Of a stretch of 64,000 nt of DNA, positions 1 to 64,000 are shown in pieces. Under the pieces are notes generated by a model, which had not been told where the DNA came from, searched no databases, and worked only from the letters and a program-made list of their open reading frames with translations. The position numbers were made by a program, and so were the translations under genes. This DNA comes from Actinernus sp. WN-2022. Its lineage: Eukaryota > Cnidaria > Anthozoa > Actiniaria > Actinernidae. How positions within the stretch are numbered: the first letter of the stretch is position 1; every line of letters starts with the position of its first letter. The DNA is taken from the NCBI GenBank assembly GCA_030867875.1, contig JAOWCC010000019.1, positions 106,706,047 to 106,770,046 on the forward strand, given 5' to 3'.

Positions 1-117
1 TATTTTTCCCAGTCTGCATTTTATACCGAGTCTGCAGTCTGTATATAGTCTGCATTTTATACTCCGTTTTATCTGCCACCGAGAAAGAAGCAATCGAAGG
101 GTACTAGCTTCTACAGC
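1..117. repeat. short imperfect repeats at left edge
   Basis: The phrase agtctgcattttata recurs at the left edge, separated by shorter variants. It looks like the end of a small tandem or fold-back element cut by the window. No coding signal is visible. Confidence 0.4.
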
Positions 118-440
118 GGATTTAGCTACGAGACCATTTTGAACTGTCTTTCCAAGTACCATGGCATTTCGATGTCGATGTCAACATTGTGAAAGGCGAT
201 TATCTCAGTATAACCTTAAACGAAACAAGTGGGAAATAAACTTATCCGACGTACAGGTAATGATAAGGAATGAGTTAGATGGCCCAGGTTGCGTTTCTGG
301 ATATCGAGGGATGTGGTACACCTTTATACGCATCGAGTACGGCATTCATGCTCCTATAGAAGAGAGGTCGAGTGTCTCCTCAGGTGATTAGATCCAGATC
401 GAGTAACGGATCGGAGCCGCAGTTAGGACGATATTGGAAA
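118..440 (+). pseudogene. decayed rve-type integrase protein, N-terminal fragment
   Basis: Conceptual translation gives pieces of a family of transposon-type integrase proteins: a helical start (ILNCLSKYHGIS), then RRLSQYNLKRN, then LDGPGCVSGYRGMW followed by YGIHAP and LLR/LDPD. The last block matches the conserved segment that precedes the catalytic DDE core in these proteins. The pieces lie in different frames. One shift falls near 215-222, another near 360-372, and a TGA interrupts the segment before the LDPD block. No catalytic core follows, because the sequence runs into unrelated DNA and a minisatellite by 585. This is a dead fragment. Family assignment is from memory of the motif. Confidence 0.55.
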
Positions 441-584
441 TCTTCTTCTGCTTATTCACCAGTTTTGGCAAAATATTTTGCAAGAGATTCAATTCTGGTA
501 AATTTACAGCAGGCGTTCCCGTACGATCTGTTCCCAGACTTTCTCGATTGGTATTTTAGGTTAGTACCCAGGCCTTCGATTTTT

Positions 585-1080
585 GATTTGTGTTTTGGGA
601 ATTTCGATTTGTGTTTTGGAATTTCGATTTGTGTTTTGGGAATTTTGATTTGTGTTTTGGAATTTCGATTTGTGTTTTGGAAGTTTGATTTATGTTTTGG
701 GATATTAATTTGTGTTTTGGGATATTGATTTGTGTTTTGGGATATTGATTTGTGTTTTGGAATTTCGATTTGTGTTTTGGGAATTTTGATTTGTGTTTTG
801 GAATTTTGATTTGTGTTTTGGAAGTTTGATTTATGTTTTGGGTTATTAATTTGTGTTTTGGGATATTGATTTGTGTTTTGGGATATTGATTTGTGTTTTG
901 AAATTTCGATTTGTGTTTTGGGAATTTTGATTTGTGTTTTGGAATTTTGATTTGTGTTTTGGAAGTTTGATTTATGTTTTCGGATATTAATTTGTGTTTT
1001 GGGATATTGATTTGTGTTTTGGGATATTGATTTGTGTTTTGGGATATTGATTTGTGTTTTGGGATATTGATTTGTGTTTG
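585..1080. repeat. 20-21 bp minisatellite with 141-bp higher-order period
   Basis: About 24 copies of a unit like gatttgtgttttgggatatt. Variants (ggaattt, ggaagttt, gatatt) recur in fixed order, and the marker gaagtttgatttatgtttt returns about every 141 bp (near 680, 821 and 962), so groups of about seven units were amplified together. The long open frames on the minus strand here are a by-product of a repeat lacking stops. Confidence 0.95.
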
Positions 1081-1299
1081 ACCCTTTTGGGCCACCGTAA
1101 AGTAACACTGAAATTCACAAATGTTTCCGCAATAATATTTCCTCTTTTGCGGCGGGCTTTACGTATACAAATATTACCATATCATCGTTATTATGTAAAG
1201 GTTATATACGAGATTTATCAACCCGAGGCGAAGCCGAGAGGTAGCGGTATATAACCGTATTGTATACTCGGTGGTGAAGTTTTCCTAAAAAAATCGAAT

Positions 1300-1373
1300 C
1301 TCCAGGTTAATAAGTAAGTTATCAACCTCATGAATTTATTAATGAGGTTGATAACCTACTTATCAATCTGGAG
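1300..1373. repeat. small fold-back
   Basis: Arms ctccaggtta...caacctcat and atgaggttgataac...ctggag are inverted copies of about 32 bp around a 10-bp centre. It resembles a solo hairpin element. Confidence 0.8.
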
Positions 1374-2277
1374 GTTGATAACTTAGGGTTACCGGATACC
1401 TCAGTCAAGGTGCGTTTCCAGTCTAAAGTATGTAGCGCCTCGAGGAAACATCGTAGATAAATCATCCATGTATCATTTTAAAGCTTATAAAATTGGCTAC
1501 AAGAATAAATAAAATGTTTTGAATTTTTTGAAAATCTCGAATTTTACGCGATCCCGTTTCTCCGATCTAGTGAGATGGCTTTCAGAAGCTCCGACTCCGA
1601 AAATATTTTAAAGTTTTAAAATCCGTTTGCTTTGTCGCATTTGAGAGGAATCGTATTACAAAACGGTGTTGGGGAATTTCAAAATTCGATTTAGTTCAAA
1701 AGTTATCACTCATGCCCTTCGTGAAAAGGCAAAAACATAGTCCGAGTAGATATGCGAGAAACGCCGTCAAGAGCTCTCTTTTAGAATTTCCCAATTCGCC
1801 GACACCCTTTTGCAGCTGCGATATCAATTGACATTTTGTGAAAATTTCACACAAATCGAATAAATTACTCTTGAGTGGGATCTTTTTTTAAACTCTATTT
1901 TGGTTGAAAATCGAAAGCGTATATAGAAAATAGCACTTCAAAAAAATCGTGCGTGAATCTGAAGCCCCGCCTCTCCAACAAATAGCGAGCTCTTGGACAA
2001 TCATTTCTCATCACAGTTCAACTATCTGTCAAGATTTCCCGCCAATGTTGATTTCCGATCAAAGCTACGCGCCGCATCGAAAAAATGTTAATATAGCCGA
2101 TATAGTTCTCTTGTGTGACTTGAAAATTGGAAAAGATAGAAAGACCTAGAGGGACAATTGCAAAGCCAAGGTGAACACCTAGAGACGCCTCAAATGCCAG
2201 CATAGTTAGTAGAGGAGACACCGATTTGCAGGCGTCTGAAACAGCACGGCAATCGTTTCAAGCGATACAGAGTCACC

Positions 2278-2375
2278 GTATGTAATCAACTAAAGTCGAT
2301 TGAGGTATGCTAACCGCTGCTATTCGCTTTCCACGGCGGTTAGCATACCTCAATCGACTTTAGTTGATTACATAC
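2278..2375. repeat. hairpin element, about 40-bp perfect arms
   Basis: gtatgtaatcaactaaagtc...gctaaccgc is followed after a 17-bp loop by its inverted copy. The near-perfect arms suggest a young hairpin insertion. Confidence 0.85.
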
Positions 2376-2424
2376 CAGTATTTATTTATCTATTTGGCTC
2401 GTAGTCGTATGCATTGTTTGGGGT

Positions 2425-4026
2425 GTTCGGAAAACTAAGACCCCCAAAACAAAGCCCCTAAGACCCCTAAGATGCCCAAAATTCGAAAAAAGCAGAATTT
2501 CAGCAACATTAGGGATTACACTCAATCTGAGTTTCTTTGTGAACTTACCTCCAATCCATGGCCCTTGTTTGGTGTTTTCTTTCAGCCCGATTACTCTTGA
2601 ATCCCTCGCCGACACTGCAACGGCCACGAACTGCACATTTTGCTTGAAAACTTTCGCGTTGCAAAACATTTCCACATATAAAAACCACTTATAGAAAAAC
2701 GGCTATCGCCAAGTGAAGTGCAATAGTTATTCTTTTCTTAGAGATATCCAAGTTTCACCTCAAAATAGTCCATCATTTTGGATTGTTGCACACAGGGAAC
2801 CCAACCACAATATTTCTGCCCGCAATGTACAGGAAAAAAGTCAATAACAAGGCTATTTATTTATTTGTTTATTTGTTTATTTACTTGTTTGTTTGTTCAT
2901 ATTGGATTTAAAGAGGACGTGTTCTTTTTTGTCACAAACGCATAACAGTAACGACAAAGGTCCCGTCCATACTAAGCCGGTTAAGTTTGAAAACGCAACG
3001 TTTTTTATCCATTAAAAAAAGTTTTCCGTCCACACTTCCATTCTCTAATCGTTTTGCCGTCCACAGTAAAACGCAAAAACGATCCGAAAACGCTACTTTG
3101 GCCGGATTGAGCGTGCGCAGATACCGTAAAATACCGGTTTTAAGCCCTGGGCTTATACTCATTCGTAAGGGTTTTTGGTGGGCTTATAACCGGGGGGCTT
3201 ATATCTGGGGGGCTTATAACCGGCAGGAAAAAAGTGTTTGGGATTCAGAGGAAATGATTTTATGAAAAATGTCTCGCCAATGTTAGTTAGCAGACAGGTG
3301 GGCTTCTAACCGGGGTTGAGCCAGAGCTCGCGTGATCATCGTGCAATGACATCAGCGTTTTCGAAAAGCCGAAAATGCCTGCTTAGTGTGGACGGCCGGC
3401 CGGAAGGCCAAAACCGGATAAAAAAAGTTGCGTTTTCAAACTTAACCGGCTTAGTATGGACGGGGCCTTAGTTGTTACTGTTATGCGCTTGTGACAAAAA
3501 CCTTTTAAAATCCAAAATGAACAAACAAACAAATAGCCTAGTTATTGACTTTTCCAGAAAAAATTGGGTTTCCTTTGCCTTGCGGTTAGAAATATTGTGG
3601 TGGGTACCCTGTGTGCAATCTATCCAAAATGGCGGACGATAAGAGCGATAAGCGATATAAAGGTATTGTTTGCTGTCGTTTTGAGATGAAACTTCGATCT
3701 CTCCAAGAAAAGAATAACAAGTGCACTTCACTTGGTGAAAGCCGTTTTTCTATCAGTGGTTTCTATTCGTGGAAATGTTTTGCAACACGAAAGTTTTCAA
3801 GCAAAAATACGGCGATCCATTGCAGTTCGTGGCCGTTGCAGTGTCGGCGGGGCATTCAAGAGTAATCGGGCTGAAAGAAAACACCAAACGAGAGCCATGG
3901 ATTGGAGGACGGTAAGTTCACAAAGAAACTCAGATTGAGTGTAATCCCTTATGTTGCTGAAATTCTGCTTTTTTTCGAATTTTGGGCATCTTAGGATCTT
4001 TGTTTTGGGGGTCTTAGTTTTCCGAA
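2425..4026. mobile_element. 1.6-kb long inverted repeat with an inner terminal-inverted-repeat element
   Basis: Left arm about 2425-2960 and right arm about 3470-4026 are imperfect inverted copies (for example gtggaaatgttttgcaacacg at 3771 against its complement near 2670). The centre, about 2965-3470, is bounded by inverted copies of gtccatactaagccggttaa and is probably a second non-autonomous DNA transposon. At 3130-3310 there is a phrase family around gggcttataaccgg. No transposase frame is visible; the short open frames are arm shadows. Confidence 0.8.
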
Positions 4027-4915
4027 CCCTTGTTTTGCTTTTCTTTTATCTTTGTTTTCCAAGCTAAGGGCATCCTGCTTGCTTTTTGGAAGACATAAGG
4101 CCAACAACCGATGGAATTATGGAATCGTGTGTGGAAAAACATTTCTCAATAAACAAAAACATGAATTTAATATGCGCTAGCTTTCCCCACACTGTCGTTA
4201 CGGGCGAGTGAGCACTTGCCATGTGTGTTTATTGATCTGCTGTCAATCAAACAGAACCTTTTACTTTCGGTTAAAAACTTCCTTTTGGTATTTCTGCCAA
4301 TAAAGTTTTTTTTTGAACGGAGTTTTTGGTATACGAGACACTACTACTAAAACCACATTTCTGTGCGAAAAATGTTTTTCACCATCTTTTTCGTTTTGAA
4401 GGTATCCGGTAACCTTAAATAAAGACCGTTAGAGAACAAAGGAAACTTAACGAGTAAATAAATATGATGAGTTATTGACCGAGAGACGAATTATTGAATA
4501 TACTCCAATGAATTGAGAGCACACACTGGTTACCGTAACCGTGGTCAGAGATAGGAAAAAGCCGCCCACTCACGGAACCAATAAGATCGCAGGAAATCGT
4601 AGGTTGTCGCCCGCGAAACAATGCATAGCATTCATCCTACGTATACGAGCGTAAGACTTTTTATATTGAAGATAAACTGATAAAATTAGTTGTTATGAAT
4701 TTATTGGATTACCACTGGTGTATACTGTTTCAAGGTGCCAATAAATAAGCATTAATATTAGTATTATTGTACTGTACTGTCATCTCAAAGGTTGCAATAC
4801 GTATTCTGTATAATAAGGCCAAGCCTTCTTAATTACCAATTGAAACGAGTTTATATGTCAGCACCATTGGGTATGTTTATAAAGTAGTTTAACGCATTGA
4901 TCCTTTTTTCCCTAG

Positions 4916-5203
4916 ACGCACCACAGTTTGCCTTTCTAACCTCTCGCATCACAACTATGAATGACTACGTTGCTCACCTGGAGTGCAGAGCAGATAGCGT
5001 GCCAACTTCAAGCTTAACTTGGCAGAAAGGAGGAAAAGCTGTAGCCGCATTAACTAAGGGAATCTTCATTTTGAATTCAAACTGTACAGGGGGTTCCAGT
5101 CATCTGTTTGTAGCAGTTATGAGTAGTACTGACCGAGGCAAATACGTGTGTATCGCAAAGAACGAAGTTGGCCAAGCCAAAAAGACGTTTCTTATTGCTG
5201 AAG
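4916..5203 (+). CDS. IgSF membrane protein: Ig-like domain exon
   Basis: The exon follows a pyrimidine-rich acceptor (ttttttccctag) and ends at a GT donor at 5204. Both boundaries are phase 1, the usual phase for exons encoding single Ig domains. The translation shows a complete I-set-like domain: HLEC (first Cys), LTWQKGG (core Trp), and DRGKYVCIAKNEVG (second Cys in the D-x-G-x-Y-x-C motif). The next exon encodes the transmembrane segment, so this is the membrane-proximal extracellular domain of a cell-surface adhesion or receptor protein. Upstream exons are not in the window, so the full architecture and name cannot be given. Confidence 0.8.
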
Positions 5204-5559
5204 GTTGGTGCCGTATCCATCTCCCCCATTTTGCCAAATTGCTGTGCAAGTGGTAATTGTAGGATTATACCTAATTTATCATTATCACTGATTGTCGTTA
5301 CAATTATTATTGCAAGGGGGCAGCAAACGAATGAGAGCCAAAACAAAGATTCGAAGCGGCTTTGCGCGTGTTCGTCCAAACTCACTATTTATACCTAAAA
5401 TTACATTGGTTGGTGTTTGTTCCAATAACTCAAACTTCAAAATGTCGATTTTTGTATTGGTCTTATTATTTCTGTAATAGTTGCAAGGAATCATTATGCA
5501 GTAGTAGTTGCAGTAGAATCTTTATCAGTTTACTGAGTGGAAAACATTATTACCGCCCG

Positions 5560-5725
5560 GTTACCCGGTAGTTTACATGATGGCCCTCTTTATAGGCCTG
5601 ATTCAAACGTCGCCGGGACAACCATCGTATTTATATCTTTTTGTATTATTATTTATTATTTACTATTGTAAATTTGAAATGTTCTTTATCAAGTGATATT
5701 AAAGACATTATTATTATTGTCGTTT
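5560..5725 (+). mobile_element. 5'-truncated LINE 3' end
   Basis: A short 3'-UTR-like block (ttgtattattatttattatt, then attaaagacattattattatt) ends in an ATT repeat, the tail style of CR1/L2-like LINEs. It lies inside the intron between the Ig exon and the membrane exon. No coding part is preserved. Confidence 0.5.
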
Positions 5726-6070
5726 GAAACAAAAGATAATTAGGCGGCTTCTGTTGATCTAATTAGGTTCGGCGCATGAAAAGTTCGACGTTTGGATCGG
5801 GCCTTAAATTAGGCTAAGAAAAACTAAGATAAATACAGAATAATTAAAATCAGATAGAAAATAACATGAGTATGATAATTGTAAATAATGGTCTAGATAT
5901 TAGTGCCAAAATAAAATATTTTGTTTTAACTTTCCGGCTGTGTATATACAATGTATATCGAAAACGCGCGCCTGGCGTGCCTCTTACGCCGCAAATCACA
6001 TTTAGCTCTCGGTACGTCCTTATTTGAACTGTTCCTTAACATTGAGCTTCGGGTCATCTTCTTTTAACAG

Positions 6071-6237
6071 AGCCTGATCGGGAATGGACGAACGTGGAGA
6101 TCGTGGCAATTTGCGTTGGTCTTGGATCTACCTTTCTTCTTATAGTCCTATTGTGTATCTTTATAACTCGAGCGCGCTACAGGCTGGAAAGGGCAAAGGA
6201 GAGGTTAAGAGCCAGAGGTCAACACTCTGAAGGACAT
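6071..6237 (+). CDS. IgSF membrane protein: transmembrane and juxtamembrane exon
   Basis: The acceptor cttttaacag precedes 6071 and the phase-1 junction with the Ig exon restores one reading frame. The peptide begins EPDREWTNVE, has one membrane helix (IVAICVGLGSTFLLIVLLCI), then a strongly basic stop-transfer stretch (RARYRLERAKERLRAR). At 6238 there is a strong donor, GTGAGT, in phase 0. If it is not used, translation runs on to a TAG at 6274-6276, adding 13 residues. Two alternative tails are therefore possible. Topology: type I, Ig domain outside, short basic tail inside. Confidence 0.75.
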
Positions 6238-6985
6238 GTGAGTCAGTTCGCGAACAGGCGGGCACTATCCAAGTAGTGGGTAGTATCGTCGAATACCGTT
6301 TAACCAACTACGTCATCAAATTCTTTGTTTCCCTGTTTCGCTATGAATAATACGAGACATACGTTTTCCTGGTATATGAAAAATTCTGCATGAACCGGAA
6401 ATCGAAGCCGGCCCCGTAAAGAATCCACTACTAACTACTAACACCTACCATAGTCCCACTCTATTAACTATGCACCAACTAATCAGTTGACCACGAGAGA
6501 AATCGCTGATTGCATTCGGTTTCTTGCCACATTTTTACCAGCTTGTCATTAGCATGTACATAAAATTAGATTGTATAATATATACTATAATGTTAGTGGT
6601 ACGTACAATGCAAGTGTGCGATCGCATCAATCCCAGTTTCTGGGAAACCCCCACCCCTCCCCCTAACATTTAATCATTAATAGAACAATGCATATCCAAG
6701 GGAGGGGTAGGTGGGTAGTTTTCATGTATCAAGCTCCTCGGTAGATGGAGCAGGCATCTCGCACACAATATTACATTTGCATAATGACGTCACATACTAC
6801 AACTACCAGAACTCTTTGCGCGAATCCTGTCTTGTCTTGGAATTCTCAAAGGAGTTTAAAAATCTGAATGAGAAAGAGAATTTGAAAAGGATTCTGGTAG
6901 TTATAGTAAAATAACGCCATAATAGAAATGTCCTATTCCTGTCAGGCAACCGAGTTAGTAAGCAGACTCCACCCGTCAGCGCATC

Positions 6986-7947
6986 CCGGGGGGAGGGGGG
7001 GGAGGGGATACTCCCAGAAATTTAGGATAGGGGTGTGCCGCGGAGATATCGAAACTCCGACTCTATTTAAGGGTGTAAAATCGTAACATGGGTACCCTTT
7101 CAATTCCATGGCTTGGAACTAAAATATGAGACCCTATTCAAGGGACAAGTGAATACTCAGAATTTATTGAACAGATCGTTTTTATTTCTCTCAGTCTGTG
7201 GGAAGTGTGGATAGTATAGCAGAGTTGCTACAGGTCAGGAAAACATTTTTTTCAAGTCAGGGAAAAGTCAGGGAATTTTGCATCTAGTCAGGGAATTTTA
7301 TTTTTAGGTTGCCACGATGGCCCCTCATGTGTCTGCGAGGGGAGGTTACAGGTTTTGATAATGAATTTTGTTTTGGACGAGAGAATGCCAAACAGTCTTA
7401 TTATGATCAGTGAAAAGTCAGGATTTTATTTCCTGATGGGTGGCAACCATGTATAGGTCATTCGCAGTTATGGTATCTGTTGTGAGATAACCATGCCCAG
7501 GAGCCCATTAGGAGTGAAATCCCAGGAGCCCATTAAGAGTGAAATCCGAGAGTGAAACTAATACACAACACGCACTGCTTGTGGAACTACAAATATGTAC
7601 ATTTAAATTTCATTCTTCGGACTTGAACTCTGAATGCTTCAGTCTTTTTATAATGTAATTTTAAAAATTGTTTTGGTATCGTAATGATTACATAATTAAT
7701 ATTTAATGCTTTACGTTTATCGAAGATTGTTACTTTTAGCGGGCGTCGAGCAAATGCACGATATTGCATATCAAGAGTTAGGGGAACACAAAAAAACGAA
7801 CTCTATTTAAGGATCGGATATTTTATTTAAGGATGATAATCTCTTAATATGAGACCCTATTTAAGGGTCCGGCACCTCTAAAACCATACCCTATCCCGCG
7901 GCACATAGCTATATGGCTTATATATGGGAGTACCCCCTCCCCCCCGG
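6986..7947. mobile_element. non-autonomous DNA element, C/G-rich termini
   Basis: Left end ccggggggaggggggggagg leads to atactccca; the right end is the inverse (tgggagtaccccctccccc at 7925-7943, then gg). Subterminal blocks with tgtgccgcgg and ccctatttaaggg occur on both sides. Inside are repeated phrases of the type gtcagggaattttg at 7230-7450. No coding capacity. It lies in the putative last intron of the IgSF gene. Confidence 0.65.
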
Positions 7948-8208
7948 AATTTATCTCTGGTGAAGTGTCTGCCTAATTTGTGCTACTTTGGCTTTTGAGA
8001 TGGACGTCTTTGTAAACATTACATTAGTCATGCCATTTCATTCCAAGAGGAAATTAATTAAAAAGCTGAACTTAATCTCGACCCCAAGAATAAATTTAAC
8101 AAGCATCTCACACATGTGACGTCACGCTAACGTCACATGAAGTTATGTGTTGTTCTGATTCGACGTGCTGATTGCTCTCTAACCGCGTCACATGATTTTT
8201 CTTCTTAG

Positions 8209-8271
8209 GATAACCTCGCCAGCAATATCGAGGCTGAATCTCACGACAACGCGCACAACACCCACTTCTAG
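8209..8271 (+). CDS. IgSF membrane protein: possible last exon (cytoplasmic tail)
   Basis: A pyrimidine-rich acceptor (tttttcttcttag) precedes a phase-0 frame of 20 codons ending in TAG (begins DNLASNIEAESH). The phase fits the donor at 6238, so joining exon 6071-6237 to this one gives an uninterrupted reading frame. The peptide has no recognisable motif, so support is splice-site quality and phase only. A different frame of the same stretch is open longer but would need a phase-1 donor. Confidence 0.4.
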   Translation, partial: DNLASNIEAESHDNAHNTHF

Positions 8272-8389
8272 ACTGGATGAGGCTTTCACGAATGAGATGA
8301 TTGACGGATGAGGACAATGAAACGATCAGACTCGCCTAGTGTGCGAGCCCATGCATTTACCGGCCAGCAGTTACCATGGTCAGTAGGAC

Positions 8390-8511
8390 CATTTACGGTA
8401 TATGTTTCGTTCCATCTAGTCTCCCTGCATAATACTGTAAAACAGTAGAGAAAATGATTATGCAGGGAGACTATATGGAACGAAACACTACCATGAAGTA
8501 TATACCGTAAA
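8390..8511. repeat. hairpin element
   Basis: The arms contain tatgtttcgttcca and tagtctccctgcataa with inverted copies after a 25-bp loop. The outer arms are less well conserved (accatttacggtatat and tataccgtaaa). Confidence 0.75.
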
Positions 8512-9549
8512 AACCCTAACCGTCAACAACAGGTTCAATACTATGTGTATATTACACATATAGGTCAGAATTTAACACATGCAGAAGTGAACGCGGGCTT
8601 TGAGGTTCGTATTCTCGTGGACGAGCACTCAAGAAGCTAAAACGGTGGACCTTTTCTAATTAAGAAGCTTGAAGTTTCTATCGGCTGATATTTGACGAGG
8701 AGCGTACATGTAGCTATACAAGTCAACTATCAGCTATAGAAACTGAGAGCGAGTAGTCTAACTGTTTTGGTAGATACCAACTGGTTGTTCAATCCTAACT
8801 GAAACAAGATTTTAACGAATTGGCCGCTGTTATAATTTGTTTTCGCTACTCTAGCTATCTAACGTTCAGTATTGATTAGCTTCGCCAATCAAATCGCAAG
8901 ATTCGCAATAAAACACTAGTTGGTTTCTACTAATTACTAATAGACCAGTTTGCGGTTAAGTAATGGTCCGCGCAAGAGGTAGGCATATGTTATGCATGGA
9001 TGTAAAAAGGTGCTAATTGTGGTATTGTTTCAATCTTCCACCTCATTGGATTATACATTAAAATCTCAGTATCTAAACTTGAAGAAGAATATATTTTTTT
9101 TCTCATTTTGTTAACAGATTTGAATTGCATCTAGTGAAAACACTCATAACTTTTAATATGACGAACTTTCAATATAGGGAACATTTTTATATTGAACGTT
9201 TTATTGGTTATTGTGTTGGACTCTTCTGATTGGACGAAATGTTTTCACACAAAAGAAATAAACCCTTAAAATGCATTTTTAGTGGATTTAATTTCAGAAA
9301 TTTATCATTTAAGGGTTGATGAGTTGTCAGTATGAAAAACAGAAAGTACTAAAGTGGGGAAAGCAAATTGCATCTGAACAATGGAATTGTGCCTACGTCT
9401 TGCGCGGACTGTTACTTAATTACGATATTATGAAAGGGGTGCACATGGCGCAAAATACAGTGTCCGTCGTTTAAAAAAATATTAACAATTCGCCTTTCTT
9501 TCTGTGTAGTCGTCGAGAACTGTGTTTTCCGGACCGATTCAAGCGATGT

Positions 9550-10042
9550 TTTAGCATTAGTCTAGATTTTACATACTTCTGTGCTTTTGAACTAACAAGT
9601 TTACCATGCACGCTTGATACGCTTCGCTACTGCCGGAACTAGTGCAAATTCTGTTCTTAGTACAATGACATTCAAATTAATTAGTTAAACCATGAAGCCA
9701 GGCAATGCGGGTGATAATATCGAATAAGTGTATTTTAGTAACCAGATCGGGAAAAAGTACCCGTGACGTCTAGGTCACACCTTTAGACAGAAGAATACCC
9801 GAGAAATATTAATTAATAACGAGATTTTGTATTAGTGATATTATAAAACGTTTTGTAAATAAATATTATAAGTTATATCATAACAGCGTTACAACTGGCA
9901 GCGTGACTATAATGATAATTGCATGTCGTTGTACTAAGAACAGAATTTGCACGAGCGTTCCGGCAGTAGCGAAGCGTAGCAAGCGTGTATGGTAAACCTG
10001 TTAGTTCAAAAGCACACAAGTATGTAGAATCTAGACAAAAGA
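9550..10042. repeat. fold-back, about 115-bp arms and 250-bp spacer
   Basis: Left arm 9555-9672 and right arm 9923-10040 are inverted copies, for example cgcttcgctactgccgga and its complement. The spacer is AT-rich. No coding signal. Confidence 0.8.
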
Positions 10043-10642
10043 GAAATTTCGGAAAGACACAAGCTATCAAGAAAATGATGCAGCAATGAAGCTTGCGTGG
10101 ATGAATGTAAAAGTTCCCTATGTTTTTGTTCCGCGCCCTTAGAATTATTCAATGCTATTGAAATTTACAGGGACAGGGTAGTATATGTTGAATTCCAGGT
10201 GAAAAGAAAAAAAAATTATCGACTAGTTTTCGAATTACAGCTTCCTCAGCAAATACGTTACTATAACATACTGTTAAACACTATTTTATAATAAATAATA
10301 TAGAATCAATAATTACGTATTATTATCTATAAAGGGTCTTTTAAGGTCTGACTATCTGAAGTTTGAAACTATTTCGTTTTAAAAGACGACTCAGTATATC
10401 TTACGTCAGAAATATTTGCAGATGTTGAATAAAAATATTGCCGGCTTCTTCTAAATTTATGGGTGTTGGTATTAACGGTCTACCTCTCAAATACCATGCA
10501 AGGCTAAAGGATAAAACAAAGATTTTCAGTAGAAGAATGAAGAGAAGCCCTCCACTGGAAAGCAAAGTTTGTTCTCAAATGTTCTTGATGGATACGTTAA
10601 TCTATTGCTATGTTTGGCTCCTCTAATTAAATGCTATTACTA

Positions 10643-10743
10643 CATGTCACTAACGCACCGATTTCCCTGTCCATAAAATTTGAATTTCTCGCGCACCGCC
10701 ATCTTAGGTTTTATGGACAGGAAAATTGGTCCATAACTGACAT
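10643..10743. repeat. hairpin element
   Basis: The phrase catgtcactaacgcaccgat leads to tgtccataaaa; its inverted copy lies at 10709-10743 with small differences. Confidence 0.7.
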
Positions 10744-10764
10744 TTAGTGTACAATTTACAGGAG

Positions 10765-11668
10765 ACAAACGCAGCAATAGATTGAGATATCCATAACAAA
10801 CACAGCATTAGATTGAGATATCCATAACAAACACAGCATTAGATTGAGATATCCATAACAAACACAGCATCAGATTGAGATATCCATAACAAACACAGCA
10901 TCAGATTGAGATATCCATAACAAACACAGCATTAGATTGAGATATCCATAACAAACACAGCATCAGATTGAGATATCCATAACAAACACAGCATCAGATT
11001 GAGATATCCATAACAAACACAGCATCAGATTGAGATATCCATAACAAACACAGCATCAGATTGAGATATCCATAACAAACACAGCATCAGATTGAGATAT
11101 CCATAACAAACACAGCATCAGATTGAGATATCCATAACAAACACAGCATTAGATTGAGATATCCATAACAAACACAGCATTAGATTAAGATACCATAACA
11201 AACACAGCATTAGATTGAGATATCCATAACAAACACAGCATTAGATTGAGATATCCATAACAAACACAGCATCAGATTGAGATATCCATAACAAACACAG
11301 CATCAGATTGAGATATCCATAACAAACACAGCATCAGATTGAGATATCCATAACAAACACAGCATTAGATTGAGATATCCATAACAAACACAGCATTAGA
11401 TTGAGATATCCATAACAAACACAGCATTAGATTGAGATATCCATAACAAACACAGCATTAGATTGAGATATCCATAACGAACACAGCATTAGATTGAGAT
11501 ATCCATAACAAACGCAGCATTAGATTGAGATATCCATAACAAACGCAGCATCAGATTGAGATATCCATAACAAACACAGCATTAGATTGAGATATCCATA
11601 ACAAACACAGCATCAGATTTAGATATCCATAACAAACACAGCATTAGATTTAGACACCATAATGAACA
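10765..11668. repeat. 31-bp minisatellite, about 29 copies
   Basis: The unit is cagcattagattgagatatc plus cataacaaaca. Copies differ mainly at one T/C site (cagcatTaga or cagcatCaga) and are otherwise nearly identical, so expansion is recent. It lies in the region between the convergent IgSF and DUS2 genes. Confidence 0.95.
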
Positions 11669-12170
11669 TTTGAGAGCAAACATTGTTATTCAGTGGAGGT
11701 TACCCACTTTCTTCTTATTGTTTGGTGTGTGTATGGGCTTAGGAGGGGAGGGCGTGCAAGTTCGACTCGTCGATGGTCCTACTGCAAGAAACAGTTACGT
11801 GATGCGTTAATACTTCAATAACCAACTGAATTGAGCTCGTGATCCCATGGATGGCATACAATCTGCAAAACCGCAGCCAGTGGAAATAGCATTTACAAAC
11901 AGGTTTTGCTAACAACACTACCGATCTCGTACAGGTACCTTTCAATAAATGAGGTCATATTTTTGCCACCCAGTACAACCACGTGATCGTATCCTACAAA
12001 GGATCCCATGATATATAACTGGAGTTCAACCACTTATGTTCAAGAATTAGTAGATTAATGTATTTCATTTACAACGCATAAACGGCATGACCAGTTCTGA
12101 TATCCACAGTTTAGTTTGACGAGCTTTGTGTCCATGTTACTGACCATAAGATTACCACATGCAATCGAGG

Positions 12171-12176
12171 TTTATT
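12171..12176 (-). promoter_or_regulatory. DUS2: probable polyadenylation signal of DUS2
   Basis: AATAAA on the minus strand, 73-78 bases downstream of the DUS2 stop codon, a normal distance for an animal poly(A) signal. Confidence 0.55.
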
Positions 12177-12248
12177 GTAAATTATGTCACAATACGGCAC
12201 GTACTGAAATGCAGAAATACAAACTTGTGGTACTGGTTCTAACACAGT

Positions 12249-12354
12249 TTACGTGTCTATAAAGTTTTGGTCTTTTAGTCGCCCGTCGTGGAGTCCCATC
12301 GATTTCAGACACACAATAGCAGCTGCTTGTTCTGCAAACCGCTTGTTCTTCTCC
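12249..12354 (-). CDS. DUS2: DUS2 exon 17 (last)
   Basis: Acceptor CAG at 12357-12355. One base completes a Trp codon, followed by EKNKRFAEQAAAIVCLKSMG, the end of the dsRNA-binding domain, and a short tail to a TAA at 12249-12251. Confidence 0.93.
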
Positions 12355-15300
12355 CTGAAAAAAACAATGAACGAAAGTAAAGTTGTGATCATGAACAGTT
12401 CACTGTTCTGAGTGGAAGAATGATCCAATTCATAGTTCTCGAAAGGTAACCAAGCCTTCGCCTCGAGGATGGAGTTGACCCTGCACTAATACAAACCCTC
12501 TTTCTATGAATATGGATAGATTGATTATCATGCTAACTAGATACAAGCCATGGAGGATGGAGTTGACCCTGCACTGATACAAACCCTCTTTCTATGAATA
12601 TGGATAGATTGATTATCATGCTAACTAGGTACAAGCCATGGAGGATGGAGTTGACCCTGCACTGTAGCCTGAATTTCGGCCGTCTCCTCTGGTTCTCCCG
12701 AGAGAGACGTCTGAATCCAATAGCCGATAATACCGTCCAGTGACGTCAAGGCGGATTAACAATTTAATTTATGCAAATAAAACTGTCACGGCGGTAGAAA
12801 GAGTTTGTAGGTCACAAAAACAAAGCCATCGCTCGCCTTGAGAAATTATTTGAGATCATGCCGGCCAAAATAGAAGCCTTACCTATATATATCTCTCCAT
12901 CCCATTTGCTTCTCAAGTGCCTCTTATGTTGCGAAAACCTTTTCGAAGCAACAAATCGTTCTATTATATTTGGAGGCAAAGTACAGTTGATCTTTGTCTT
13001 TCCGTTGATATTTGTACATGTCTCGCGATCTGCCGTTCGAATCGACACAGATACGAGATATTACCTATGTAAATGATGCAACAGAAAAGTAGAAAAACAT
13101 AATGGATAATTTTCGAAGAAATACGAAGGACTCTTGCGGGAAAGAACAGTTCCTTGAAGAGAGTAGCGACATTCTTTACCACTGCGAGTGTGAACAAATA
13201 ATCGATTACAACAACCCCGCGGACGCGACGCGATAAAATGTACATGTTTACAGGACAGTCGGCCGGTCATTGTGCAGGACACTTTCAATCCATTTCCAGA
13301 TGTTTTCCTTACGAATTCAAGGTCTTTGCCAAAGACAATCACTCCACTGAAACTCAACGATCAACAATCGCGAGTCCAAAGTTCTCGGCTGATAATTATG
13401 CGAAATTATAGAATATGAACCAATCAAAGATCACTACCAGGTTTTCTTGTAGTGACGTCACTGGACGGCATTAACGGCTATTGGATTCAGACGTCTCTCT
13501 CGGGAGGAACGAACCAGAGGCGGCGGCTGAAATTCAGGCTACCTGCACTGATACAAAGCCTCTTTCTATGAATATGGATAGATTGTGATTATCATGCTAA
13601 ATAGATACAAGCCATGGAGGATGGAGTTGATCCTGCATTGATACAAACCCTCTTTCTATGAATATGGATAGATTTTGATGCTAACTAGATACAAGCCTCT
13701 AACTAAGCTGTCTCTACTCCAGCCTCGATGTCACCAAAGGCTTGGTTACCTTTCAAAATGGTGGTCAAGAACTATGAATTGGACTATTTCAAGTTACTCA
13801 GATCAGATACCTCGTTTGACTACACCAACAGTCTACACCAACCGTCTACGAAGTAATGTATGAGGACTGGACGGCATTTCAAAGTCCGCGAAATTAGTTC
13901 CAGTTCGAGGCGAAGCCGACTTCAAAAAAAATCATGCTTGTTTCGTTGTTGTGGGATAAACTACCTGGGTAGACGTCATCTTGACGTCATACAATTAATT
14001 CGGCTTTGCAATCATTTGAAGAAATACTTAACATGTTGACTAAAATGACTTTTTTCTTTACTAACAACTCAAAAACTGTGTATATTTTCTATGCATCGAT
14101 GTTGTGATAAAAAGGCGCCATAGAGAATAATGCATTAACGAGATGACGTCTACCCAGGTTTTGACCCAGGCTTTTACTTACGCGGTCATGGGTCAGGAAA
14201 GGTCACATTTACACGATTTCAGACAAGCGTAGAACATAAAGTATTCACTTTAAACCAAAACTTTCTTCACAGAAGTAATCAAAACCTGTCGGAGGTTCAT
14301 AAGCTATCAAAATTGCAAAAGGGTGATAGGCGATTATGCGCTTGTCCTCGTGGGAGTACGTGTTTACAACCTGGCGTGAAATTTGATGACAACATAATTT
14401 GGCGCTATAGTTGTCGTCACGGGCATACGCAGTGTCAGGGCATTGTGCAAAAAAAACAGGTCCCACATTGGAGAGACGGTGTGTATGCATCAAGACAGGT
14501 ATTGTACCTTGATGTTTTTTACCACTTAGGAGGGGACGTAGAAGTGTTTTCTGCCGAAACTTGGCGTTTACTATTTCCTTTGTTTGCCTTTAAAGCGTAA
14601 AAGTTTTAAAATAAAAATGTATTGTTCATAGGCACTTTAAAGTGCAAGTAGCACCATAAAACAACATTAACTCTTTTTGCCCAATATTCTATTTCTAATA
14701 TACTTCAGTTGTCTAAATTAGTTTTCTTCGAGAGACTGCAGCAGCAATTCAACTAGAATAAAATTTACCCGAATTGCAGAATTGCAAAATCTGCAAGATT
14801 AATACCTTTGTGAGAAAAAAACACAACAGTACGATATATATTTTCATTTTTTGACATGATACTTGCACTTTAAGTTCCCTGATCTCTTAACTGCGCGCCT
14901 TCTGCGCCGCACAGGTAACCCAAAATCGAACTTGGCCTCGAAAAACACCCAGCAAGCTACACGTCCGTTTGACGTCACAGTAGATCAAGGTTGATCTCCT
15001 TACCATTCCCTTGAGCCGTATTTTATGTTGTCGACAGTCACCACGCTGGTAAACGTTCTGTCTTCTTCCCGTGTGACCTAAAGGTGCACGGTACAAATTA
15101 TGACACCTAAAGGTGCATGATACAAATTGTGACACCTAAAGGTGCACGGTACAAATTATGACACCTAAAGGTGCACGGTACAAATTATGACACATAAAGG
15201 TGCACGGTACAAATTATGACACATAAAGGTGCATGGTACAAATTGTGACACCTAAAGGTGCACGGTACAAATTATGACACCTAAAGGTGCACGGTACAAA

Positions 15301-18300
15301 TTATGACACATAAAGGTGCACGGTACAAATTATGACACATAAAGGTGCATGGTACAAATTGTGACACCTAAAGGTGCACGGTACAAATTATGACACATAA
15401 AGGTGCACGGTACAAATTATGACACATAAAGGTGCATGGTACAAATTGTGACACCTAAAGGTGCACGGTACAAATTATGACACCTAAAGGTGCACGGTAC
15501 AAATTATGACACCTAAAGGTGCACGGTACAAATTATGACACCTAAAGGTGCACGGTACAAATTATGACACTAAAGGTGCATGGTACAAATTATGACACCT
15601 AAAGGTGCATGGTACAAATTGTGACACCTAAAGGTGCACGGTACAAATTATGACACTAAAGGTGCACGGTACAAATTATGACACATAAAGGTGCACGGTA
15701 CAAATTATGACACATAAAGGTGCATGGTACAAATTGTGACACCTAAAGGTGCACGGTACAAATTATGACACCTAAAGGTGCACGGTACAAATTATGACAC
15801 CTAAAGGTGCACGGTACAAATTATGACACCTAAAGGTGCATGGTACAAATTGTGACACCTAAAGGTGCATGGTACAAATTATGACACTAAAGGTGCACGG
15901 TACAAATTGTGACACCTAAAGGTGCACGGTACAAATTATGACACTAAAGGTGCACGGTACAAATTATGACACATAAAGGTGCATGGTACAAATTGTGACA
16001 CCTAAAGGTGCACGGTACAAATTATGACACTAAAGGTGCACAATACAAATTATGACACCTAAAGGTGCACGGTACAAATTATGACACCACACAAAGTTCA
16101 ACAGTGTTAAAGGAGCCATCTCAGCCTCCATTCTTGATGCCCTAGAAAATGGCCTCCAAGCCAAAATTCAGTTTTATAGTTTGCACTCCTTAATTTGTTT
16201 AATTCAGAATTGGATTACAGGAAAGGACACTGATTGGTTGTGAGATGCACAAAGGACACTGGTTGACATGGCTCAGTAATCAACAGATCCTGAATACCTT
16301 AATTTGCTTAATTCACAATTGGATTTCAGGAAAGGAAACATATAGCTTGTGAGGTGCGCAAAGGACACTGGTTGAGCCATCCCTTTAACAACGTTCTACA
16401 AACGCAGTATAAAATTGCGCGATCCCATACACCACTTTACAATGATTACATGTGAAGGCATTAGACATCTTGTGAGCCCTGTAATCCAGTTAAACTTTTC
16501 TTATGTTTGCTTGTAATTTGATCGCAGGTTTTAACAACAGATATGTGATCAATTCAACTCCAGACTGAATCGTTCATAGGATGCTTACACTTTTATCAAC
16601 AGAATCGTTTTTCAATCTTGAGTTCTGGGGTGGTCGTATTTCGGCCAAGTATTTGTCAGATTCTCAGTTTGCACTGATTACCCAGCATGCCCCTTGCGGC
16701 TTGAAGTGGTCTATTATCTGCCTAGTACCCCAACATGATCTCGAGGTTGAAATTGTCGTAAATTCTTATTGGCCGCTGAAATTATGATAATCGTAATTCT
16801 CATGACCAGTCAAGGATAAAGATAAAGATAAAGATAAAGATTTGGCACATTCCGAACGGAGGTAGGCCGGTTTAGTGTATTGGTTATGACCTCTGCGCTA
16901 CACTGCACTACACGCAAACGGGTACGAGTTCGAACCCCAGTAGGACCGCTTGAGAAAACTTTCTCTCCCCTTTACCTTCTCTTCTTGTTTACCTGTGAAC
17001 CCTAGCTCTCGGTGAGTGAGAACCCGTTGTTTACCCGTGAACTCGTCCGATGGTTAGGGTTGGTTTTGTGGTTAGGATGTCAGTAGAATTATGATTATCA
17101 TAACTTTAAAGCAATTTAACAATTTACGATAATCATAATTTTAAACCTCGAGAACACGTTGAGTACCCAGGCTCATTTTTGAAGATATACTAGTGAGCAA
17201 AGGACCACGGGAAGGGATCAGAGGGAGCGTAAAGGACCACGGGAAGGGATCAGATGGAGCGTAAAGGACCACGGAAAGGGATCAGATGGAGCATAAAGTA
17301 CCACGGGAAGGATTCAGATGGAGCGTAAAGGACCACGGGAAGGGATCAGAGGTAGCGTAAAGGACCATGGGAAGAGATCAGAGGGAGCGCATTCCTTCCC
17401 AGGTTCCCCAAACACACCAAAAGCACCTGGGTACAAGGCAGGTCTATAATGATATTGGATGTAAGATGACGTGCAAACTCGTATTTCTTTCCCTTACCGT
17501 TTTATATACTGGCTGTTTAAGTTTTTCCCGTCTATTAAAACAAGAAAAGAGAGCAACTAGGTTAGAATCTCATTAATTCAGAAGATTTGAGTGCAAAAAG
17601 AGCGTAAGTACCCCCCGGGGGGGGGGGGGGGGGGGTCTTTAAGGTAAAAAGGGTAGGGGTAAAAAGGGTGACCGTCGGAAAACCTCGAAAAATACCCTAA
17701 AAAATAGCAAACCGCGAAAACATTTCCAACCTAAAATGTACCTCGTGGTCTAAAAATCACCCTGAAAGATGGATTTCGCTTGGACAACAACTACAAAATA
17801 CTAAATCGCCGATTTCAAACCCTAAAAAATACGACGATCACCCCTACCAGCCGAATATAGTAAGAAACCCCCTGGGAAGTAAACGTTGATCAGTCTAAAA
17901 TTCTCTCTTACATAAACGAGAAAATTACGGAATTCAGACTTTGATACTAAGTAAAACTGATCCACAAGCGTACACAAAACTTAGCCGCTTCCCTTTCATA
18001 TGAATTATATAGTCAGTTTTCATAACATACCTAGTCCATTCGAGTAGAATTGTCTTGGGCGTGCAGCTACCTGCATAATTCTTCCTGAAGGAAAATTTTT
18101 TTTTTTATTAACTGACTTTTTAAAAAGTTTAGAAACACGGTGTCGAAAAAAAATTAATTCATACACGTTCAACATTAATAAAACAATTTAACAAAGGAAC
18201 TATGGCGTTAACTGTCTTTCTTCCATTTCTCTTACTCTCTGAAAGGAAAATAAAAAAGGGAATTCATGTTTCCGACTTTATCCCAGCTTTTCCTTATGGT

Positions 18301-21300
18301 AAAGTTGTTATCGACTTATCTTCCTCGCAGCCGTCCACTTCTAGGGTTTCACGTTTCTTGACGACCCTAATACCGGCTGCGAAGGAGGCTGTCATTCACT
18401 GTGAGTAACTTCAGCTTTCGCGTTTAAATTCGCCTAAGGTGTTAAGGGGGCACTTCAACCCGGCCCAAAATGATAAACTTTCCCATTAAAAACGAAAAAT
18501 ATATATACTAAGTTTAGCAGAGTACGCTTTTCAAGGCTAATGGAGAAAAGACAGTTTTGATGAAGGATGGCAAGAGTCGAGTGGGTTTTAAGAGCAACTT
18601 GATATTCAGAGCAACTTGATATCGGTTCACTGCAGAATAAGCTTTTGTGATCCACTTTAATCTTGGCCATCCTCTATCGAAAAAGTTAGAAAAGCATATC
18701 ACAGATATCAGGACATTCACATGGTATTTCTCTTCTATCTCAGCGTGTAGTTTTGTTGTAGTTTATAAAGCATATCAGGACATTCACATGGTATTGCTCT
18801 TCTATCTCAGCGTGTAGTTTTGTTGTAGTTTGTAAAGCATATCAGTACATTCACATGGTATTGCTCTTCTATCTCAGCATGTAGTTTTGTTTTAAAGAAA
18901 CTTGAAGGTTCCATTCGATTGACAGTGCCTTTTTAAAGACCTACCGTTGAAACTTGACCTTCATTTCGACCAGCTCGAGGGAGCCGTCGCTTAGCTGTCT
19001 CTTAACAGGACTACATGTAAATTTATCTGCCGTCTGCAACACAACCGGCAAAAAAATACAATTACGATGCCATGAACTTATCAGCAGCTAGACTATGGAA
19101 AGGGAAGATTATGAGGCTGTCAAACTCTTACATGTTCCTTGTCTAGGATCTCTTTTGTAGATTGTCTTGTTTTCAGAGCCGTCTTGTAGTATGGTAACAG
19201 GCCTACAGTCTCACTGAAAAAAGAACAAACAAACCTTCCATCACTATACCGTACAGCTCTAAAATAGACGATATAACATGGCAAAGTGTTTAGCATGATA
19301 GCTCACGAGTGAGTTCAGAAAACGAGTGAGTTATCAAGTTTAGCACGATAAGATAAATCAGGAGCCCATTACCAGGAGCGTGCATCTCCCAGATTAGGTC
19401 CAACAGCAGAACAGATGATGTAGCTATTTTTAGTTTTGTGTTTCCCGCGAAAGTAGACAAAGGATACCTGCACTAAACCAATCACACGACGAAATATCAC
19501 TTCTCAATATGCATTCACGCAGCTATTTTCCTATGCAGGGGAGCGCGCATTGTCCGCAGCGCATGCAACCATTTTATTTCACGGGAAATGGACATCTATA
19601 AATAGCTACATCGTCTACTGTGCTGTGGCCGCTACCCATCACATAGGTACATGTACGCTCCTGGTAATGGGCTCCTGGATAAATTCAGTATCTCCAAGCA
19701 GCCATGTAATTTACTTTTCATTACACGAAAACCAGTTGATGAGCATTATCATTTCTAATTTTTAACTAAAAAAAATCACCAACCTTTCTTTAATAGCTTG
19801 TCAAACCAAGTCAAAATCAAACAAATTTGCCCAAGATGGTTCAGTTTCTTTTTACAAGTAATGTTTTCACATTTTAGAAATATTATGCGGTACAAAAGAG
19901 CAAATCAGACGAAACAAGTTTTGGTGTGTAAAGTAATAATAATATAATCCCACACGTATTGATATAAATGATATCTCACACGTGTTCAAGGCAGTGCCGG
20001 TAACATCATTTTTACGATTTGGCTATCAGCGCAGCCGGTATATCACTGACTATCATGTAATAATATTTACCACACCCAAAATGTCATACATTTAATCTAT
20101 TCCCCTCAACATGATCTTCTCTTATTTTCTAGTTATTTTCTGTATTATTTTGCATGCTTACAAGAGTTGGTTGCTCGGAAACAAGGGTTTGAGAGATGTG
20201 GAGTGTTGTTTACTAACTCAACTCAAGATACCAAGTAAATACAATGTAGAACCAATCACGGGAGCAAGTAAAAACGCAATGAACCAATCACAAACTGAAG
20301 TAATTTGTATAGGTAATCGAATGGGGACAAGTGAAATTTGGGATAAATTTCACACGTTTGCCAAAATCTAAGTAATTTTCTGAGCCACTTCGGCAAGGGA
20401 AATTACGTAGATTTTGACAAACACAATTGAAATTTATCCTTAAATTCACGAGTCACTATTTGATTATCCATTAATATTATGGAGGGCAAATTACAACCCA
20501 GAAAAACATCATTTTAAGCGTGCGTAGGCAGGGTTTGAAATTTCACATGTGAAATTATAAATTACGTGTGAAATTTCAAGTTGAAATTAGGAATTAATTT
20601 GTCCTCTATAGTATTACAAGTAAAACCAATCACAAATTACTTCAGTTCGTGATTGGTATTACTTCAACCAATCACAAGGCAAAGTAAATGCAATCATGGA
20701 TAACTAACCAATCAAATGCAATTACTTTTCGACACGCAATTGAAAACTGCTCTATTTTTACCATATTTCTTCCATGTCCTTCGCAGCCGTTAACCGTCTT
20801 GCAGTGTCCGTAGTATGTTCATCATGAAGCAGTGTCAAGATACAATATTTGCTGTTACTAAAGCCATTATCATAATCTACAGCCTGGGCACAAAACAATA
20901 ATAGAAACATTAGTTAACATTACAAACATTAGTAGATTGTTCTTGTGTTATATTTAACAAATCGATGTCATTTTGACATGCATATGCACGTCCGTTAACA
21001 TCACAAACATTAGTTAACATTACAAACATTAGTTAACATTACAAACATTAGTTAACATTACAAACATTAGTTAACATTACAAACATTAGTTAACATTACA
21101 AACATTAGTTAACATTACAAACATTAGTTAACATTTCAAACATTAGTTAACATTACAAACATTAGTTAACATTACAAACATTAGTTAACATTACAAACAA
21201 TAGTTAACATTACAAACATTAGTTGACATTACAAACATTAGTTAGATTGTTCTTGTGTTATATTTAACAAATAGATGTCATTTTGACATGCATATGCAAG

Positions 21301-24300
21301 TCCGTTAACATCACAAACATTAGTTAACATTACAAACAATAGTTAACATTACAAACATTAGTTGACATTACAAACATTAGTTAGATTGTTCTTGTGTTAT
21401 ATTTAACAAATAGATGTCATTTTGACATGCATATGCAAGTCCGTTAACATCACAAACATTAGTTAACATCACAAATATTAGTTAACATTACAAACATTAG
21501 TTGACATTACAAACATTAGTTGACATTAGAAACATTAGTTAGATTGTTCTTGTGTTATATTTAACAAATAGATGTCATTTTGACATGTATATGCAATTCC
21601 GTTAACATCACAAACATTAGTTAACATTACAAACAATAGTTAACATTACAAACAATAGTTAACATTACAAACATTAGTTGACATTACAAAGATTAGTTAG
21701 ATTGTTCTTGTGTTATATTTAACAAATAGATGTCATTTTGACATGCATATGCAAGTCCGTTAACATCACAAACATTAGTTAACATTACAAACAATAGTTA
21801 ACATTACAAACATTAGTTGACATTACAAACATTAGTTAGATTGTTCTTGTGTTATATTTAACAAATAGATGTCATTTTGACATGCATATGCAAGTCCGTT
21901 AACATCACAAACATTAGTTAACATTACAAACAATAGTTAACATTACAAACATTAGTTGACATTACAAACATTAGTTAGATTGTTCTTGTGTTATATTTAA
22001 CAAATAGATGTCATTTTGACATGCATATGCAAGTCCGTTAACATCACAAACATTAGTTAACATTACAAACAATAGTTAACATTACAAACATTAGTTGACA
22101 TTACAAACATTAGTTAGATTGTTCTTGTGTTATATTTAACAAATAGATGTCATTTTGACATGCATATGCAAGTCCGTTAACATCACAAACATTAGTTAAC
22201 ATTACAAACAATAGTTAACATTACAAACATTAGTTGACATTACAAACATTAGTTAGATTGTTCTTGTGTTATATTTAACAAATCGATGTCATTTTCACAT
22301 GGATATGCACGTCCGTTAACATCACAAACATTAGTTAACATTACAAACATTAGTTAACATTACAAACAATAGTTAACATTACAAACATTAGTTAACATTA
22401 CAAACAATAGTTAACATTACAAACATTAGTTAGATTGTTCTTGTGTTATATTTAACAAATAGATGTCATTTTGACATACATATGCAAGTCCGTTAACATC
22501 ACAAACATTAGTTAACATTACAAACAATAGTTAACATTACAAACATTAGTTGACATTACAAACATTAGTTAGATTGTTCTTGTGTTATATTTAACAAATC
22601 GATGTCATTTTGACATGGATATGCACGTCCGTTAACATCACAAACATTAGTTAACATTACAAACATTAGTTAACATTACAAACAATAGTTAACATTACAA
22701 ACATTAGTTAACATTACAAACAATAGTTAACATTACAAACATTAGTTAACATTACAAACAATAGTTAACATTACAAACATTAGTTAACATTTCAAACATT
22801 AGTTAACATTACAAACATTAGTTAACATTACAAACATTAGTTAACATTACAAACATTAGTTAACATTACAAACATTAGTTAACATTACAAACATTAGTTA
22901 ACATTACAAACAATAGTTAACATTACAAACATTAGTTGACATTACAAACATTAGTTAGATTGTTCTTGTGTTATATTTAACAAATAGATGTCATTTTGAC
23001 ATGCATATGCAAGTCCGTTAACATCACAAACATTAGTTAACATTACAAACAATAGTTAACATTACAAACATTAGTTGACATTACAAACATTAGTTAGATT
23101 GTTCTTGTGTTATATTTAACAAATCGATGTCATTTTGACATGGATATGCACGTCCGTTAACATCACAAACATTAGTTAACATTACAAACATTAGTTAACA
23201 TTACAAACAATAGTTAACATTACAAACATTAGTTAACATTACAAACAATAGTTAACATTACAAACATTAGTTAGATTGTTCTTGTGTTATATTTAACAAA
23301 TAGATGTCATTTTGACATACATATGCAAGTCCGTTAACATCACAAACATTAGTTAACATTACAAACAATAGTTAACATTACAAACATTAGTTGACATTAC
23401 AAACATTAGTTAGATTGTTCTTGTGTTATATTTAACAAATCGATGTCATTTTGACATGGATATGCACGTCCGTTAACATCACAAACATTAGTTAACATTA
23501 CAAACATTAGTTAACATTACAAACAATAGTTAACATTACAAACATTAGTTAACATTACAAACAATAGTTAACATTACAAACATTAGTTAACATTACAAAC
23601 AATAGTTAACATTACAAACATTAGTTAACATTTCAAACATTAGTTAACATTACAAACATTAGTTAACATTACAAACATTAGTTAACATTACAAACATTAG
23701 TTAACATTACAAACATTAGTTAACATTACAAACATTAGTTAACATTACAAACAATAGTTAACATTACAAACATTAGTTGACATTACAAACATTAGTTAGA
23801 TTGTTCTTGTGTTATATTTAACAAATAGATGTCATTTTGACATGCATATGCAAGTCCGTTAACATCACAAACATTAGTTAACATTACAAACAATAGTTAA
23901 CATTACAAACATTAGTTGACATTACAAACATTAGTTAGATTGTTCTTGTGTTATATTTAACAAATCGATGTCATTTTGACATGGATATGCACGTCCGTTA
24001 ACATCACAAACATTAGTTAACATTACAAACATTAGTTAACATTACAAACAATAGTTAACATTACAAACATTAGTTAACATTACAAACAATAGTTAACATT
24101 ACAAACATTAGTTAACATTACAAACAATAGTTAACATTACAAACATTAGTTAACATTTCAAACATTAGTTAACATTACAAACATTAGTTAACATTACAAA
24201 CATTAGTTAACATTACAAACATTAGTTAACATTACAAACATTAGTTAACATTACAAACATTAGTTAACATTACAAACAATAGTTAACATTACAAACATTA

Positions 24301-27300
24301 GTTGACATTACAAACATTAGTTAGATTGTTCTTGTGTTATATTTAACAAATAGATGTCATTTTGACATGCATATGCAAGTCCGTTAACATCACAAACATT
24401 AGTTAACATTACAAACAATAGTTAACATTACAAACATTAGTTGACATTACAAACATTAGTTAGATTGTTCTTGTGTTATATTTAACAAATAGATGTCATT
24501 TTGACATGCATATGCAAGTCCGTTAACATCACAAACATTAGTTAACATTACAAACATTAGTTAACATTACAAACAATAGTTAACATTACAAATATTAGTT
24601 GACATTACAAACAATAGTTAACATTACAAACATTAGTTAACATTACAAACAATAGTTAACATTACAAACATTAGTTAACATTACAAACAATAGTTAACAT
24701 TACAAACATTAGTTGACATTACAAACATTAGTAGATTGTTCTTGTGTTATATTTAACAAATCGATGTCATTTTGACATGCATATGCACGTCCGTTAACAT
24801 CACAAACATTAGTTAACATTACAAACATTAGTTAACATTACAAACATTAGTTAACATTACAAACAATAGTTAACATTACAAACATTAGTTAACATCACAA
24901 ACATTAGTTAACATTACAAACATTAGTTGACATTACAAACATTAGTTAACATCACACACATTAGTTAACATTACAAACATTAGTTAACATTACAAACATT
25001 AGTTAAAATTACAAACATTAGTTAACATTACAAACATTAGTTAGATTGTTCTTGTGTTATATTTAACAAATAGATGTCATTTTGACATGCATATGCAAGT
25101 CCGTTAACACCACAAACATTAGTTAACATTATAAACATTAATTAGTTAACATTACAAACATTAGTTAACACTACAAACATTAGTTAGATTGTTCTTGTGT
25201 TATATTTAACAAATAGATGTCATTTGGACATGCATATGCAAGTTCGTTAGCATTACAAACATTAGTTAACATTACAAACATTAGTTAACATTATAAACAT
25301 TAGTTAGATTGTTCTTGTGTTATATTTAACCAATAGATGTCATTTTGACATGCCTATGCAAGTTCGTATGAGCCCTAGCCAGTGATCACTGATTTAAAGG
25401 TCAAAGGGGGAAACAAAATGACCAACATAAAAAACAACATTAGGTATTAGCATCCGCCATTTTCATATATTAAGGGATCAAACTTCAATGACGTCATTGA
25501 AGTCACAAGCCAGTTCTAGTTCATTTGCTATGTTTTTATGCCAGCTCTACATAATAAAATATGTTTCAATAAGATTGCAAGGATCACATATCTGAAGCCT
25601 GAAAAATAACTGAAAAAATAAATACATTCAATGTTGACTCAAGTCATGTTCAAGTCATGTTAAACTCATTAGCATAAAGTGCCTTTATACATTTTAAAGC
25701 ATTATTTTATGGCAGCTCAGTGAGCGTTCATTAGAACAGTACAGTACTCACAAGTTTAATGTATTCCTTGACAACTTCTAATTGTGGTAATATTCCTTCC
25801 CTCCTACAGAATCAATGAAAAAACAGAATAATCTTACTGATCTCTTATTTACTGGAATACATGATGAACAGTTGTGGTTTCAGTACAATAGGGATGTACA
25901 GTACCGCCTGGAATTATAGGGACATTTACCGCGGCTGTGCCGCATGCAATGCCCGCGGTTTTACCGCGAAAAACCGCGGTCATTTTTGCGGTGACCGCGG
26001 TCACTCCTGAGGTCGCCGCGGTCACTTTTGAGATCGCCGCGGTCACTTTTGAGGTCGCCGCGGTAATCGTGCCGCGGTGATCATGCCGCGGCGCTAACCG
26101 CGACCGCATGTAACATCTACATGTACATCTCATACATTTTACTTTGAAGCAGTTGGCTTCGTAAGAGCGTGAGCGTGAACGGCGGTCTCGAGTAAGAAAG
26201 ACAACTTACGAAAGTTAACAAAAGATTGTTAGCGCGCCGTGTCTTACGAAATGCTTATTTTGAAGCAGTTGGCTTCGTTAGTAAATAAGAACGCGAACGG
26301 CGGTCTCGAGTAAGAAAAACAACTTACGAAAATTAACAGAAGATTATTAACGAGCCGTGTATTAAAAAATGCTTATTTTGAAGCAGTTGGCTTCGTTAGT
26401 TAATCAGAACGCGAACGGCGGTCTCGAGTAAGAAAGAAAACTTACGAAAATTAACAGAAGATTGTTAGCGTGCCGTGGCTTAAGAAATGCTTAAAAAGAA
26501 GCGGTTGGCTTCGTTACAGTATTGTGCAAAAGTCATGCAAACATATTTCGACGAATTTCGCTCTTTGTTCAGCGACATTTCGACGATTTGTCAAACGAAA
26601 ATTCGGACCGAGTTATCGAAGTATCGTGATCCGAAACGTGTCTGTTGATTGCACAATTACGTATTTTAACCTTTCTTTCACACAAGATTAACGCGTGACA
26701 AATTCGAATTCATAACAAACAGTTTTACAAACGTACGGTAAGATGGTTTTGGTAAATACCCTGCGTGCCAGAGGCGTCAAAAAGTCAAGATTCTTACTGC
26801 GCAGTATAATAAAAGTTCCTGTCAATCGTGAACTGTCAGCCAGACGCGTGTCTCATTTCTGACACAAATACCGCGGGGAAAGTAATTGCCATTTACGCGA
26901 ATTGACTGTTCTGATTCGATGCATTAAAGCTCTTAATTCAAAAGGAATTGCACTTTCCGAGTAGAAGTTTTCTGGTAAGAGTATAGAAGTTTTTGTACGT
27001 CTTTCAATATGACAAACGTTGCTTCAAAACTCTGTTGATGTTCTGTAAAAACATCAGACTGACACGTTCACGCCTGACTGATTGCACGTGGAAATTCAGA
27101 CTCCAAGAAGAGTTGAGAATTTAATATGCAAACATTTACAATTATTTCTGCCGAAACCTTTTGATACTAGTAACAAGACAAGGATCTGCCGTAAATAAGA
27201 AACTACACTGAAGCAAAAGTTTATTTGGTGTTATGCGTCGCTAGTTAATAAAAACGCCAACGGCGGTCTCGAGTAAGAAAGACAACTTACGAAAGTTAAC

Positions 27301-30300
27301 AGAAGATTGTTAGCGGGCCCGGTCTCTCAAGAAATGCTTATTTTGAAGCAGTTGCTTCGTTAGTTAATAAGAACGCGAACGGCGGTCTCGAGTAAGAAAA
27401 ACAACTTACGAAAGTTAACAGAAGATTGTTAGCGGGTCGTCTCTCAAGAAATGCTTATTTTGAAGCAGTTGGTTTCGTTAGTTAATAAGAACGCGAACGG
27501 CGGTCTCAAGTAAGAAAGACATGCAACTTACGAAAGTTAACAGAAGATTGTTTACGAGAAGTTTAATGCCGGTGATCGTTCTTTGGGTGATTAGGCTCAA
27601 TGCATAAGCTGTTTGTCATCCATCACATTCAAAGCTTTCAAGTACGAAGACTGCTAACAACGTACATGTATGTCCATTGCGGCACTGCGGCAAGCACCTC
27701 GGTTTATCACTTCAGTTTGCAACCGCGGCGTCCTCAAAAACTATCGCGGTCATTTGTGCGGTGACCGCGGCGCCGTACTGCGGCACCGCGTCTGGTGCAC
27801 GAGGTTTTTCCGCGGTCGGATGTCCCTATAATTCCCGGCGGTACTGTAGATAGGGTAGAGAAAACCAATCATAGCTATAGAGGAGCCATTCTATTGTGTT
27901 CTTACTACTAGCTATTTTTGCTTTCAATCTGTGCCATTATTAAAAAACAGGGTAATTCAGCTGGGGCATTATGGCAGAAGCCAGCTACTGCCAGACACCT
28001 CTTCTGTGAATTACATTCTTTAATTTGCTATGTTTCTAGTATGCATACACAAACGTTTTACACATTATTTTGACACCTACATGATTCTACCTTTAAGCAT
28101 TAATGACGTACACTCCTGCTATGTACAGTAGAGTTCTCAGTGTAATATTTTGGTACATATTACAACACACCTAAAGACTGACAGATTCCACTGTGCAGCT
28201 CTGGCAACCATAACTGATGTACACCCTGTTTGATTCCGGTACTCCTCCATGTTGTCAAATGTCTTGATATCTAGCGAGCCGCCATTAGCAATAACTGGAA
28301 TGGACAGGGCCTGTGAGACTGCTTGGATGACATCTCTATGTACTGGCTGCTGCGAACGCTCGTGCTTCTCTCTATGATGAATAAAAGAAGAATGAATACA
28401 AGTTTGACCCTAAATTAAATCACAAAAAATGTACACAATATATTGTACCAACATCAGTCAGAAAAGATTTGAATACTATGCTGCAATCCTGTATAACTCT
28501 TTACCTATCAGGGTTGTTGTCAGGATTTGGGGGTAAGGTTAGGCAAAATCAGAAATGGGAAAAAATGTAAAAAATGGGAACAATAGTTGGGGGTACAGTC
28601 AGACAAAGCCATAAAACAAATGGGGAAGAATGTTTGAGACTCCAATGGTGAACACGTTTATATTAAATTGTCACCCAGTGAGTCACATCCAGTAGCTAAA
28701 TGTAATAGTGACTTGATAAGAGAGTGGGGAAATGGAACAGTTCCTTGGGGAAGGGGTATCAGTGCCGGCCCTCTGCCACCTATTTGACCCAACAACAACA
28801 ACAAATACATCTTTATAATTTGGACCTGTACACAGCCAAGTGTGTTTTGGGTTTTCACCAAATAATTTGACGACAACCCTTATAACCTACAGTACATGTA
28901 CTTACACTGTACATTAATTTTTTAAACCATTTAACACGGTTGTTGTATGAAACTGTCCCTTTAATTTTCATATAATAAAGAGTAATTAACAGTATATGTA
29001 TGGTAGATACAGGATTCTCTGAGGGGGGGTTCAATAATTACAAAGGTCCAAAAGGGAGGTTCGATCATGGCAACTTCTTTGTTTTGCTTTGTAAGAGGGA
29101 GGGAGAGAAAGGGGGATTCAATTGAAAAGGGGCCAGGTTCTAGCCTGAATTTCAGCTGTCTCCTCAGGTTCGTTCCTCCAGAGAGAGACGTCTGAATTCA
29201 TTCGACGATAATGCCGTTCAGTGACGTCAAGGTGGATTAAAATTTTAATTTATTCAAATAAAACTGCCATGGTGGCTGTAAAGAGTTTGTTGGGTCACAA
29301 AAACAAAGCTCTCACCTTGAGAAATTATTTGAGATTATGTCCCTACCTATCACATCCCATTTGCTTCTCAAGTGCCTCTTAAATGTAATTGCTGTGAAAT
29401 ACTTTTTGAAGCAACAAATCGTTCAGTAACATTTGAGGCCTTCGTCTCAGTTCCATTTACTAGTATAAAAATAAAAGTGTCTCGATCTGCGGTTCGGTTC
29501 GAGACAGGGAGAGATTATCTTTGTAAATTTGTAAATAACGCAGCAGAAAAGTAGAATTTAAGCATTGAAGGATATTTGCAGAATTTACAAAGAAGTTCAA
29601 AGACTCTTTTATGGGAAAGAACAGTTCCTTGAAGAGTGTGAACGAATAATCGATCCATGTTTACTGGACAGCCGGCCGGTTATTTTGCAGGACACTTCCC
29701 CTGCGAAATGAAGCTGAGAATTCCTAGGAATTCCTAGGATTTTCCTAGGAATTCCTAGGAATTTGTTCCTAGGAATTCTTAGGAATTCCTAGGAATTCCT
29801 AGGAATAGAGGTGTTAATTTTCACGGTAATTGGAACATGGAATTCCTAGGAATTCCTAGGAATTCCAAGCTTTGGTTGAGTTTGGAATAGCTGGGAATAA
29901 AATTCCTAGGAATTCCTAGGAATTCCTAGGAATTCTTAGGAATTCTTAAGATCAATAACTACAGGCCAGCAAACCTTTGAATTCAAGGAATATCTGGGAA
30001 TTTTTATGAATTTCTTGGAATATCTGGGAATTCCTAGGAATTTTGCTTGGAATACCTGGGAATTCCTAGGAATTTGTTGTATGTACTTAACTTTGAATTG
30101 AAAAAACATTAAAAGGTAGAATTTTGCCAAACCGAAGGGTAAACATATAGGTTAGGGTCTGGCAGTAAACTAACAGATATCAATAATGAGTCAATGCTTA
30201 TTTCTTGCCATTCTATCTTTTAGTTTAATTATTAAACTTATAAAGGCTGTGCAGTCTATACAGAGTTACATGTATTAACAAGACTGATTGTGATTTCTCT

Positions 30301-33300
30301 CACTACATTAATTTTTGTAGGTAATTGGCAGTGGACTTTTTCCAGTGTTCAGCTTTCTTTGAGAGTTTTTAGATTTGAAAAGCTTCTGATCTGCAACTTG
30401 AAACCCTGAAAATATAAATATAATCAATAAAATTAGAATTACACCTTCACCAGATAAAGGATTTTACATGTCCAGTGTGGCGTGACAACCGGAAATTACA
30501 AAGGAATCCCTTGTGCTTCAAATCTTGTCCAATAAATTGTTAATAATTAACTGGTTAAATTGCTTTTGGAATGAGTTTTTCAAAGTAGAAATTATGGCTC
30601 AATGCCTTGATCGCTGAGTTAAACACATTGACCAATGGTTGTCTTGAAAGCTAGGATAATTGAGGTTAAATGAGCTAGTATATGTAGGAGTAATATCTCA
30701 CTACACATATGCATATACAAACAAAATTATTCAAATCGTGCTCTACACTTATACTAGCAGAGACTGTGATTAAAGCTCACATTAATCCTTCAATTCATAG
30801 CCCAAAACATGCACTTAAAGCTCTACAGATTGAGAAGTTCTCACTGCAAAGTTTTCAAGTTTAATTTATTGAGAGCGTAACTCATGGTCCGATCAATAAG
30901 TAATATAAACAAAACCGTATTAAACACGGGAACCTAATTGATATGCATGTTCGAGAAGCATCTTACCACATTTTCATAAGCTTTAAAGAATAGTTTCTTG
31001 AAATGTATTCGAGAACATTACTTTAAAATGCACAATAATGACAAATTAGCGAACTGAACTACTAGAAAAACCGTAAACTTAATTGTTTTGTGTCAAATGC
31101 GTGTCTGACAGAACTTTCAGTTTCATTTAACGGATTTAATTAAAGTAAAACATATGCTCACCTTTTACAAAGATTTCTCCAGGAATTCATCTCATCTAGA
31201 ACTGATATGCCCTGATATTACCTCAGTTGGCAGTAGTTATTATAATCTTTCCATCTAAGCATTCTCTTTCGTGAAATACTGTTGGGCGAGCTGTAAAAAC
31301 CTCCAACAAACGCACGAGTGAACACAGTGAAATGAACAAGTCTCACTTCACCTAATGGCGCATAATTTGAACTTCAGCCAATCCCTGGAGGCCTGTCAAC
31401 TCCTCCAGCCAATCAGGTGCAAGCTATTACGAAATATTTATCAACTTGATTCTAGTCTTCACTCGGTTGAAGTGGAAACATGGCAGAGAGTTCTTTTAAG
31501 TTTTGTTCAAATTTCTTAACAACAACAACACATTTTCGAAGATTTAGACAAATACTTTGCCTCATTTAAACACTGGGAAGGTCAAATCGGTGAGTAATAG
31601 TAAAAATAACCAGGAAAATATCGTGATATTAAGCTTTTCTTCTGTTAAGCCTCGGTCAACAAAATAATTATGACAACAAGTTTACAATAATAAATTACAT
31701 GTATAAGTTTTAAAATTTCTCATGAAAACGATCTTAGCTTTCCAATAAAGTATTTAGAAATATGTGAGTGCATGATCTTAGTCAATTGGTAACGTATCCT
31801 TATAAAGTATCCTTATAACTTTACTCTGAAATTAATTGCTCAGAGGAAGCTTAAAGGGATTTAGGAATTTCTGTCTAGCAGGGCAGGGAAGACATGAAGT
31901 TGAACACTTCTAAATTCAATGTCTAACTTAAGAAACTTAAGAAAACCTTCATTAATTCCTTGGAACTCTCAGGAATTCCAAGCCTAAAAAATAACACCTT
32001 CACAAAATAGCTTCAGTCAAGATGGAATTGTTAGGAATTCCTAGGAATTCCTAACTATTCCAAGCTTTTACACTCTTATAAACCTAATTGCTAGTAATTC
32101 CCAGAAATTCCAAACCCTGAAAGGCAGAGCTTATTTGCAAAAGTGGGAATTTCTGGGAATTTCTGAGAATTCCTAGGAATTCCTAGGAATTCCTAGGAAT
32201 TCCCAGAAAGCTGGGAATACATTTCGCAGGGGTTTCAATCCATTTCCAGTTGTTTTCCTACGAAATTAAGGTCTTTTTCAAAGACAAGCACTCCATTGAA
32301 ACTCATCAACGATCAACCATCCTGAGTCCAAAACAGAAACAAAAATCCTGCCATCTTCTCTGATGAGTTACTTATGATAATTATGCAAAATTATAAAATA
32401 TGTCACTGGACGGCATTATCAGCTATTGGATTCAGACATCTCTCTCGGGAGGAACGAACCAGAGGAGACATCTGAAATTCAGGCTAGCCAGGTTCAATTG
32501 AGAGAAAGACTAGTTCAATCAACCCCCCTTCACCTCCTGGATCCACCCCATAGTAAAATCACACCTTCCATGGACAGCTAATGCTGATACACCAGTGCTC
32601 TGGATGATCTTCGCCAAATGTACAGTCTCATCTATCTAGACAGTAAATAACACATTATTACTGGTAATCTATTTATTCAAACAATATAGCATATAGTTTT
32701 CCATGTCACATATTACTGACAATAAATTATTAAGGGTGAATTCGATTGACCGTATTCTAGAATAAGAATAGAGGGAATTAAGTATCTGGAAATCACTGGT
32801 TCAGGCACAAATTTGCAGTGTAAGCTACAAATACAACATTATGATATAGCATATTCAGGATACATTAATTATAAGCAATTTGTAGTGATCATTAGATGCA
32901 TGTCTTATAATTTGTAGAATATGGTCAATCGAATGCACCCTATTTATTTATTGTTTCTGATGAAGAAACTGTTTTCTTATGATTGCATGGTTTTTACTAG
33001 CGACACAAGCAATTAAGTACAAAAAACATATACAGATGCAGTAATGTACTGATTATTAGCGGCACAGTAGAACAAGCATCGCTTTATGATAACTACAGCA
33101 CTGCATCTGTATAATTATGTTGCTTGTGTCGCTAGTAAAAACGAGGCCTATTAGAAACCAGTATCACAAGAGGACTTACTGTTGGTAAAATTCTCATCTT
33201 GCAGGTAACAGGGATGGATAATCCTTTAACAAGGGTTGATAGAATCTACATGCCAAAAGTAGCATAACAAGTTAAAACCTTATCCACTGACCAATGCATT

Positions 33301-36300
33301 ATCAGTAGCGATTCAAATGCATGTGGTTTAATGTGGCAGCAATGCACATATCCTGTAACAATCCTTATATTCTGGCTGATGGAAGAAAGAAGGTGATCAT
33401 TAGATTTGTCATATTAAAGACACTGAACCATTAAAAACAGTGGGGAGTCATACATGTACATGTATATGTGTAAGTTCTAAGCAAATAATCATAATATTGG
33501 TGTCTTTCTAAATCAATTGATTAAATACAATCAATCGTTACAATAAAAACTAGTAAGAGCTGATAATTAACCCTTTCATGCCCACATACGGAATTTTCCG
33601 TATTTTACTGGTTACTTGATTTGGGAGTTTCAGTCTGACAAAGTTTCAAGAGCTAGGCCCTGAGATTCCCACAAACCATAATGTATAGACAAGTGATCCT
33701 AGTAAACTGCGTTGGGCATGTTAACAAAGAATAATTTTATCTAAATCCTCCTTTCTTTGCATAAGTTAACTACAGGTTACATTATTTCATTTCAGAAAAA
33801 AAAGACTAAAATAGCACTTCCAAAAATAATTATTTCTCCTCAGATCAGTTCTACATTTTCTCTCAAAAATGCATATTTCACATTACATTTAGAGTTTCAT
33901 GTTTTGCACTAACCTCACTTTCTGTCTCCCAACACCTAAACTTGCCCAGAACCAATCCATTCTGTCCACAAGCACTTCACAGCAAGCTAAATTCATCCAT
34001 AATGACTGCAAAGCATGCCGGGAAACCCTACCAAACAGCGACATGGCACTTCCCTATCTTCATTCTTCAAAATTTATACTAAGTCTAAAGCCATTTCGAC
34101 CTAATACCTTCATATTGGAATCAGTGGCAAGTAAATATTGTCCAATATTCCAAAAAAGCTATGATAGGTGGCTCCAGACCCCCATTTATAAAGCCCACGC
34201 TAATGTGACAGAAGACGTCCTGGCCCATTCACGAGTCGGAAATGAGGCTCTTTTTCCATCACCATAAACTAGCACAGACTCGGTTCTTTGAGAAAGTGCT
34301 GATTGAAGCTCTCATCAGACTTAATGATGTCCTCCAGCACTCTATTAAATAATGGTGAAAAAGGCTTAAAAAAGCCTGAAATTATCTGTATTCCTCCAAA
34401 CAAACCTCCCGCCAGCTCCGTTAAAGGAACAGTGCCACGGTAATGTGCACGCGTAACACGTGATTGTTAATAATGAGAAAGACAATGGAAAATCACGTTG
34501 TTAATGTCACGTCACGCCAAAACTCAACTGATCTGGAATGACCTTTGGAATAATCTAGAGTTAATAGTTGTGTAATTTGCATCAGTTGAGAAGTTCAGGA
34601 TTTAGAATCGTATAAACTTCCCACTGGACCATGAGATAGTGCTTCGAAGATCTACATGTATGGTATTCGGGATAATAGTTTAGGAATCCACTCGGCAATG
34701 CCGACTCATAAACAAACAACAATTTCTGTGTGAATTAATTATAATATTTCATTCTACTGCAGTTTCGCAAAGTGAAAGCGAAACTAACGTTCTGACTTCA
34801 TAGCTTTGGGCTTTGTGATTTTAGGATGAGTTGTTGTACAATTATAAAAGCGCTTCCACTACAAAATCGGGGAAGAAAAGAGTTCGATTTTGCTAAATAG
34901 TCAGGCCTTGAACTGTACCAAACGAAGGCTGTGTTGACACTTTAATAAATACACGCGAATCATAGTACATTCAGCGACTTACAAGCAGAGTAAATGTCTC
35001 CCCTATATTCTCACTGTCTCCAAGTTTCCTAGGCCGTTCATTGTCTCCCTCTCAAATGCTTAGGACGAAAGCTACTAGGAGACAGAAGCTTTCTTCTGTA
35101 GCCATTAATTCCTCCGCTCGACGAACCGTCCAAGGGCACTGAATCCAGAGTCAAAAATACTCACAAAAATTACGGAGACAAACGAAATACCATCTTAAAT
35201 CCTAGGATATAAAACTAAATTACTATTCTAAATGGGTATAAGGTCAAATGAAACTTACGCAAAGCTGATGGAAGAGGATTTCTTTCACGTATCAAATCTC
35301 TCCCCATCTTTTGATTTCTGGACAACCCAAACAAAATTCAAATATTCGCACATGCGCATTAAGGATGGCACTGTTCCTTCAAGTAATCCACAACTGCTTT
35401 CAAAATGGCCGTCTAAAAACTTTGATCCCCCAGTATTGTAGGTCAGTTGAAAATTCCATGGAAACAATGACTGTAGTTTACTTAGGGGGGTAGGGTTCTT
35501 TTCGGTCCAGAAATAGCTAAAAATTGGTTCCAAAAACTTGGACCTGAAAGGGTTAATACCATATCATGTGACCTTTGCCGTTTGTGCTAAAAACTTTTTC
35601 ACAGAATGTTTCCATGGAGAGTTGTCAAATAATGCCATTTTCATGCAGTGTGACACTGTATTCTGGAAAAGAGATTTTTTTTTACAATTGATAATATTAT
35701 GGTTTCAATGCAAACTGCAGGCATGGTTTAAAAGTGGGCGTGGCAGAGCACATGGTTGCCTGTATACCAAAGTGTTCATCACAATACAATCAACACAATG
35801 GGAATATGCATATCTAGTGGTTACTGCAAATCATTTCGATAAAGTTTAGCATTTGACCACCCCCCATACTTTAGGCCTTGATTCTCAAAAACAGACAACT
35901 GACCTAGACAGAAGTGCTTTCATTTCTGCTCCTAGCTCCTGTATGGAAAGTAGTTTTGTATAGAAACTTGTTGTAAAAATTCATCTGCTCATGTCCATGC
36001 AATGCAGTGATTTTCAATGAAAATAACCATGATTTCAATTTTTATGGTATAATGTACAGTCATGTACATTACATGTATGTAGGGAAGGCAAAAGGGAGAA
36101 GGCAAAAGGGGGAAGGGGGAATAGTGAATACAGTAGAGAGGGAGGGTAGAGTGGTCAAAATATTTTGCAGTGGAGGGGTGTGTACACTATTTTTCTTTCT
36201 ACAATGTAAATCTCCCCCCCCCCCCCCCAAAAAAAAATAATAATAATAATAATAACTAAACTAAAACCCCTTTTTTATGAATCTCGAAAAATCCCTTTTT

Positions 36301-39300
36301 AGAATTTTGGTAATTAACCATTTCACTCCCGGATGTGTTTGGGCTCAATTGGTGAAATCCTGAGTGCTAACTCGACTCTCCCGACTCAGTTCAAATTTGG
36401 CTAGCCGGGGTAGTTAAATACTGCTGACTTTAAAAAAAAATGGTAAGTATGGCCATGAAATGTGCTCTAATTTTGGAGAAAAAAGCCACTGTAAGAGAGC
36501 TTAAGAGGACTGAGGACGGCTGAAAAGTATTTGGCTTGCTTTTAGTAGGCTTTGTGAGGGGATTTCACAGGGTTTTTCTGTTGTGTTGCTCCTTTGAGAC
36601 ACATCAACAAATTCTTCAATGAAATCCTGCTAAACCTATTAGGATGTGTTTTTGTCACTTTAAAGAAATGGCTTGAGTCCAAATCACTGCTCTTGGTTGT
36701 AGGGGTAAAAGACCACTTAGGGGGGACTCCATGTGATTTTTTTGTCCATTACCCAGCTTCACAGTCACTTGGTGTGTTTTGTGCAAAACAACCTGATGGT
36801 TGGAGAGATTAAAGAAGGTACTGTAACAACTGAGTGCGACTTTGTGTTTGCTTTTAATTTCAAGTGTGAATGGGAAGGGTTTTTGGAGCCGATTTTCAGC
36901 TCCTCAAAATTCGTGAAAATCAAAGAAACAAGACAAGATCTCCAAAACAAATGCATTTTTCTCCAAAGTGGAGAGTCAACCGATCGCTGTTTATACCTCT
37001 GGCTTTTAAGTAATTCATCCATTGAAATAACATTGCAACAACATGATTGTCTAGATTTGGTGCAATATTTCTTTCCAGGTTTATTCTTCATATTGGCCGG
37101 TTATGGCCGGTTCGGGAGCGAAAGGATTAAACCAATTTTTTTAAAAATTAACCAGTGTAAAATAATAACCAGTTAAAACACAATTAAACCAAGCTCAAAA
37201 TGAAACCACAACATAATATATACAATACTAAAAGACAATAAAAGTCAAACACACTCACAACTAAGTCAACACACGTTTCAAAATCAAAACTTGCGATCAG
37301 ACGTGTGGCCAAACAGACTTGCAAGTTAACGCAAGTTTAGCTCCATGCTGTTTACATGTAGTTAAAATCCCCCATAAATCTCACAAATTTCAATATTGAA
37401 AAAATTATAATGTGTTTCTTTACCACTTTCAACTTGCAGTCAACTTGCATGCAAACTTGAGCTCGATCAAAGTCAACACAAGTCATTGGCAGTCCATGCA
37501 AGGTGGCCAAACAAAACGCAAGTCGAATGCAGGTTGGAAAGCAAGTCCATTTGGCTAGGGCTTACCTTAACTTAGACCTAGACCACATAACATAACTATA
37601 CACATGTATTGTGTGCTTGGTGAAATTATGGCCTCAAATAAAATAAATATTCATACTAATAATACTCACATTGTACACTTTTTCTGGTTGTGTCAGCAAA
37701 GCTGCACCCATCCCACCCTACAAAGATAAACTAAACTACTTGTGGCAGAAAGAGTAGGGGATTGTCTCCTAGCACAACAGGCTGCATGGTATTCTGAAGT
37801 ACATGTACTAACAGTATCTCAAGTTCTCCCTTGTGAAGTGCATTATTTTAAATTCAATCATATTTGTGCTACATAAATGAATAGCTTTCTTTCTTTATAA
37901 AATTACAGCATAATAAATACAATTAGTCAATCATAATATGGTAATAATAATAATAATGTGTGAACTTCTAGAGCGCCATAATCCTAAAAAGTTCTATGGT
38001 ACTTTACAATTTATAAGCTTAAAATAATATAAATACAACTTTATGATTTACAATTTATGATATAAAAACCCTACTAATTATTATAAAAAATATGAATAAT
38101 GTAAAAATGTTATTAACTTCAGACTAATAGTAGTAGACAATATCAATTAAAAATTATTAAAAACTTGATTAAATAAAAATGTCTTTAAACTAGATTTAAA
38201 ATTGACTAACAATGAACTTAATCTAATATGAAGTTGTAGTTCATTCCACAGTCTTGGTGCAGCGACTGAAAAAGCTCTATCGCCATTACTCTTAAGATTG
38301 CAAGTAGTAACTTTCAAAAGACACTTAGAGGATGACCTTAAAGCATACGAACAGGAATATAAATATCTAACATATCTCTGATATAAAGAGGAGCCTGGTT
38401 ATTAAGTGCTTTATATGTAAGAAAAATAATTCTTTCTTATTTTTAAAATAATTCTTTCTTCTACTGGCAACCAGTGAAGTTGCTTAAGGACTGGGGTAAT
38501 ATGGTCATATTTGTGCTTGCCCACAACAAGACGTGCTGTGCAGTTCAGTTCTGCACAAGTTGCAATTTCTGAATAAGATATTTGGGCAGGCCATAGAGTA
38601 GTGAATTGCAATTATCTAATTTAATATGGTACATGTATGAGTTGTAACACAGGGAAACTCCAAAGAAACAATTAGAAAAAAATAATAGGTATATAACTAC
38701 ATTTGTATAACATTGTTTTTTGTTTGAGCAAAAAATGACACTCTGAGCTGAGCTATAATTATCACCTTATATGAAATCAGGCTAGATAGTAGTTAGGATG
38801 TGATTTATCCATATTTCAGCTTGTACATAATTATACATAATACTTGAATATGCTATCTTTAACATAATACATATCAAATTCACAATAGTTCAGGTCTGTT
38901 ATTAGCCAAGGTTTTTAAGCTGTGGGACAACTGTGAAAATAGCCAGGTTTTGTCCCATAAACTACAACTATGGCTTTAACTTTTAAAGTTTTATATCAAG
39001 TAGCCGGTGATCAACATCATAGTTGCTGACGATAATCGGCAGTAGCTGGCTTCTAATGTCAGACTGATACTTTAAAATAACAAGAGGCCCTGAATGGCCT
39101 TAACTCGGGCCACCTTTAATTAATACATGGAGTTCTAGCATATTTTTGTGTCATACATGGTTTGTGCTAGGGGAGCAGGACTGATTGATGTACTACTCAT
39201 GCTTGTGATAGTTTACATCGCAATCACATGGTTGTACTAGATGGCAAACAAATCTTAATTCAATATTAATTTTAATGGCACTTGTATGAGATCGGTAGTG

Positions 39301-42300
39301 TTATTAACTGTTTGTAAATGCTATTTTCCACCTTCTTCCAATTCTTTAAAACCAACAAAGGTGGTCACGGTGCCTTACAGGAGCTTCTAATTACAAAGTT
39401 TTACTGATAATTAAATTGAGGTTTCACGAGGGTTGTCGCTGAAGGGACTGGTCAGAAATTAGCAGGGGGGAGGGGGTTGAGATGGAGGATCATATTTTTT
39501 TGAATCCCCCAAAATGGGGAACTGAAAAAGGGGTGGTTATAGGGGAGAAAGGGTCAAAATATTTCATACTCATTGTCCAGGGAGGGTTATATATATTTTA
39601 GACTTTTTGATTTCATTCTCTAACCCCCACCCCCCCTGCATCTCCCCTGCAAATTAATGTTTAATAAAATATTGTGTGCATTGATTTCATGCATGTACAA
39701 TGTACACCACTTGGAAAATAACTATTTAAAGAGGGTAACAGTAACTAGTATACACAGAGAAATGTGTGGCCCTCTTACCCTGCGAGCAGAGGTTTCTCAT
39801 CTCTTTGCCTTTCCTCGAGTAGCATGGAACATCGTGAGACCTGTATTCTGATTGCACCCATAATACAATACTTCTATGGTTTTTGTACTGCACTTTCTAA
39901 TGGTAGGGGTGTTTTCTATTGTTGCGTAGGCCAATACTATCACTCGTTTTGAGAAGTTCCACCCAACCCCTTTCCTGCCACCGAGAGAAACCTCTGCCCA
40001 CAAAACGATTACATGTGCCACGGTATCTCGATTTCCATTGGCCGAAAAAAAACATAATAATAAACCTAGTATTGATAATTAAACTGCCAAGTTATATTTA
40101 AAAACTAAATCTTTTAAGAAATCTGTGTTTACAACGGTTGGTGGCAACTTTCAGTCAAAGACATTCCTTTTTTTCTAAGTCTATGGAAAGAACCTTAATA
40201 GAAGGTAATGAGCCCTTTGAAGGGATGATTCTAATAATAATAATAATAATAATAATAATCTTTATTAATACTACACATCAGACATGTGAGTTTACATGTA
40301 ATAATAATAAGTGTTACATGTTTAATATACCCCAACTTTCACCTCTATCATTCATTGTTGGTTCAATGCTACGGTTATGTAATACCTTAACAGAATAATC
40401 CTTCGGACATCCCATATTAACATCAACAGCAGCGACATCATTTTCCCTGTACATCAAATTGATATTAAATAATAAGGCAATTAAAGCCTCAAAATATATT
40501 TGAGCTTATAATTTTGTGTGTACTCAAAAACAAAAGCAAATCCCTGGCCTCAAGAATATGGGAAAAAGTTCCAATTGAGATCAAATGTCAAACCCATAAC
40601 AACTTTAAATTACAATATAAGTTGTTTTCTACTTGAAAACCAGACCTAATTTGCATTCTACTTGTAAATATTAAATGTAAATTTAGATTATCAGTACTAC
40701 CAAATTTACTGTAAATTAATTTTTAGAATGATTGGGTTTATTGTAAAAAAAGTTTTTATATAAGTAATTTCCTATCTCTCTTATATATATGTATGTTTTT
40801 TGTTTTTTTTTTCACTTATTTTTTTGTTCCTTTTCTCAACTCATGTTTAAACTCACTTTCAATCATACATGTATTTAAAAAATTTAAGTGACTGCAACAT
40901 TTGGTAATTCTCCTCATTTAGTTTCTTCGTGGTAGTGGCCAACTCGAAAGCTTTCGCTCCTTTGGTCACTACGCACATTTCCTGGAAATTGTAACTTTGA
41001 ATACCTATTTTATTTTTTTCTCCACTCTTTCCTACCAATTGTTAAAATTGAACTTGTAAATAGTGCAAAATAAAATTAAATTGAAATTGAATTGAAATAC
41101 ATACACAAGCTTAGCAGTTTTAATAGCCCTTTCTGGATCTGCAGTTCCCTAAAAAGAACAAAATGTCTACAGTTAGTTGGCTATAACTATGGAATTTAGC
41201 CACTTTGACATTTTACATTGTAAATACATGTACATCTACATGTATGCTTACAGAGTAAGGGTGGTGGGGTGTTTTTATAATTATCTAACAAGAGGCTGCA
41301 TGCAGCCTGTGGTGTTTTTATAATTATCTAACAAGAGGCTGCATGCAGCCTGTATACTCGGGCCACAAAAAAGTTAAAGTGCAAGTAGTGCCAAACACAA
41401 CATTAACTCTTTGGATCATGTGTACTGTACGCAATGTCGGCCTCAAAAATAGATGGGACTCAAAATAGATGTCATGACTTTATTTCAACTTGTTAAATCC
41501 ACCAAACAAAGCTTGCTTATACTCTTATCCCTTTCATTAATTGTATTTTTAGATGAGTAATCACCCCAAAGTTGCATTTTCGAGTACACCAGCAACTCAC
41601 AGATGAAGGCAAATGTTCACACTATATTAAAGCTTAATTATAAAATGACAAATAAAACTTGAAACAATTACTGAACTTGTGTGAGGTGCTTTTAAACTAG
41701 AATTTTTCAATCATTTAATCCATAAAATCATCACCAAAGTGTTTCCGAGTTTTCCCTTTTGGTGCTCCCGCTGGTTTTAAACTCACTGGTGGTACAAATC
41801 TCGCTCAATCTTTGGCGCAGACTGCATGCATCGAAACTGCTCTCACAAATTTGAGGGTATTTTAATCACTTGGTGTCAAAGATCATATGAGAATGAAGAA
41901 CAAATGAATATTGACGATTTATCCGGCAACAACTCAAATATGGTTTCTCGTAGGGCTCGNNNNNNNNNNNNNNNNNNNNNNNNNNNNNNNNNNNNNNNNN
42001 NNNNNNNNNNNNNNNNNNNNNNNNNNNNNNNNNNNNNNNNNNNNNNNNNNNNNNNNNNNTAAACACCCAAAATTATTGATTGTAGCTCTTAAAAATACCC
42101 AAAGTGAGCAGCCCTTGTTGACGGTTAGGTTTTTTTAAAATTGTAGGGTTAGGTTTTGGATTAATTAGTTCACAGGACTATTGAAGAAGCATTATTTATC
42201 TGTGTTCAGCGATCTAAATTTAGTGACTATAGCTCTAAAAACCCTAAATTAGTGAACACCTGTTGTTGACGGTTAGGTGTTTTTTTTAATGCAGGGTTAG

Positions 42301-44869
42301 GTTTTGGATTAATTAATTCACAGGAGCATTGAATAAGCATATTATACTTGTCTGTTAGTGACTTAGCTCCAAACACCCAAAATTAGCGAGAATTGGTAAC
42401 TGTTAGGGTTACTTAAATGTTGGGCTAGGGTTTGGATTAGTTTGCAGGACCATTAATTCAATGTTAATAGAATAGTGTTAGGAATGAGTTAATTTGCTTG
42501 GAGTGGGGTGTTAACTGGCTTTAATAAATCTGCTTGTTATTGGCACTTGTTCCGCATGGAAACGGCAAAGTGAAAACATAACTCTAAATAACATTTTGAG
42601 TTATTTCTGGTGTAAGTTAAGTTCTCGATCATTTATCCATTTTAATGTCTTTACACATTCTCTGAGGAATTCTTTGATTAGAGAACAAGACAATATAATA
42701 CAGTGTTTCTTTGATCCACTTCAAAAAATTTCTAGACACAGTGGTCAGTGTTTTATTCCATTGGAAAAGCTGAGTCTAACGAGTACGAGCCAGCTTAACT
42801 CCAAGATCCTCTGCAGTCGTTACTTTAATACTGAGATACTATTTAGTTCTTGAATCGTAAAAAATCTTCTTCTAGATATATGTTAGAGGTGATGCGCTTT
42901 CTTTTATCTTTATTTTAGGTCAGTGATTACTCTACATGTAAGTCGGTTCGGTTGACACAGTTTGTTTCGAAGTACGAGTGGAGCCGTAATAAAGTCAAGA
43001 AACAAAGTATTTTTCTGGATTTAGCTTCCTTACTTCCTTTGAGGTTGCTGCAGCTTTCATAAAAGAACGCAGAGTCAACACAAACTTCATCTGTGTTACA
43101 GTTTCGTCCCGGTTTAATGTCATCCATACAATGTTTTCGAAAGATGTTTCAAAGTCCGATTTTGTTAGTAGTACGCTGCGCACATAACGAGAGGGACTGG
43201 GTTCGACGATTAGTCACTTAGACAATAAATGATGTGTTCAAAATCAACAAGCGCTTTCGTGGCGCAGTGCAATAATCCACTGGATTAATATCTACCAGGC
43301 GTTCCTTGTGATTCGGCCAAGTTAAGCCCGAACCGGGCAAGGTTAGTAAGTGGATGGGTGACCCGTCAAGGTAAGGTGGTACAGTACAGTAAGGTGTGTC
43401 AGGGGGAACAAGGAGAAAATTGAGAGGAAGTGGGAAGGGAGGGGAAGGAAGTAGAGGGGAGGGGTGGGTTGTCAAAAAGTATTTTGTAGGGGAGAGGTGG
43501 GTGATTTTCTTTTCTTTTTAAATTCCCCCCAAAAAAAACTAAACCCCCTTTTTTTATGAATCCCAAAAAATTCAAAAATCCCTTTTTAGAATCATTGATA
43601 TTCTCAAACAGAAACAACCTACAACATATTCATTGATGGTGGGGAGGGTTAGGGTGGTTTTCCTCGTTATGTTTTTTAGGTGGTGATTTTTTTTGGGGGG
43701 GGGGGGGGGGGGGTGAGTGGGGTGTATCACAACTGTATATAAATTTTATAACTGTGTAATGTTAATTAATGCCAAATTTTGAACAAATAAAACCAGTATG
43801 AAATTTTCAAACTGGTAATGAGAAAACTCATACCAGAAAAAAACTTAAACCACAACATTGTTTGAAACCAGCCTGCGAATACAGCCGTCTCACATTGGGA
43901 GCTACAATCAAAACACAACCCCTGATAGAGACGTCTGCGATTCAAGGCCAAAAATCCATACTGATGAAGTGTCATTTGATTAGCTAGTATGCCTAATTAT
44001 ACAAGCCAATCAAATAATGCGACCCAAATCCTGGCCACAAAAGTCATGTCATCAGTATGGAATTTTTGGCCTTGAACCACAGACGTCTCTATCAGGGGAT
44101 GTGTTGTGGCTCCCGATGCAAGCTACCACAACATGTACCGCTATCTTCCTTTCTTTTTTCCCTTATCAGTTTTGTTGGAAATGCCAAGCATTCTTCTTTA
44201 ATTTTTCTCATTGCTACTTAAGTTTATACAGAAATGTGCTGTATTTCATGCTACAGACCTAACTAACCTGTATGTGTAGATGAATAGTTATTTTGTAAAG
44301 TATTTTATTGTTACTGTATGTACACAGATCAGTCTGAACTTACCATTTGAAAAACCACTTGTTTTCTTCTCTGCTTTGCATGTTGTGAATACTATAGTGC
44401 CATCTGTTAGCACAAAATCTACTGTGTCTAACAATCCTGAAAATGCAAGTGATAAATAAAACATTTTTGAATAAAAAAATTTTTATAGCAATAAATCTAA
44501 ACTTTCTTTGAAATTTCTTGAAATTTTGATATGTACCATACTTACTATTTTCAATACGAGTTGTCTTTAACATCTTAAAGTCAATTATTTCCTTCAAAGT
44601 AAAATGAATTTAAGAAAAATATAAGAACTATGCCAATCTTTAAAATCTCTACTCACAAAAAAATTAATATCTAAATCAATACATTATAATTATATGCAAA
44701 ATGTTTATAATAAAATAAAAAAGTACCTCAGAAATAAACAAGATCTGCTCCATATTTTCAAAGCCAGCAGTCTTGTTGGTAATGTGCCAATGCGTACCAT
44801 GGGGGCTAAGATGTATTTTCTCTCGTACATGTTGACTGAGGCTGAGTTTGTTCTATTTTCTAATCCCAT
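12249..44869 (-). CDS. DUS2: tRNA-dihydrouridine(20) synthase 2, 17 coding exons (whole gene span)
   Basis: DUS2 reduces a uridine in the tRNA D-loop to dihydrouridine using FMN and NADPH. I rebuilt the gene exon by exon from AG/GT sites, phase matching and the conserved protein. Order of motifs: ILAPMVRIGTLP (exon 1, start of the TIM barrel), VDVNMGCPK with the catalytic Cys (exon 5), VTCKMRILP (exon 7), AVHG (exon 8), IPVIANGGS and SVMVARA (exon 9, FMN phosphate site), VKFQ and TPKTILLEW (exons 13-14), EKNKRFAEQAAAIVCLKSMG (exon 17, C-terminal double-stranded-RNA-binding domain). The coding total is about 460 residues, slightly shorter than the human protein. Exons 1 and 3 contain three extra bases in homopolymers, so a literal translation breaks. 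The start was set at the ATG 24 residues before ILAPMV. Confidence 0.93.
12465..13715. repeat. 87-bp tandem repeat interrupted by a transposon
   Basis: The unit gaggatggagttgaccctgc continues for about 87 bp to acaagccatg. Two full copies and a partial lie left of 12665 and two more lie right of 13541. The interruption is the Mutator-like element, whose 9-bp target duplication is part of this unit. Confidence 0.9.
12665..13541. mobile_element. Mutator-like non-autonomous element, 9-bp target duplication
   Basis: Terminal inverted repeats begin TAGCCTGAATTTC and run about 90 bp (contain gagagacgtctgaat and cagtgacgtcaa). The insertion is flanked on both sides by cctgcactg (12656-12664 and 13542-13550), which occurs once in the intact neighbouring 87-bp units. 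A 9-bp duplication is typical of Mutator-like elements. Length 877 bp, no transposase. It lies in DUS2 intron 16. Confidence 0.88.
13963..14159. repeat. fold-back element
   Basis: acctgggtagacgtcat at the left is inverted at the right (atgacgtctacccaggt). Inner arms are weak. Carries two TGACGTCA-like sites. Confidence 0.6.
14273..14600 (+). CDS. possible exon of a Cys-rich secreted protein (antisense to DUS2 intron 16)
   Basis: A good acceptor (actttcttcacag) opens a frame of 109 residues to a stop at 14598. The centre reads LCACPRGSTCLQPG then WRYSCRHG. The C-x-C-P-x4-C spacing with a later Y-x-C is the pattern of the colipase/prokineticin/dickkopf cysteine fold. No upstream exon with signal peptide was found, and the tail after the cysteines is not family-like. 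It may be a chance open frame or a relic. Confidence 0.25.
15004..15077 (-). CDS. DUS2: DUS2 exon 16
   Basis: Starts phase 0 after TTTAG and reads VTREEDRTFTSVVTV, then KYGSRE and a split Trp codon at donor GTAAGG. Its acceptor is the last unit of the adjacent minisatellite. Confidence 0.92.
15078..16087. repeat. 29-bp minisatellite directly abutting a DUS2 splice acceptor, about 35 copies
   Basis: The unit is acctaaaggtgcacggtaca plus aattatgac. Copies vary at the start (acctaaagg, acataaagg, actaaagg) and at caCgg/caTgg. On the minus strand, the coding strand for DUS2, each unit ends TGCACCTTTAG, which in the last copy is the acceptor of exon 16. Confidence 0.95.
16858..17065 (+). mobile_element. 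tRNA-derived SINE
   Basis: An A-box-like stretch (ggtttagtgtattggtta) is followed about 45 bp later by a B box (gagttcgaaccccag). The flanking arms do not form a full tRNA cloverleaf. The body continues with a T/C-rich region and aacccgttgtttacc. Confidence 0.65.
17195..17395. repeat. 32-bp minisatellite, about 6 copies
   Basis: Unit: aaaggaccacgggaagggat plus cagagggagcgt, with A/G variation (agagg/agatgg). It lies in DUS2 intron 15. Confidence 0.85.
17498..17531 (-). CDS. DUS2: DUS2 exon 15 (microexon, 34 bp)
   Basis: Acceptor TTTTAATAG, split Arg codon, then REKLKQPVYKT in phase with exons 14 and 16; donor GTAAGG. This block matches the conserved RREKL-QPVYET region of DUS2. Confidence 0.88.
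17608..17880. mobile_element. small element with poly-G start
   Basis: The ends taccccccgggg (with a long G run at 17613-17635) and ccccctgggaagta are inverse-like. Internal sequence repeats aaaaagggta and its complement. No ORF. The length of the G run is unlikely to be exact. Confidence 0.4.
18031..18084 (-). CDS. DUS2: DUS2 exon 14
   Basis: Acceptor TTTCCTTCAG, then the completed Arg codon and KNYAGSCTPKTILLEWT, ending in a split Arg codon at donor GTATGT. It matches the TPK-LLEWCRR block of DUS2. Confidence 0.9.
18705..18895. repeat. about 66-bp tandem repeat, 3 copies
   Basis: The phrase gacattcacatggtatt followed by ctcttctatctcagcgtgta occurs three times with few changes, within DUS2 intron 13. 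Confidence 0.85.
18945..19033 (-). CDS. DUS2: DUS2 exon 13
   Basis: Acceptor GTGTTGCAG, then TADKFTCSPVKRQLSDG and VEMKVKFQ with a split Arg at donor GTAGGT. It corresponds to the linker and the start of the dsRNA-binding domain (KMAVKFDRR in the human protein). Confidence 0.88.
19132..19213 (-). CDS. DUS2: DUS2 exon 12
   Basis: Acceptor TTTTTTCAG; one base completes a Cys codon, then ETVGLLPYYKTALKTRQST to EH, ending phase 0 at donor GTAAGA. Confidence 0.88.
19359..19677. repeat. fold-back element
   Basis: caggagcccattaccaggag is inverted at 19658-19677. Inner matches such as gatgtagctattttta with taaatagctacatc support a long imperfect hairpin. Confidence 0.75.
20762..20883 (-). CDS. DUS2: DUS2 exon 11
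   Basis: Acceptor GTGCCCAG, phase 0. Reads AVDYDNGFSNSKYCILTLLH to DMEEI and a split Cys codon at donor GTAAAA. It matches the AVQYDN-Y-NTKYC block of DUS2. Confidence 0.92.
20905..25365. repeat. 4.4-kb higher-order satellite in DUS2 intron 10
   Basis: The base unit is 19 bp (ttacaaacattagttaaca). It is punctuated about 20 times by a longer block starting gttagattgttcttgtgtta and containing gatgtcattttgacatgcat then gcaagtccgttaacatcac. A variant block (aaatcgatg, ggatatgcacg) recurs about every 840 bp (near 22280, 23120 and 23960; also 22595 and 23435), which shows a third, larger repeat level. Together the array fills about 90% of intron 10. Confidence 0.95.
25752..25803 (-). CDS. DUS2: DUS2 exon 10
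   Basis: Acceptor TTCTGTAG, one base finishing an Arg codon, then REGILPQLEVVKEYIKL, phase 0 at donor GTGAGT. Confidence 0.9.
25899..27846. mobile_element. mariner/pogo-like non-autonomous element with TA target duplication
   Basis: The ends CAGTACCGCC and GGCGGTACTG are flanked by TA on each side. Inverted repeats continue to ggaattatagggacat. Just inside the ends are CCGCGG-rich direct repeats (about 26 bp, for example gccgcggtcacttttgaggt) at 25930-26110 and sparser ones at 27720-27815. The middle has six copies of an about 120-bp unit containing gcagttggcttcgttag and acggcggtctcgag, in groups of three at 26142-26480 and 27230-27560. No transposase. It is in DUS2 intron 9. Confidence 0.7.
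28171..28371 (-). CDS. DUS2: DUS2 exon 9
   Basis: The largest exon. Reads EKHERSQQPVHRDVIQAV, then ALSIPVIANGGS (FMN-phosphate loop) and TSVMVARAAQWNLSVF. Both splice sites and phases match exons 8 and 10. This is the strongest single piece of evidence for DUS2. Confidence 0.95.
28505..28645 (+). repeat. dispersed repeat, copy 1
   Basis: The phrase atcagggttgt leads to gggggtaaggttaggcaaaa; a second copy lies at 45000-45115 in the same orientation, both ending near gagactcc. Unclassified. Confidence 0.6.
29141..32486. mobile_element. Mutator-like element, second copy, split by a nested insertion
   Basis: Same TAGCCTGAATTTC termini as the element at 12665-13541, flanked by the perfect 9-bp duplication gccaggttc (29132-29140 and 32487-32495). 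Without the nested insertion it would be about 811 bp, close to the other copy. It lies in DUS2 intron 8. Confidence 0.88.
29698..32232. mobile_element. nested 2.5-kb element with CCCCTGCGAAATG ends and palindromic subterminal arrays
   Basis: Inverted ends CCCCTGCGAAATG/CATTTCGCAGGGG sit inside the Mutator-like element. The intact copy at about 13267 reads gacactttcaatcc where this insertion lies, so the empty site is known and the duplication is about TT. Both ends carry arrays of the 10-bp self-complementary unit ggaattccta (29715-30080 and 31960-32215). No ORF above about 65 codons. Confidence 0.8.
32565..32635 (-). CDS. DUS2: DUS2 exon 8
   Basis: Reads IDETVHLAKIIQSTG then VSALAVHG, with a split Arg at donor GTGTGA. 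It is a TIM-barrel strand segment of DUS2. Confidence 0.92.
32992..33140. repeat. hairpin element
   Basis: The perfect arms ttttactagcgacacaagca and their complement are followed inwards by atacagatgcagt and its complement. 149 bp, non-coding. Confidence 0.85.
33180..33245 (-). CDS. DUS2: DUS2 exon 7
   Basis: Phase 0 on both sides. Reads ILSTLVKGLSIPVTCKMRIL then PT; donor GTAAGT. Confidence 0.93.
33246..37669. other. DUS2 intron 6: no gene recognised
   Basis: A 4.4-kb intron. It holds several incidental open frames (33899-34267, 35538-35849, 36733-37176) without recognisable motifs, a G-rich dispersed repeat near 36100-36310, and an inverted short match (aaggaacagtgcca near 34423 and its complement near 35367) that may bound an unclassified element. 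Confidence 0.5.
36100..36310. repeat. dispersed G-rich repeat, copy 1
   Basis: gagggagggtagagtggtca, a poly-C/poly-A junction and ccttttttatgaat recur in similar order at 43430-43600. A weaker relative is at 39455-39625. Confidence 0.55.
37670..37717 (-). CDS. DUS2: DUS2 exon 6
   Basis: Reads GGMGAALLTQPEKVYN, phase 0 both sides, donor GTGAGT. It directly continues the catalytic-loop exon 5 (ends SVK). Confidence 0.93.
37935..38620 (-). mobile_element. 5'-truncated CR1/L2-like LINE with ATT tail
   Basis: The minus strand encodes pieces typical of the C-terminal end of LINE reverse transcriptases: TARLVVGKHKYDHITPVLKQ followed by LHWLPV, and further on APRLWNEL plus SLKTFLFNQ. Frames are interrupted between the pieces. 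The 3' end on the minus strand is an ATT repeat at 37943-37957. It sits in DUS2 intron 5, in the same orientation as the gene. Confidence 0.7.
40226..40262. repeat. TAA microsatellite
   Basis: About nine taa units, followed by ctttattaatactacacatc; probably a retroelement tail, about 120 bp from DUS2 exon 5. Confidence 0.8.
40386..40446 (-). CDS. DUS2: DUS2 exon 5 (catalytic Cys)
   Basis: Completes a Val codon and reads ENDVAAVDVNMGCPKDYSVK. The Cys in NMGCPK is the general acid that protonates C5 of the target uridine in this family. Donor GTATTA. Confidence 0.95.
40800..41098 (+). mobile_element. retroelement 3' end abutting DUS2 exon 4 donor
   Basis: A T-rich, 3'-UTR-like block ends in repeats of aaattgaa, a LINE/SINE tail style. 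The tail stops within about 7 bp of the exon 4 splice donor. Confidence 0.45.
41105..41148 (-). CDS. DUS2: DUS2 exon 4
   Basis: Acceptor TTTTTAG; reads GTADPERAIKTAKL and a split Val codon at donor GTATGT. Confidence 0.92.
41268..41353. repeat. 43-bp direct duplication
   Basis: ggtgtttttataattatcta plus acaagaggctgcatgcagcctgt occurs twice back to back in DUS2 intron 3. Confidence 0.85.
41960..42059. other. assembly gap (100 N)
   Basis: Exactly 100 N, a conventional gap of unknown true size, in DUS2 intron 3. The sequence right of it is a degenerate tandem repeat, which may have caused the break. Confidence 1.
42060..42460. repeat. degenerate about 150-bp tandem repeat, 3 copies
   Basis: Each copy has a caaaa/cccaaatta phrase, then cttgttgacggttaggt, gggttaggttttggattaat and a cattgaa motif. 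It abuts the gap. Confidence 0.7.
43243..43365 (+). mobile_element. 5S rRNA-derived SINE-like sequence
   Basis: aagttaagcccgaaccgggc then gttagtaagtggatgggtga resembles the 3' half of 5S rRNA (AAGCTAAGC...GTTAGTACTTGGATGGG), including the C-box area. The 5' part (ctttcgtggcgcagtgcaat) is tRNA-like. It is too diverged to be a 5S gene. Confidence 0.5.
43430..43605. repeat. dispersed G-rich repeat, copy 2
   Basis: Related to 36100-36310 (gaggggtgggttgtcaaaaa, ttttttatgaatccc). A run of about 20 G lies further on at 43695-43714. Confidence 0.5.
43898..44120. repeat. fold-back element
   Basis: The arms contain cctgatagagacgtctg and caaggccaaaaatccatact with inverted copies at 44040-44118. Confidence 0.75.
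44344..44436 (-). CDS. DUS2: DUS2 exon 3, with one extra base
   Basis: The first part reads LLDTVDFVLTDGTIVFTTC. The end must read QVVFQM to join GTADPERA of exon 4, but that lies in another frame. Removing one base from the AAAA run at 44362-44365 (minus sense) restores one frame. Splice sites (TTTTCAG, GTAAGT) are good. Either an assembly homopolymer error or a real lesion. Confidence 0.85.
44546..44591 (-). CDS. DUS2: DUS2 exon 2
   Basis: Reads EIIDFKMLKTTRIEN with a split Arg at donor GTAAGT. Matches the EELIDLKM region of the human protein. Confidence 0.92.
44727..44869 (-). CDS. DUS2: DUS2 exon 1, with two extra bases
   Basis: Begins MGLENRTNSASVNMY, then ILAPMVRIGTLPTRLLAL, the FMN-binding first strand. 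The expected continuation YGADLVY and SE is present but split by one surplus base in each of two homopolymers (44755-44758 and 44732-44734). The exon length (143) is exactly two more than a multiple of three, as this predicts. A start at the internal ATG (MYERK) is also possible. Confidence 0.82.
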
Positions 44870-44999
44870 CTCACTTGTTACAATCACGTTATTTACTAAT
44901 AAAAATAGAAATGTAAAGAAGCTAAATTATTACCTGTTCTCAGGCTTATTATTTGACACTAATAATACAAATAATTTCATAATAATATTTTAAAGACAT

Positions 45000-45115
45000 C
45001 AGGGTTGTCGCCAGTATTTAGGGGTAAGGTCAGACAAAATCAGAATGGAAAAAATATTTGGGGGTAAAGTCAAGCAAAGTCAGAAAACAAATTAATGGGG
45101 GGAAATGGTTGAGAC
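45000..45115 (+). repeat. dispersed repeat, copy 2
   Basis: Second copy of the repeat at 28505-28645 (ggggtaaggtcagacaaaat, gagactcc). Confidence 0.6.
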
Positions 45116-45147
45116 TCCGAGCTGGGTGAGCGTGTTTATACATGTAC

Positions 45148-45385
45148 ATGGTTAGCTCAGTGGTTAAGCGCCGGTCTGTCGTGCAGGAGGTCGTGGGTTT
45201 CAAACCCCGGCTGGACCAACACTCAGGGGTCTTAAAATAACCGAGTAGAAGGTGCTGCCTTTGTGAAACAATTTCGTTCACGAGCTACAAATAGTTAGAC
45301 CTTCATGTCTTCTCGGATAAGGACGTTAAATCGTAGGCCCATCAGTAGATGAAGAGCCACCTCGTGGAAATGCCACTGATTAATC
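45148..45385 (+). mobile_element. tRNA-derived SINE, copy 1
   Basis: A box ggttagctcagtggttaagc and B box gtgggtttcaaaccccg at tRNA spacing, then a body with gtagaaggtgctgcctttgt and ttctcggataaggac. The same body, inverted, is found at 50338-50512. Confidence 0.8.
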
Positions 45386-45439
45386 CGTTATAATTATTAT
45401 ATTGTAACCCAGTGAGTGACAATCACTTAAAGTATAAGC

Positions 45440-45745
45440 ATTTGTATGGGAATTCAAGGTCCTTAGTCTTGGAGCTAGAAATACAAAAGATTTATGAATA
45501 AAATGTGTTACGTTGCTTTCGTAATGTACATGTATTCTTCAATGCTGTCTGTGTGGTTATAGGGCTGATGTGAAAGGGGAGCATAGGAAATGAAAACTCA
45601 CTAAAATTGCTTCATATCAGCCCTATAACCACACAGACAGTAAGTAATCTACTATGAAAGTAATGTAAGGCATTTTATTCATAAATTATTCATACTTCTA
45701 AGCTCCTAGAGTAAGGTTGTTGAATTGCCATACAAGTAACAGTGA
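45440..45745. repeat. fold-back element, about 130-bp arms
   Basis: ctgtctgtgtggttataggg is inverted around a 35-bp centre; the outer arms (gaataaaatg, gaattcaa) also match imperfectly. Confidence 0.8.
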
Positions 45746-45771
45746 AGGGAGGGGGAAGGGACCAACCTTGT

Positions 45772-46510
45772 GACCAGGATATTCTCGGTCAGATCCAAGA
45801 TGGCGCTACTCTTGAGAGAAGACCCTGGTAAAGAGCTGAATCACGTGACCAAAAATCTCCAGAAATCCTGGAGATTTTAATCATGTGATGTGGTCATCCA
45901 ATATGGTGGCCAAGCTAAATATGGAAATGTTTAACACGTGCCTACAAACCATAGGTATCCCAATCCAGAGTGACAGTGAGATGCGATTAACAATATTTCC
46001 ACGTGGAGTACAAAGTAATGAAAACAGGTCTACTAAACGGCTCAAAATGGAGTTTACTTGGATAAAGAAACAGTGGAAGTGTATCACAATGCTACCAGGA
46101 TGTATCTAAGCTAGAAGAGAATCCTAAAAAGCTGTTCATTTTCCATTGGCAATGAAGCAAAGTGATCGATAGCACATGCTCAGGTTTAAAACAGCTTCTC
46201 CTGGCTATCCTACTGATGAAACTTACCAGTAAACTATCCAGTAATAATCTTCATCTATTGCTATACCTACACAATGGGTTTTAAGGTTATTTAAAATCGT
46301 TTTATTGATAAAATTTGAGAAAATTAAACTACATGTATATACGAAATCATCACCATGGTCTCAGCCTGTTTGGCCAATAAAAAGCATTGTTAGACAACCT
46401 TTGATCATAATTAACCGAAGAGTCAATTAGAATATGTCGTAGTTCAGCCTTTACCAGGATCTTCTCTCGGAGTAGCTGCCATCTTGGATCTGACCGAGAA
46501 GACCCTGGTC
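45772..46510. mobile_element. non-autonomous DNA element, about 60-bp terminal inverted repeats
   Basis: Left gaccaggatattctcggtca then gatccaagatggcg; the right end is its inverse, ending ctgaccgagaagaccctggtc. The 739-bp body has no transposase. Fragments of the same termini recur at 48225, 49395, 49636, 50240 and about 50510. Confidence 0.75.
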
Positions 46511-49079
46511 ATGAGGTTGGGGGATAGGACTGATGGGGAAGGTTGCCAATCCCCCCCTATTTGACCTTCTGGCAACAACCCAGTCCCTGGACATTTAGAT
46601 ACATGTATGTACTACTAACTATAGAAAAGTTGAGGTGGTTACAAAATGTATTTACATACATTTACACAGCTATTCTTAGTGCCCCGCTTAACTTCCAATG
46701 GAAGTTAAGTATGGCTGCACTCAAAAATCACACTGCATGTTTAGTCGATAAGAAGCTTTAGGACATGTACTGATTGATTGTTTTCTCATTACCTGGTCTT
46801 TTGTTGGTTCTATAATTTATGTCAAAAGTCCAAACAGTTTGTTCAGAAGACATGGCCACCATGTTTAGCTCATGTTTTTGCTCCAATCTCATACCCAGAA
46901 CTGGTCCTAATACCCCACAAGGCCCATATTAACATCCATACCTGGAACCCCCCCCCCAAATGTGCACTGGACATTAAGCAGCGGCTGAGGTACTAAGCAT
47001 AATAATGTTGATGGTCCATTATTACATGTAGTTGTTGTTAGTATATTTCCTTGTCTTTATAAACTGTTTCCCTGTTTACTAGATTAATTACTAGCCCTTG
47101 TATGATATACTATTATGAAGGAGTCAATTTAAACCCTGACCCTTGGGGCTAGGTGGGGATTTGATAAAACCCTCAGTCAATCGCTGAAAAGTGCCTGTAC
47201 CCCTTGGCATGTTGTCCAACTACAAAAGCTTACAAATGCCCCCACCACTCCACCAAGTGCTTTTAAAAAGCAGATGGCCTAAATCTTTAATTGCAAATTT
47301 AAATGGCAATCTCACCTGCAATTTCCGACACAAGTGCTCAGCGATCAATCAGCCTTGAGAAGAATTACTGCTGAGCAGTGACAGCAGGCACTGTACAAAT
47401 CCCCACCTAACCCCCATACCCTGGGGACTGCTAAATACCAATCATTGCCCACCATAGCTCTTTTGCATAGTTTTGTATCAAATCCCCTCAAATGTCCCTA
47501 TAATCCCTGTCTGTCCTGGGGTGGGGGTTGGGGTTTACAGTAAGTTGACTCCTGCATTACTAGCAGAACTATTAAACACCTTTAAAAATCGGCACAAAAC
47601 TTGCTCCATGTAATACCGCCTGTTTACCGGGCCAAAACACAGCCCAGGTGCAGGCTCGGGTATTCGTGCAGATGTTTTTTGCAGGAAAACTCGTTGCTTA
47701 CAAAATGGCTGCCACAAGGAATTGTAATTGCTCACCAAGCCAGAATCAGGCCCTTAGTATGGATTCCTTAGTATACCGTGTAGATTGGCATGGGCTGGCT
47801 AGGAATTGCGGATACACGATTTCCCCATGGCCAGCTCCCCTCCACTCTTTCTCCTCTGAAACATTACTGTAATGTCATCATTTATACCTTCTAGTCGTCA
47901 AACTTGAGATTCAGTCACAACTTGTCCCAAATGTCCTCGCCCTTTGCCTTCCGATTCCATGCACATCATTGATCATTGACAATCCAATGTTTTTATCATT
48001 ACTAGACATTACCAATACCTCTCAGCTCAAGTTAAAATAAATTAAAATGTTTAGTGCAGCTCAAGAGTAATATCATAAGTCAGTTGCACGCGGTTTAAAT
48101 TATATGAATATTGGCCTTGGTGCCGTTAAATTAATTCTCTTCTCAATCAGTTTTCGGAAGAATTCCACGACACGACGACGCCATCTTGAATTGTGCAAAA
48201 GTAACCGCGCGATTCTCATCCAGATCCAAGATGGCGGTCGATGGTGACACCACAGGCAGCCCACCCGCGCGTGGGCTCCCTGTGGCAGTATGAATCATGT
48301 GACGTCATCGTGTTTTCATCGGTTTTCTGTAAAATGACCGAAACAGTTCGCTAAATGACTCGAAAAATCTTCATATTAGGTCGAATGATCCCCAAATACC
48401 TTGAAACTCGTAGTGAAATAAACTATTTACACTTTGATGTGGTCTAATGTGCTTTTTGGGGCGATATGAGGGAGTTTCAGGCGTTTGTTTCTCGATGTTT
48501 TGAAGCGCTCGCTTCAGCTACCAAAAAAAATCAACAAGGCAGGAAACTTCGGCCACTGTTCGAACACGACACTCGCGGAATATTTGCCAAAATGTCGAAC
48601 TTTTCCTTTACGCTTGCCAACAAGATTCCAGAATGGACAAGGGCAATTCTTGAACTATACGTCTGCCTAAAATTACGACGCTAGGTTGGTTCTAACCCTC
48701 CAAACGAGCAGCTCGAAAACGATTTTTCTGCGCGCTTTTGCTTTCTCCAGATGATCTGCAGGGGGGTGATGCGCATAAGCGCCCCCTTTTGCCACCTATG
48801 CCGTGCCACCCTCTCACTGCAAATATTTACCATCACACACAGACTCGTGCCGGGGCCCCGTAAGGATAATTTGCACACAAAAATATGAAGACAATATCAA
48901 CTCATGCGGGGGATAGTAAGGAAAATTGTTGGTTGATTTGTCAAAGATTGCAGAGATTTGCCGCGCGAGATTAATCTTCGGAGTACTTAGTTCTTACTCA
49001 TTTTATTGCCGGTTGTTACTGAAAAATTATGCGAGAATCTTTCACTGGGTAATAGCCTCTACGTTTAATAACAGGCCAG

Positions 49080-50336
49080 GTACGTGGACTTTGTAGAAGT
49101 GGAAAAACAACAATGCTGCACTGAGATAGTACCCCGGTAAGTTCTTTAATATGCAGCCTTCGGTCAATGAAGCTGCCTCGATGTAAGATCATAGCCTCGC
49201 ACTTTTGGGATGAGGTATGAGGTAATGAGGTATGAGATTTTAGTTTTACGTACGTTCGCGTATTTACATGAAATGTTTCGCGAAAAACAACAAAACTACT
49301 TAAAAGCTAAAGCCTAAGACTTCAACAGGTTTAAGTTTTCTTAATTTGTAATTCACTGTGAGCTTACTAAGTTATAAACAACCTCGTCCCCAGGGTCTTC
49401 TCGGTCAGATCCAAGATGGCGGCTACTAAGTAAGTAACTTTATTTAAGTGTCAAATGTATTTAGCTTTGCAACTAATTGATTTTACGTGGACTTTGTAGA
49501 AGTGGAAAAACAACAATGCTGCACTGAGATAGTACCCCGGTAAGTTCTTTAATATGCAGCCTTCGGTCACTTATCAGCTTAGAGTACTTCTCTGCGAGTT
49601 TTCCCAAGTTATAAACAACCTCGTCCCCAGGGTCTTCTCGGTCAGATCCAAGATGGCGGCTACTAAGTAAGTAACTTTATTTAAGTGTCAAATGTATTTA
49701 GCTTTGCAACTAATTGATTTTACGTGGACTTTGTAGAAGTGGAAAAACAACAATGCTGCACTGAGATAGTACCCCGGTAAGTTCTTTAATATGCAGCCTT
49801 CGGTCACTTATCAGCTTAGAGTACTTCTCTGCGAGTTTTCCCAATCAAACATTTGAACTTACACAGGCTAAACGACCGTCTACTGGGTATAGGTTTATAC
49901 GGACCCAACAATTGCTGGACTTCGGGTGGGCTGCCTGTGGTGACACCTAGCAGCCTTGAGTGGGTCACCCATTTTATATTGTGGTTCCCAAGAGACAGGG
50001 CGTTAAGCGGGCCAATGAAGCTGCCTCGATGTAAGATCATAGCCTCGCACTTTTGGGATGAGGTATGAGGTAATGAGGTATGAGATTTTAGTTTTACGTA
50101 CGTTCGCGTATTTACATGAAATGTTTCGCGAAAAACAACAAAACTACTTAAAAGCTAAAGCCTAAGACTTCAACAGGTTTAAGTTTTCTTAATTTGTAAT
50201 TCACTGTGAGCTTACTAAGTTATAAACAACCTCGTCCCCAGGGTCTTCTCGGTCAGATCCAAGATGGCGGCTACTAAGTAAGTAACTTTATTTAAGTGTC
50301 AAATGTATTTAGCTTTGCAACTAATTGATTTTACGT
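49080..50336. repeat. local segmental duplications
   Basis: Three blocks are shuffled here: A (acgtggactttgtagaagtg to cagccttcggtca, at 49081, 49483, 49724), B (cccagggtcttctcggtcag to ttgattttacg, at 49390, 49630, 50235) and C (atgaagctgcctcgatgtaa onward, at 49168 and 50016). B and A repeat in tandem with a 241-bp period. Copies are almost identical, so the duplications are recent. Confidence 0.88.
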
Positions 50337-50337
50337 C

Positions 50338-50402
50338 CTACGTCCTTATCCGAGAAGACGTGAAGGTCTAACCATTTGCAGTTGTTTCACAAAGGCAGCA
50401 CC

Positions 50403-50441
<39 letters not shown>

Positions 50442-50512
50442 CCGGGATTTGAGACCGCGACCTACCGCTAAACAGACCGGAGCTTAACCACTGAGCTAAC
50501 CGGGAGGCTACT
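50338..50512 (-). mobile_element. tRNA-derived SINE, copy 2
   Basis: On the minus strand it reads gttagctcagtggttaagct and B-box-like ggtctcaaatcccgg, then the same body as the copy at 45148. Confidence 0.78.
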
Positions 50513-51456
50513 CCGAGAGAAGACTGGATCACGTGATCAAATACTCCCAGATTTTGGGAGTATTTTGTCACGTGATTTGGCGATCTAAGATGATTTATTA
50601 TTACTATTATTATTATTATTAGGGTAGAATAGCGTAGTTATAAGCACGACCACATCAGCAACGCTGTAAATTTATCGTGGGTAAATAAATATTATTATTA
50701 TTATTATTATTATGTACACGACGTAAATGAGATGTGCGGCGGTACCGTATACTGCAGGTTTGAGCCCAATTTGGCAAACTTGTTTTGGAGCAAATCAAAA
50801 CTATCAATTCGGGTAACTTGTTTTTTATAAATTTCATGGAAATTCGGTTAATAAAAACACCTTCACTACATTTTATTTTGCAAACTGGGTCGGGCTCTGA
50901 AGACGACACCTCACATACCTCCTCTTTATTATGTAAGCGGTGCCCCCCCCCCCCCCCCCGGTTTGAAGCTCAGTACATACAGGTCGCCAAGCGGTGCTAC
51001 AGACTACAAAGCTACGGTGGCAAATGTTGGGCTTTTGACGACTGAAATTGAAGATACTGGAATTGAAATGAAAAGAAATGTATAGACTGATCATCTGTGC
51101 CTCTGCTAATGGGTCTTGGGGTGATTTGAGAAAGTTCAAAGTGATTTTCAAGTCTTCAAGTGTTGACTAGCGACAACTGACAAGTATGAAAGTTTGAATT
51201 ATGTGAATAAAAACGGAAGCGAAAATTCACATTCATCTGTCCAGGAACGACTGACATTATACAAGGACAAAATTACATCAAAGTAAGCCAAGTTAACTTT
51301 TAATTTTTTATTTAATTGTTTTGTTTTTAATCCACTGAAATCCTTGGAAACTCGGTCGCATCACAGGAAGCCCAATGCCGGGGGGGGGGGGGGGTAATTA
51401 TTATCGGACTTTGTAACAGCGAACTGATTTTTACGTGTAAACTATCTCGAAAATGT

Positions 51457-51766
51457 AGTAGTAGTAGTAGTATAACTTTATTTAAGCACGCTAGCCCTGT
51501 CAACAGCAGCTGATTTACACAAGGGGCGTGACAGAAATATAAAATTTACAAAATATTAAAATATATTATGAATATAGATAAAAATAAAATGTTTGAATAT
51601 TACGTAATAATGATTAAATATTTTTATAGCTGGTATTTGTGAGCGGCAATTTTAGTCTTGAAAGAAGGGAATGAGTTGGAGTCCCTAATTTCGTTATGGA
51701 GCGAGTTCCATATTTTAGCCCCACTGTACGAGAAACTCTTTTTCATACTTTCGGTTTTGGGTATAT
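51457..51766 (-). mobile_element. 5'-truncated LINE inserted into fold-back arm
   Basis: The minus strand encodes a LINE RT C-terminal motif (FSYSGAKIWNSLHNEIRDSN then FKTKIAAH). Its 3' end is an ACT repeat at 51457-51472. The right arm of the fold-back gives the empty site (aaatgtcatatcttt). Confidence 0.75.
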
Positions 51767-51916
51767 CATATCTTTCTAAAAGAATGTCTTACTATTAAAG
51801 ATGTATACTTCACTGACCTTGTGTTGTTGTTTTTGACACTGTTTGCGATGATTTGGGGCTGTTTTAAGCCTTTCAAACACCGATTCCTCACCAAAGTTCA
51901 CCATAGTACAGTAAAA

Positions 51917-52120
51917 AGACTCCTGACACTATGGTGTGACAGGTACACACGAAAATACAGCAAATAGTCCACTTTCTTCCCCCTCCCTCGATGTTAATTT
52001 GTCCTGACACCGCTTCAAAGTGTAAATATGATTGGTTAACTCTTGCTTCCGGTTGTAATTCGGATTTTTCTGGGGAGGGGACGGGAGGGTTTGCCTGCCA
52101 CACCGTAGTGTCAGGAGTCT
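51917..52120. mobile_element. 204-bp element with terminal inverted repeats
   Basis: agactcctgacactatggtg is inverted at 52099-52120 (caccgtagtgtcaggagtct). Non-coding. Confidence 0.75.
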
Positions 52121-53025
52121 AACAGAAACCCGAAATGTTGTTTTAAATCGCCCCAATTAATTAAAAGAGTAGTTTTATTTAGAGTGGTACTCCAAATTTA
52201 TAGTTCACTTGTTGCCTGATAATGTGTCCCAAAGGAAATGGCGTTTAAAAGATGAAAGACGTCTGGGAAGTGTGATATTTCGAGGTAAACTCACGGCTGG
52301 TCGGTGTTGCCGAGCGAGGGACTTTCACTCCTTGTCAGAGGGTCTGAATGGGGCGGGGGGTCTACATGTCAGTTGTCAGTTAAAATTTTAGCCATTTGTC
52401 AGTTAGCCCTAGTTAATCATTACTAGAGAACATTTACAATGTTTGACCCAAAAAAAACTAATTTGTCAGTTGTCAGTTATTTTTAAGGGCGTTTGTCAGT
52501 AGCCAGTTAACCCCAATCAGACCCTCTTGTCATTTTTACTGTACTATGGTGAACTTTGGTGAGGAATCGGTTTTTGAAAGGCTTAAAACAGACCCAAATA
52601 ATCGCAAACAGAGTCAAAAACAACAACACAAGGTCAGTGAAGTATATATCTTTAATAGTAAGACATTCTTTTAGAAAGATATGACATTTCCGAGATATAG
52701 TTTACACGTAAAAATCAGTTCGCTGTTACAAAGTCCGATAATAATTACCACCCCCGCGGCATTGGGCCCCGTGAGGCGTGAGGCAGTTGATTCAAATCTT
52801 GTTCAAGTTGCCTTAAGAACTGGAATATCATTTACAGCTGCAATAGTTGCGTTCAGTTTTCTAGTTTTCGATTCATGTGTTTATATTGGGCATTCGTAAT
52901 TAGCGCTTCGCGCTACTCCCTTAGGAGTTGTTCAATGCTTAAAGCTTAGCGAAAGCATTTGCATATCACTTGACGCTAACCAGTTTCTAACTTGACCCGT
53001 TGTTACCGGGTCCTTGGTGCTTGTC

Positions 53026-53511
53026 ATGGGAGATGAAGATGAGCCAAATCAGTCTGTTACTAAAGGCGATCTTTCAGAATTCAGAAACGTTGTCCTTCAG
53101 AAACTTTCTAACCATAAGAGTGAACTCTCTGCTGAATTTTCGAAAGCTCAAGAAACCGCTTTAACAGCCCTCGCCACTTCAAAGAAGTTTTCAGAAGACA
53201 CTCAGCTATCATTTACCTACCAGGGAAACGAGAAAAGCTTTAAATTCAACCGAAAGCTCATTGATAAACTAGAGTCACTAAAGGTTCTTCTTCCTAATCA
53301 ACTCCGTGTGGAAGATTCCGTCAAAATCGTGGACGAGCTTTTAGACCTATTCCACTTTCACTGGACGACAGCCCTACGAGCAGCGTCGGGACTTCAACAG
53401 AAGCGTAATTGCAGATACTGTGGTTCCAGCGGCCACTGGTGGAGGGAATGTCAAGTCCGGCTTAGCAAACTTCACGTCGAATTGTCATTCACAGCTCCCA
53501 ATCGCTCGTAA
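53026..53511 (+). CDS. gag-like retroelement ORF with CCHC zinc knuckle
   Basis: 161 codons beginning MGDEDEPNQSVTKGDLSEF. An acidic N-terminus and helical region (about 10-110, with FTYQGNEKSFKFN) precede a classic knuckle C-x2-C-x4-H-x4-C (CRYCGSSGHWWREC). This layout is that of ORF1/gag of DIRS-like or LTR retrotransposons; I cannot decide which. No reverse transcriptase or recombinase follows; the frame ends soon after and 53700-54000 is non-coding. Probably an isolated 5' remnant. It lies just outside the virus-like element. Confidence 0.6.
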   Translation: MGDEDEPNQSVTKGDLSEFRNVVLQKLSNHKSELSAEFSKAQETALTALATSKKFSEDTQLSFTYQGNEKSFKFNRKLIDKLESLKVLLPNQLRVEDSVKIVDELLDLFHFHWTTALRAASGLQQKRNCRYCGSSGHWWRECQVRLSKLHVELSFTAPNRS

Positions 53512-53845
53512 AGATTTTTTCTGGAACGCCCTTCAGAAAGGTCAGTACTGGCGTACTACATCTTGGTCCAGCCAAAGGGCAACTTCCCGCAGCTCCATCG
53601 CACTTTGGGATGTTAAGTATGGAGAGACTGACCTTGGTGAATTGCTTAGATAAGTATTGTATTGACCCTGATTATGTGCAATTTCTGCTTTGCCCGCGAG
53701 TGTTATTTTGAACAACAATAAGTCTGTCTATGAACATGCTAATTTCGTTAACGAGGCTGTATTTTATCTTCTAAGGTTGGTTAGAACTACAATGCAGTTT
53801 CCGTCCCACCAAGGACCTTAGGCATGTCAATCGATATATTTATGA

Positions 53846-54019
53846 CCGCTTAATAGCGAGAGGTACTGAACTATAAGAAAATTACCGCTAAACAGCAAGG
53901 AGTAATGATATGTATGTATAATGTATGAATATGACTGCTTGAGAGTGAGAAACGATGTAATGTATGAACATAATTAACCGCTTGATAGCGAGGAATAATG
54001 AAACGTACGAACATAACCG
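53846..54019. repeat. degenerate tandem repeat
   Basis: Units start accgctt/accgcta and contain agcga then taatgta and tgaacataa, 40-55 bp each, four to five copies with many changes. Confidence 0.55.
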
Positions 54020-54255
54020 CTAGTAGTATAGTCGGGATTAAAATGATACCACTTTTTCTTGCACAAGAAAACTCAAAAAGTTGTAATGTTATGGACGCCT
54101 TGTTTTCTTGCACAAGGGGCGTCATAAAGCGAATTCAGAAATCCACTTCATGACGCCCCTTGTGCAAGAAAAAAGGCGTCCATAACATTACGACTTTTTA
54201 AGTTTTTCTTGCACAACAAAAAGTTGTATCATTTTAATCCCGACTATACTACTAG
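54020..54255. repeat. fold-back at left border of virus-like element, about 105-bp arms
   Basis: Arms beginning ctagtagtatagtcgggatt are inverted around a 23-bp centre (aagcgaattcagaaatccac). Inside each arm are ttcttgcacaa and ggcgtccataacatta. It is either an unrelated hairpin element or derived from the element's terminal inverted repeat; the right end of the element would decide. Confidence 0.85.
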
Positions 54256-54302
54256 GGGTAACTAAGGGTCATTCAAAGTGTCACTAGACATTCTTGTACA
54301 TA

Positions 54303-54359
54303 AAATCCAACTTCAAACTTGAGTATCTGTTAGAGACATGATTATTATACTGTATATCG
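54303..54359 (+). promoter_or_regulatory. duplicated promoter-like box, copy 1
   Basis: Ends gattattatactgtatatcg, 12 bp before the start of the F-box/ankyrin gene. The same box occurs at 55085-55138. TATA-like core. Confidence 0.6.
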
Positions 54360-54371
54360 ATCTTTTCCACT

Positions 54372-55070
54372 ATGGATTATATATCGTGCCTCCCCATGGA
54401 AATTCTGACTAAGATCGTAGAGCATGCAGGTCCTACGTCATTCTCAAGCATTGCAAGGGTATCAAAACGCCTAAACGGTGCTGCATCTCTCGCGCGCTAC
54501 GAAAACGTAGATCAAGAGTTCCGCACGCGAGTTCTCACTTTCGGTCTTAGGTCTACTCACGACGACGACGATCGAAACAAAATGGCTAAGACTTTCGGCA
54601 TTTCCGCAAGCTACATCGACAATGGCTTTCCTCTCATCTACGCCAGTGAACATGGTAATCTTAACGTCATTAAGTGGCTCCTCAAGAACTTACGGTTCGA
54701 TGGAACGGATGGACAAATTGACCACATTCTATGTGCTGCCTGTAAGAATGGGCGTCTTGATATCGCTAAGTGGCTCACTAAGCACTTCCAGTTCACCAAG
54801 GAGGATAAAGCCGTTGCGTTCACTATACTAGATGCCAGTATGAATGGTCATCTTAACGTCATTAAGTGGCTCATTCAACGTTTTAAGATAACCATAGAGT
54901 ATGAATACGTTCATCATGCTCTACTATGTGCTTGTAGCAATGATCATCTTGATACCGCTAGGTGGCTCGTTAAGTGGCTCATTAAGAATTCCCATCTCCC
55001 CCTAGAGGCCGAAAATAACCTACTAAATTACTATGTGAATGCTTATGCTGCCATACAGGAATCCGATTGA
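54372..55070 (+). CDS. F-box and ankyrin-repeat protein of the virus-like element
   Basis: 232 residues, intron-free. Residues 1-40 look like an F-box (CLPMEILTKIVEHA then ARVSKRLNG), the module that binds SKP1 in SCF ubiquitin ligases. Residues about 85-215 carry ankyrin-type repeats of the sort seen in large DNA viruses (ASEHGNLNVIKWLL, CKNGRLDIAKWL, SMNGHLNVIKWL, SNDHLDTARWL). In poxviruses F-box/ankyrin proteins recruit host proteins for degradation, with the two modules in opposite order. Here the same role is an inference. It shares a promoter-like box with the next gene, which ties it to the element rather than the host. A chance host gene is less likely given the lack of introns. Confidence 0.8.
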   Translation: MDYISCLPMEILTKIVEHAGPTSFSSIARVSKRLNGAASLARYENVDQEFRTRVLTFGLRSTHDDDDRNKMAKTFGISASYIDNGFPLIYASEHGNLNVIKWLLKNLRFDGTDGQIDHILCAACKNGRLDIAKWLTKHFQFTKEDKAVAFTILDASMNGHLNVIKWLIQRFKITIEYEYVHHALLCACSNDHLDTARWLVKWLIKNSHLPLEAENNLLNYYVNAYAAIQESD

Positions 55071-55084
55071 ATCCAACTGCACCT

Positions 55085-55138
55085 AAAAATCCAAACTTGA
55101 AGTATATGTTAAAGGAATGATTATTATACTGTATATCG
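55085..55138 (+). promoter_or_regulatory. duplicated promoter-like box, copy 2
   Basis: Contains gattattatactgtatatcg identical to copy 1, preceded by a similar acttgaagtat/gtta segment. It lies 90 bp before the next start codon, so transcription may begin between them. Confidence 0.6.
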
Positions 55139-55227
55139 TCACCGAATGGTATTAGTATATATTCTTTATTCCACGACATTAGCATTCGTTGTCATCTTAG
55201 TACGCATTAATACCATACAGATCGAAC

Positions 55228-55674
55228 ATGTCAAAGAAGAACTCGAATGTAGACGCCGCAATGCCTGAGACGACTTGTGATTGGTTGATGAGAGGGAAGG
55301 ACTCAAAATGCCCAAAGAGGATTTCGAAGACAACGAAGTTCTGTTCCCAGCACAACTACCAAATCTCAAAAGGCTGTGCCCCACTCATGCCATGCTCGAA
55401 GTGCGGTAAAGGATGTCGTACTGATTACGAGCTTTGCTCAGGATGCGACCGTCTCTCCATCAAGATGAAGTGTCCCGGTGTCTATGTAAAACGCGCTAAG
55501 AAGTCCAGCAAGACGCTAGAGGGTCCAAGAAAGGAGGAGCCAAACGTGGTGGAACCGGAGGTAGCATTGCCCGCAGAACCAAGAGTGGTGGAACCAGAGG
55601 AAGGTCTCGGAGAGTCTCTCAACCATGCGCTCAACGAGGTGTTGGCTGCCTTGAGGAGCGAGAAGGACGATTAG
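55228..55674 (+). CDS. Cys-rich zinc-binding-type protein of the virus-like element
   Basis: 148 residues. The N-terminal half has two metal-site patterns: C-x9-C...FC-x2-H (CDWLMRG...KFCSQH) and a treble-like PCSKCGKGC followed by CSGC. After residue 90 it becomes acidic and proline-rich with two similar segments (NVVEPEV, RVVEPEE), then a short helical tail. No known family recognised. The pattern suggests a small nucleic-acid- or protein-binding zinc protein. It is followed by the first hairpin. Confidence 0.65.
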   Translation: MSKKNSNVDAAMPETTCDWLMRGKDSKCPKRISKTTKFCSQHNYQISKGCAPLMPCSKCGKGCRTDYELCSGCDRLSIKMKCPGVYVKRAKKSSKTLEGPRKEEPNVVEPEVALPAEPRVVEPEEGLGESLNHALNEVLAALRSEKDD

Positions 55675-55685
55675 GAATAGCCACG

Positions 55686-55760
55686 AAAAAAAAAAAAAAA
55701 GAAGAATGAAGAAGGTCGTTGCGTGGCCCTCTTCATTCTTTTTTTCTTTTTTTTTTTTCT
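55686..55760. terminator. poly(A)-stem-poly(T) hairpin 1
   Basis: A15, then gaagaatgaagaaggtc, a short loop and gccctcttcattc followed by T-rich runs. The transcript folds into one long hairpin in either direction. It is located between the Cys-rich gene (stop 55674) and the TFIIB-like gene (start 55791). A twin is at 63587-63658. Confidence 0.65.
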
Positions 55761-55790
55761 ATTAAACGTATAAACATCTATAGTTGTATC

Positions 55791-56729
55791 ATGGACGAGC
55801 TAGTCAGATTGTTTGGTCCTGGAATTTGTAGAAGCCTGAATATCAAACCACAAGTGGAACATATTAACACCAGTGAAACATGTCCTGATTGTCTCTGCCC
55901 CTTTGAAATACAAGGAACGGAATTCGTGTGTCCCACCTGTGGTCTTGTTTCCGAGGTTGAACCATGTGAAGAAACTAAGATCGACATCATTACTACTCGA
56001 CTGCGTATAGTAGGTCCGGACGGATTTCAGTATCAAAGTGATCTAGACCGAGCAAAACCAAAGCAAAGCGATAACACGGAACTACAACGACGAACGCTCC
56101 TACAAGAACTACGAGCATACAACGCTATTTACAAACAAAGTTGTGACCTATCGTTCCCTACGAACACTTTAGGAATCGTAGCCGACGCATTTATCCAAGT
56201 AATGAAAGTGCATCCCAAGCGTAGCGATGCTAAGAGACATATTCTAGCTGCTCTACTCTACCATGCATGCATACAATGTGGATTCGTCCGATCTAAAGGT
56301 GAGGTTGCTCGCTTCATGCAACTAAGCAACAAAGGCATCCATAGAGGAGAGGTCTTTATACGTTCTCTATGTGACGACGATGAGATCGATGTAGACTTGG
56401 ATGCCGAGCGCATAGTTCCTCACATTGCAACGACTTTCCTTAAACTCGATCCTCAAGGAGTACTTATAGACGCTCAACAAATAGTCCACGAGGTTGTTAC
56501 TATGGCAATAGAAAACAATGTAGGCAGATCGGTAATTAAGACGAAAGTTGTTGGAGCAAGTTACGAGGTGCTACGTCGTTTAGGATCGTCTATGTCTCTT
56601 AACGAGGTCGTCAAACGTTGTGACGTATTTGGAAATTCAGTCAAGCGTTTTGTGAAGAAGTTGTCTTCTTACCATTCCCACTTCGAACCAATCTACACTA
56701 AGCATGGGCTAACTAGCAGTAGGACTTAG
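55791..56729 (+). CDS. TFIIB-like transcription factor of the virus-like element
   Basis: 312 residues. Residues 31-50 form a zinc ribbon (CPDC...CPTCGLV). After a linker, residues about 95-300 are helical, with the look of two cyclin folds (RRTLLQELRAYNAIY, AALLYHACIQCG, VVGASYEVLRRLG), the TFIIB core layout. TFIIB recruits RNA polymerase to promoters; viral versions are known in several nucleocytoplasmic large DNA viruses. The start was set at the ATG at 55791, because the upstream open frame only reads through the hairpin. A divergent archaeal/viral-type TFB is an equivalent description. Neither host-like introns nor a complete host-type B-finger is seen. Confidence 0.72.
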   Translation: MDELVRLFGPGICRSLNIKPQVEHINTSETCPDCLCPFEIQGTEFVCPTCGLVSEVEPCEETKIDIITTRLRIVGPDGFQYQSDLDRAKPKQSDNTELQRRTLLQELRAYNAIYKQSCDLSFPTNTLGIVADAFIQVMKVHPKRSDAKRHILAALLYHACIQCGFVRSKGEVARFMQLSNKGIHRGEVFIRSLCDDDEIDVDLDAERIVPHIATTFLKLDPQGVLIDAQQIVHEVVTMAIENNVGRSVIKTKVVGASYEVLRRLGSSMSLNEVVKRCDVFGNSVKRFVKKLSSYHSHFEPIYTKHGLTSSRT

Positions 56730-56780
56730 CGAAGTGGAAGTGAGAGCCATGTTCATTCCTTTCATAGGAAACGTTGATTC

Positions 56781-57077
56781 TTACATTCCAAGTTTTTCTC
56801 GCATTTCCTTTTGCACTTCTTGCTTGAGTTCGGCTCGAATGCTTTTTTCACCTATGGAAGCCTTGCGACGAATTTCAGACCTCATGATCTCATACTTATT
56901 CGCTTCGTTCAGGATGAGACTGTATTCGGAGTCGGATATGTTTTCATCGCGTAAGGCCTTCGATACTAGATCACGAATCGTATTGATTTTCGCCTTTGCC
57001 AACATAGTTGTCCTTTCATGCTTAGAAACCTTCATTCCTAACTTCTTAGCTCCAAGGGTCGTAGATGCTGAAATCAA
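56781..57077 (-). CDS. helical protein of the virus-like element, 5'-truncated
   Basis: 98 residues on the minus strand, mostly helical and charged (KHERTTMLAKAKINTIRDLV, DENISDSEYSLILNEANKYE). I recall similar C-terminal halves of longer, N-terminally hydrophobic proteins in cnidarian genomes, so this looks like the tail of such a protein. There is no ATG near the 5' end: the frame stays open upstream through about 57112 before a stop and begins here only by a TTG. It faces the next gene head to head. Confidence 0.5.
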   Translation of the reverse strand: MISASTTLGAKKLGMKVSKHERTTMLAKAKINTIRDLVSKALRDENISDSEYSLILNEANKYEIMRSEIRRKASIGEKSIRAELKQEVQKEMREKLGM

Positions 57078-57083
57078 TCCACA

Positions 57084-58835
57084 TTGGGGTGTGGGGTGTG
57101 GAACATTAATTTATTTTTCCATGGGGAAACCTACCAGGTGTTCACAGATGCAGGCCTCCCTACGAAGGCAGGTGGAGGTCAGCTAAGGGTCTTGCAGGGG
57201 CGCGCAGGCAAGGCGCTTGACCTAGCCCTTGGCACCAAAACAGTTTATGAGGGGGTACTATTCGCGCGGAAGCACAAAGGTCTTTCCAAACATGCTTGGG
57301 TAGAAGCTGAGGAAAATAAAAAGGTCGCAGCCCTGAATACAAATCTATTAGCGAAGTTCGAGAAACGATACCCACATGCAGATCTTCACAAGTTCTATGT
57401 CTCTACGGAAGTGAACGGTCCAGGTAAATATTCGACGAGTATTTGGTTTCGAGATGGAGATTCTAGCTATGTCGTTTACGGCGATGATGTCTCAAAGTTA
57501 CCTGCAGTCACTCAAAGACGCATCGATAATGCGTTGTGGGATGTGCATAAAGGTTTCCCATCTACGTTGACCCTAGACAGGAGTGCGAAGTATCCTATTA
57601 CAGCAGTTCCTTCTACTGGACCGGCACAAGATATCGATCTCACTAATCTATGGATATATGCCACCCCAAAGAATAAGTTCGAAGCAGGCGTTCCAAATAT
57701 ATTCAAGGAGACCGTTGTAAAGCATACGACAGCAAATGAGTCCTACCATTGGTTACATGGTCCGGATTTCCACTACTGGCCTCAACAACTTAATTTTGCA
57801 ACGTGGTGTGCAACTTCTGGATGTGGAGTGTCATTGTTTGATCCTATTTTCAAAACGTATCCACCAGTCGTTCAGGGGTTCCTACGATTCCATGTTTATT
57901 TCACGATACGAAGAATTCTACGTGAACTTGGGGGTACTCATGGAGTTCCTTTACCTGGTAACTCTAATTTCAAGCAAATGGATAACGCCTATAACAAATC
58001 AGCTCTTGAGAAATTGTGCATCGAATTTGGCATATCTCGAACACCAGATTTCCGATGGCACGGAGGTAGGAATAATGGACTAGGAGATATATTCCTTTTG
58101 TACCCAGGTTCGACAGGATACGTAAACGTCCATGGAGTCCGAAGCTATGACAAAGGTGCAACCACATGGCCTCAGAAATATAATTTATTTGCAGACCAAG
58201 GAGGTAAGGAGGATCAGGGTGATCTTGTGGCCTTCATTAGGAACGATGAACATGAAGGAAAGCAATACAATTGGTTTACGCCACCAATCGGAAAGGGTTT
58301 GACAGATGTTGGATTGGGTAGGTTGAATAGATCTGTCGAGGCTTTTGGACATTGCATGCTTGGTGCTCAAGCCGATTTGAACGGATCCATCATAGATAGC
58401 CATAACGTCAAAGAAAAGTTTAAGATCTTAGTCGAAGATGCTATTCTCGAAAACGACTTAGTGGTGAGCTACAATAACTATCTTACTGCTATAACGAGGA
58501 CGCATAAGAGGCTCGATCTAGCAATAGCTGTAGGCGTGCGATTATTGCCAAGCGATCTAGTGTACTATCTTGGTAAGAAAGATGGCTACAGGAATCCAAT
58601 CCCGAAAGCTACGAAAGATATGGTGCTAGGCACTAACGACATCAATGCAGAAGGTAAAGGACATCCACCTCTTCTTATGGAAGGACCATCAGATAAGAAA
58701 TCGGTGCAACCTCTCGAGAAACAAGTTCCTGTACCAAAGGCAAAGGCAAAGGCAAAGGCTGTCTCACAACATGAGATCAATCTCGCAGTGACATCCATTG
58801 CCGCAGCTGGAATCGCATGGATGTTGTTTCGTTAA
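57084..58835 (+). CDS. large conserved-looking protein of the virus-like element, start missing
   Basis: 583 codons open, but there is no in-frame ATG until about residue 297, so the 5' end is lost, frameshifted or spliced. The ATG at 57121 is out of frame. Landmarks: NFATWCATSGCGVSLFDPI, FLRFHVYFTIRRILREL, LGRLNRSVEAFGHCMLGAQ, then a lysine/alanine stretch (KAKAKAKA) and a short C-terminal hydrophobic helix (LAVTSIAAAGIAWML). No enzyme motif seen. The membrane-anchored C-terminus and position among structural genes suggest a minor virion protein (inference). The stop overlaps the stop of the convergent gene within GTTAAC. Confidence 0.65.
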   Translation: MGCGVWNINLFFHGETYQVFTDAGLPTKAGGGQLRVLQGRAGKALDLALGTKTVYEGVLFARKHKGLSKHAWVEAEENKKVAALNTNLLAKFEKRYPHADLHKFYVSTEVNGPGKYSTSIWFRDGDSSYVVYGDDVSKLPAVTQRRIDNALWDVHKGFPSTLTLDRSAKYPITAVPSTGPAQDIDLTNLWIYATPKNKFEAGVPNIFKETVVKHTTANESYHWLHGPDFHYWPQQLNFATWCATSGCGVSLFDPIFKTYPPVVQGFLRFHVYFTIRRILRELGGTHGVPLPGNSNFKQMDNAYNKSALEKLCIEFGISRTPDFRWHGGRNNGLGDIFLLYPGSTGYVNVHGVRSYDKGATTWPQKYNLFADQGGKEDQGDLVAFIRNDEHEGKQYNWFTPPIGKGLTDVGLGRLNRSVEAFGHCMLGAQADLNGSIIDSHNVKEKFKILVEDAILENDLVVSYNNYLTAITRTHKRLDLAIAVGVRLLPSDLVYYLGKKDGYRNPIPKATKDMVLGTNDINAEGKGHPPLLMEGPSDKKSVQPLEKQVPVPKAKAKAKAVSQHEINLAVTSIAAAGIAWMLFR

Positions 58836-59956
58836 CGTCGTTTGTATTGCTCTATCGTGATCACCACTATTGCTACGATGAATAACCAAACGTTCTGTGC
58901 TAGTACTCCCAGAGCTTTACCAGCCATAGTAAATATGAAACTCGCAATCGATCCAATCATTCCAGGTAGGATCTGTCCAAGTTTCTTTCCCATTTCTTTC
59001 AACAACCCCCCAGTCGTTTGCAATCCCTTCTTTACTGCATCTGCTGCTTTATCAATACCAGTCTTTATTGGTTTCGGTAAGGATCTCGACAACAGGGAAA
59101 CTATCGTACTAACGATAGCGCCAATAGAAGTTACCACTGCAAGAACGGTCATTCCATGCTTTCTAAAAATGTATTTGATCCTTTCACGTAGCGACATACG
59201 TTCTAGTATGGCTTCTTCTTGACGTTCGAGTAATTCTATTTCGTTATAGATGTGTACTTTCTCTTCCTTAGCCGCTTCCTTCTGGTCCTCAGTTGACGTT
59301 GAGTTTAGAAGTATGCTATCTTCTACTTTGAGATGTTCGGCGGCCTTTTCTTGACCTTGGATGACTTGTTCTTCTCTTTCTGCATCCGTAGGGCCTAGGG
59401 CAAATTTGAGATCCTTACCCATACTTTGATATCTTTCGCCCTTCACTGTGGTCAAAGGTATGGGCTTCTCTTTACTTCCAAGTACGTGAAGATAGATTCT
59501 ACCCAGTTCCTTATTGGCCTCCCATATTCCAGTTATCTCAAGGACTCCTCCACGAGTCCCTACATCCGCATAGTGTTTCCATACAGTATCGAATAGCATT
59601 TGTTTCATTTCATCCGATGTGCCTGTTTTGAAGACTACGCGGCGATCGCTAAATTTCGGATGTTTGATTCTATCCTCATCCATCAATTGCTCTCTAGAAA
59701 GGTCCGAGACTTCCGGCTCGGTGAGTCCGTCTACGTAAGCATCGTCTACGGTAAACGAGGTTTCCCGATTCTTTGGTCGAGCACCTTCCTTGGAGAAGTC
59801 GCGTCTAGTTTTCAGGTTTAATGATTCACTCGGATCCACATTCGTAGAGTCTGACGCCAATTTCCGTGCTTCTTCATTGACAGTATCATCGTTGTCGTAG
59901 TCTCTTCCTCTTTCAGCTTCATCAGTTCTTTCATCATACCTACCCTCAGAGGCCAT
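58832..59956 (-). CDS. membrane-associated protein of the virus-like element
   Basis: 374 residues starting MASEGRYDERTDEAE. An acidic, disordered N-terminus (1-110) leads to a soluble region, then a helical, charged segment (about 190-260), then an extended hydrophobic/amphipathic tail: TVLAVVTSIGAIVSTIVSLL, a Lys/Ala/Gly helix, ILPGMIGSIASFIFTMAGKA and LFIVAIVVITIEQYKRR. The tail resembles membrane-active virion proteins in layout only; no family can be named. Its start lies 34 bp from that of the capsid candidate, so the two share a divergent promoter. Tail-to-tail overlap with the large protein. Confidence 0.7.
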   Translation of the reverse strand: MASEGRYDERTDEAERGRDYDNDDTVNEEARKLASDSTNVDPSESLNLKTRRDFSKEGARPKNRETSFTVDDAYVDGLTEPEVSDLSREQLMDEDRIKHPKFSDRRVVFKTGTSDEMKQMLFDTVWKHYADVGTRGGVLEITGIWEANKELGRIYLHVLGSKEKPIPLTTVKGERYQSMGKDLKFALGPTDAEREEQVIQGQEKAAEHLKVEDSILLNSTSTEDQKEAAKEEKVHIYNEIELLERQEEAILERMSLRERIKYIFRKHGMTVLAVVTSIGAIVSTIVSLLSRSLPKPIKTGIDKAADAVKKGLQTTGGLLKEMGKKLGQILPGMIGSIASFIFTMAGKALGVLAQNVWLFIVAIVVITIEQYKRR

Positions 59957-59990
59957 GTTAAACATATCTACATATATAGTTATATTCAAC
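59957..59990. promoter_or_regulatory. 34-bp divergent promoter region
   Basis: aacatatctacatatatagt lies between the two divergent ATGs. It is TATA-rich on both strands and must serve both genes, or their start sites lie within the opposing coding regions. Confidence 0.6.
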
Positions 59991-61226
59991 ATGATCTCAT
60001 CAATATTGGATCCCACACAAGTACGAAGAGAGCCTCATGCACTCAAGGCTCCACGAGACTTGTATAGGAAAACTTTCACTCGATCATCTGCCAATCCAGG
60101 TGAGACTCTATACGTAGAAGTCCCAAAGCTAGCAGAAGATGTAGTACTAGTACCTGGTAGCTTAGCGCTATTGGGCGACATCGTACTATCTGGTGGACAT
60201 GCGAATAACAGAGTCGTTTCGAACGTTGGACGCTGCTTGGTCATGCGTAGAATCTGTAGGATGGGAGCTGAAACAGTAGAAGACCTTGTCAGGCCAGACC
60301 TCCTACAAACATACTCCGATGTATACCTATCTACGCAGGAGAGAGAGTCTAGAATACAACAAGGCATTCAATCAGAGAACTTGAATAAGCTACGATCGAA
60401 AGCTGGTGACGCAAGTACTTCATCTGCTGCAGACAACGCGCTCCTAACTGCATGTGGTTCCAAGTATAGGATTCCATTAGATGTTGACATTCTGACACAA
60501 CATGGAGTTCTATATCCACATGCCTTAGAAAGTATCATTACATTCGAGTTGACTCTAGCGCCTGCCAACGAGGTTGTAATTGGATCGGATACTACGAAGA
60601 TAGGTACGTACCAACTTACCAACATCCAACTAGAATACGAAGCAATCAGGAACGAAACGCTGGCTAGTAATGCACTTCACAAATATGAAATAGGTACTGC
60701 ATTCCTATACAACTACGCTGTTCACTTCAAAACAGTAGATATCGCTAAAACATCTGATACTTTGATATCTCAAAACGTTAATGTTCCACGACGATCCTTT
60801 GCTGGACTACTTCTACTATTCATAGATCCACCTACCATTGGCACGCGAGATAGTGAAGCATTCTCGAATCCCGATATTTCGAAGGTAGAAGTAGATGTCA
60901 ACGGGATTCCCAACAGACTCTTTCCAAGCGGCATGCTTCCCCTAGATTTCTGGGAGGCTGCAAGAGGTTGGTTTGGTACACCCAATACTTCCATGACTCC
61001 AAAGAAGTTCTTTGAAAATAGATTCGCTATCCTAATCGATTGTCGCACAGCAAAGGATTCCACCGTTCATGGTGATGGCTTGGCACAAACCGGCAGTGGA
61101 AAGGACATCGACATTCGCATACATAGGACTGCTAAGGGAAGTGGAAATGTGAAAATGCACATCTATGTCCTTGCGGATGCTCAGGTCACGATATTGAACA
61201 GATCTCTGCAGAGTATATTATACTGA
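59991..61226 (+). CDS. probable major capsid protein (double jelly-roll type) of the virus-like element
   Basis: 411 residues. Largely beta-rich with a pattern I associate with double-jelly-roll capsid proteins of Polinton-type elements and adintoviruses: YRIPLDVDILTQHGVLYPHA, TFELTLAPANEVVIGSD, TNIQLEYEAI, then NVPRRSFAGLLLLFIDPPT, DISKVEVDVNGIPNRLF and a closing GNVKMHIYVLADAQ. In that fold a strand phrase of the type 'hydrophobic-V-x-G-x-P' near the C-terminal jelly roll is common. It is immediately followed by the packaging ATPase, the expected neighbour. The assignment is by pattern and context; a structure prediction would settle it. The first ATG of the open frame (59955) would overlap the divergent gene's start codon, so the ATG at 59991 is preferred. 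Confidence 0.65.
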   Translation: MISSILDPTQVRREPHALKAPRDLYRKTFTRSSANPGETLYVEVPKLAEDVVLVPGSLALLGDIVLSGGHANNRVVSNVGRCLVMRRICRMGAETVEDLVRPDLLQTYSDVYLSTQERESRIQQGIQSENLNKLRSKAGDASTSSAADNALLTACGSKYRIPLDVDILTQHGVLYPHALESIITFELTLAPANEVVIGSDTTKIGTYQLTNIQLEYEAIRNETLASNALHKYEIGTAFLYNYAVHFKTVDIAKTSDTLISQNVNVPRRSFAGLLLLFIDPPTIGTRDSEAFSNPDISKVEVDVNGIPNRLFPSGMLPLDFWEAARGWFGTPNTSMTPKKFFENRFAILIDCRTAKDSTVHGDGLAQTGSGKDIDIRIHRTAKGSGNVKMHIYVLADAQVTILNRSLQSILY

Positions 61227-61846
61227 TGGATTCTCTCGTAGAGCACGTACCATTCAACGCACTCATAGTCGGTCCAACGAATTGTGGGAAGACTGCATTT
61301 CTCATAGAACAACTTCGTGGATCATTTCGTGGTAAGTTCGATTACATAGTACTGATTTGTCCTACGTATGCCCACAACAAAACTTATCGTGGATTCGCAA
61401 ATCGAGATCCTCATTTCTTCGTCATATCGCCACCACAAGATGCCATCGATGCTACTTTGAGTATTTGCGCAACATTTTGGTCAGGTACCAATACTCTATT
61501 GATTCTCGATGATTGCGCCGCATCGAAGGACGTCAAGAAACGAACTGACAAGCTAGTGGACTTAGCCTTTTCTGCACGACATATAGGGATTTCCGTTTGG
61601 GTGCTGTCCCAACAATTAACGAGCATATGTAAGCCCTTCCGTGAGAACGTAGCTATCGTAGTAGCATTCCATACAGCATCGGCCGTAGATGGTAAAAAGA
61701 TATTTGAGGATTATGGAGGCTCACAAGAATGTAAAGAGTTACAAACGATACTTGGATCCCATAAGTTCGCTCGCATGTGCTTCTGTCTACGCCATCCTTT
61801 CGAGGTAGTGTTAGAGCTCCCAGCATCTATAACATATTATGACTGA
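61226..61846 (+). CDS. A32/FtsK-HerA-type genome-packaging ATPase
   Basis: 206 residues. Walker A VGPTNCGKT at 15-23, Walker B TLLILDDC at 90-97, and a following SVWVLSQQLTSI that fits the conserved Gln motif of this ATPase group. The short length is typical of the viral DNA-packaging ATPases of Polintons, adintoviruses and large DNA viruses. It powers DNA entry into the capsid. The ATG overlaps the capsid gene's TGA (TGATG), so the two are probably translated from overlapping transcripts; its own TATA-like sequence is tatattatac just upstream. Confidence 0.87.
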   Translation: MDSLVEHVPFNALIVGPTNCGKTAFLIEQLRGSFRGKFDYIVLICPTYAHNKTYRGFANRDPHFFVISPPQDAIDATLSICATFWSGTNTLLILDDCAASKDVKKRTDKLVDLAFSARHIGISVWVLSQQLTSICKPFRENVAIVVAFHTASAVDGKKIFEDYGGSQECKELQTILGSHKFARMCFCLRHPFEVVLELPASITYYD

Positions 61847-62390
61847 TAAGGAAATACTCGAGATATTCGGTGAGGACGTAACAGGCCCACCACCAACCGA
61901 TCTAGACATTACGTCAGACAATCGCGAATCACTTTCGATCTTAGCCGCAACAGGCGTAACGAAAGAATACTTAGGTAAAAACTTTTCCCTAGGAGACATC
62001 TCTAGACTTCCTGAGAAAGAGGTAGACAAGTTGTATAGGAGGTATCAGGCCGTCCTAGCTCAGCAAGTAACGAAAGGCTTAGTCGACGGTGTGACACGTC
62101 TAGCTACCCGCCTAGTTGCCTACCTAGTACCAATAGATTCTCAAGAAGCCCTGATCAAGGACCTACAAGAAGACCCTCTAGTCCGCAACGAAATCAGTGC
62201 TGCAACTGGTCTACTAGCGCTCAAAGCAGGTCGCCTTGTAGCTCTAGCTAGCGTCCTATTCCACATATCTGGTCACGTAGTCATTCCTGGTACAACTGTT
62301 GAACCTCCACATATACCTACTATATCGAATCAAGATGGAAGGACAGACGGATCAGATAACTGCGAATCCTCCGACGACTGTACCAACTAA
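61839..62390 (+). CDS. uncharacterised protein of the virus-like element
   Basis: 183 residues; overlaps the ATPase gene end by 8 bp. Helical; contains the phrase PIDSQEALIKDLQEDPLVRN, which I recall as a recurring motif (P-x4-L-x2-DL-x2-DP) in a family of unknown function in cnidarian genomes, and a hydrophobic segment (LVALASVLFHISGHVV). Acidic Ser/Asp-rich end. Function unknown; position argues for a virion or assembly role. Confidence 0.65.
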   Translation: MTDKEILEIFGEDVTGPPPTDLDITSDNRESLSILAATGVTKEYLGKNFSLGDISRLPEKEVDKLYRRYQAVLAQQVTKGLVDGVTRLATRLVAYLVPIDSQEALIKDLQEDPLVRNEISAATGLLALKAGRLVALASVLFHISGHVVIPGTTVEPPHIPTISNQDGRTDGSDNCESSDDCTN

Positions 62391-62691
62391 GAAAGGAAAA
62401 AATCCAAAGCGTGTTGCAGCAGGAAAATTAGCTTGGGAGAAGGTCACTGCCCGTGCAAAAGAAGCTCAAAAGATGGAGATAGAACGTGAAAATGAACCGT
62501 CCAAAGAAACTGACGTAGAGAAAGGTCGGTTCGAAAGCCTGACTATCCTCGCAGTCATTGGTACTGGCGCTACATTGTTTGGCACGTACTTTGCATACAA
62601 GAAGTACGTAGATGGCAATAAGCGTGTTGCCACCGTTAGCACGACACAACCTGCAGCTCCGGCAAAGCCAACGGCACTAGACATGGAGTAA
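62335..62691 (+). CDS. small basic membrane protein of the virus-like element
   Basis: 118 residues from ATG 62335, overlapping the previous gene by 56 bp. A basic segment NPKRVAAGKLAWEKVTARAK is followed by one membrane helix (LTILAVIGTGATLFGTYFAY). The KRVAAGK motif seems a family signature (from memory). A candidate DNA-contacting minor capsid or membrane protein. Confidence 0.65.
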   Translation: MEGQTDQITANPPTTVPTKKGKNPKRVAAGKLAWEKVTARAKEAQKMEIERENEPSKETDVEKGRFESLTILAVIGTGATLFGTYFAYKKYVDGNKRVATVSTTQPAAPAKPTALDME

Positions 62692-62728
62692 CACTTAAAG
62701 ACTCGAGACCATAGTAGTATATATCTAG

Positions 62729-62950
62729 ATGGAGAAGGAATTGACGAAGACGGCAACCGATGCAGCCATAATCGTTGGACTCGCTTCTAGTATTGGGTGG
62801 ATCGTAAAAAAGACTACCAAGGAATCTATGCTTAGCGATCCTTCTTCTTCCCTAGTGAATTACGCAAAGTGGACTGCCGTGATACTTGGTAGCTTATACG
62901 CAAAGCAATATCTTGAGAAACAACTTGAGAAAGAAAAGACCAAACCGTAA
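62729..62950 (+). CDS. small two-helix membrane protein of the virus-like element
   Basis: 73 residues with two hydrophobic segments (AAIIVGLASSIGWIV and WTAVILGSLYA) and a charged end. Preceded by tagtagtatatatctag, a TATA-like box 1 bp from the ATG region. Its TAA overlaps the next ATG (TAATG). Confidence 0.6.
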   Translation: MEKELTKTATDAAIIVGLASSIGWIVKKTTKESMLSDPSSSLVNYAKWTAVILGSLYAKQYLEKQLEKEKTKP

Positions 62951-63378
62951 TGGCGGCAGCAATTGGAATGGCCATTTTCGGGGCTATCTTGAATGCAACG
63001 GCATTTACTGGTGGTGGCATACTAGCTAGAATGCTTGGAAAGGATGGTGATGTAGATGCAGAACGAGAGAGACACGATAGGGCCACCGAAAAACTAGAAC
63101 GTGAAATGAAAGCGTATAGAATCAAACGTCAAAGCTTATATGACTATGCACAAGAGCAGGAAGGTCTTGAACGCAAAGCACACAACGATCAAAGAGATAC
63201 CAACGAAGCCTTAGTGCGATCCGATAAGTTACGTAAAGAGCTAAAACGGCTCAAAGAGATGAAAGAACCCCGCTTATCTGACTACTACAAACCCTCAAAC
63301 AATCAGAAGACTGGCGAGTTGCTCTACGTTGGTGGTGGAATGATAGGCGTTGGATACGCTATTAGTAAATGGATATAG
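62950..63378 (+). CDS. small protein with coiled coil and two hydrophobic ends, virus-like element
   Basis: 142 residues. An N-terminal Ala/Gly-rich hydrophobic region (GMAIFGAILNATAFTGG), a charged coiled coil (about 35-105), then PRLSDYYKPSNNQKTGELLY and a short C-terminal hydrophobic helix (GGGMIGVGYAI). The layout suggests a virion membrane or minor capsid protein. I recall comparable proteins (AFTGG...DFY-PS--QK-GELL) repeatedly in cnidarian genomes but cannot verify this. Confidence 0.65.
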   Translation: MAAAIGMAIFGAILNATAFTGGGILARMLGKDGDVDAERERHDRATEKLEREMKAYRIKRQSLYDYAQEQEGLERKAHNDQRDTNEALVRSDKLRKELKRLKEMKEPRLSDYYKPSNNQKTGELLYVGGGMIGVGYAISKWI

Positions 63379-63383
63379 ATACT

Positions 63384-63586
63384 ACTACTAAGCTACTACT
63401 AAGCTACTACTAAGCTACTACTAAGCTACCCCTAAGCTACCCCTAAGCTACTACTAAGCTACCCCTAAGCTACTACTAAGCTACCCCTAAGCTACTACTA
63501 GCTACTACTAAGCTACCCCTAAGCTACTACTAAGCTACTACTAAGCTACTACTAAGCTACTACTAAGCTACTACTAGGTTACTACT
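63384..63586. repeat. 11-bp tandem array between small-gene cluster and integrase
   Basis: About 18 copies of taagctactac or taagctacccc, irregularly alternated. It lies right of the 142-residue gene and directly before hairpin 2. Confidence 0.92.
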
Positions 63587-63658
63587 AAAAAAAAAAAACG
63601 GAAAAAAAAAAGGAAGGAATGAGGCCTGGTTCTCATTTCTTCCTTTTTTTTTTTTTTT
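63587..63658. terminator. poly(A)-stem-poly(T) hairpin 2
   Basis: A12, cgg, A10, ggaaggaatgag, loop gcctggtt, ctcatttcttcc, then T15. The same design as hairpin 1 (A run, GA-rich stem, short G/C-containing loop, T run) with different bases. It separates the small-gene cluster from the integrase. Confidence 0.7.
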
Positions 63659-63688
63659 CATCTGTTGAAGGTTAGAATGTATAGATGT

Positions 63689-64000
63689 ATGATGGATTCT
63701 AAACTTGCGAATATCTTCTATGGTCCTATGGGCTATTGGAAAGGTCACTCCGCAATTGGCAAGCTATCGGTAGCAGCGAAAGCATCAGAAGACGTAGCTA
63801 GGAGTTGGTTGGAAAAGCAATCTATGTGGCAAATATATCTACCACCACCAAAACACATTCCACGACCGCATTGGACTGTATCGAAACCAAATGAAGTCCA
63901 CCAAGCTGATTTGATATTTCTACCACACGATCGACCTGGGCGTGGACGGAAGCTATACAAGTACGCATTGGTAGTAATCGATGTAGCTTCTCGATACAAA
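63689..64000 (+). CDS. rve-type integrase, N-terminal part (cut by window end)
   Basis: 104 codons, open to the window edge. After an N-terminal helical region (KGHSAIGKLSVAAKASEDVA) and WLEKQSMWQIYLPPPKHIPR comes the start of the retroviral-type integrase core: NEVHQADLIFLP (first catalytic Asp, residue 74) and YKYALVVIDVASRYK (second beta strand). The second Asp and the Glu lie beyond the window. Polintons and adintoviruses carry this type of integrase beside capsid and ATPase genes. The start was taken at the first of two adjacent ATGs. Confidence 0.85.
   Translation, partial: MMDSKLANIFYGPMGYWKGHSAIGKLSVAAKASEDVARSWLEKQSMWQIYLPPPKHIPRPHWTVSKPNEVHQADLIFLPHDRPGRGRKLYKYALVVIDVASRYK

Follow-up and report, generated by a model that had tools for sequence, protein, structure and literature searches.

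Taken as a whole, the 14,720 bp from position 54022 to coordinate 68741 of the window (the entire stretch of 64,000 nucleotides that was analysed) are best explained, and probably so, as one copy of an integrating, Polinton/Maverick-class DNA virus that has been recently and heavily amplified. The leftmost two thirds of this integrated element (54022-64000) lie in the window and the remainder lies beyond the window edge. The Polinton-like core recognised in the first-pass annotation is borne out by a family B polymerase (PolB), an rve integrase, an A32-type packaging ATPase, a double jelly-roll capsid protein, terminal inverted repeats and 5-bp target duplications. The compactness reported for the block holds as well, since listed genes take up 13,276 of the element's 14,720 bases, whereas only three frames of at least 130 aa overlap window 1-53000. 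Unusual extra genes had also been claimed, which is true of two, a TFIIB-like gene and an F-box/ankyrin gene, both unusual for a Polinton. Moreover, and unexpectedly for this class of virus, the element has long self-complementary ends in which the two arms vary jointly.

The F-box/ankyrin, Cys-rich, TFIIB-like, capsid, ATPase and integrase genes were recovered where they had been annotated (Pfam, frames and fold prediction). The capsid protein (59991-61226, plus strand) is predicted to adopt a double jelly-roll fold, and not the non-jelly-roll fold that would have spoken against it; the closest structures to the prediction are PBCV-1 and iridovirus capsids. Capsid_N matches 10 of 20 aligned capsid relatives, the window capsid itself being without match. 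The packaging ATPase (61226-61846, plus strand; Pox_A32, E 1.3e-11) scores above the Pfam cut-off, as does the integrase (rve, PF00665, E 5.5e-10), which is complete in L009; its first third occupies 63665-64000 on the plus strand and it ends at L009 1276 (window coordinate 64729). PolB adjoins the integrase on the minus strand just past the window edge (64726-68031) and matches DNA_pol_B_2 above the cut-off (E 6.7e-12) with motifs in order; what we take to be the exonuclease and polymerase motifs of PolB can be read in the sequence, as can the presumed D,D,E of the integrase. PolB is presumably protein-primed. The polymerase had been noted as absent inside the window and possibly located to the right, where it was indeed found; the suggestion that its absence would mark a distinct lineage falls, because PolB is present immediately beyond the window. 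The proposed profile search thus recovered a family B polymerase, while no adenain-type protease was recognised, with no peptidase family up to E 1 (Pfam, 16 inputs, i.e. 15 different frames). In other copies the genes remain linked and not scattered, PolB lying about 2.8-3.3 kb from the ATPase at those places found in both searches that were checked.

Upstream of the capsid gene lie a 98-aa frame with a TTG start (56781-57077, minus strand), a 583-aa frame of a conserved family with a hydrophobic C-terminal helix (57084-58835, plus strand) and, divergent to the capsid gene, a protein with a hydrophobic C-terminal half (58832-59992, minus strand). We found 344 relatives of the 583-aa protein; its first ATG in the window copy does not come before codon 299. 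No minor capsid protein was identified among the element proteins. The 583-aa candidate yielded a poor model (pLDDT 39.9), so that no meaning attaches to its Foldseek list, in which no entry reached E 0.001. When PDB was searched by sequence, the capsid and 583-aa profiles had no match better than E 0.19, and PolB had none at E up to 0.1. Neither the capsid nor the 583-aa protein had a relative in the viral contig collection, a result that says nothing on hosts outside this collection. Downstream of the ATPase, on the plus strand, follow a 183-aa protein (61839-62390; pN/pS 0.21 over the first 150 codons, 8 copies), a 118-aa protein with one hydrophobic stretch (62335-62691), a 73-aa protein with several (62729-62950), a 142-aa protein with both ends hydrophobic (62950-63378) and an 11-bp tandem repeat, CTACTACTAAG / CTACCCCTAAG (63380-63587). 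An A-run/hairpin/T-run (63587-63657), the second of its kind, separates the small late genes from the integrase. A scan of the window with Rfam gave no match at gathering scores.

The leftmost gene codes for an F-box and ankyrin repeat protein of 232 aa (54372-55070, plus strand), which matches Ank_2 (E 1.2e-21) and, slightly under the Pfam cut-offs, F-box-like (E 3.3e-4) and F-box (E 5.4e-4). It is variable cargo, being absent, single or doubled per element, and several copies have only a shorter frame for it (c08 131 aa, c31 152, c37 168, c34 193). The proposed early promoter element AGTATMTGTTARAG precedes it (54322-54335, plus strand); a second exact copy (55101-55114, plus strand) stands 5' of the Cys-rich gene. 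These two are the only exact occurrences in the window, and the motif is found twice more before PolB, on the minus strand. The Cys-rich protein (148 aa, 55228-55674, plus strand) is without Pfam match; its frame reaches at least 140 aa in 37 of 41 left stretches, and among the other four, c11 does not span the gene whole. It is separated from the TFIIB-like gene by the first, terminator-like A-run/hairpin/T-run (55686-55758), seen by eye in the 39 copies inspected (of 41). The TFIIB-like protein (312 aa, 55791-56729, plus strand) matched TFIIB in three libraries, at E 2.2e-4 (Pfam), 7.5e-4 and 0.0032 (human TFIIB, PDB), the Pfam and NCBIfam matches being below the curated cut-offs. A CxxC-x12-CxxC ribbon is recognisable by eye, with a Pfam zinc-binding E of only 0.28, and one relative was found (P0241). 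Median dN/dS values, crude as they are, would fit weaker constraint on these left genes: 0.57 for F-box (243 pairs), 0.71 for Cys-rich (511 pairs) and 0.40 for the first 130 codons of TFIIB (368 pairs).

The window copy shows damage, in its 583-aa frame and right hairpin as well as upstream of its polymerase, where the frame is broken off; a 114-aa frame there reaches 68315 and the open polymerase frame is 1143 aa. Of the 41 other places scored, 40 have an open frame of 1184-1252 aa and the remaining one has 1135 aa, so that, judged by frame length, the split appears to be a break peculiar to the window copy. For the same reason the idea of a distinct gene for the terminal protein, on the StCAV pattern, was set aside as copy-specific. 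A TAG lies inside the polymerase at 2 of 42 places.

In the 1.39-Gb genome the inner terminal repeat has 660 matches in forward and 659 in reverse orientation, while the control has none in either; apparently there have been hundreds of recent insertions into this large genome, giving some 650 like copies. The window copy is flanked by CCGCT (54017-54021 and L009 5289-5293). The inner part of its left terminal inverted repeat (54246-54313, plus strand) is a 68-bp, 100% inverted match to L009 5073-5140. Terminal inverted repeats with duplications of 5-6 bp had been anticipated, and duplications of exactly 5 bp were found: among 41 copies examined, all 30 with both ends read carry one. Where both termini were recognised the duplications are identical in 29 of 29, comprise 27 different 5-mers and never extend to 6 bp (0/29), as against 4 matches in 812 when ends were paired across different copies; in the 30th copy, c05, TGACA flanks both sides. 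A dead element spread by host segmental duplication, without integration, could account for c18 and c19, which have a common target site and both belong to a group of seven similar copies clustered on C398, and for broken frames in some copies. It would not account for 27 different duplications in 29 copies, nor for the low pN/pS of the capsid (0.07, 7 copies) and of the ATPase (0.11, 8 copies, biased down because the copies chosen were the best ATPase matches), nor for the 150 of 150 scored ATPase frames without stop. We regard this explanation as extremely improbable, and for those copies that have a target site to themselves it is excluded.

On its outer side each terminal repeat consists of a palindrome, which measures about 236 bp in 52 of 70 ends; shorter ends of 138-139 bp are likewise palindromic. 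That of the left end (54022-54258, plus strand) is self-complementary at 89% over 232 bp and folds as DNA at -98.3 kcal/mol, compared with a shuffle mean of -20.1 (z -25; none of 200 shuffles as good); the right hairpin of the window copy measures 161 bp and has its loop inverted. Comparison of copies shows that the palindrome arms co-vary. In 39 distinct hairpins of the 52, over 111 pairs laid out on the scheme of one tested hairpin, 95.4% of cells are Watson-Crick paired and 244 are compensated. Dealing the arms among copies in 300 shuffles, which ignore relatedness, gave 87.8% (maximum 89.6) and 76 (maximum 114), and sliding the pairing partners lowers pairing to 29-37%. Pairs with at least two pair types (27) and extra types (33) equal the largest of the 300 shuffles (means 18.6 and 21.3) and are not beyond control. 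Some positions are unpaired in many copies, e.g. C opposite T in 32 of 39. The ends of the same element agree at a median of 99.6% (n=20), those of different elements at 90.0% (n=653). The loop has one orientation in 52 ends and the inverted one in 3, and 15 of 70 ends are without readable loop.

How such ends arise can be answered in several ways. In the explanation that we favour as the probable one, genomes would be copied by protein-primed strand displacement, displaced single strands would fold their ends into hairpins, and arm differences would be corrected from one arm to the other with the loop not turned round. The integrase would join element genomes to host DNA, and the genes would permit particle formation. 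A virus-specific transcription programme may depend on the TFIIB-like protein together with the motif repeated upstream of genes, and the F-box/ankyrin protein could redirect a host ubiquitin ligase. In a more far-reaching form, which we consider rather unlikely, the element would be an integrating virus with a replication form of its own: protein-primed, with hairpins at the ends during a single-stranded stage and one arm rewritten from the other. This would join Polinton priming to parvovirus-like termini, like an intermediate in the proposed parvovirus-Polinton origin of bidnaviruses, in a virus still able to insert anew.

Alternatively, the element may be an ordinary Polinton in which the palindrome is an integrase or terminal-protein binding site, kept symmetric by selection, and the hairpin is never formed; this is a serious possibility, if still an unlikely one. 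Integrases and terminal proteins act at ends, and a nearly fixed loop orientation is expected without hairpin resolution. However, palindromy over some 110 pairs exceeds the need of a binding site, and the shorter ends (138-139 bp) are also palindromes. In addition, the two arms vary jointly in whole blocks of adjacent bases, which suggests that one arm was copied from the other. Parvovirus-like rolling-hairpin replication, in which synthesis would start from the folded-back 3' end and the loop would be turned round on terminal resolution, would suit the strong palindrome and the presence of both loop orientations. Yet 52 to 3 is far from 1 to 1 and argues against routine hairpin transfer by self-priming, PolB is Polinton-type, and no rolling-circle endonuclease family matched among the frames scanned with Pfam, so that this mechanism is very unlikely. 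An AAV-like flip/flop, suggested by one inverted loop, was rejected on the survey of ends.

To our knowledge, Polinton end replication has been little tested. Some 650 like copies, their exact target duplications and the record of arm covariation together form a natural data set on it. Should hairpins indeed form, protein priming would be compatible with such ends, which bears on the relationship between bidnaviruses and parvoviruses.

According to PMC11071308, several groups of eukaryotic viruses probably have Polintons close to their root. Polintons/Mavericks (Polintoviricetes), perhaps those of cnidarians, are the closest known systems; PolB, rve integrase, A32-type ATPase, double jelly-roll capsid, terminal inverted repeats and the 5-bp target duplication are common to both, whereas the present element has hairpin-forming ends, a TFIIB-like gene and F-box/ankyrin cargo, with no protease recognised. 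In the open-licence literature, as represented by partial texts and with subscription papers mostly outside its scope, hairpin ends in Polintons were not found described. Excerpts report that, among metazoan capsids, those of cnidarians alone fall outside the main Maverick-Polinton cluster (PMC10120064), and that the Hydra capsid matched PBCV-1 VP54 only (PMC4028283); the PBCV-1-like predicted fold would fit both. A section of PMC11071308 reports that the Stylophora coral adintovirus StCAV has its terminal protein encoded by a gene of its own; the window copy recalls this in that its frame upstream of PolB stands apart, which here looks copy-specific. Palindromic or hairpin ends are described for parvoviruses (AAV) and poxviruses in parts of PMC11575299 and PMC8956199, but the element lacks a near 1 to 1 loop inversion and its replication genes differ. 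Bidnaviruses, as portrayed in portions of PMC4061559, have a PolB of Polinton origin and inverted terminal repeats said not to form hairpins; Polinton-type PolB and terminal repeats are thus shared with the element, and the hairpin-forming palindromes are on the side of the element.

The genome that holds the window (G000:C888:106706047-106770046) comprises 1.39 Gb in 1772 contigs. The element extends from window 54022 to position 5288 of L009, the stretch that continues the window rightwards (L009 position 1 = window 63454; element end at window coordinate 68741). It thus spans 14,720 bp, and a copy of CCGCT lies on either side. In L009 the integrase is completed (354 aa; rve, E 5.5e-10) and a family B polymerase is encoded on the minus strand (1101 aa; DNA_pol_B_2, E 6.7e-12), whose exonuclease and polymerase motifs read in the expected order. 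A 114-aa frame lies upstream of the polymerase and overlaps it in a different frame. Near the polymerase N-terminus we find NLCLWRCLA, which looks similar to the vOTU protease segment. Such a segment is described for Polinton polymerases (PMC11071308). Polymerase comparison covered 42 places scored out of 6665 candidates; at the 41 non-window places the matches start at query residue 12 or 13, and the open frame measures 1184-1252 aa in 40 of them and 1135 in one, with 1143 in the window copy. From these frame lengths elsewhere we infer a probable frame break upstream of the window-copy polymerase. TAG occurs inside the frame at 2 of the 42 scored places. To the right of the element, an oxidoreductase-like host frame, named by eye, lies in two pieces at 1581-2892 of the adjoining stretch L010.

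Judged from its sequence, this is a Polinton-class element, since it has the polymerase, integrase, ATPase and capsid genes as well as the repeats and the target duplication by which the class is defined; these six features carry the assignment, which draws on neither a protease nor a minor capsid protein.

With as many as 3 mismatches allowed, the 41-base inner repeat has 660 forward and 659 reverse matches in the genome, and the control with the query backwards has none in either direction. Among the matches listed, a hand count of the exact ones on contig C235 gave 22 plus/minus pairs, spaced at about 15.0-15.7 kb, and 8 singles. At about 15 kb each, roughly 650 elements would occupy some 10 Mb of the genome, and the candidate numbers for ATPase (4585, 150 scored) and polymerase (6665, 42 scored) may hint at more diverged copies. 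Seven similar copies spaced 20-29 kb on contig C398 (G000:C398:38268132-38419888) look like a later local duplication, because the two whose ends were read have the target site AATTG in common.

Element ends were surveyed in 41 copies: the window copy and 40 others (80 stretches; labelled c02, c05 and so on), hand-picked among the 150 ATPase matches scored of the 4585 candidates. Both termini were recognised in 29 copies, and all 29 have an identical 5-bp duplication, which reaches 6 bp in none; when ends were paired across different copies, 4 of 812 pairings matched. These 29 copies carry 27 different target 5-mers. Copies c18 and c19 have a common target site and resemble duplicates; c16 and c29 both have TTCTC, yet their flanking letters differ. 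Twelve copies were left out of the count, six for a common extra left segment (c04, c05, c08, c09, c26, c27) and the others for one end unreached or unrecognised (c12, c23, c31, c33, c39, c40). The left end of c05 was located later, with TGACA at both sides, which brings the tally to 30/30. For an additional copy, L012, the right end alone was read.

The initial 232 bases of the element are 89% self-complementary, and the left-end DNA folds at -98.3 kcal/mol as compared to -20.1 for shuffles (z -25). Of 70 recognised termini, 52 with 225-245 bases were aligned, yielding 39 distinct rows and a scheme of 111 pairs derived from one row (c02 left). The arms covary: across the 111 pairs of the 39 hairpins, 95.4% of cells are Watson-Crick and 244 are compensated. 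Dealing the arms among copies gave, on average, 87.8% (maximum 89.6 in 300) and 76 (maximum 114), and the 50 variable pairs have a paired share of 89.8% versus 72.6% in shuffles (maximum 76.1); these shuffle figures are not probabilities, because shuffling takes no account of relatedness and a single row supplied the scheme. Sliding the partners by 1-3 columns left 29-37% paired, with 2-5 pairs showing more than one pair type. The observed pairs with more than one type (27) and extra types (33) equalled the shuffle maxima (shuffle averages 18.6 and 21.3) and did not pass this control. One pair occurs in all four Watson-Crick types (GC 9, AT 13, TA 9, CG 6, other 2), several blocks of adjacent bases change jointly on both arms of the alignment, and at a few positions most or many copies show no pairing, e.g. 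C opposite T in 32/39. Shorter ends of 138-139 bp, found in one group, are palindromic too, and end lengths can be unequal within a copy (c21 237/138, c35 139/237, c02 236/73).

Loop orientation is biased, with 52 ends one way, 3 opposite and 15 without a readable loop. The ends within an element agree: full-length hairpins at the two ends of the same element have a median identity of 99.6% (9/20 identical), those of different elements 90.0% (2/653 identical). The protein-primed polymerase family performs strand-displacement synthesis. This synthesis would release single strands with a self-complementary end, which may then fold; repair synthesis at the folded end could rewrite one arm using the other. 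Such arm-to-arm rewriting would produce co-varying arms and keep the loop orientation, whereas true hairpin transfer would turn the loop. Rare loop inversions and shortened ends would be by-products.

For the genes, pN/pS was pooled over 8 loci, the best ATPase matches. It is 0.07 for the capsid (7/8 copies read) and, with 8 copies each, 0.21 over the initial 150 codons of the gene for the 183-aa protein and 0.43 in the 73-aa one; the ATPase value of 0.11 (8 copies) is biased low, because the loci were chosen as best ATPase matches. Capsid, ATPase, 183-aa, 118-aa and 73-aa frames are present in the five loci read in the correct direction, which the frame check covers (L001, L002, L004, L006, L007), with 180 instead of 183 aa in one and 115 instead of 118 in one. 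To judge from the copies, the left end of the element is a site of gene gain and loss, because the F-box/ankyrin gene is missing (c21, c40), replaced by a different version of 201 aa (c02, c10), doubled (c11, c05) or, in several other copies, shortened.

Of the 14-base motif AGTATMTGTTARAG, one exact copy precedes the F-box gene, one the Cys-rich gene and two the polymerase; the window and L009 contain no further exact copy. When up to 2 mismatches are allowed, its numbers are unremarkable, both in the window (5 versus 2.71 expected; 9/100 shuffles as many) and in L009 (2 versus 0.34; 8/200). Its exact presence in 39/41 left stretches (absent c23, c39) and 36/41 right stretches (absent c24, c28, c34, c37, c40) is a weak sign of function, because the copies are close relatives. 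TATA-like letters are seen by eye directly upstream of the late-gene ATG, and A-run/hairpin/T-run structures lie between early genes, late block and integrase, the first being visible by eye in the 39 copies viewed. The TFIIB-like gene stands first in the late block, which makes a virus-specific transcription programme plausible. A search that depends on shared words found a single relative of the TFIIB-like protein (P0241, 43% identity), as compared to 1125 for the capsid and 344 for the 583-aa protein. We read this gene as a rare addition, though faster evolution could also cause the scarcity of relatives. At window 59955-59992, an AT-rich stretch, the start of the capsid gene overlaps that of a divergent minus-strand gene; the stretch reads nearly alike on both strands, so both frames can open with like letters (MLNISTYIVIFNM / MLNITIYVDMFNM).

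Elsewhere, window 21000-25000 differs from the remaining window in a GC content down to about 0.25 and a strong negative GC skew. Minus-strand frames at 452-1108 contain a repeated, KHKSISQNTNQYPKTQINIP-like peptide, probably a minisatellite. Nested inverted repeats at 51387-52755 (155 and 62 nt, 96-97% complementary) may represent a fold-back element or a DNA transposon.

The open-licence literature searched, outside which most subscription papers lie, yielded no description of Polintons with hairpin ends. Cnidarian Polinton capsids are reported to stand apart (PMC10120064) and the Hydra capsid to match VP54 (PMC4028283); the fold predicted here would fit both statements. The terminal repeats of bidnaviruses are stated to form no hairpins (PMC4061559), whereas the ends of the present element are palindromic.
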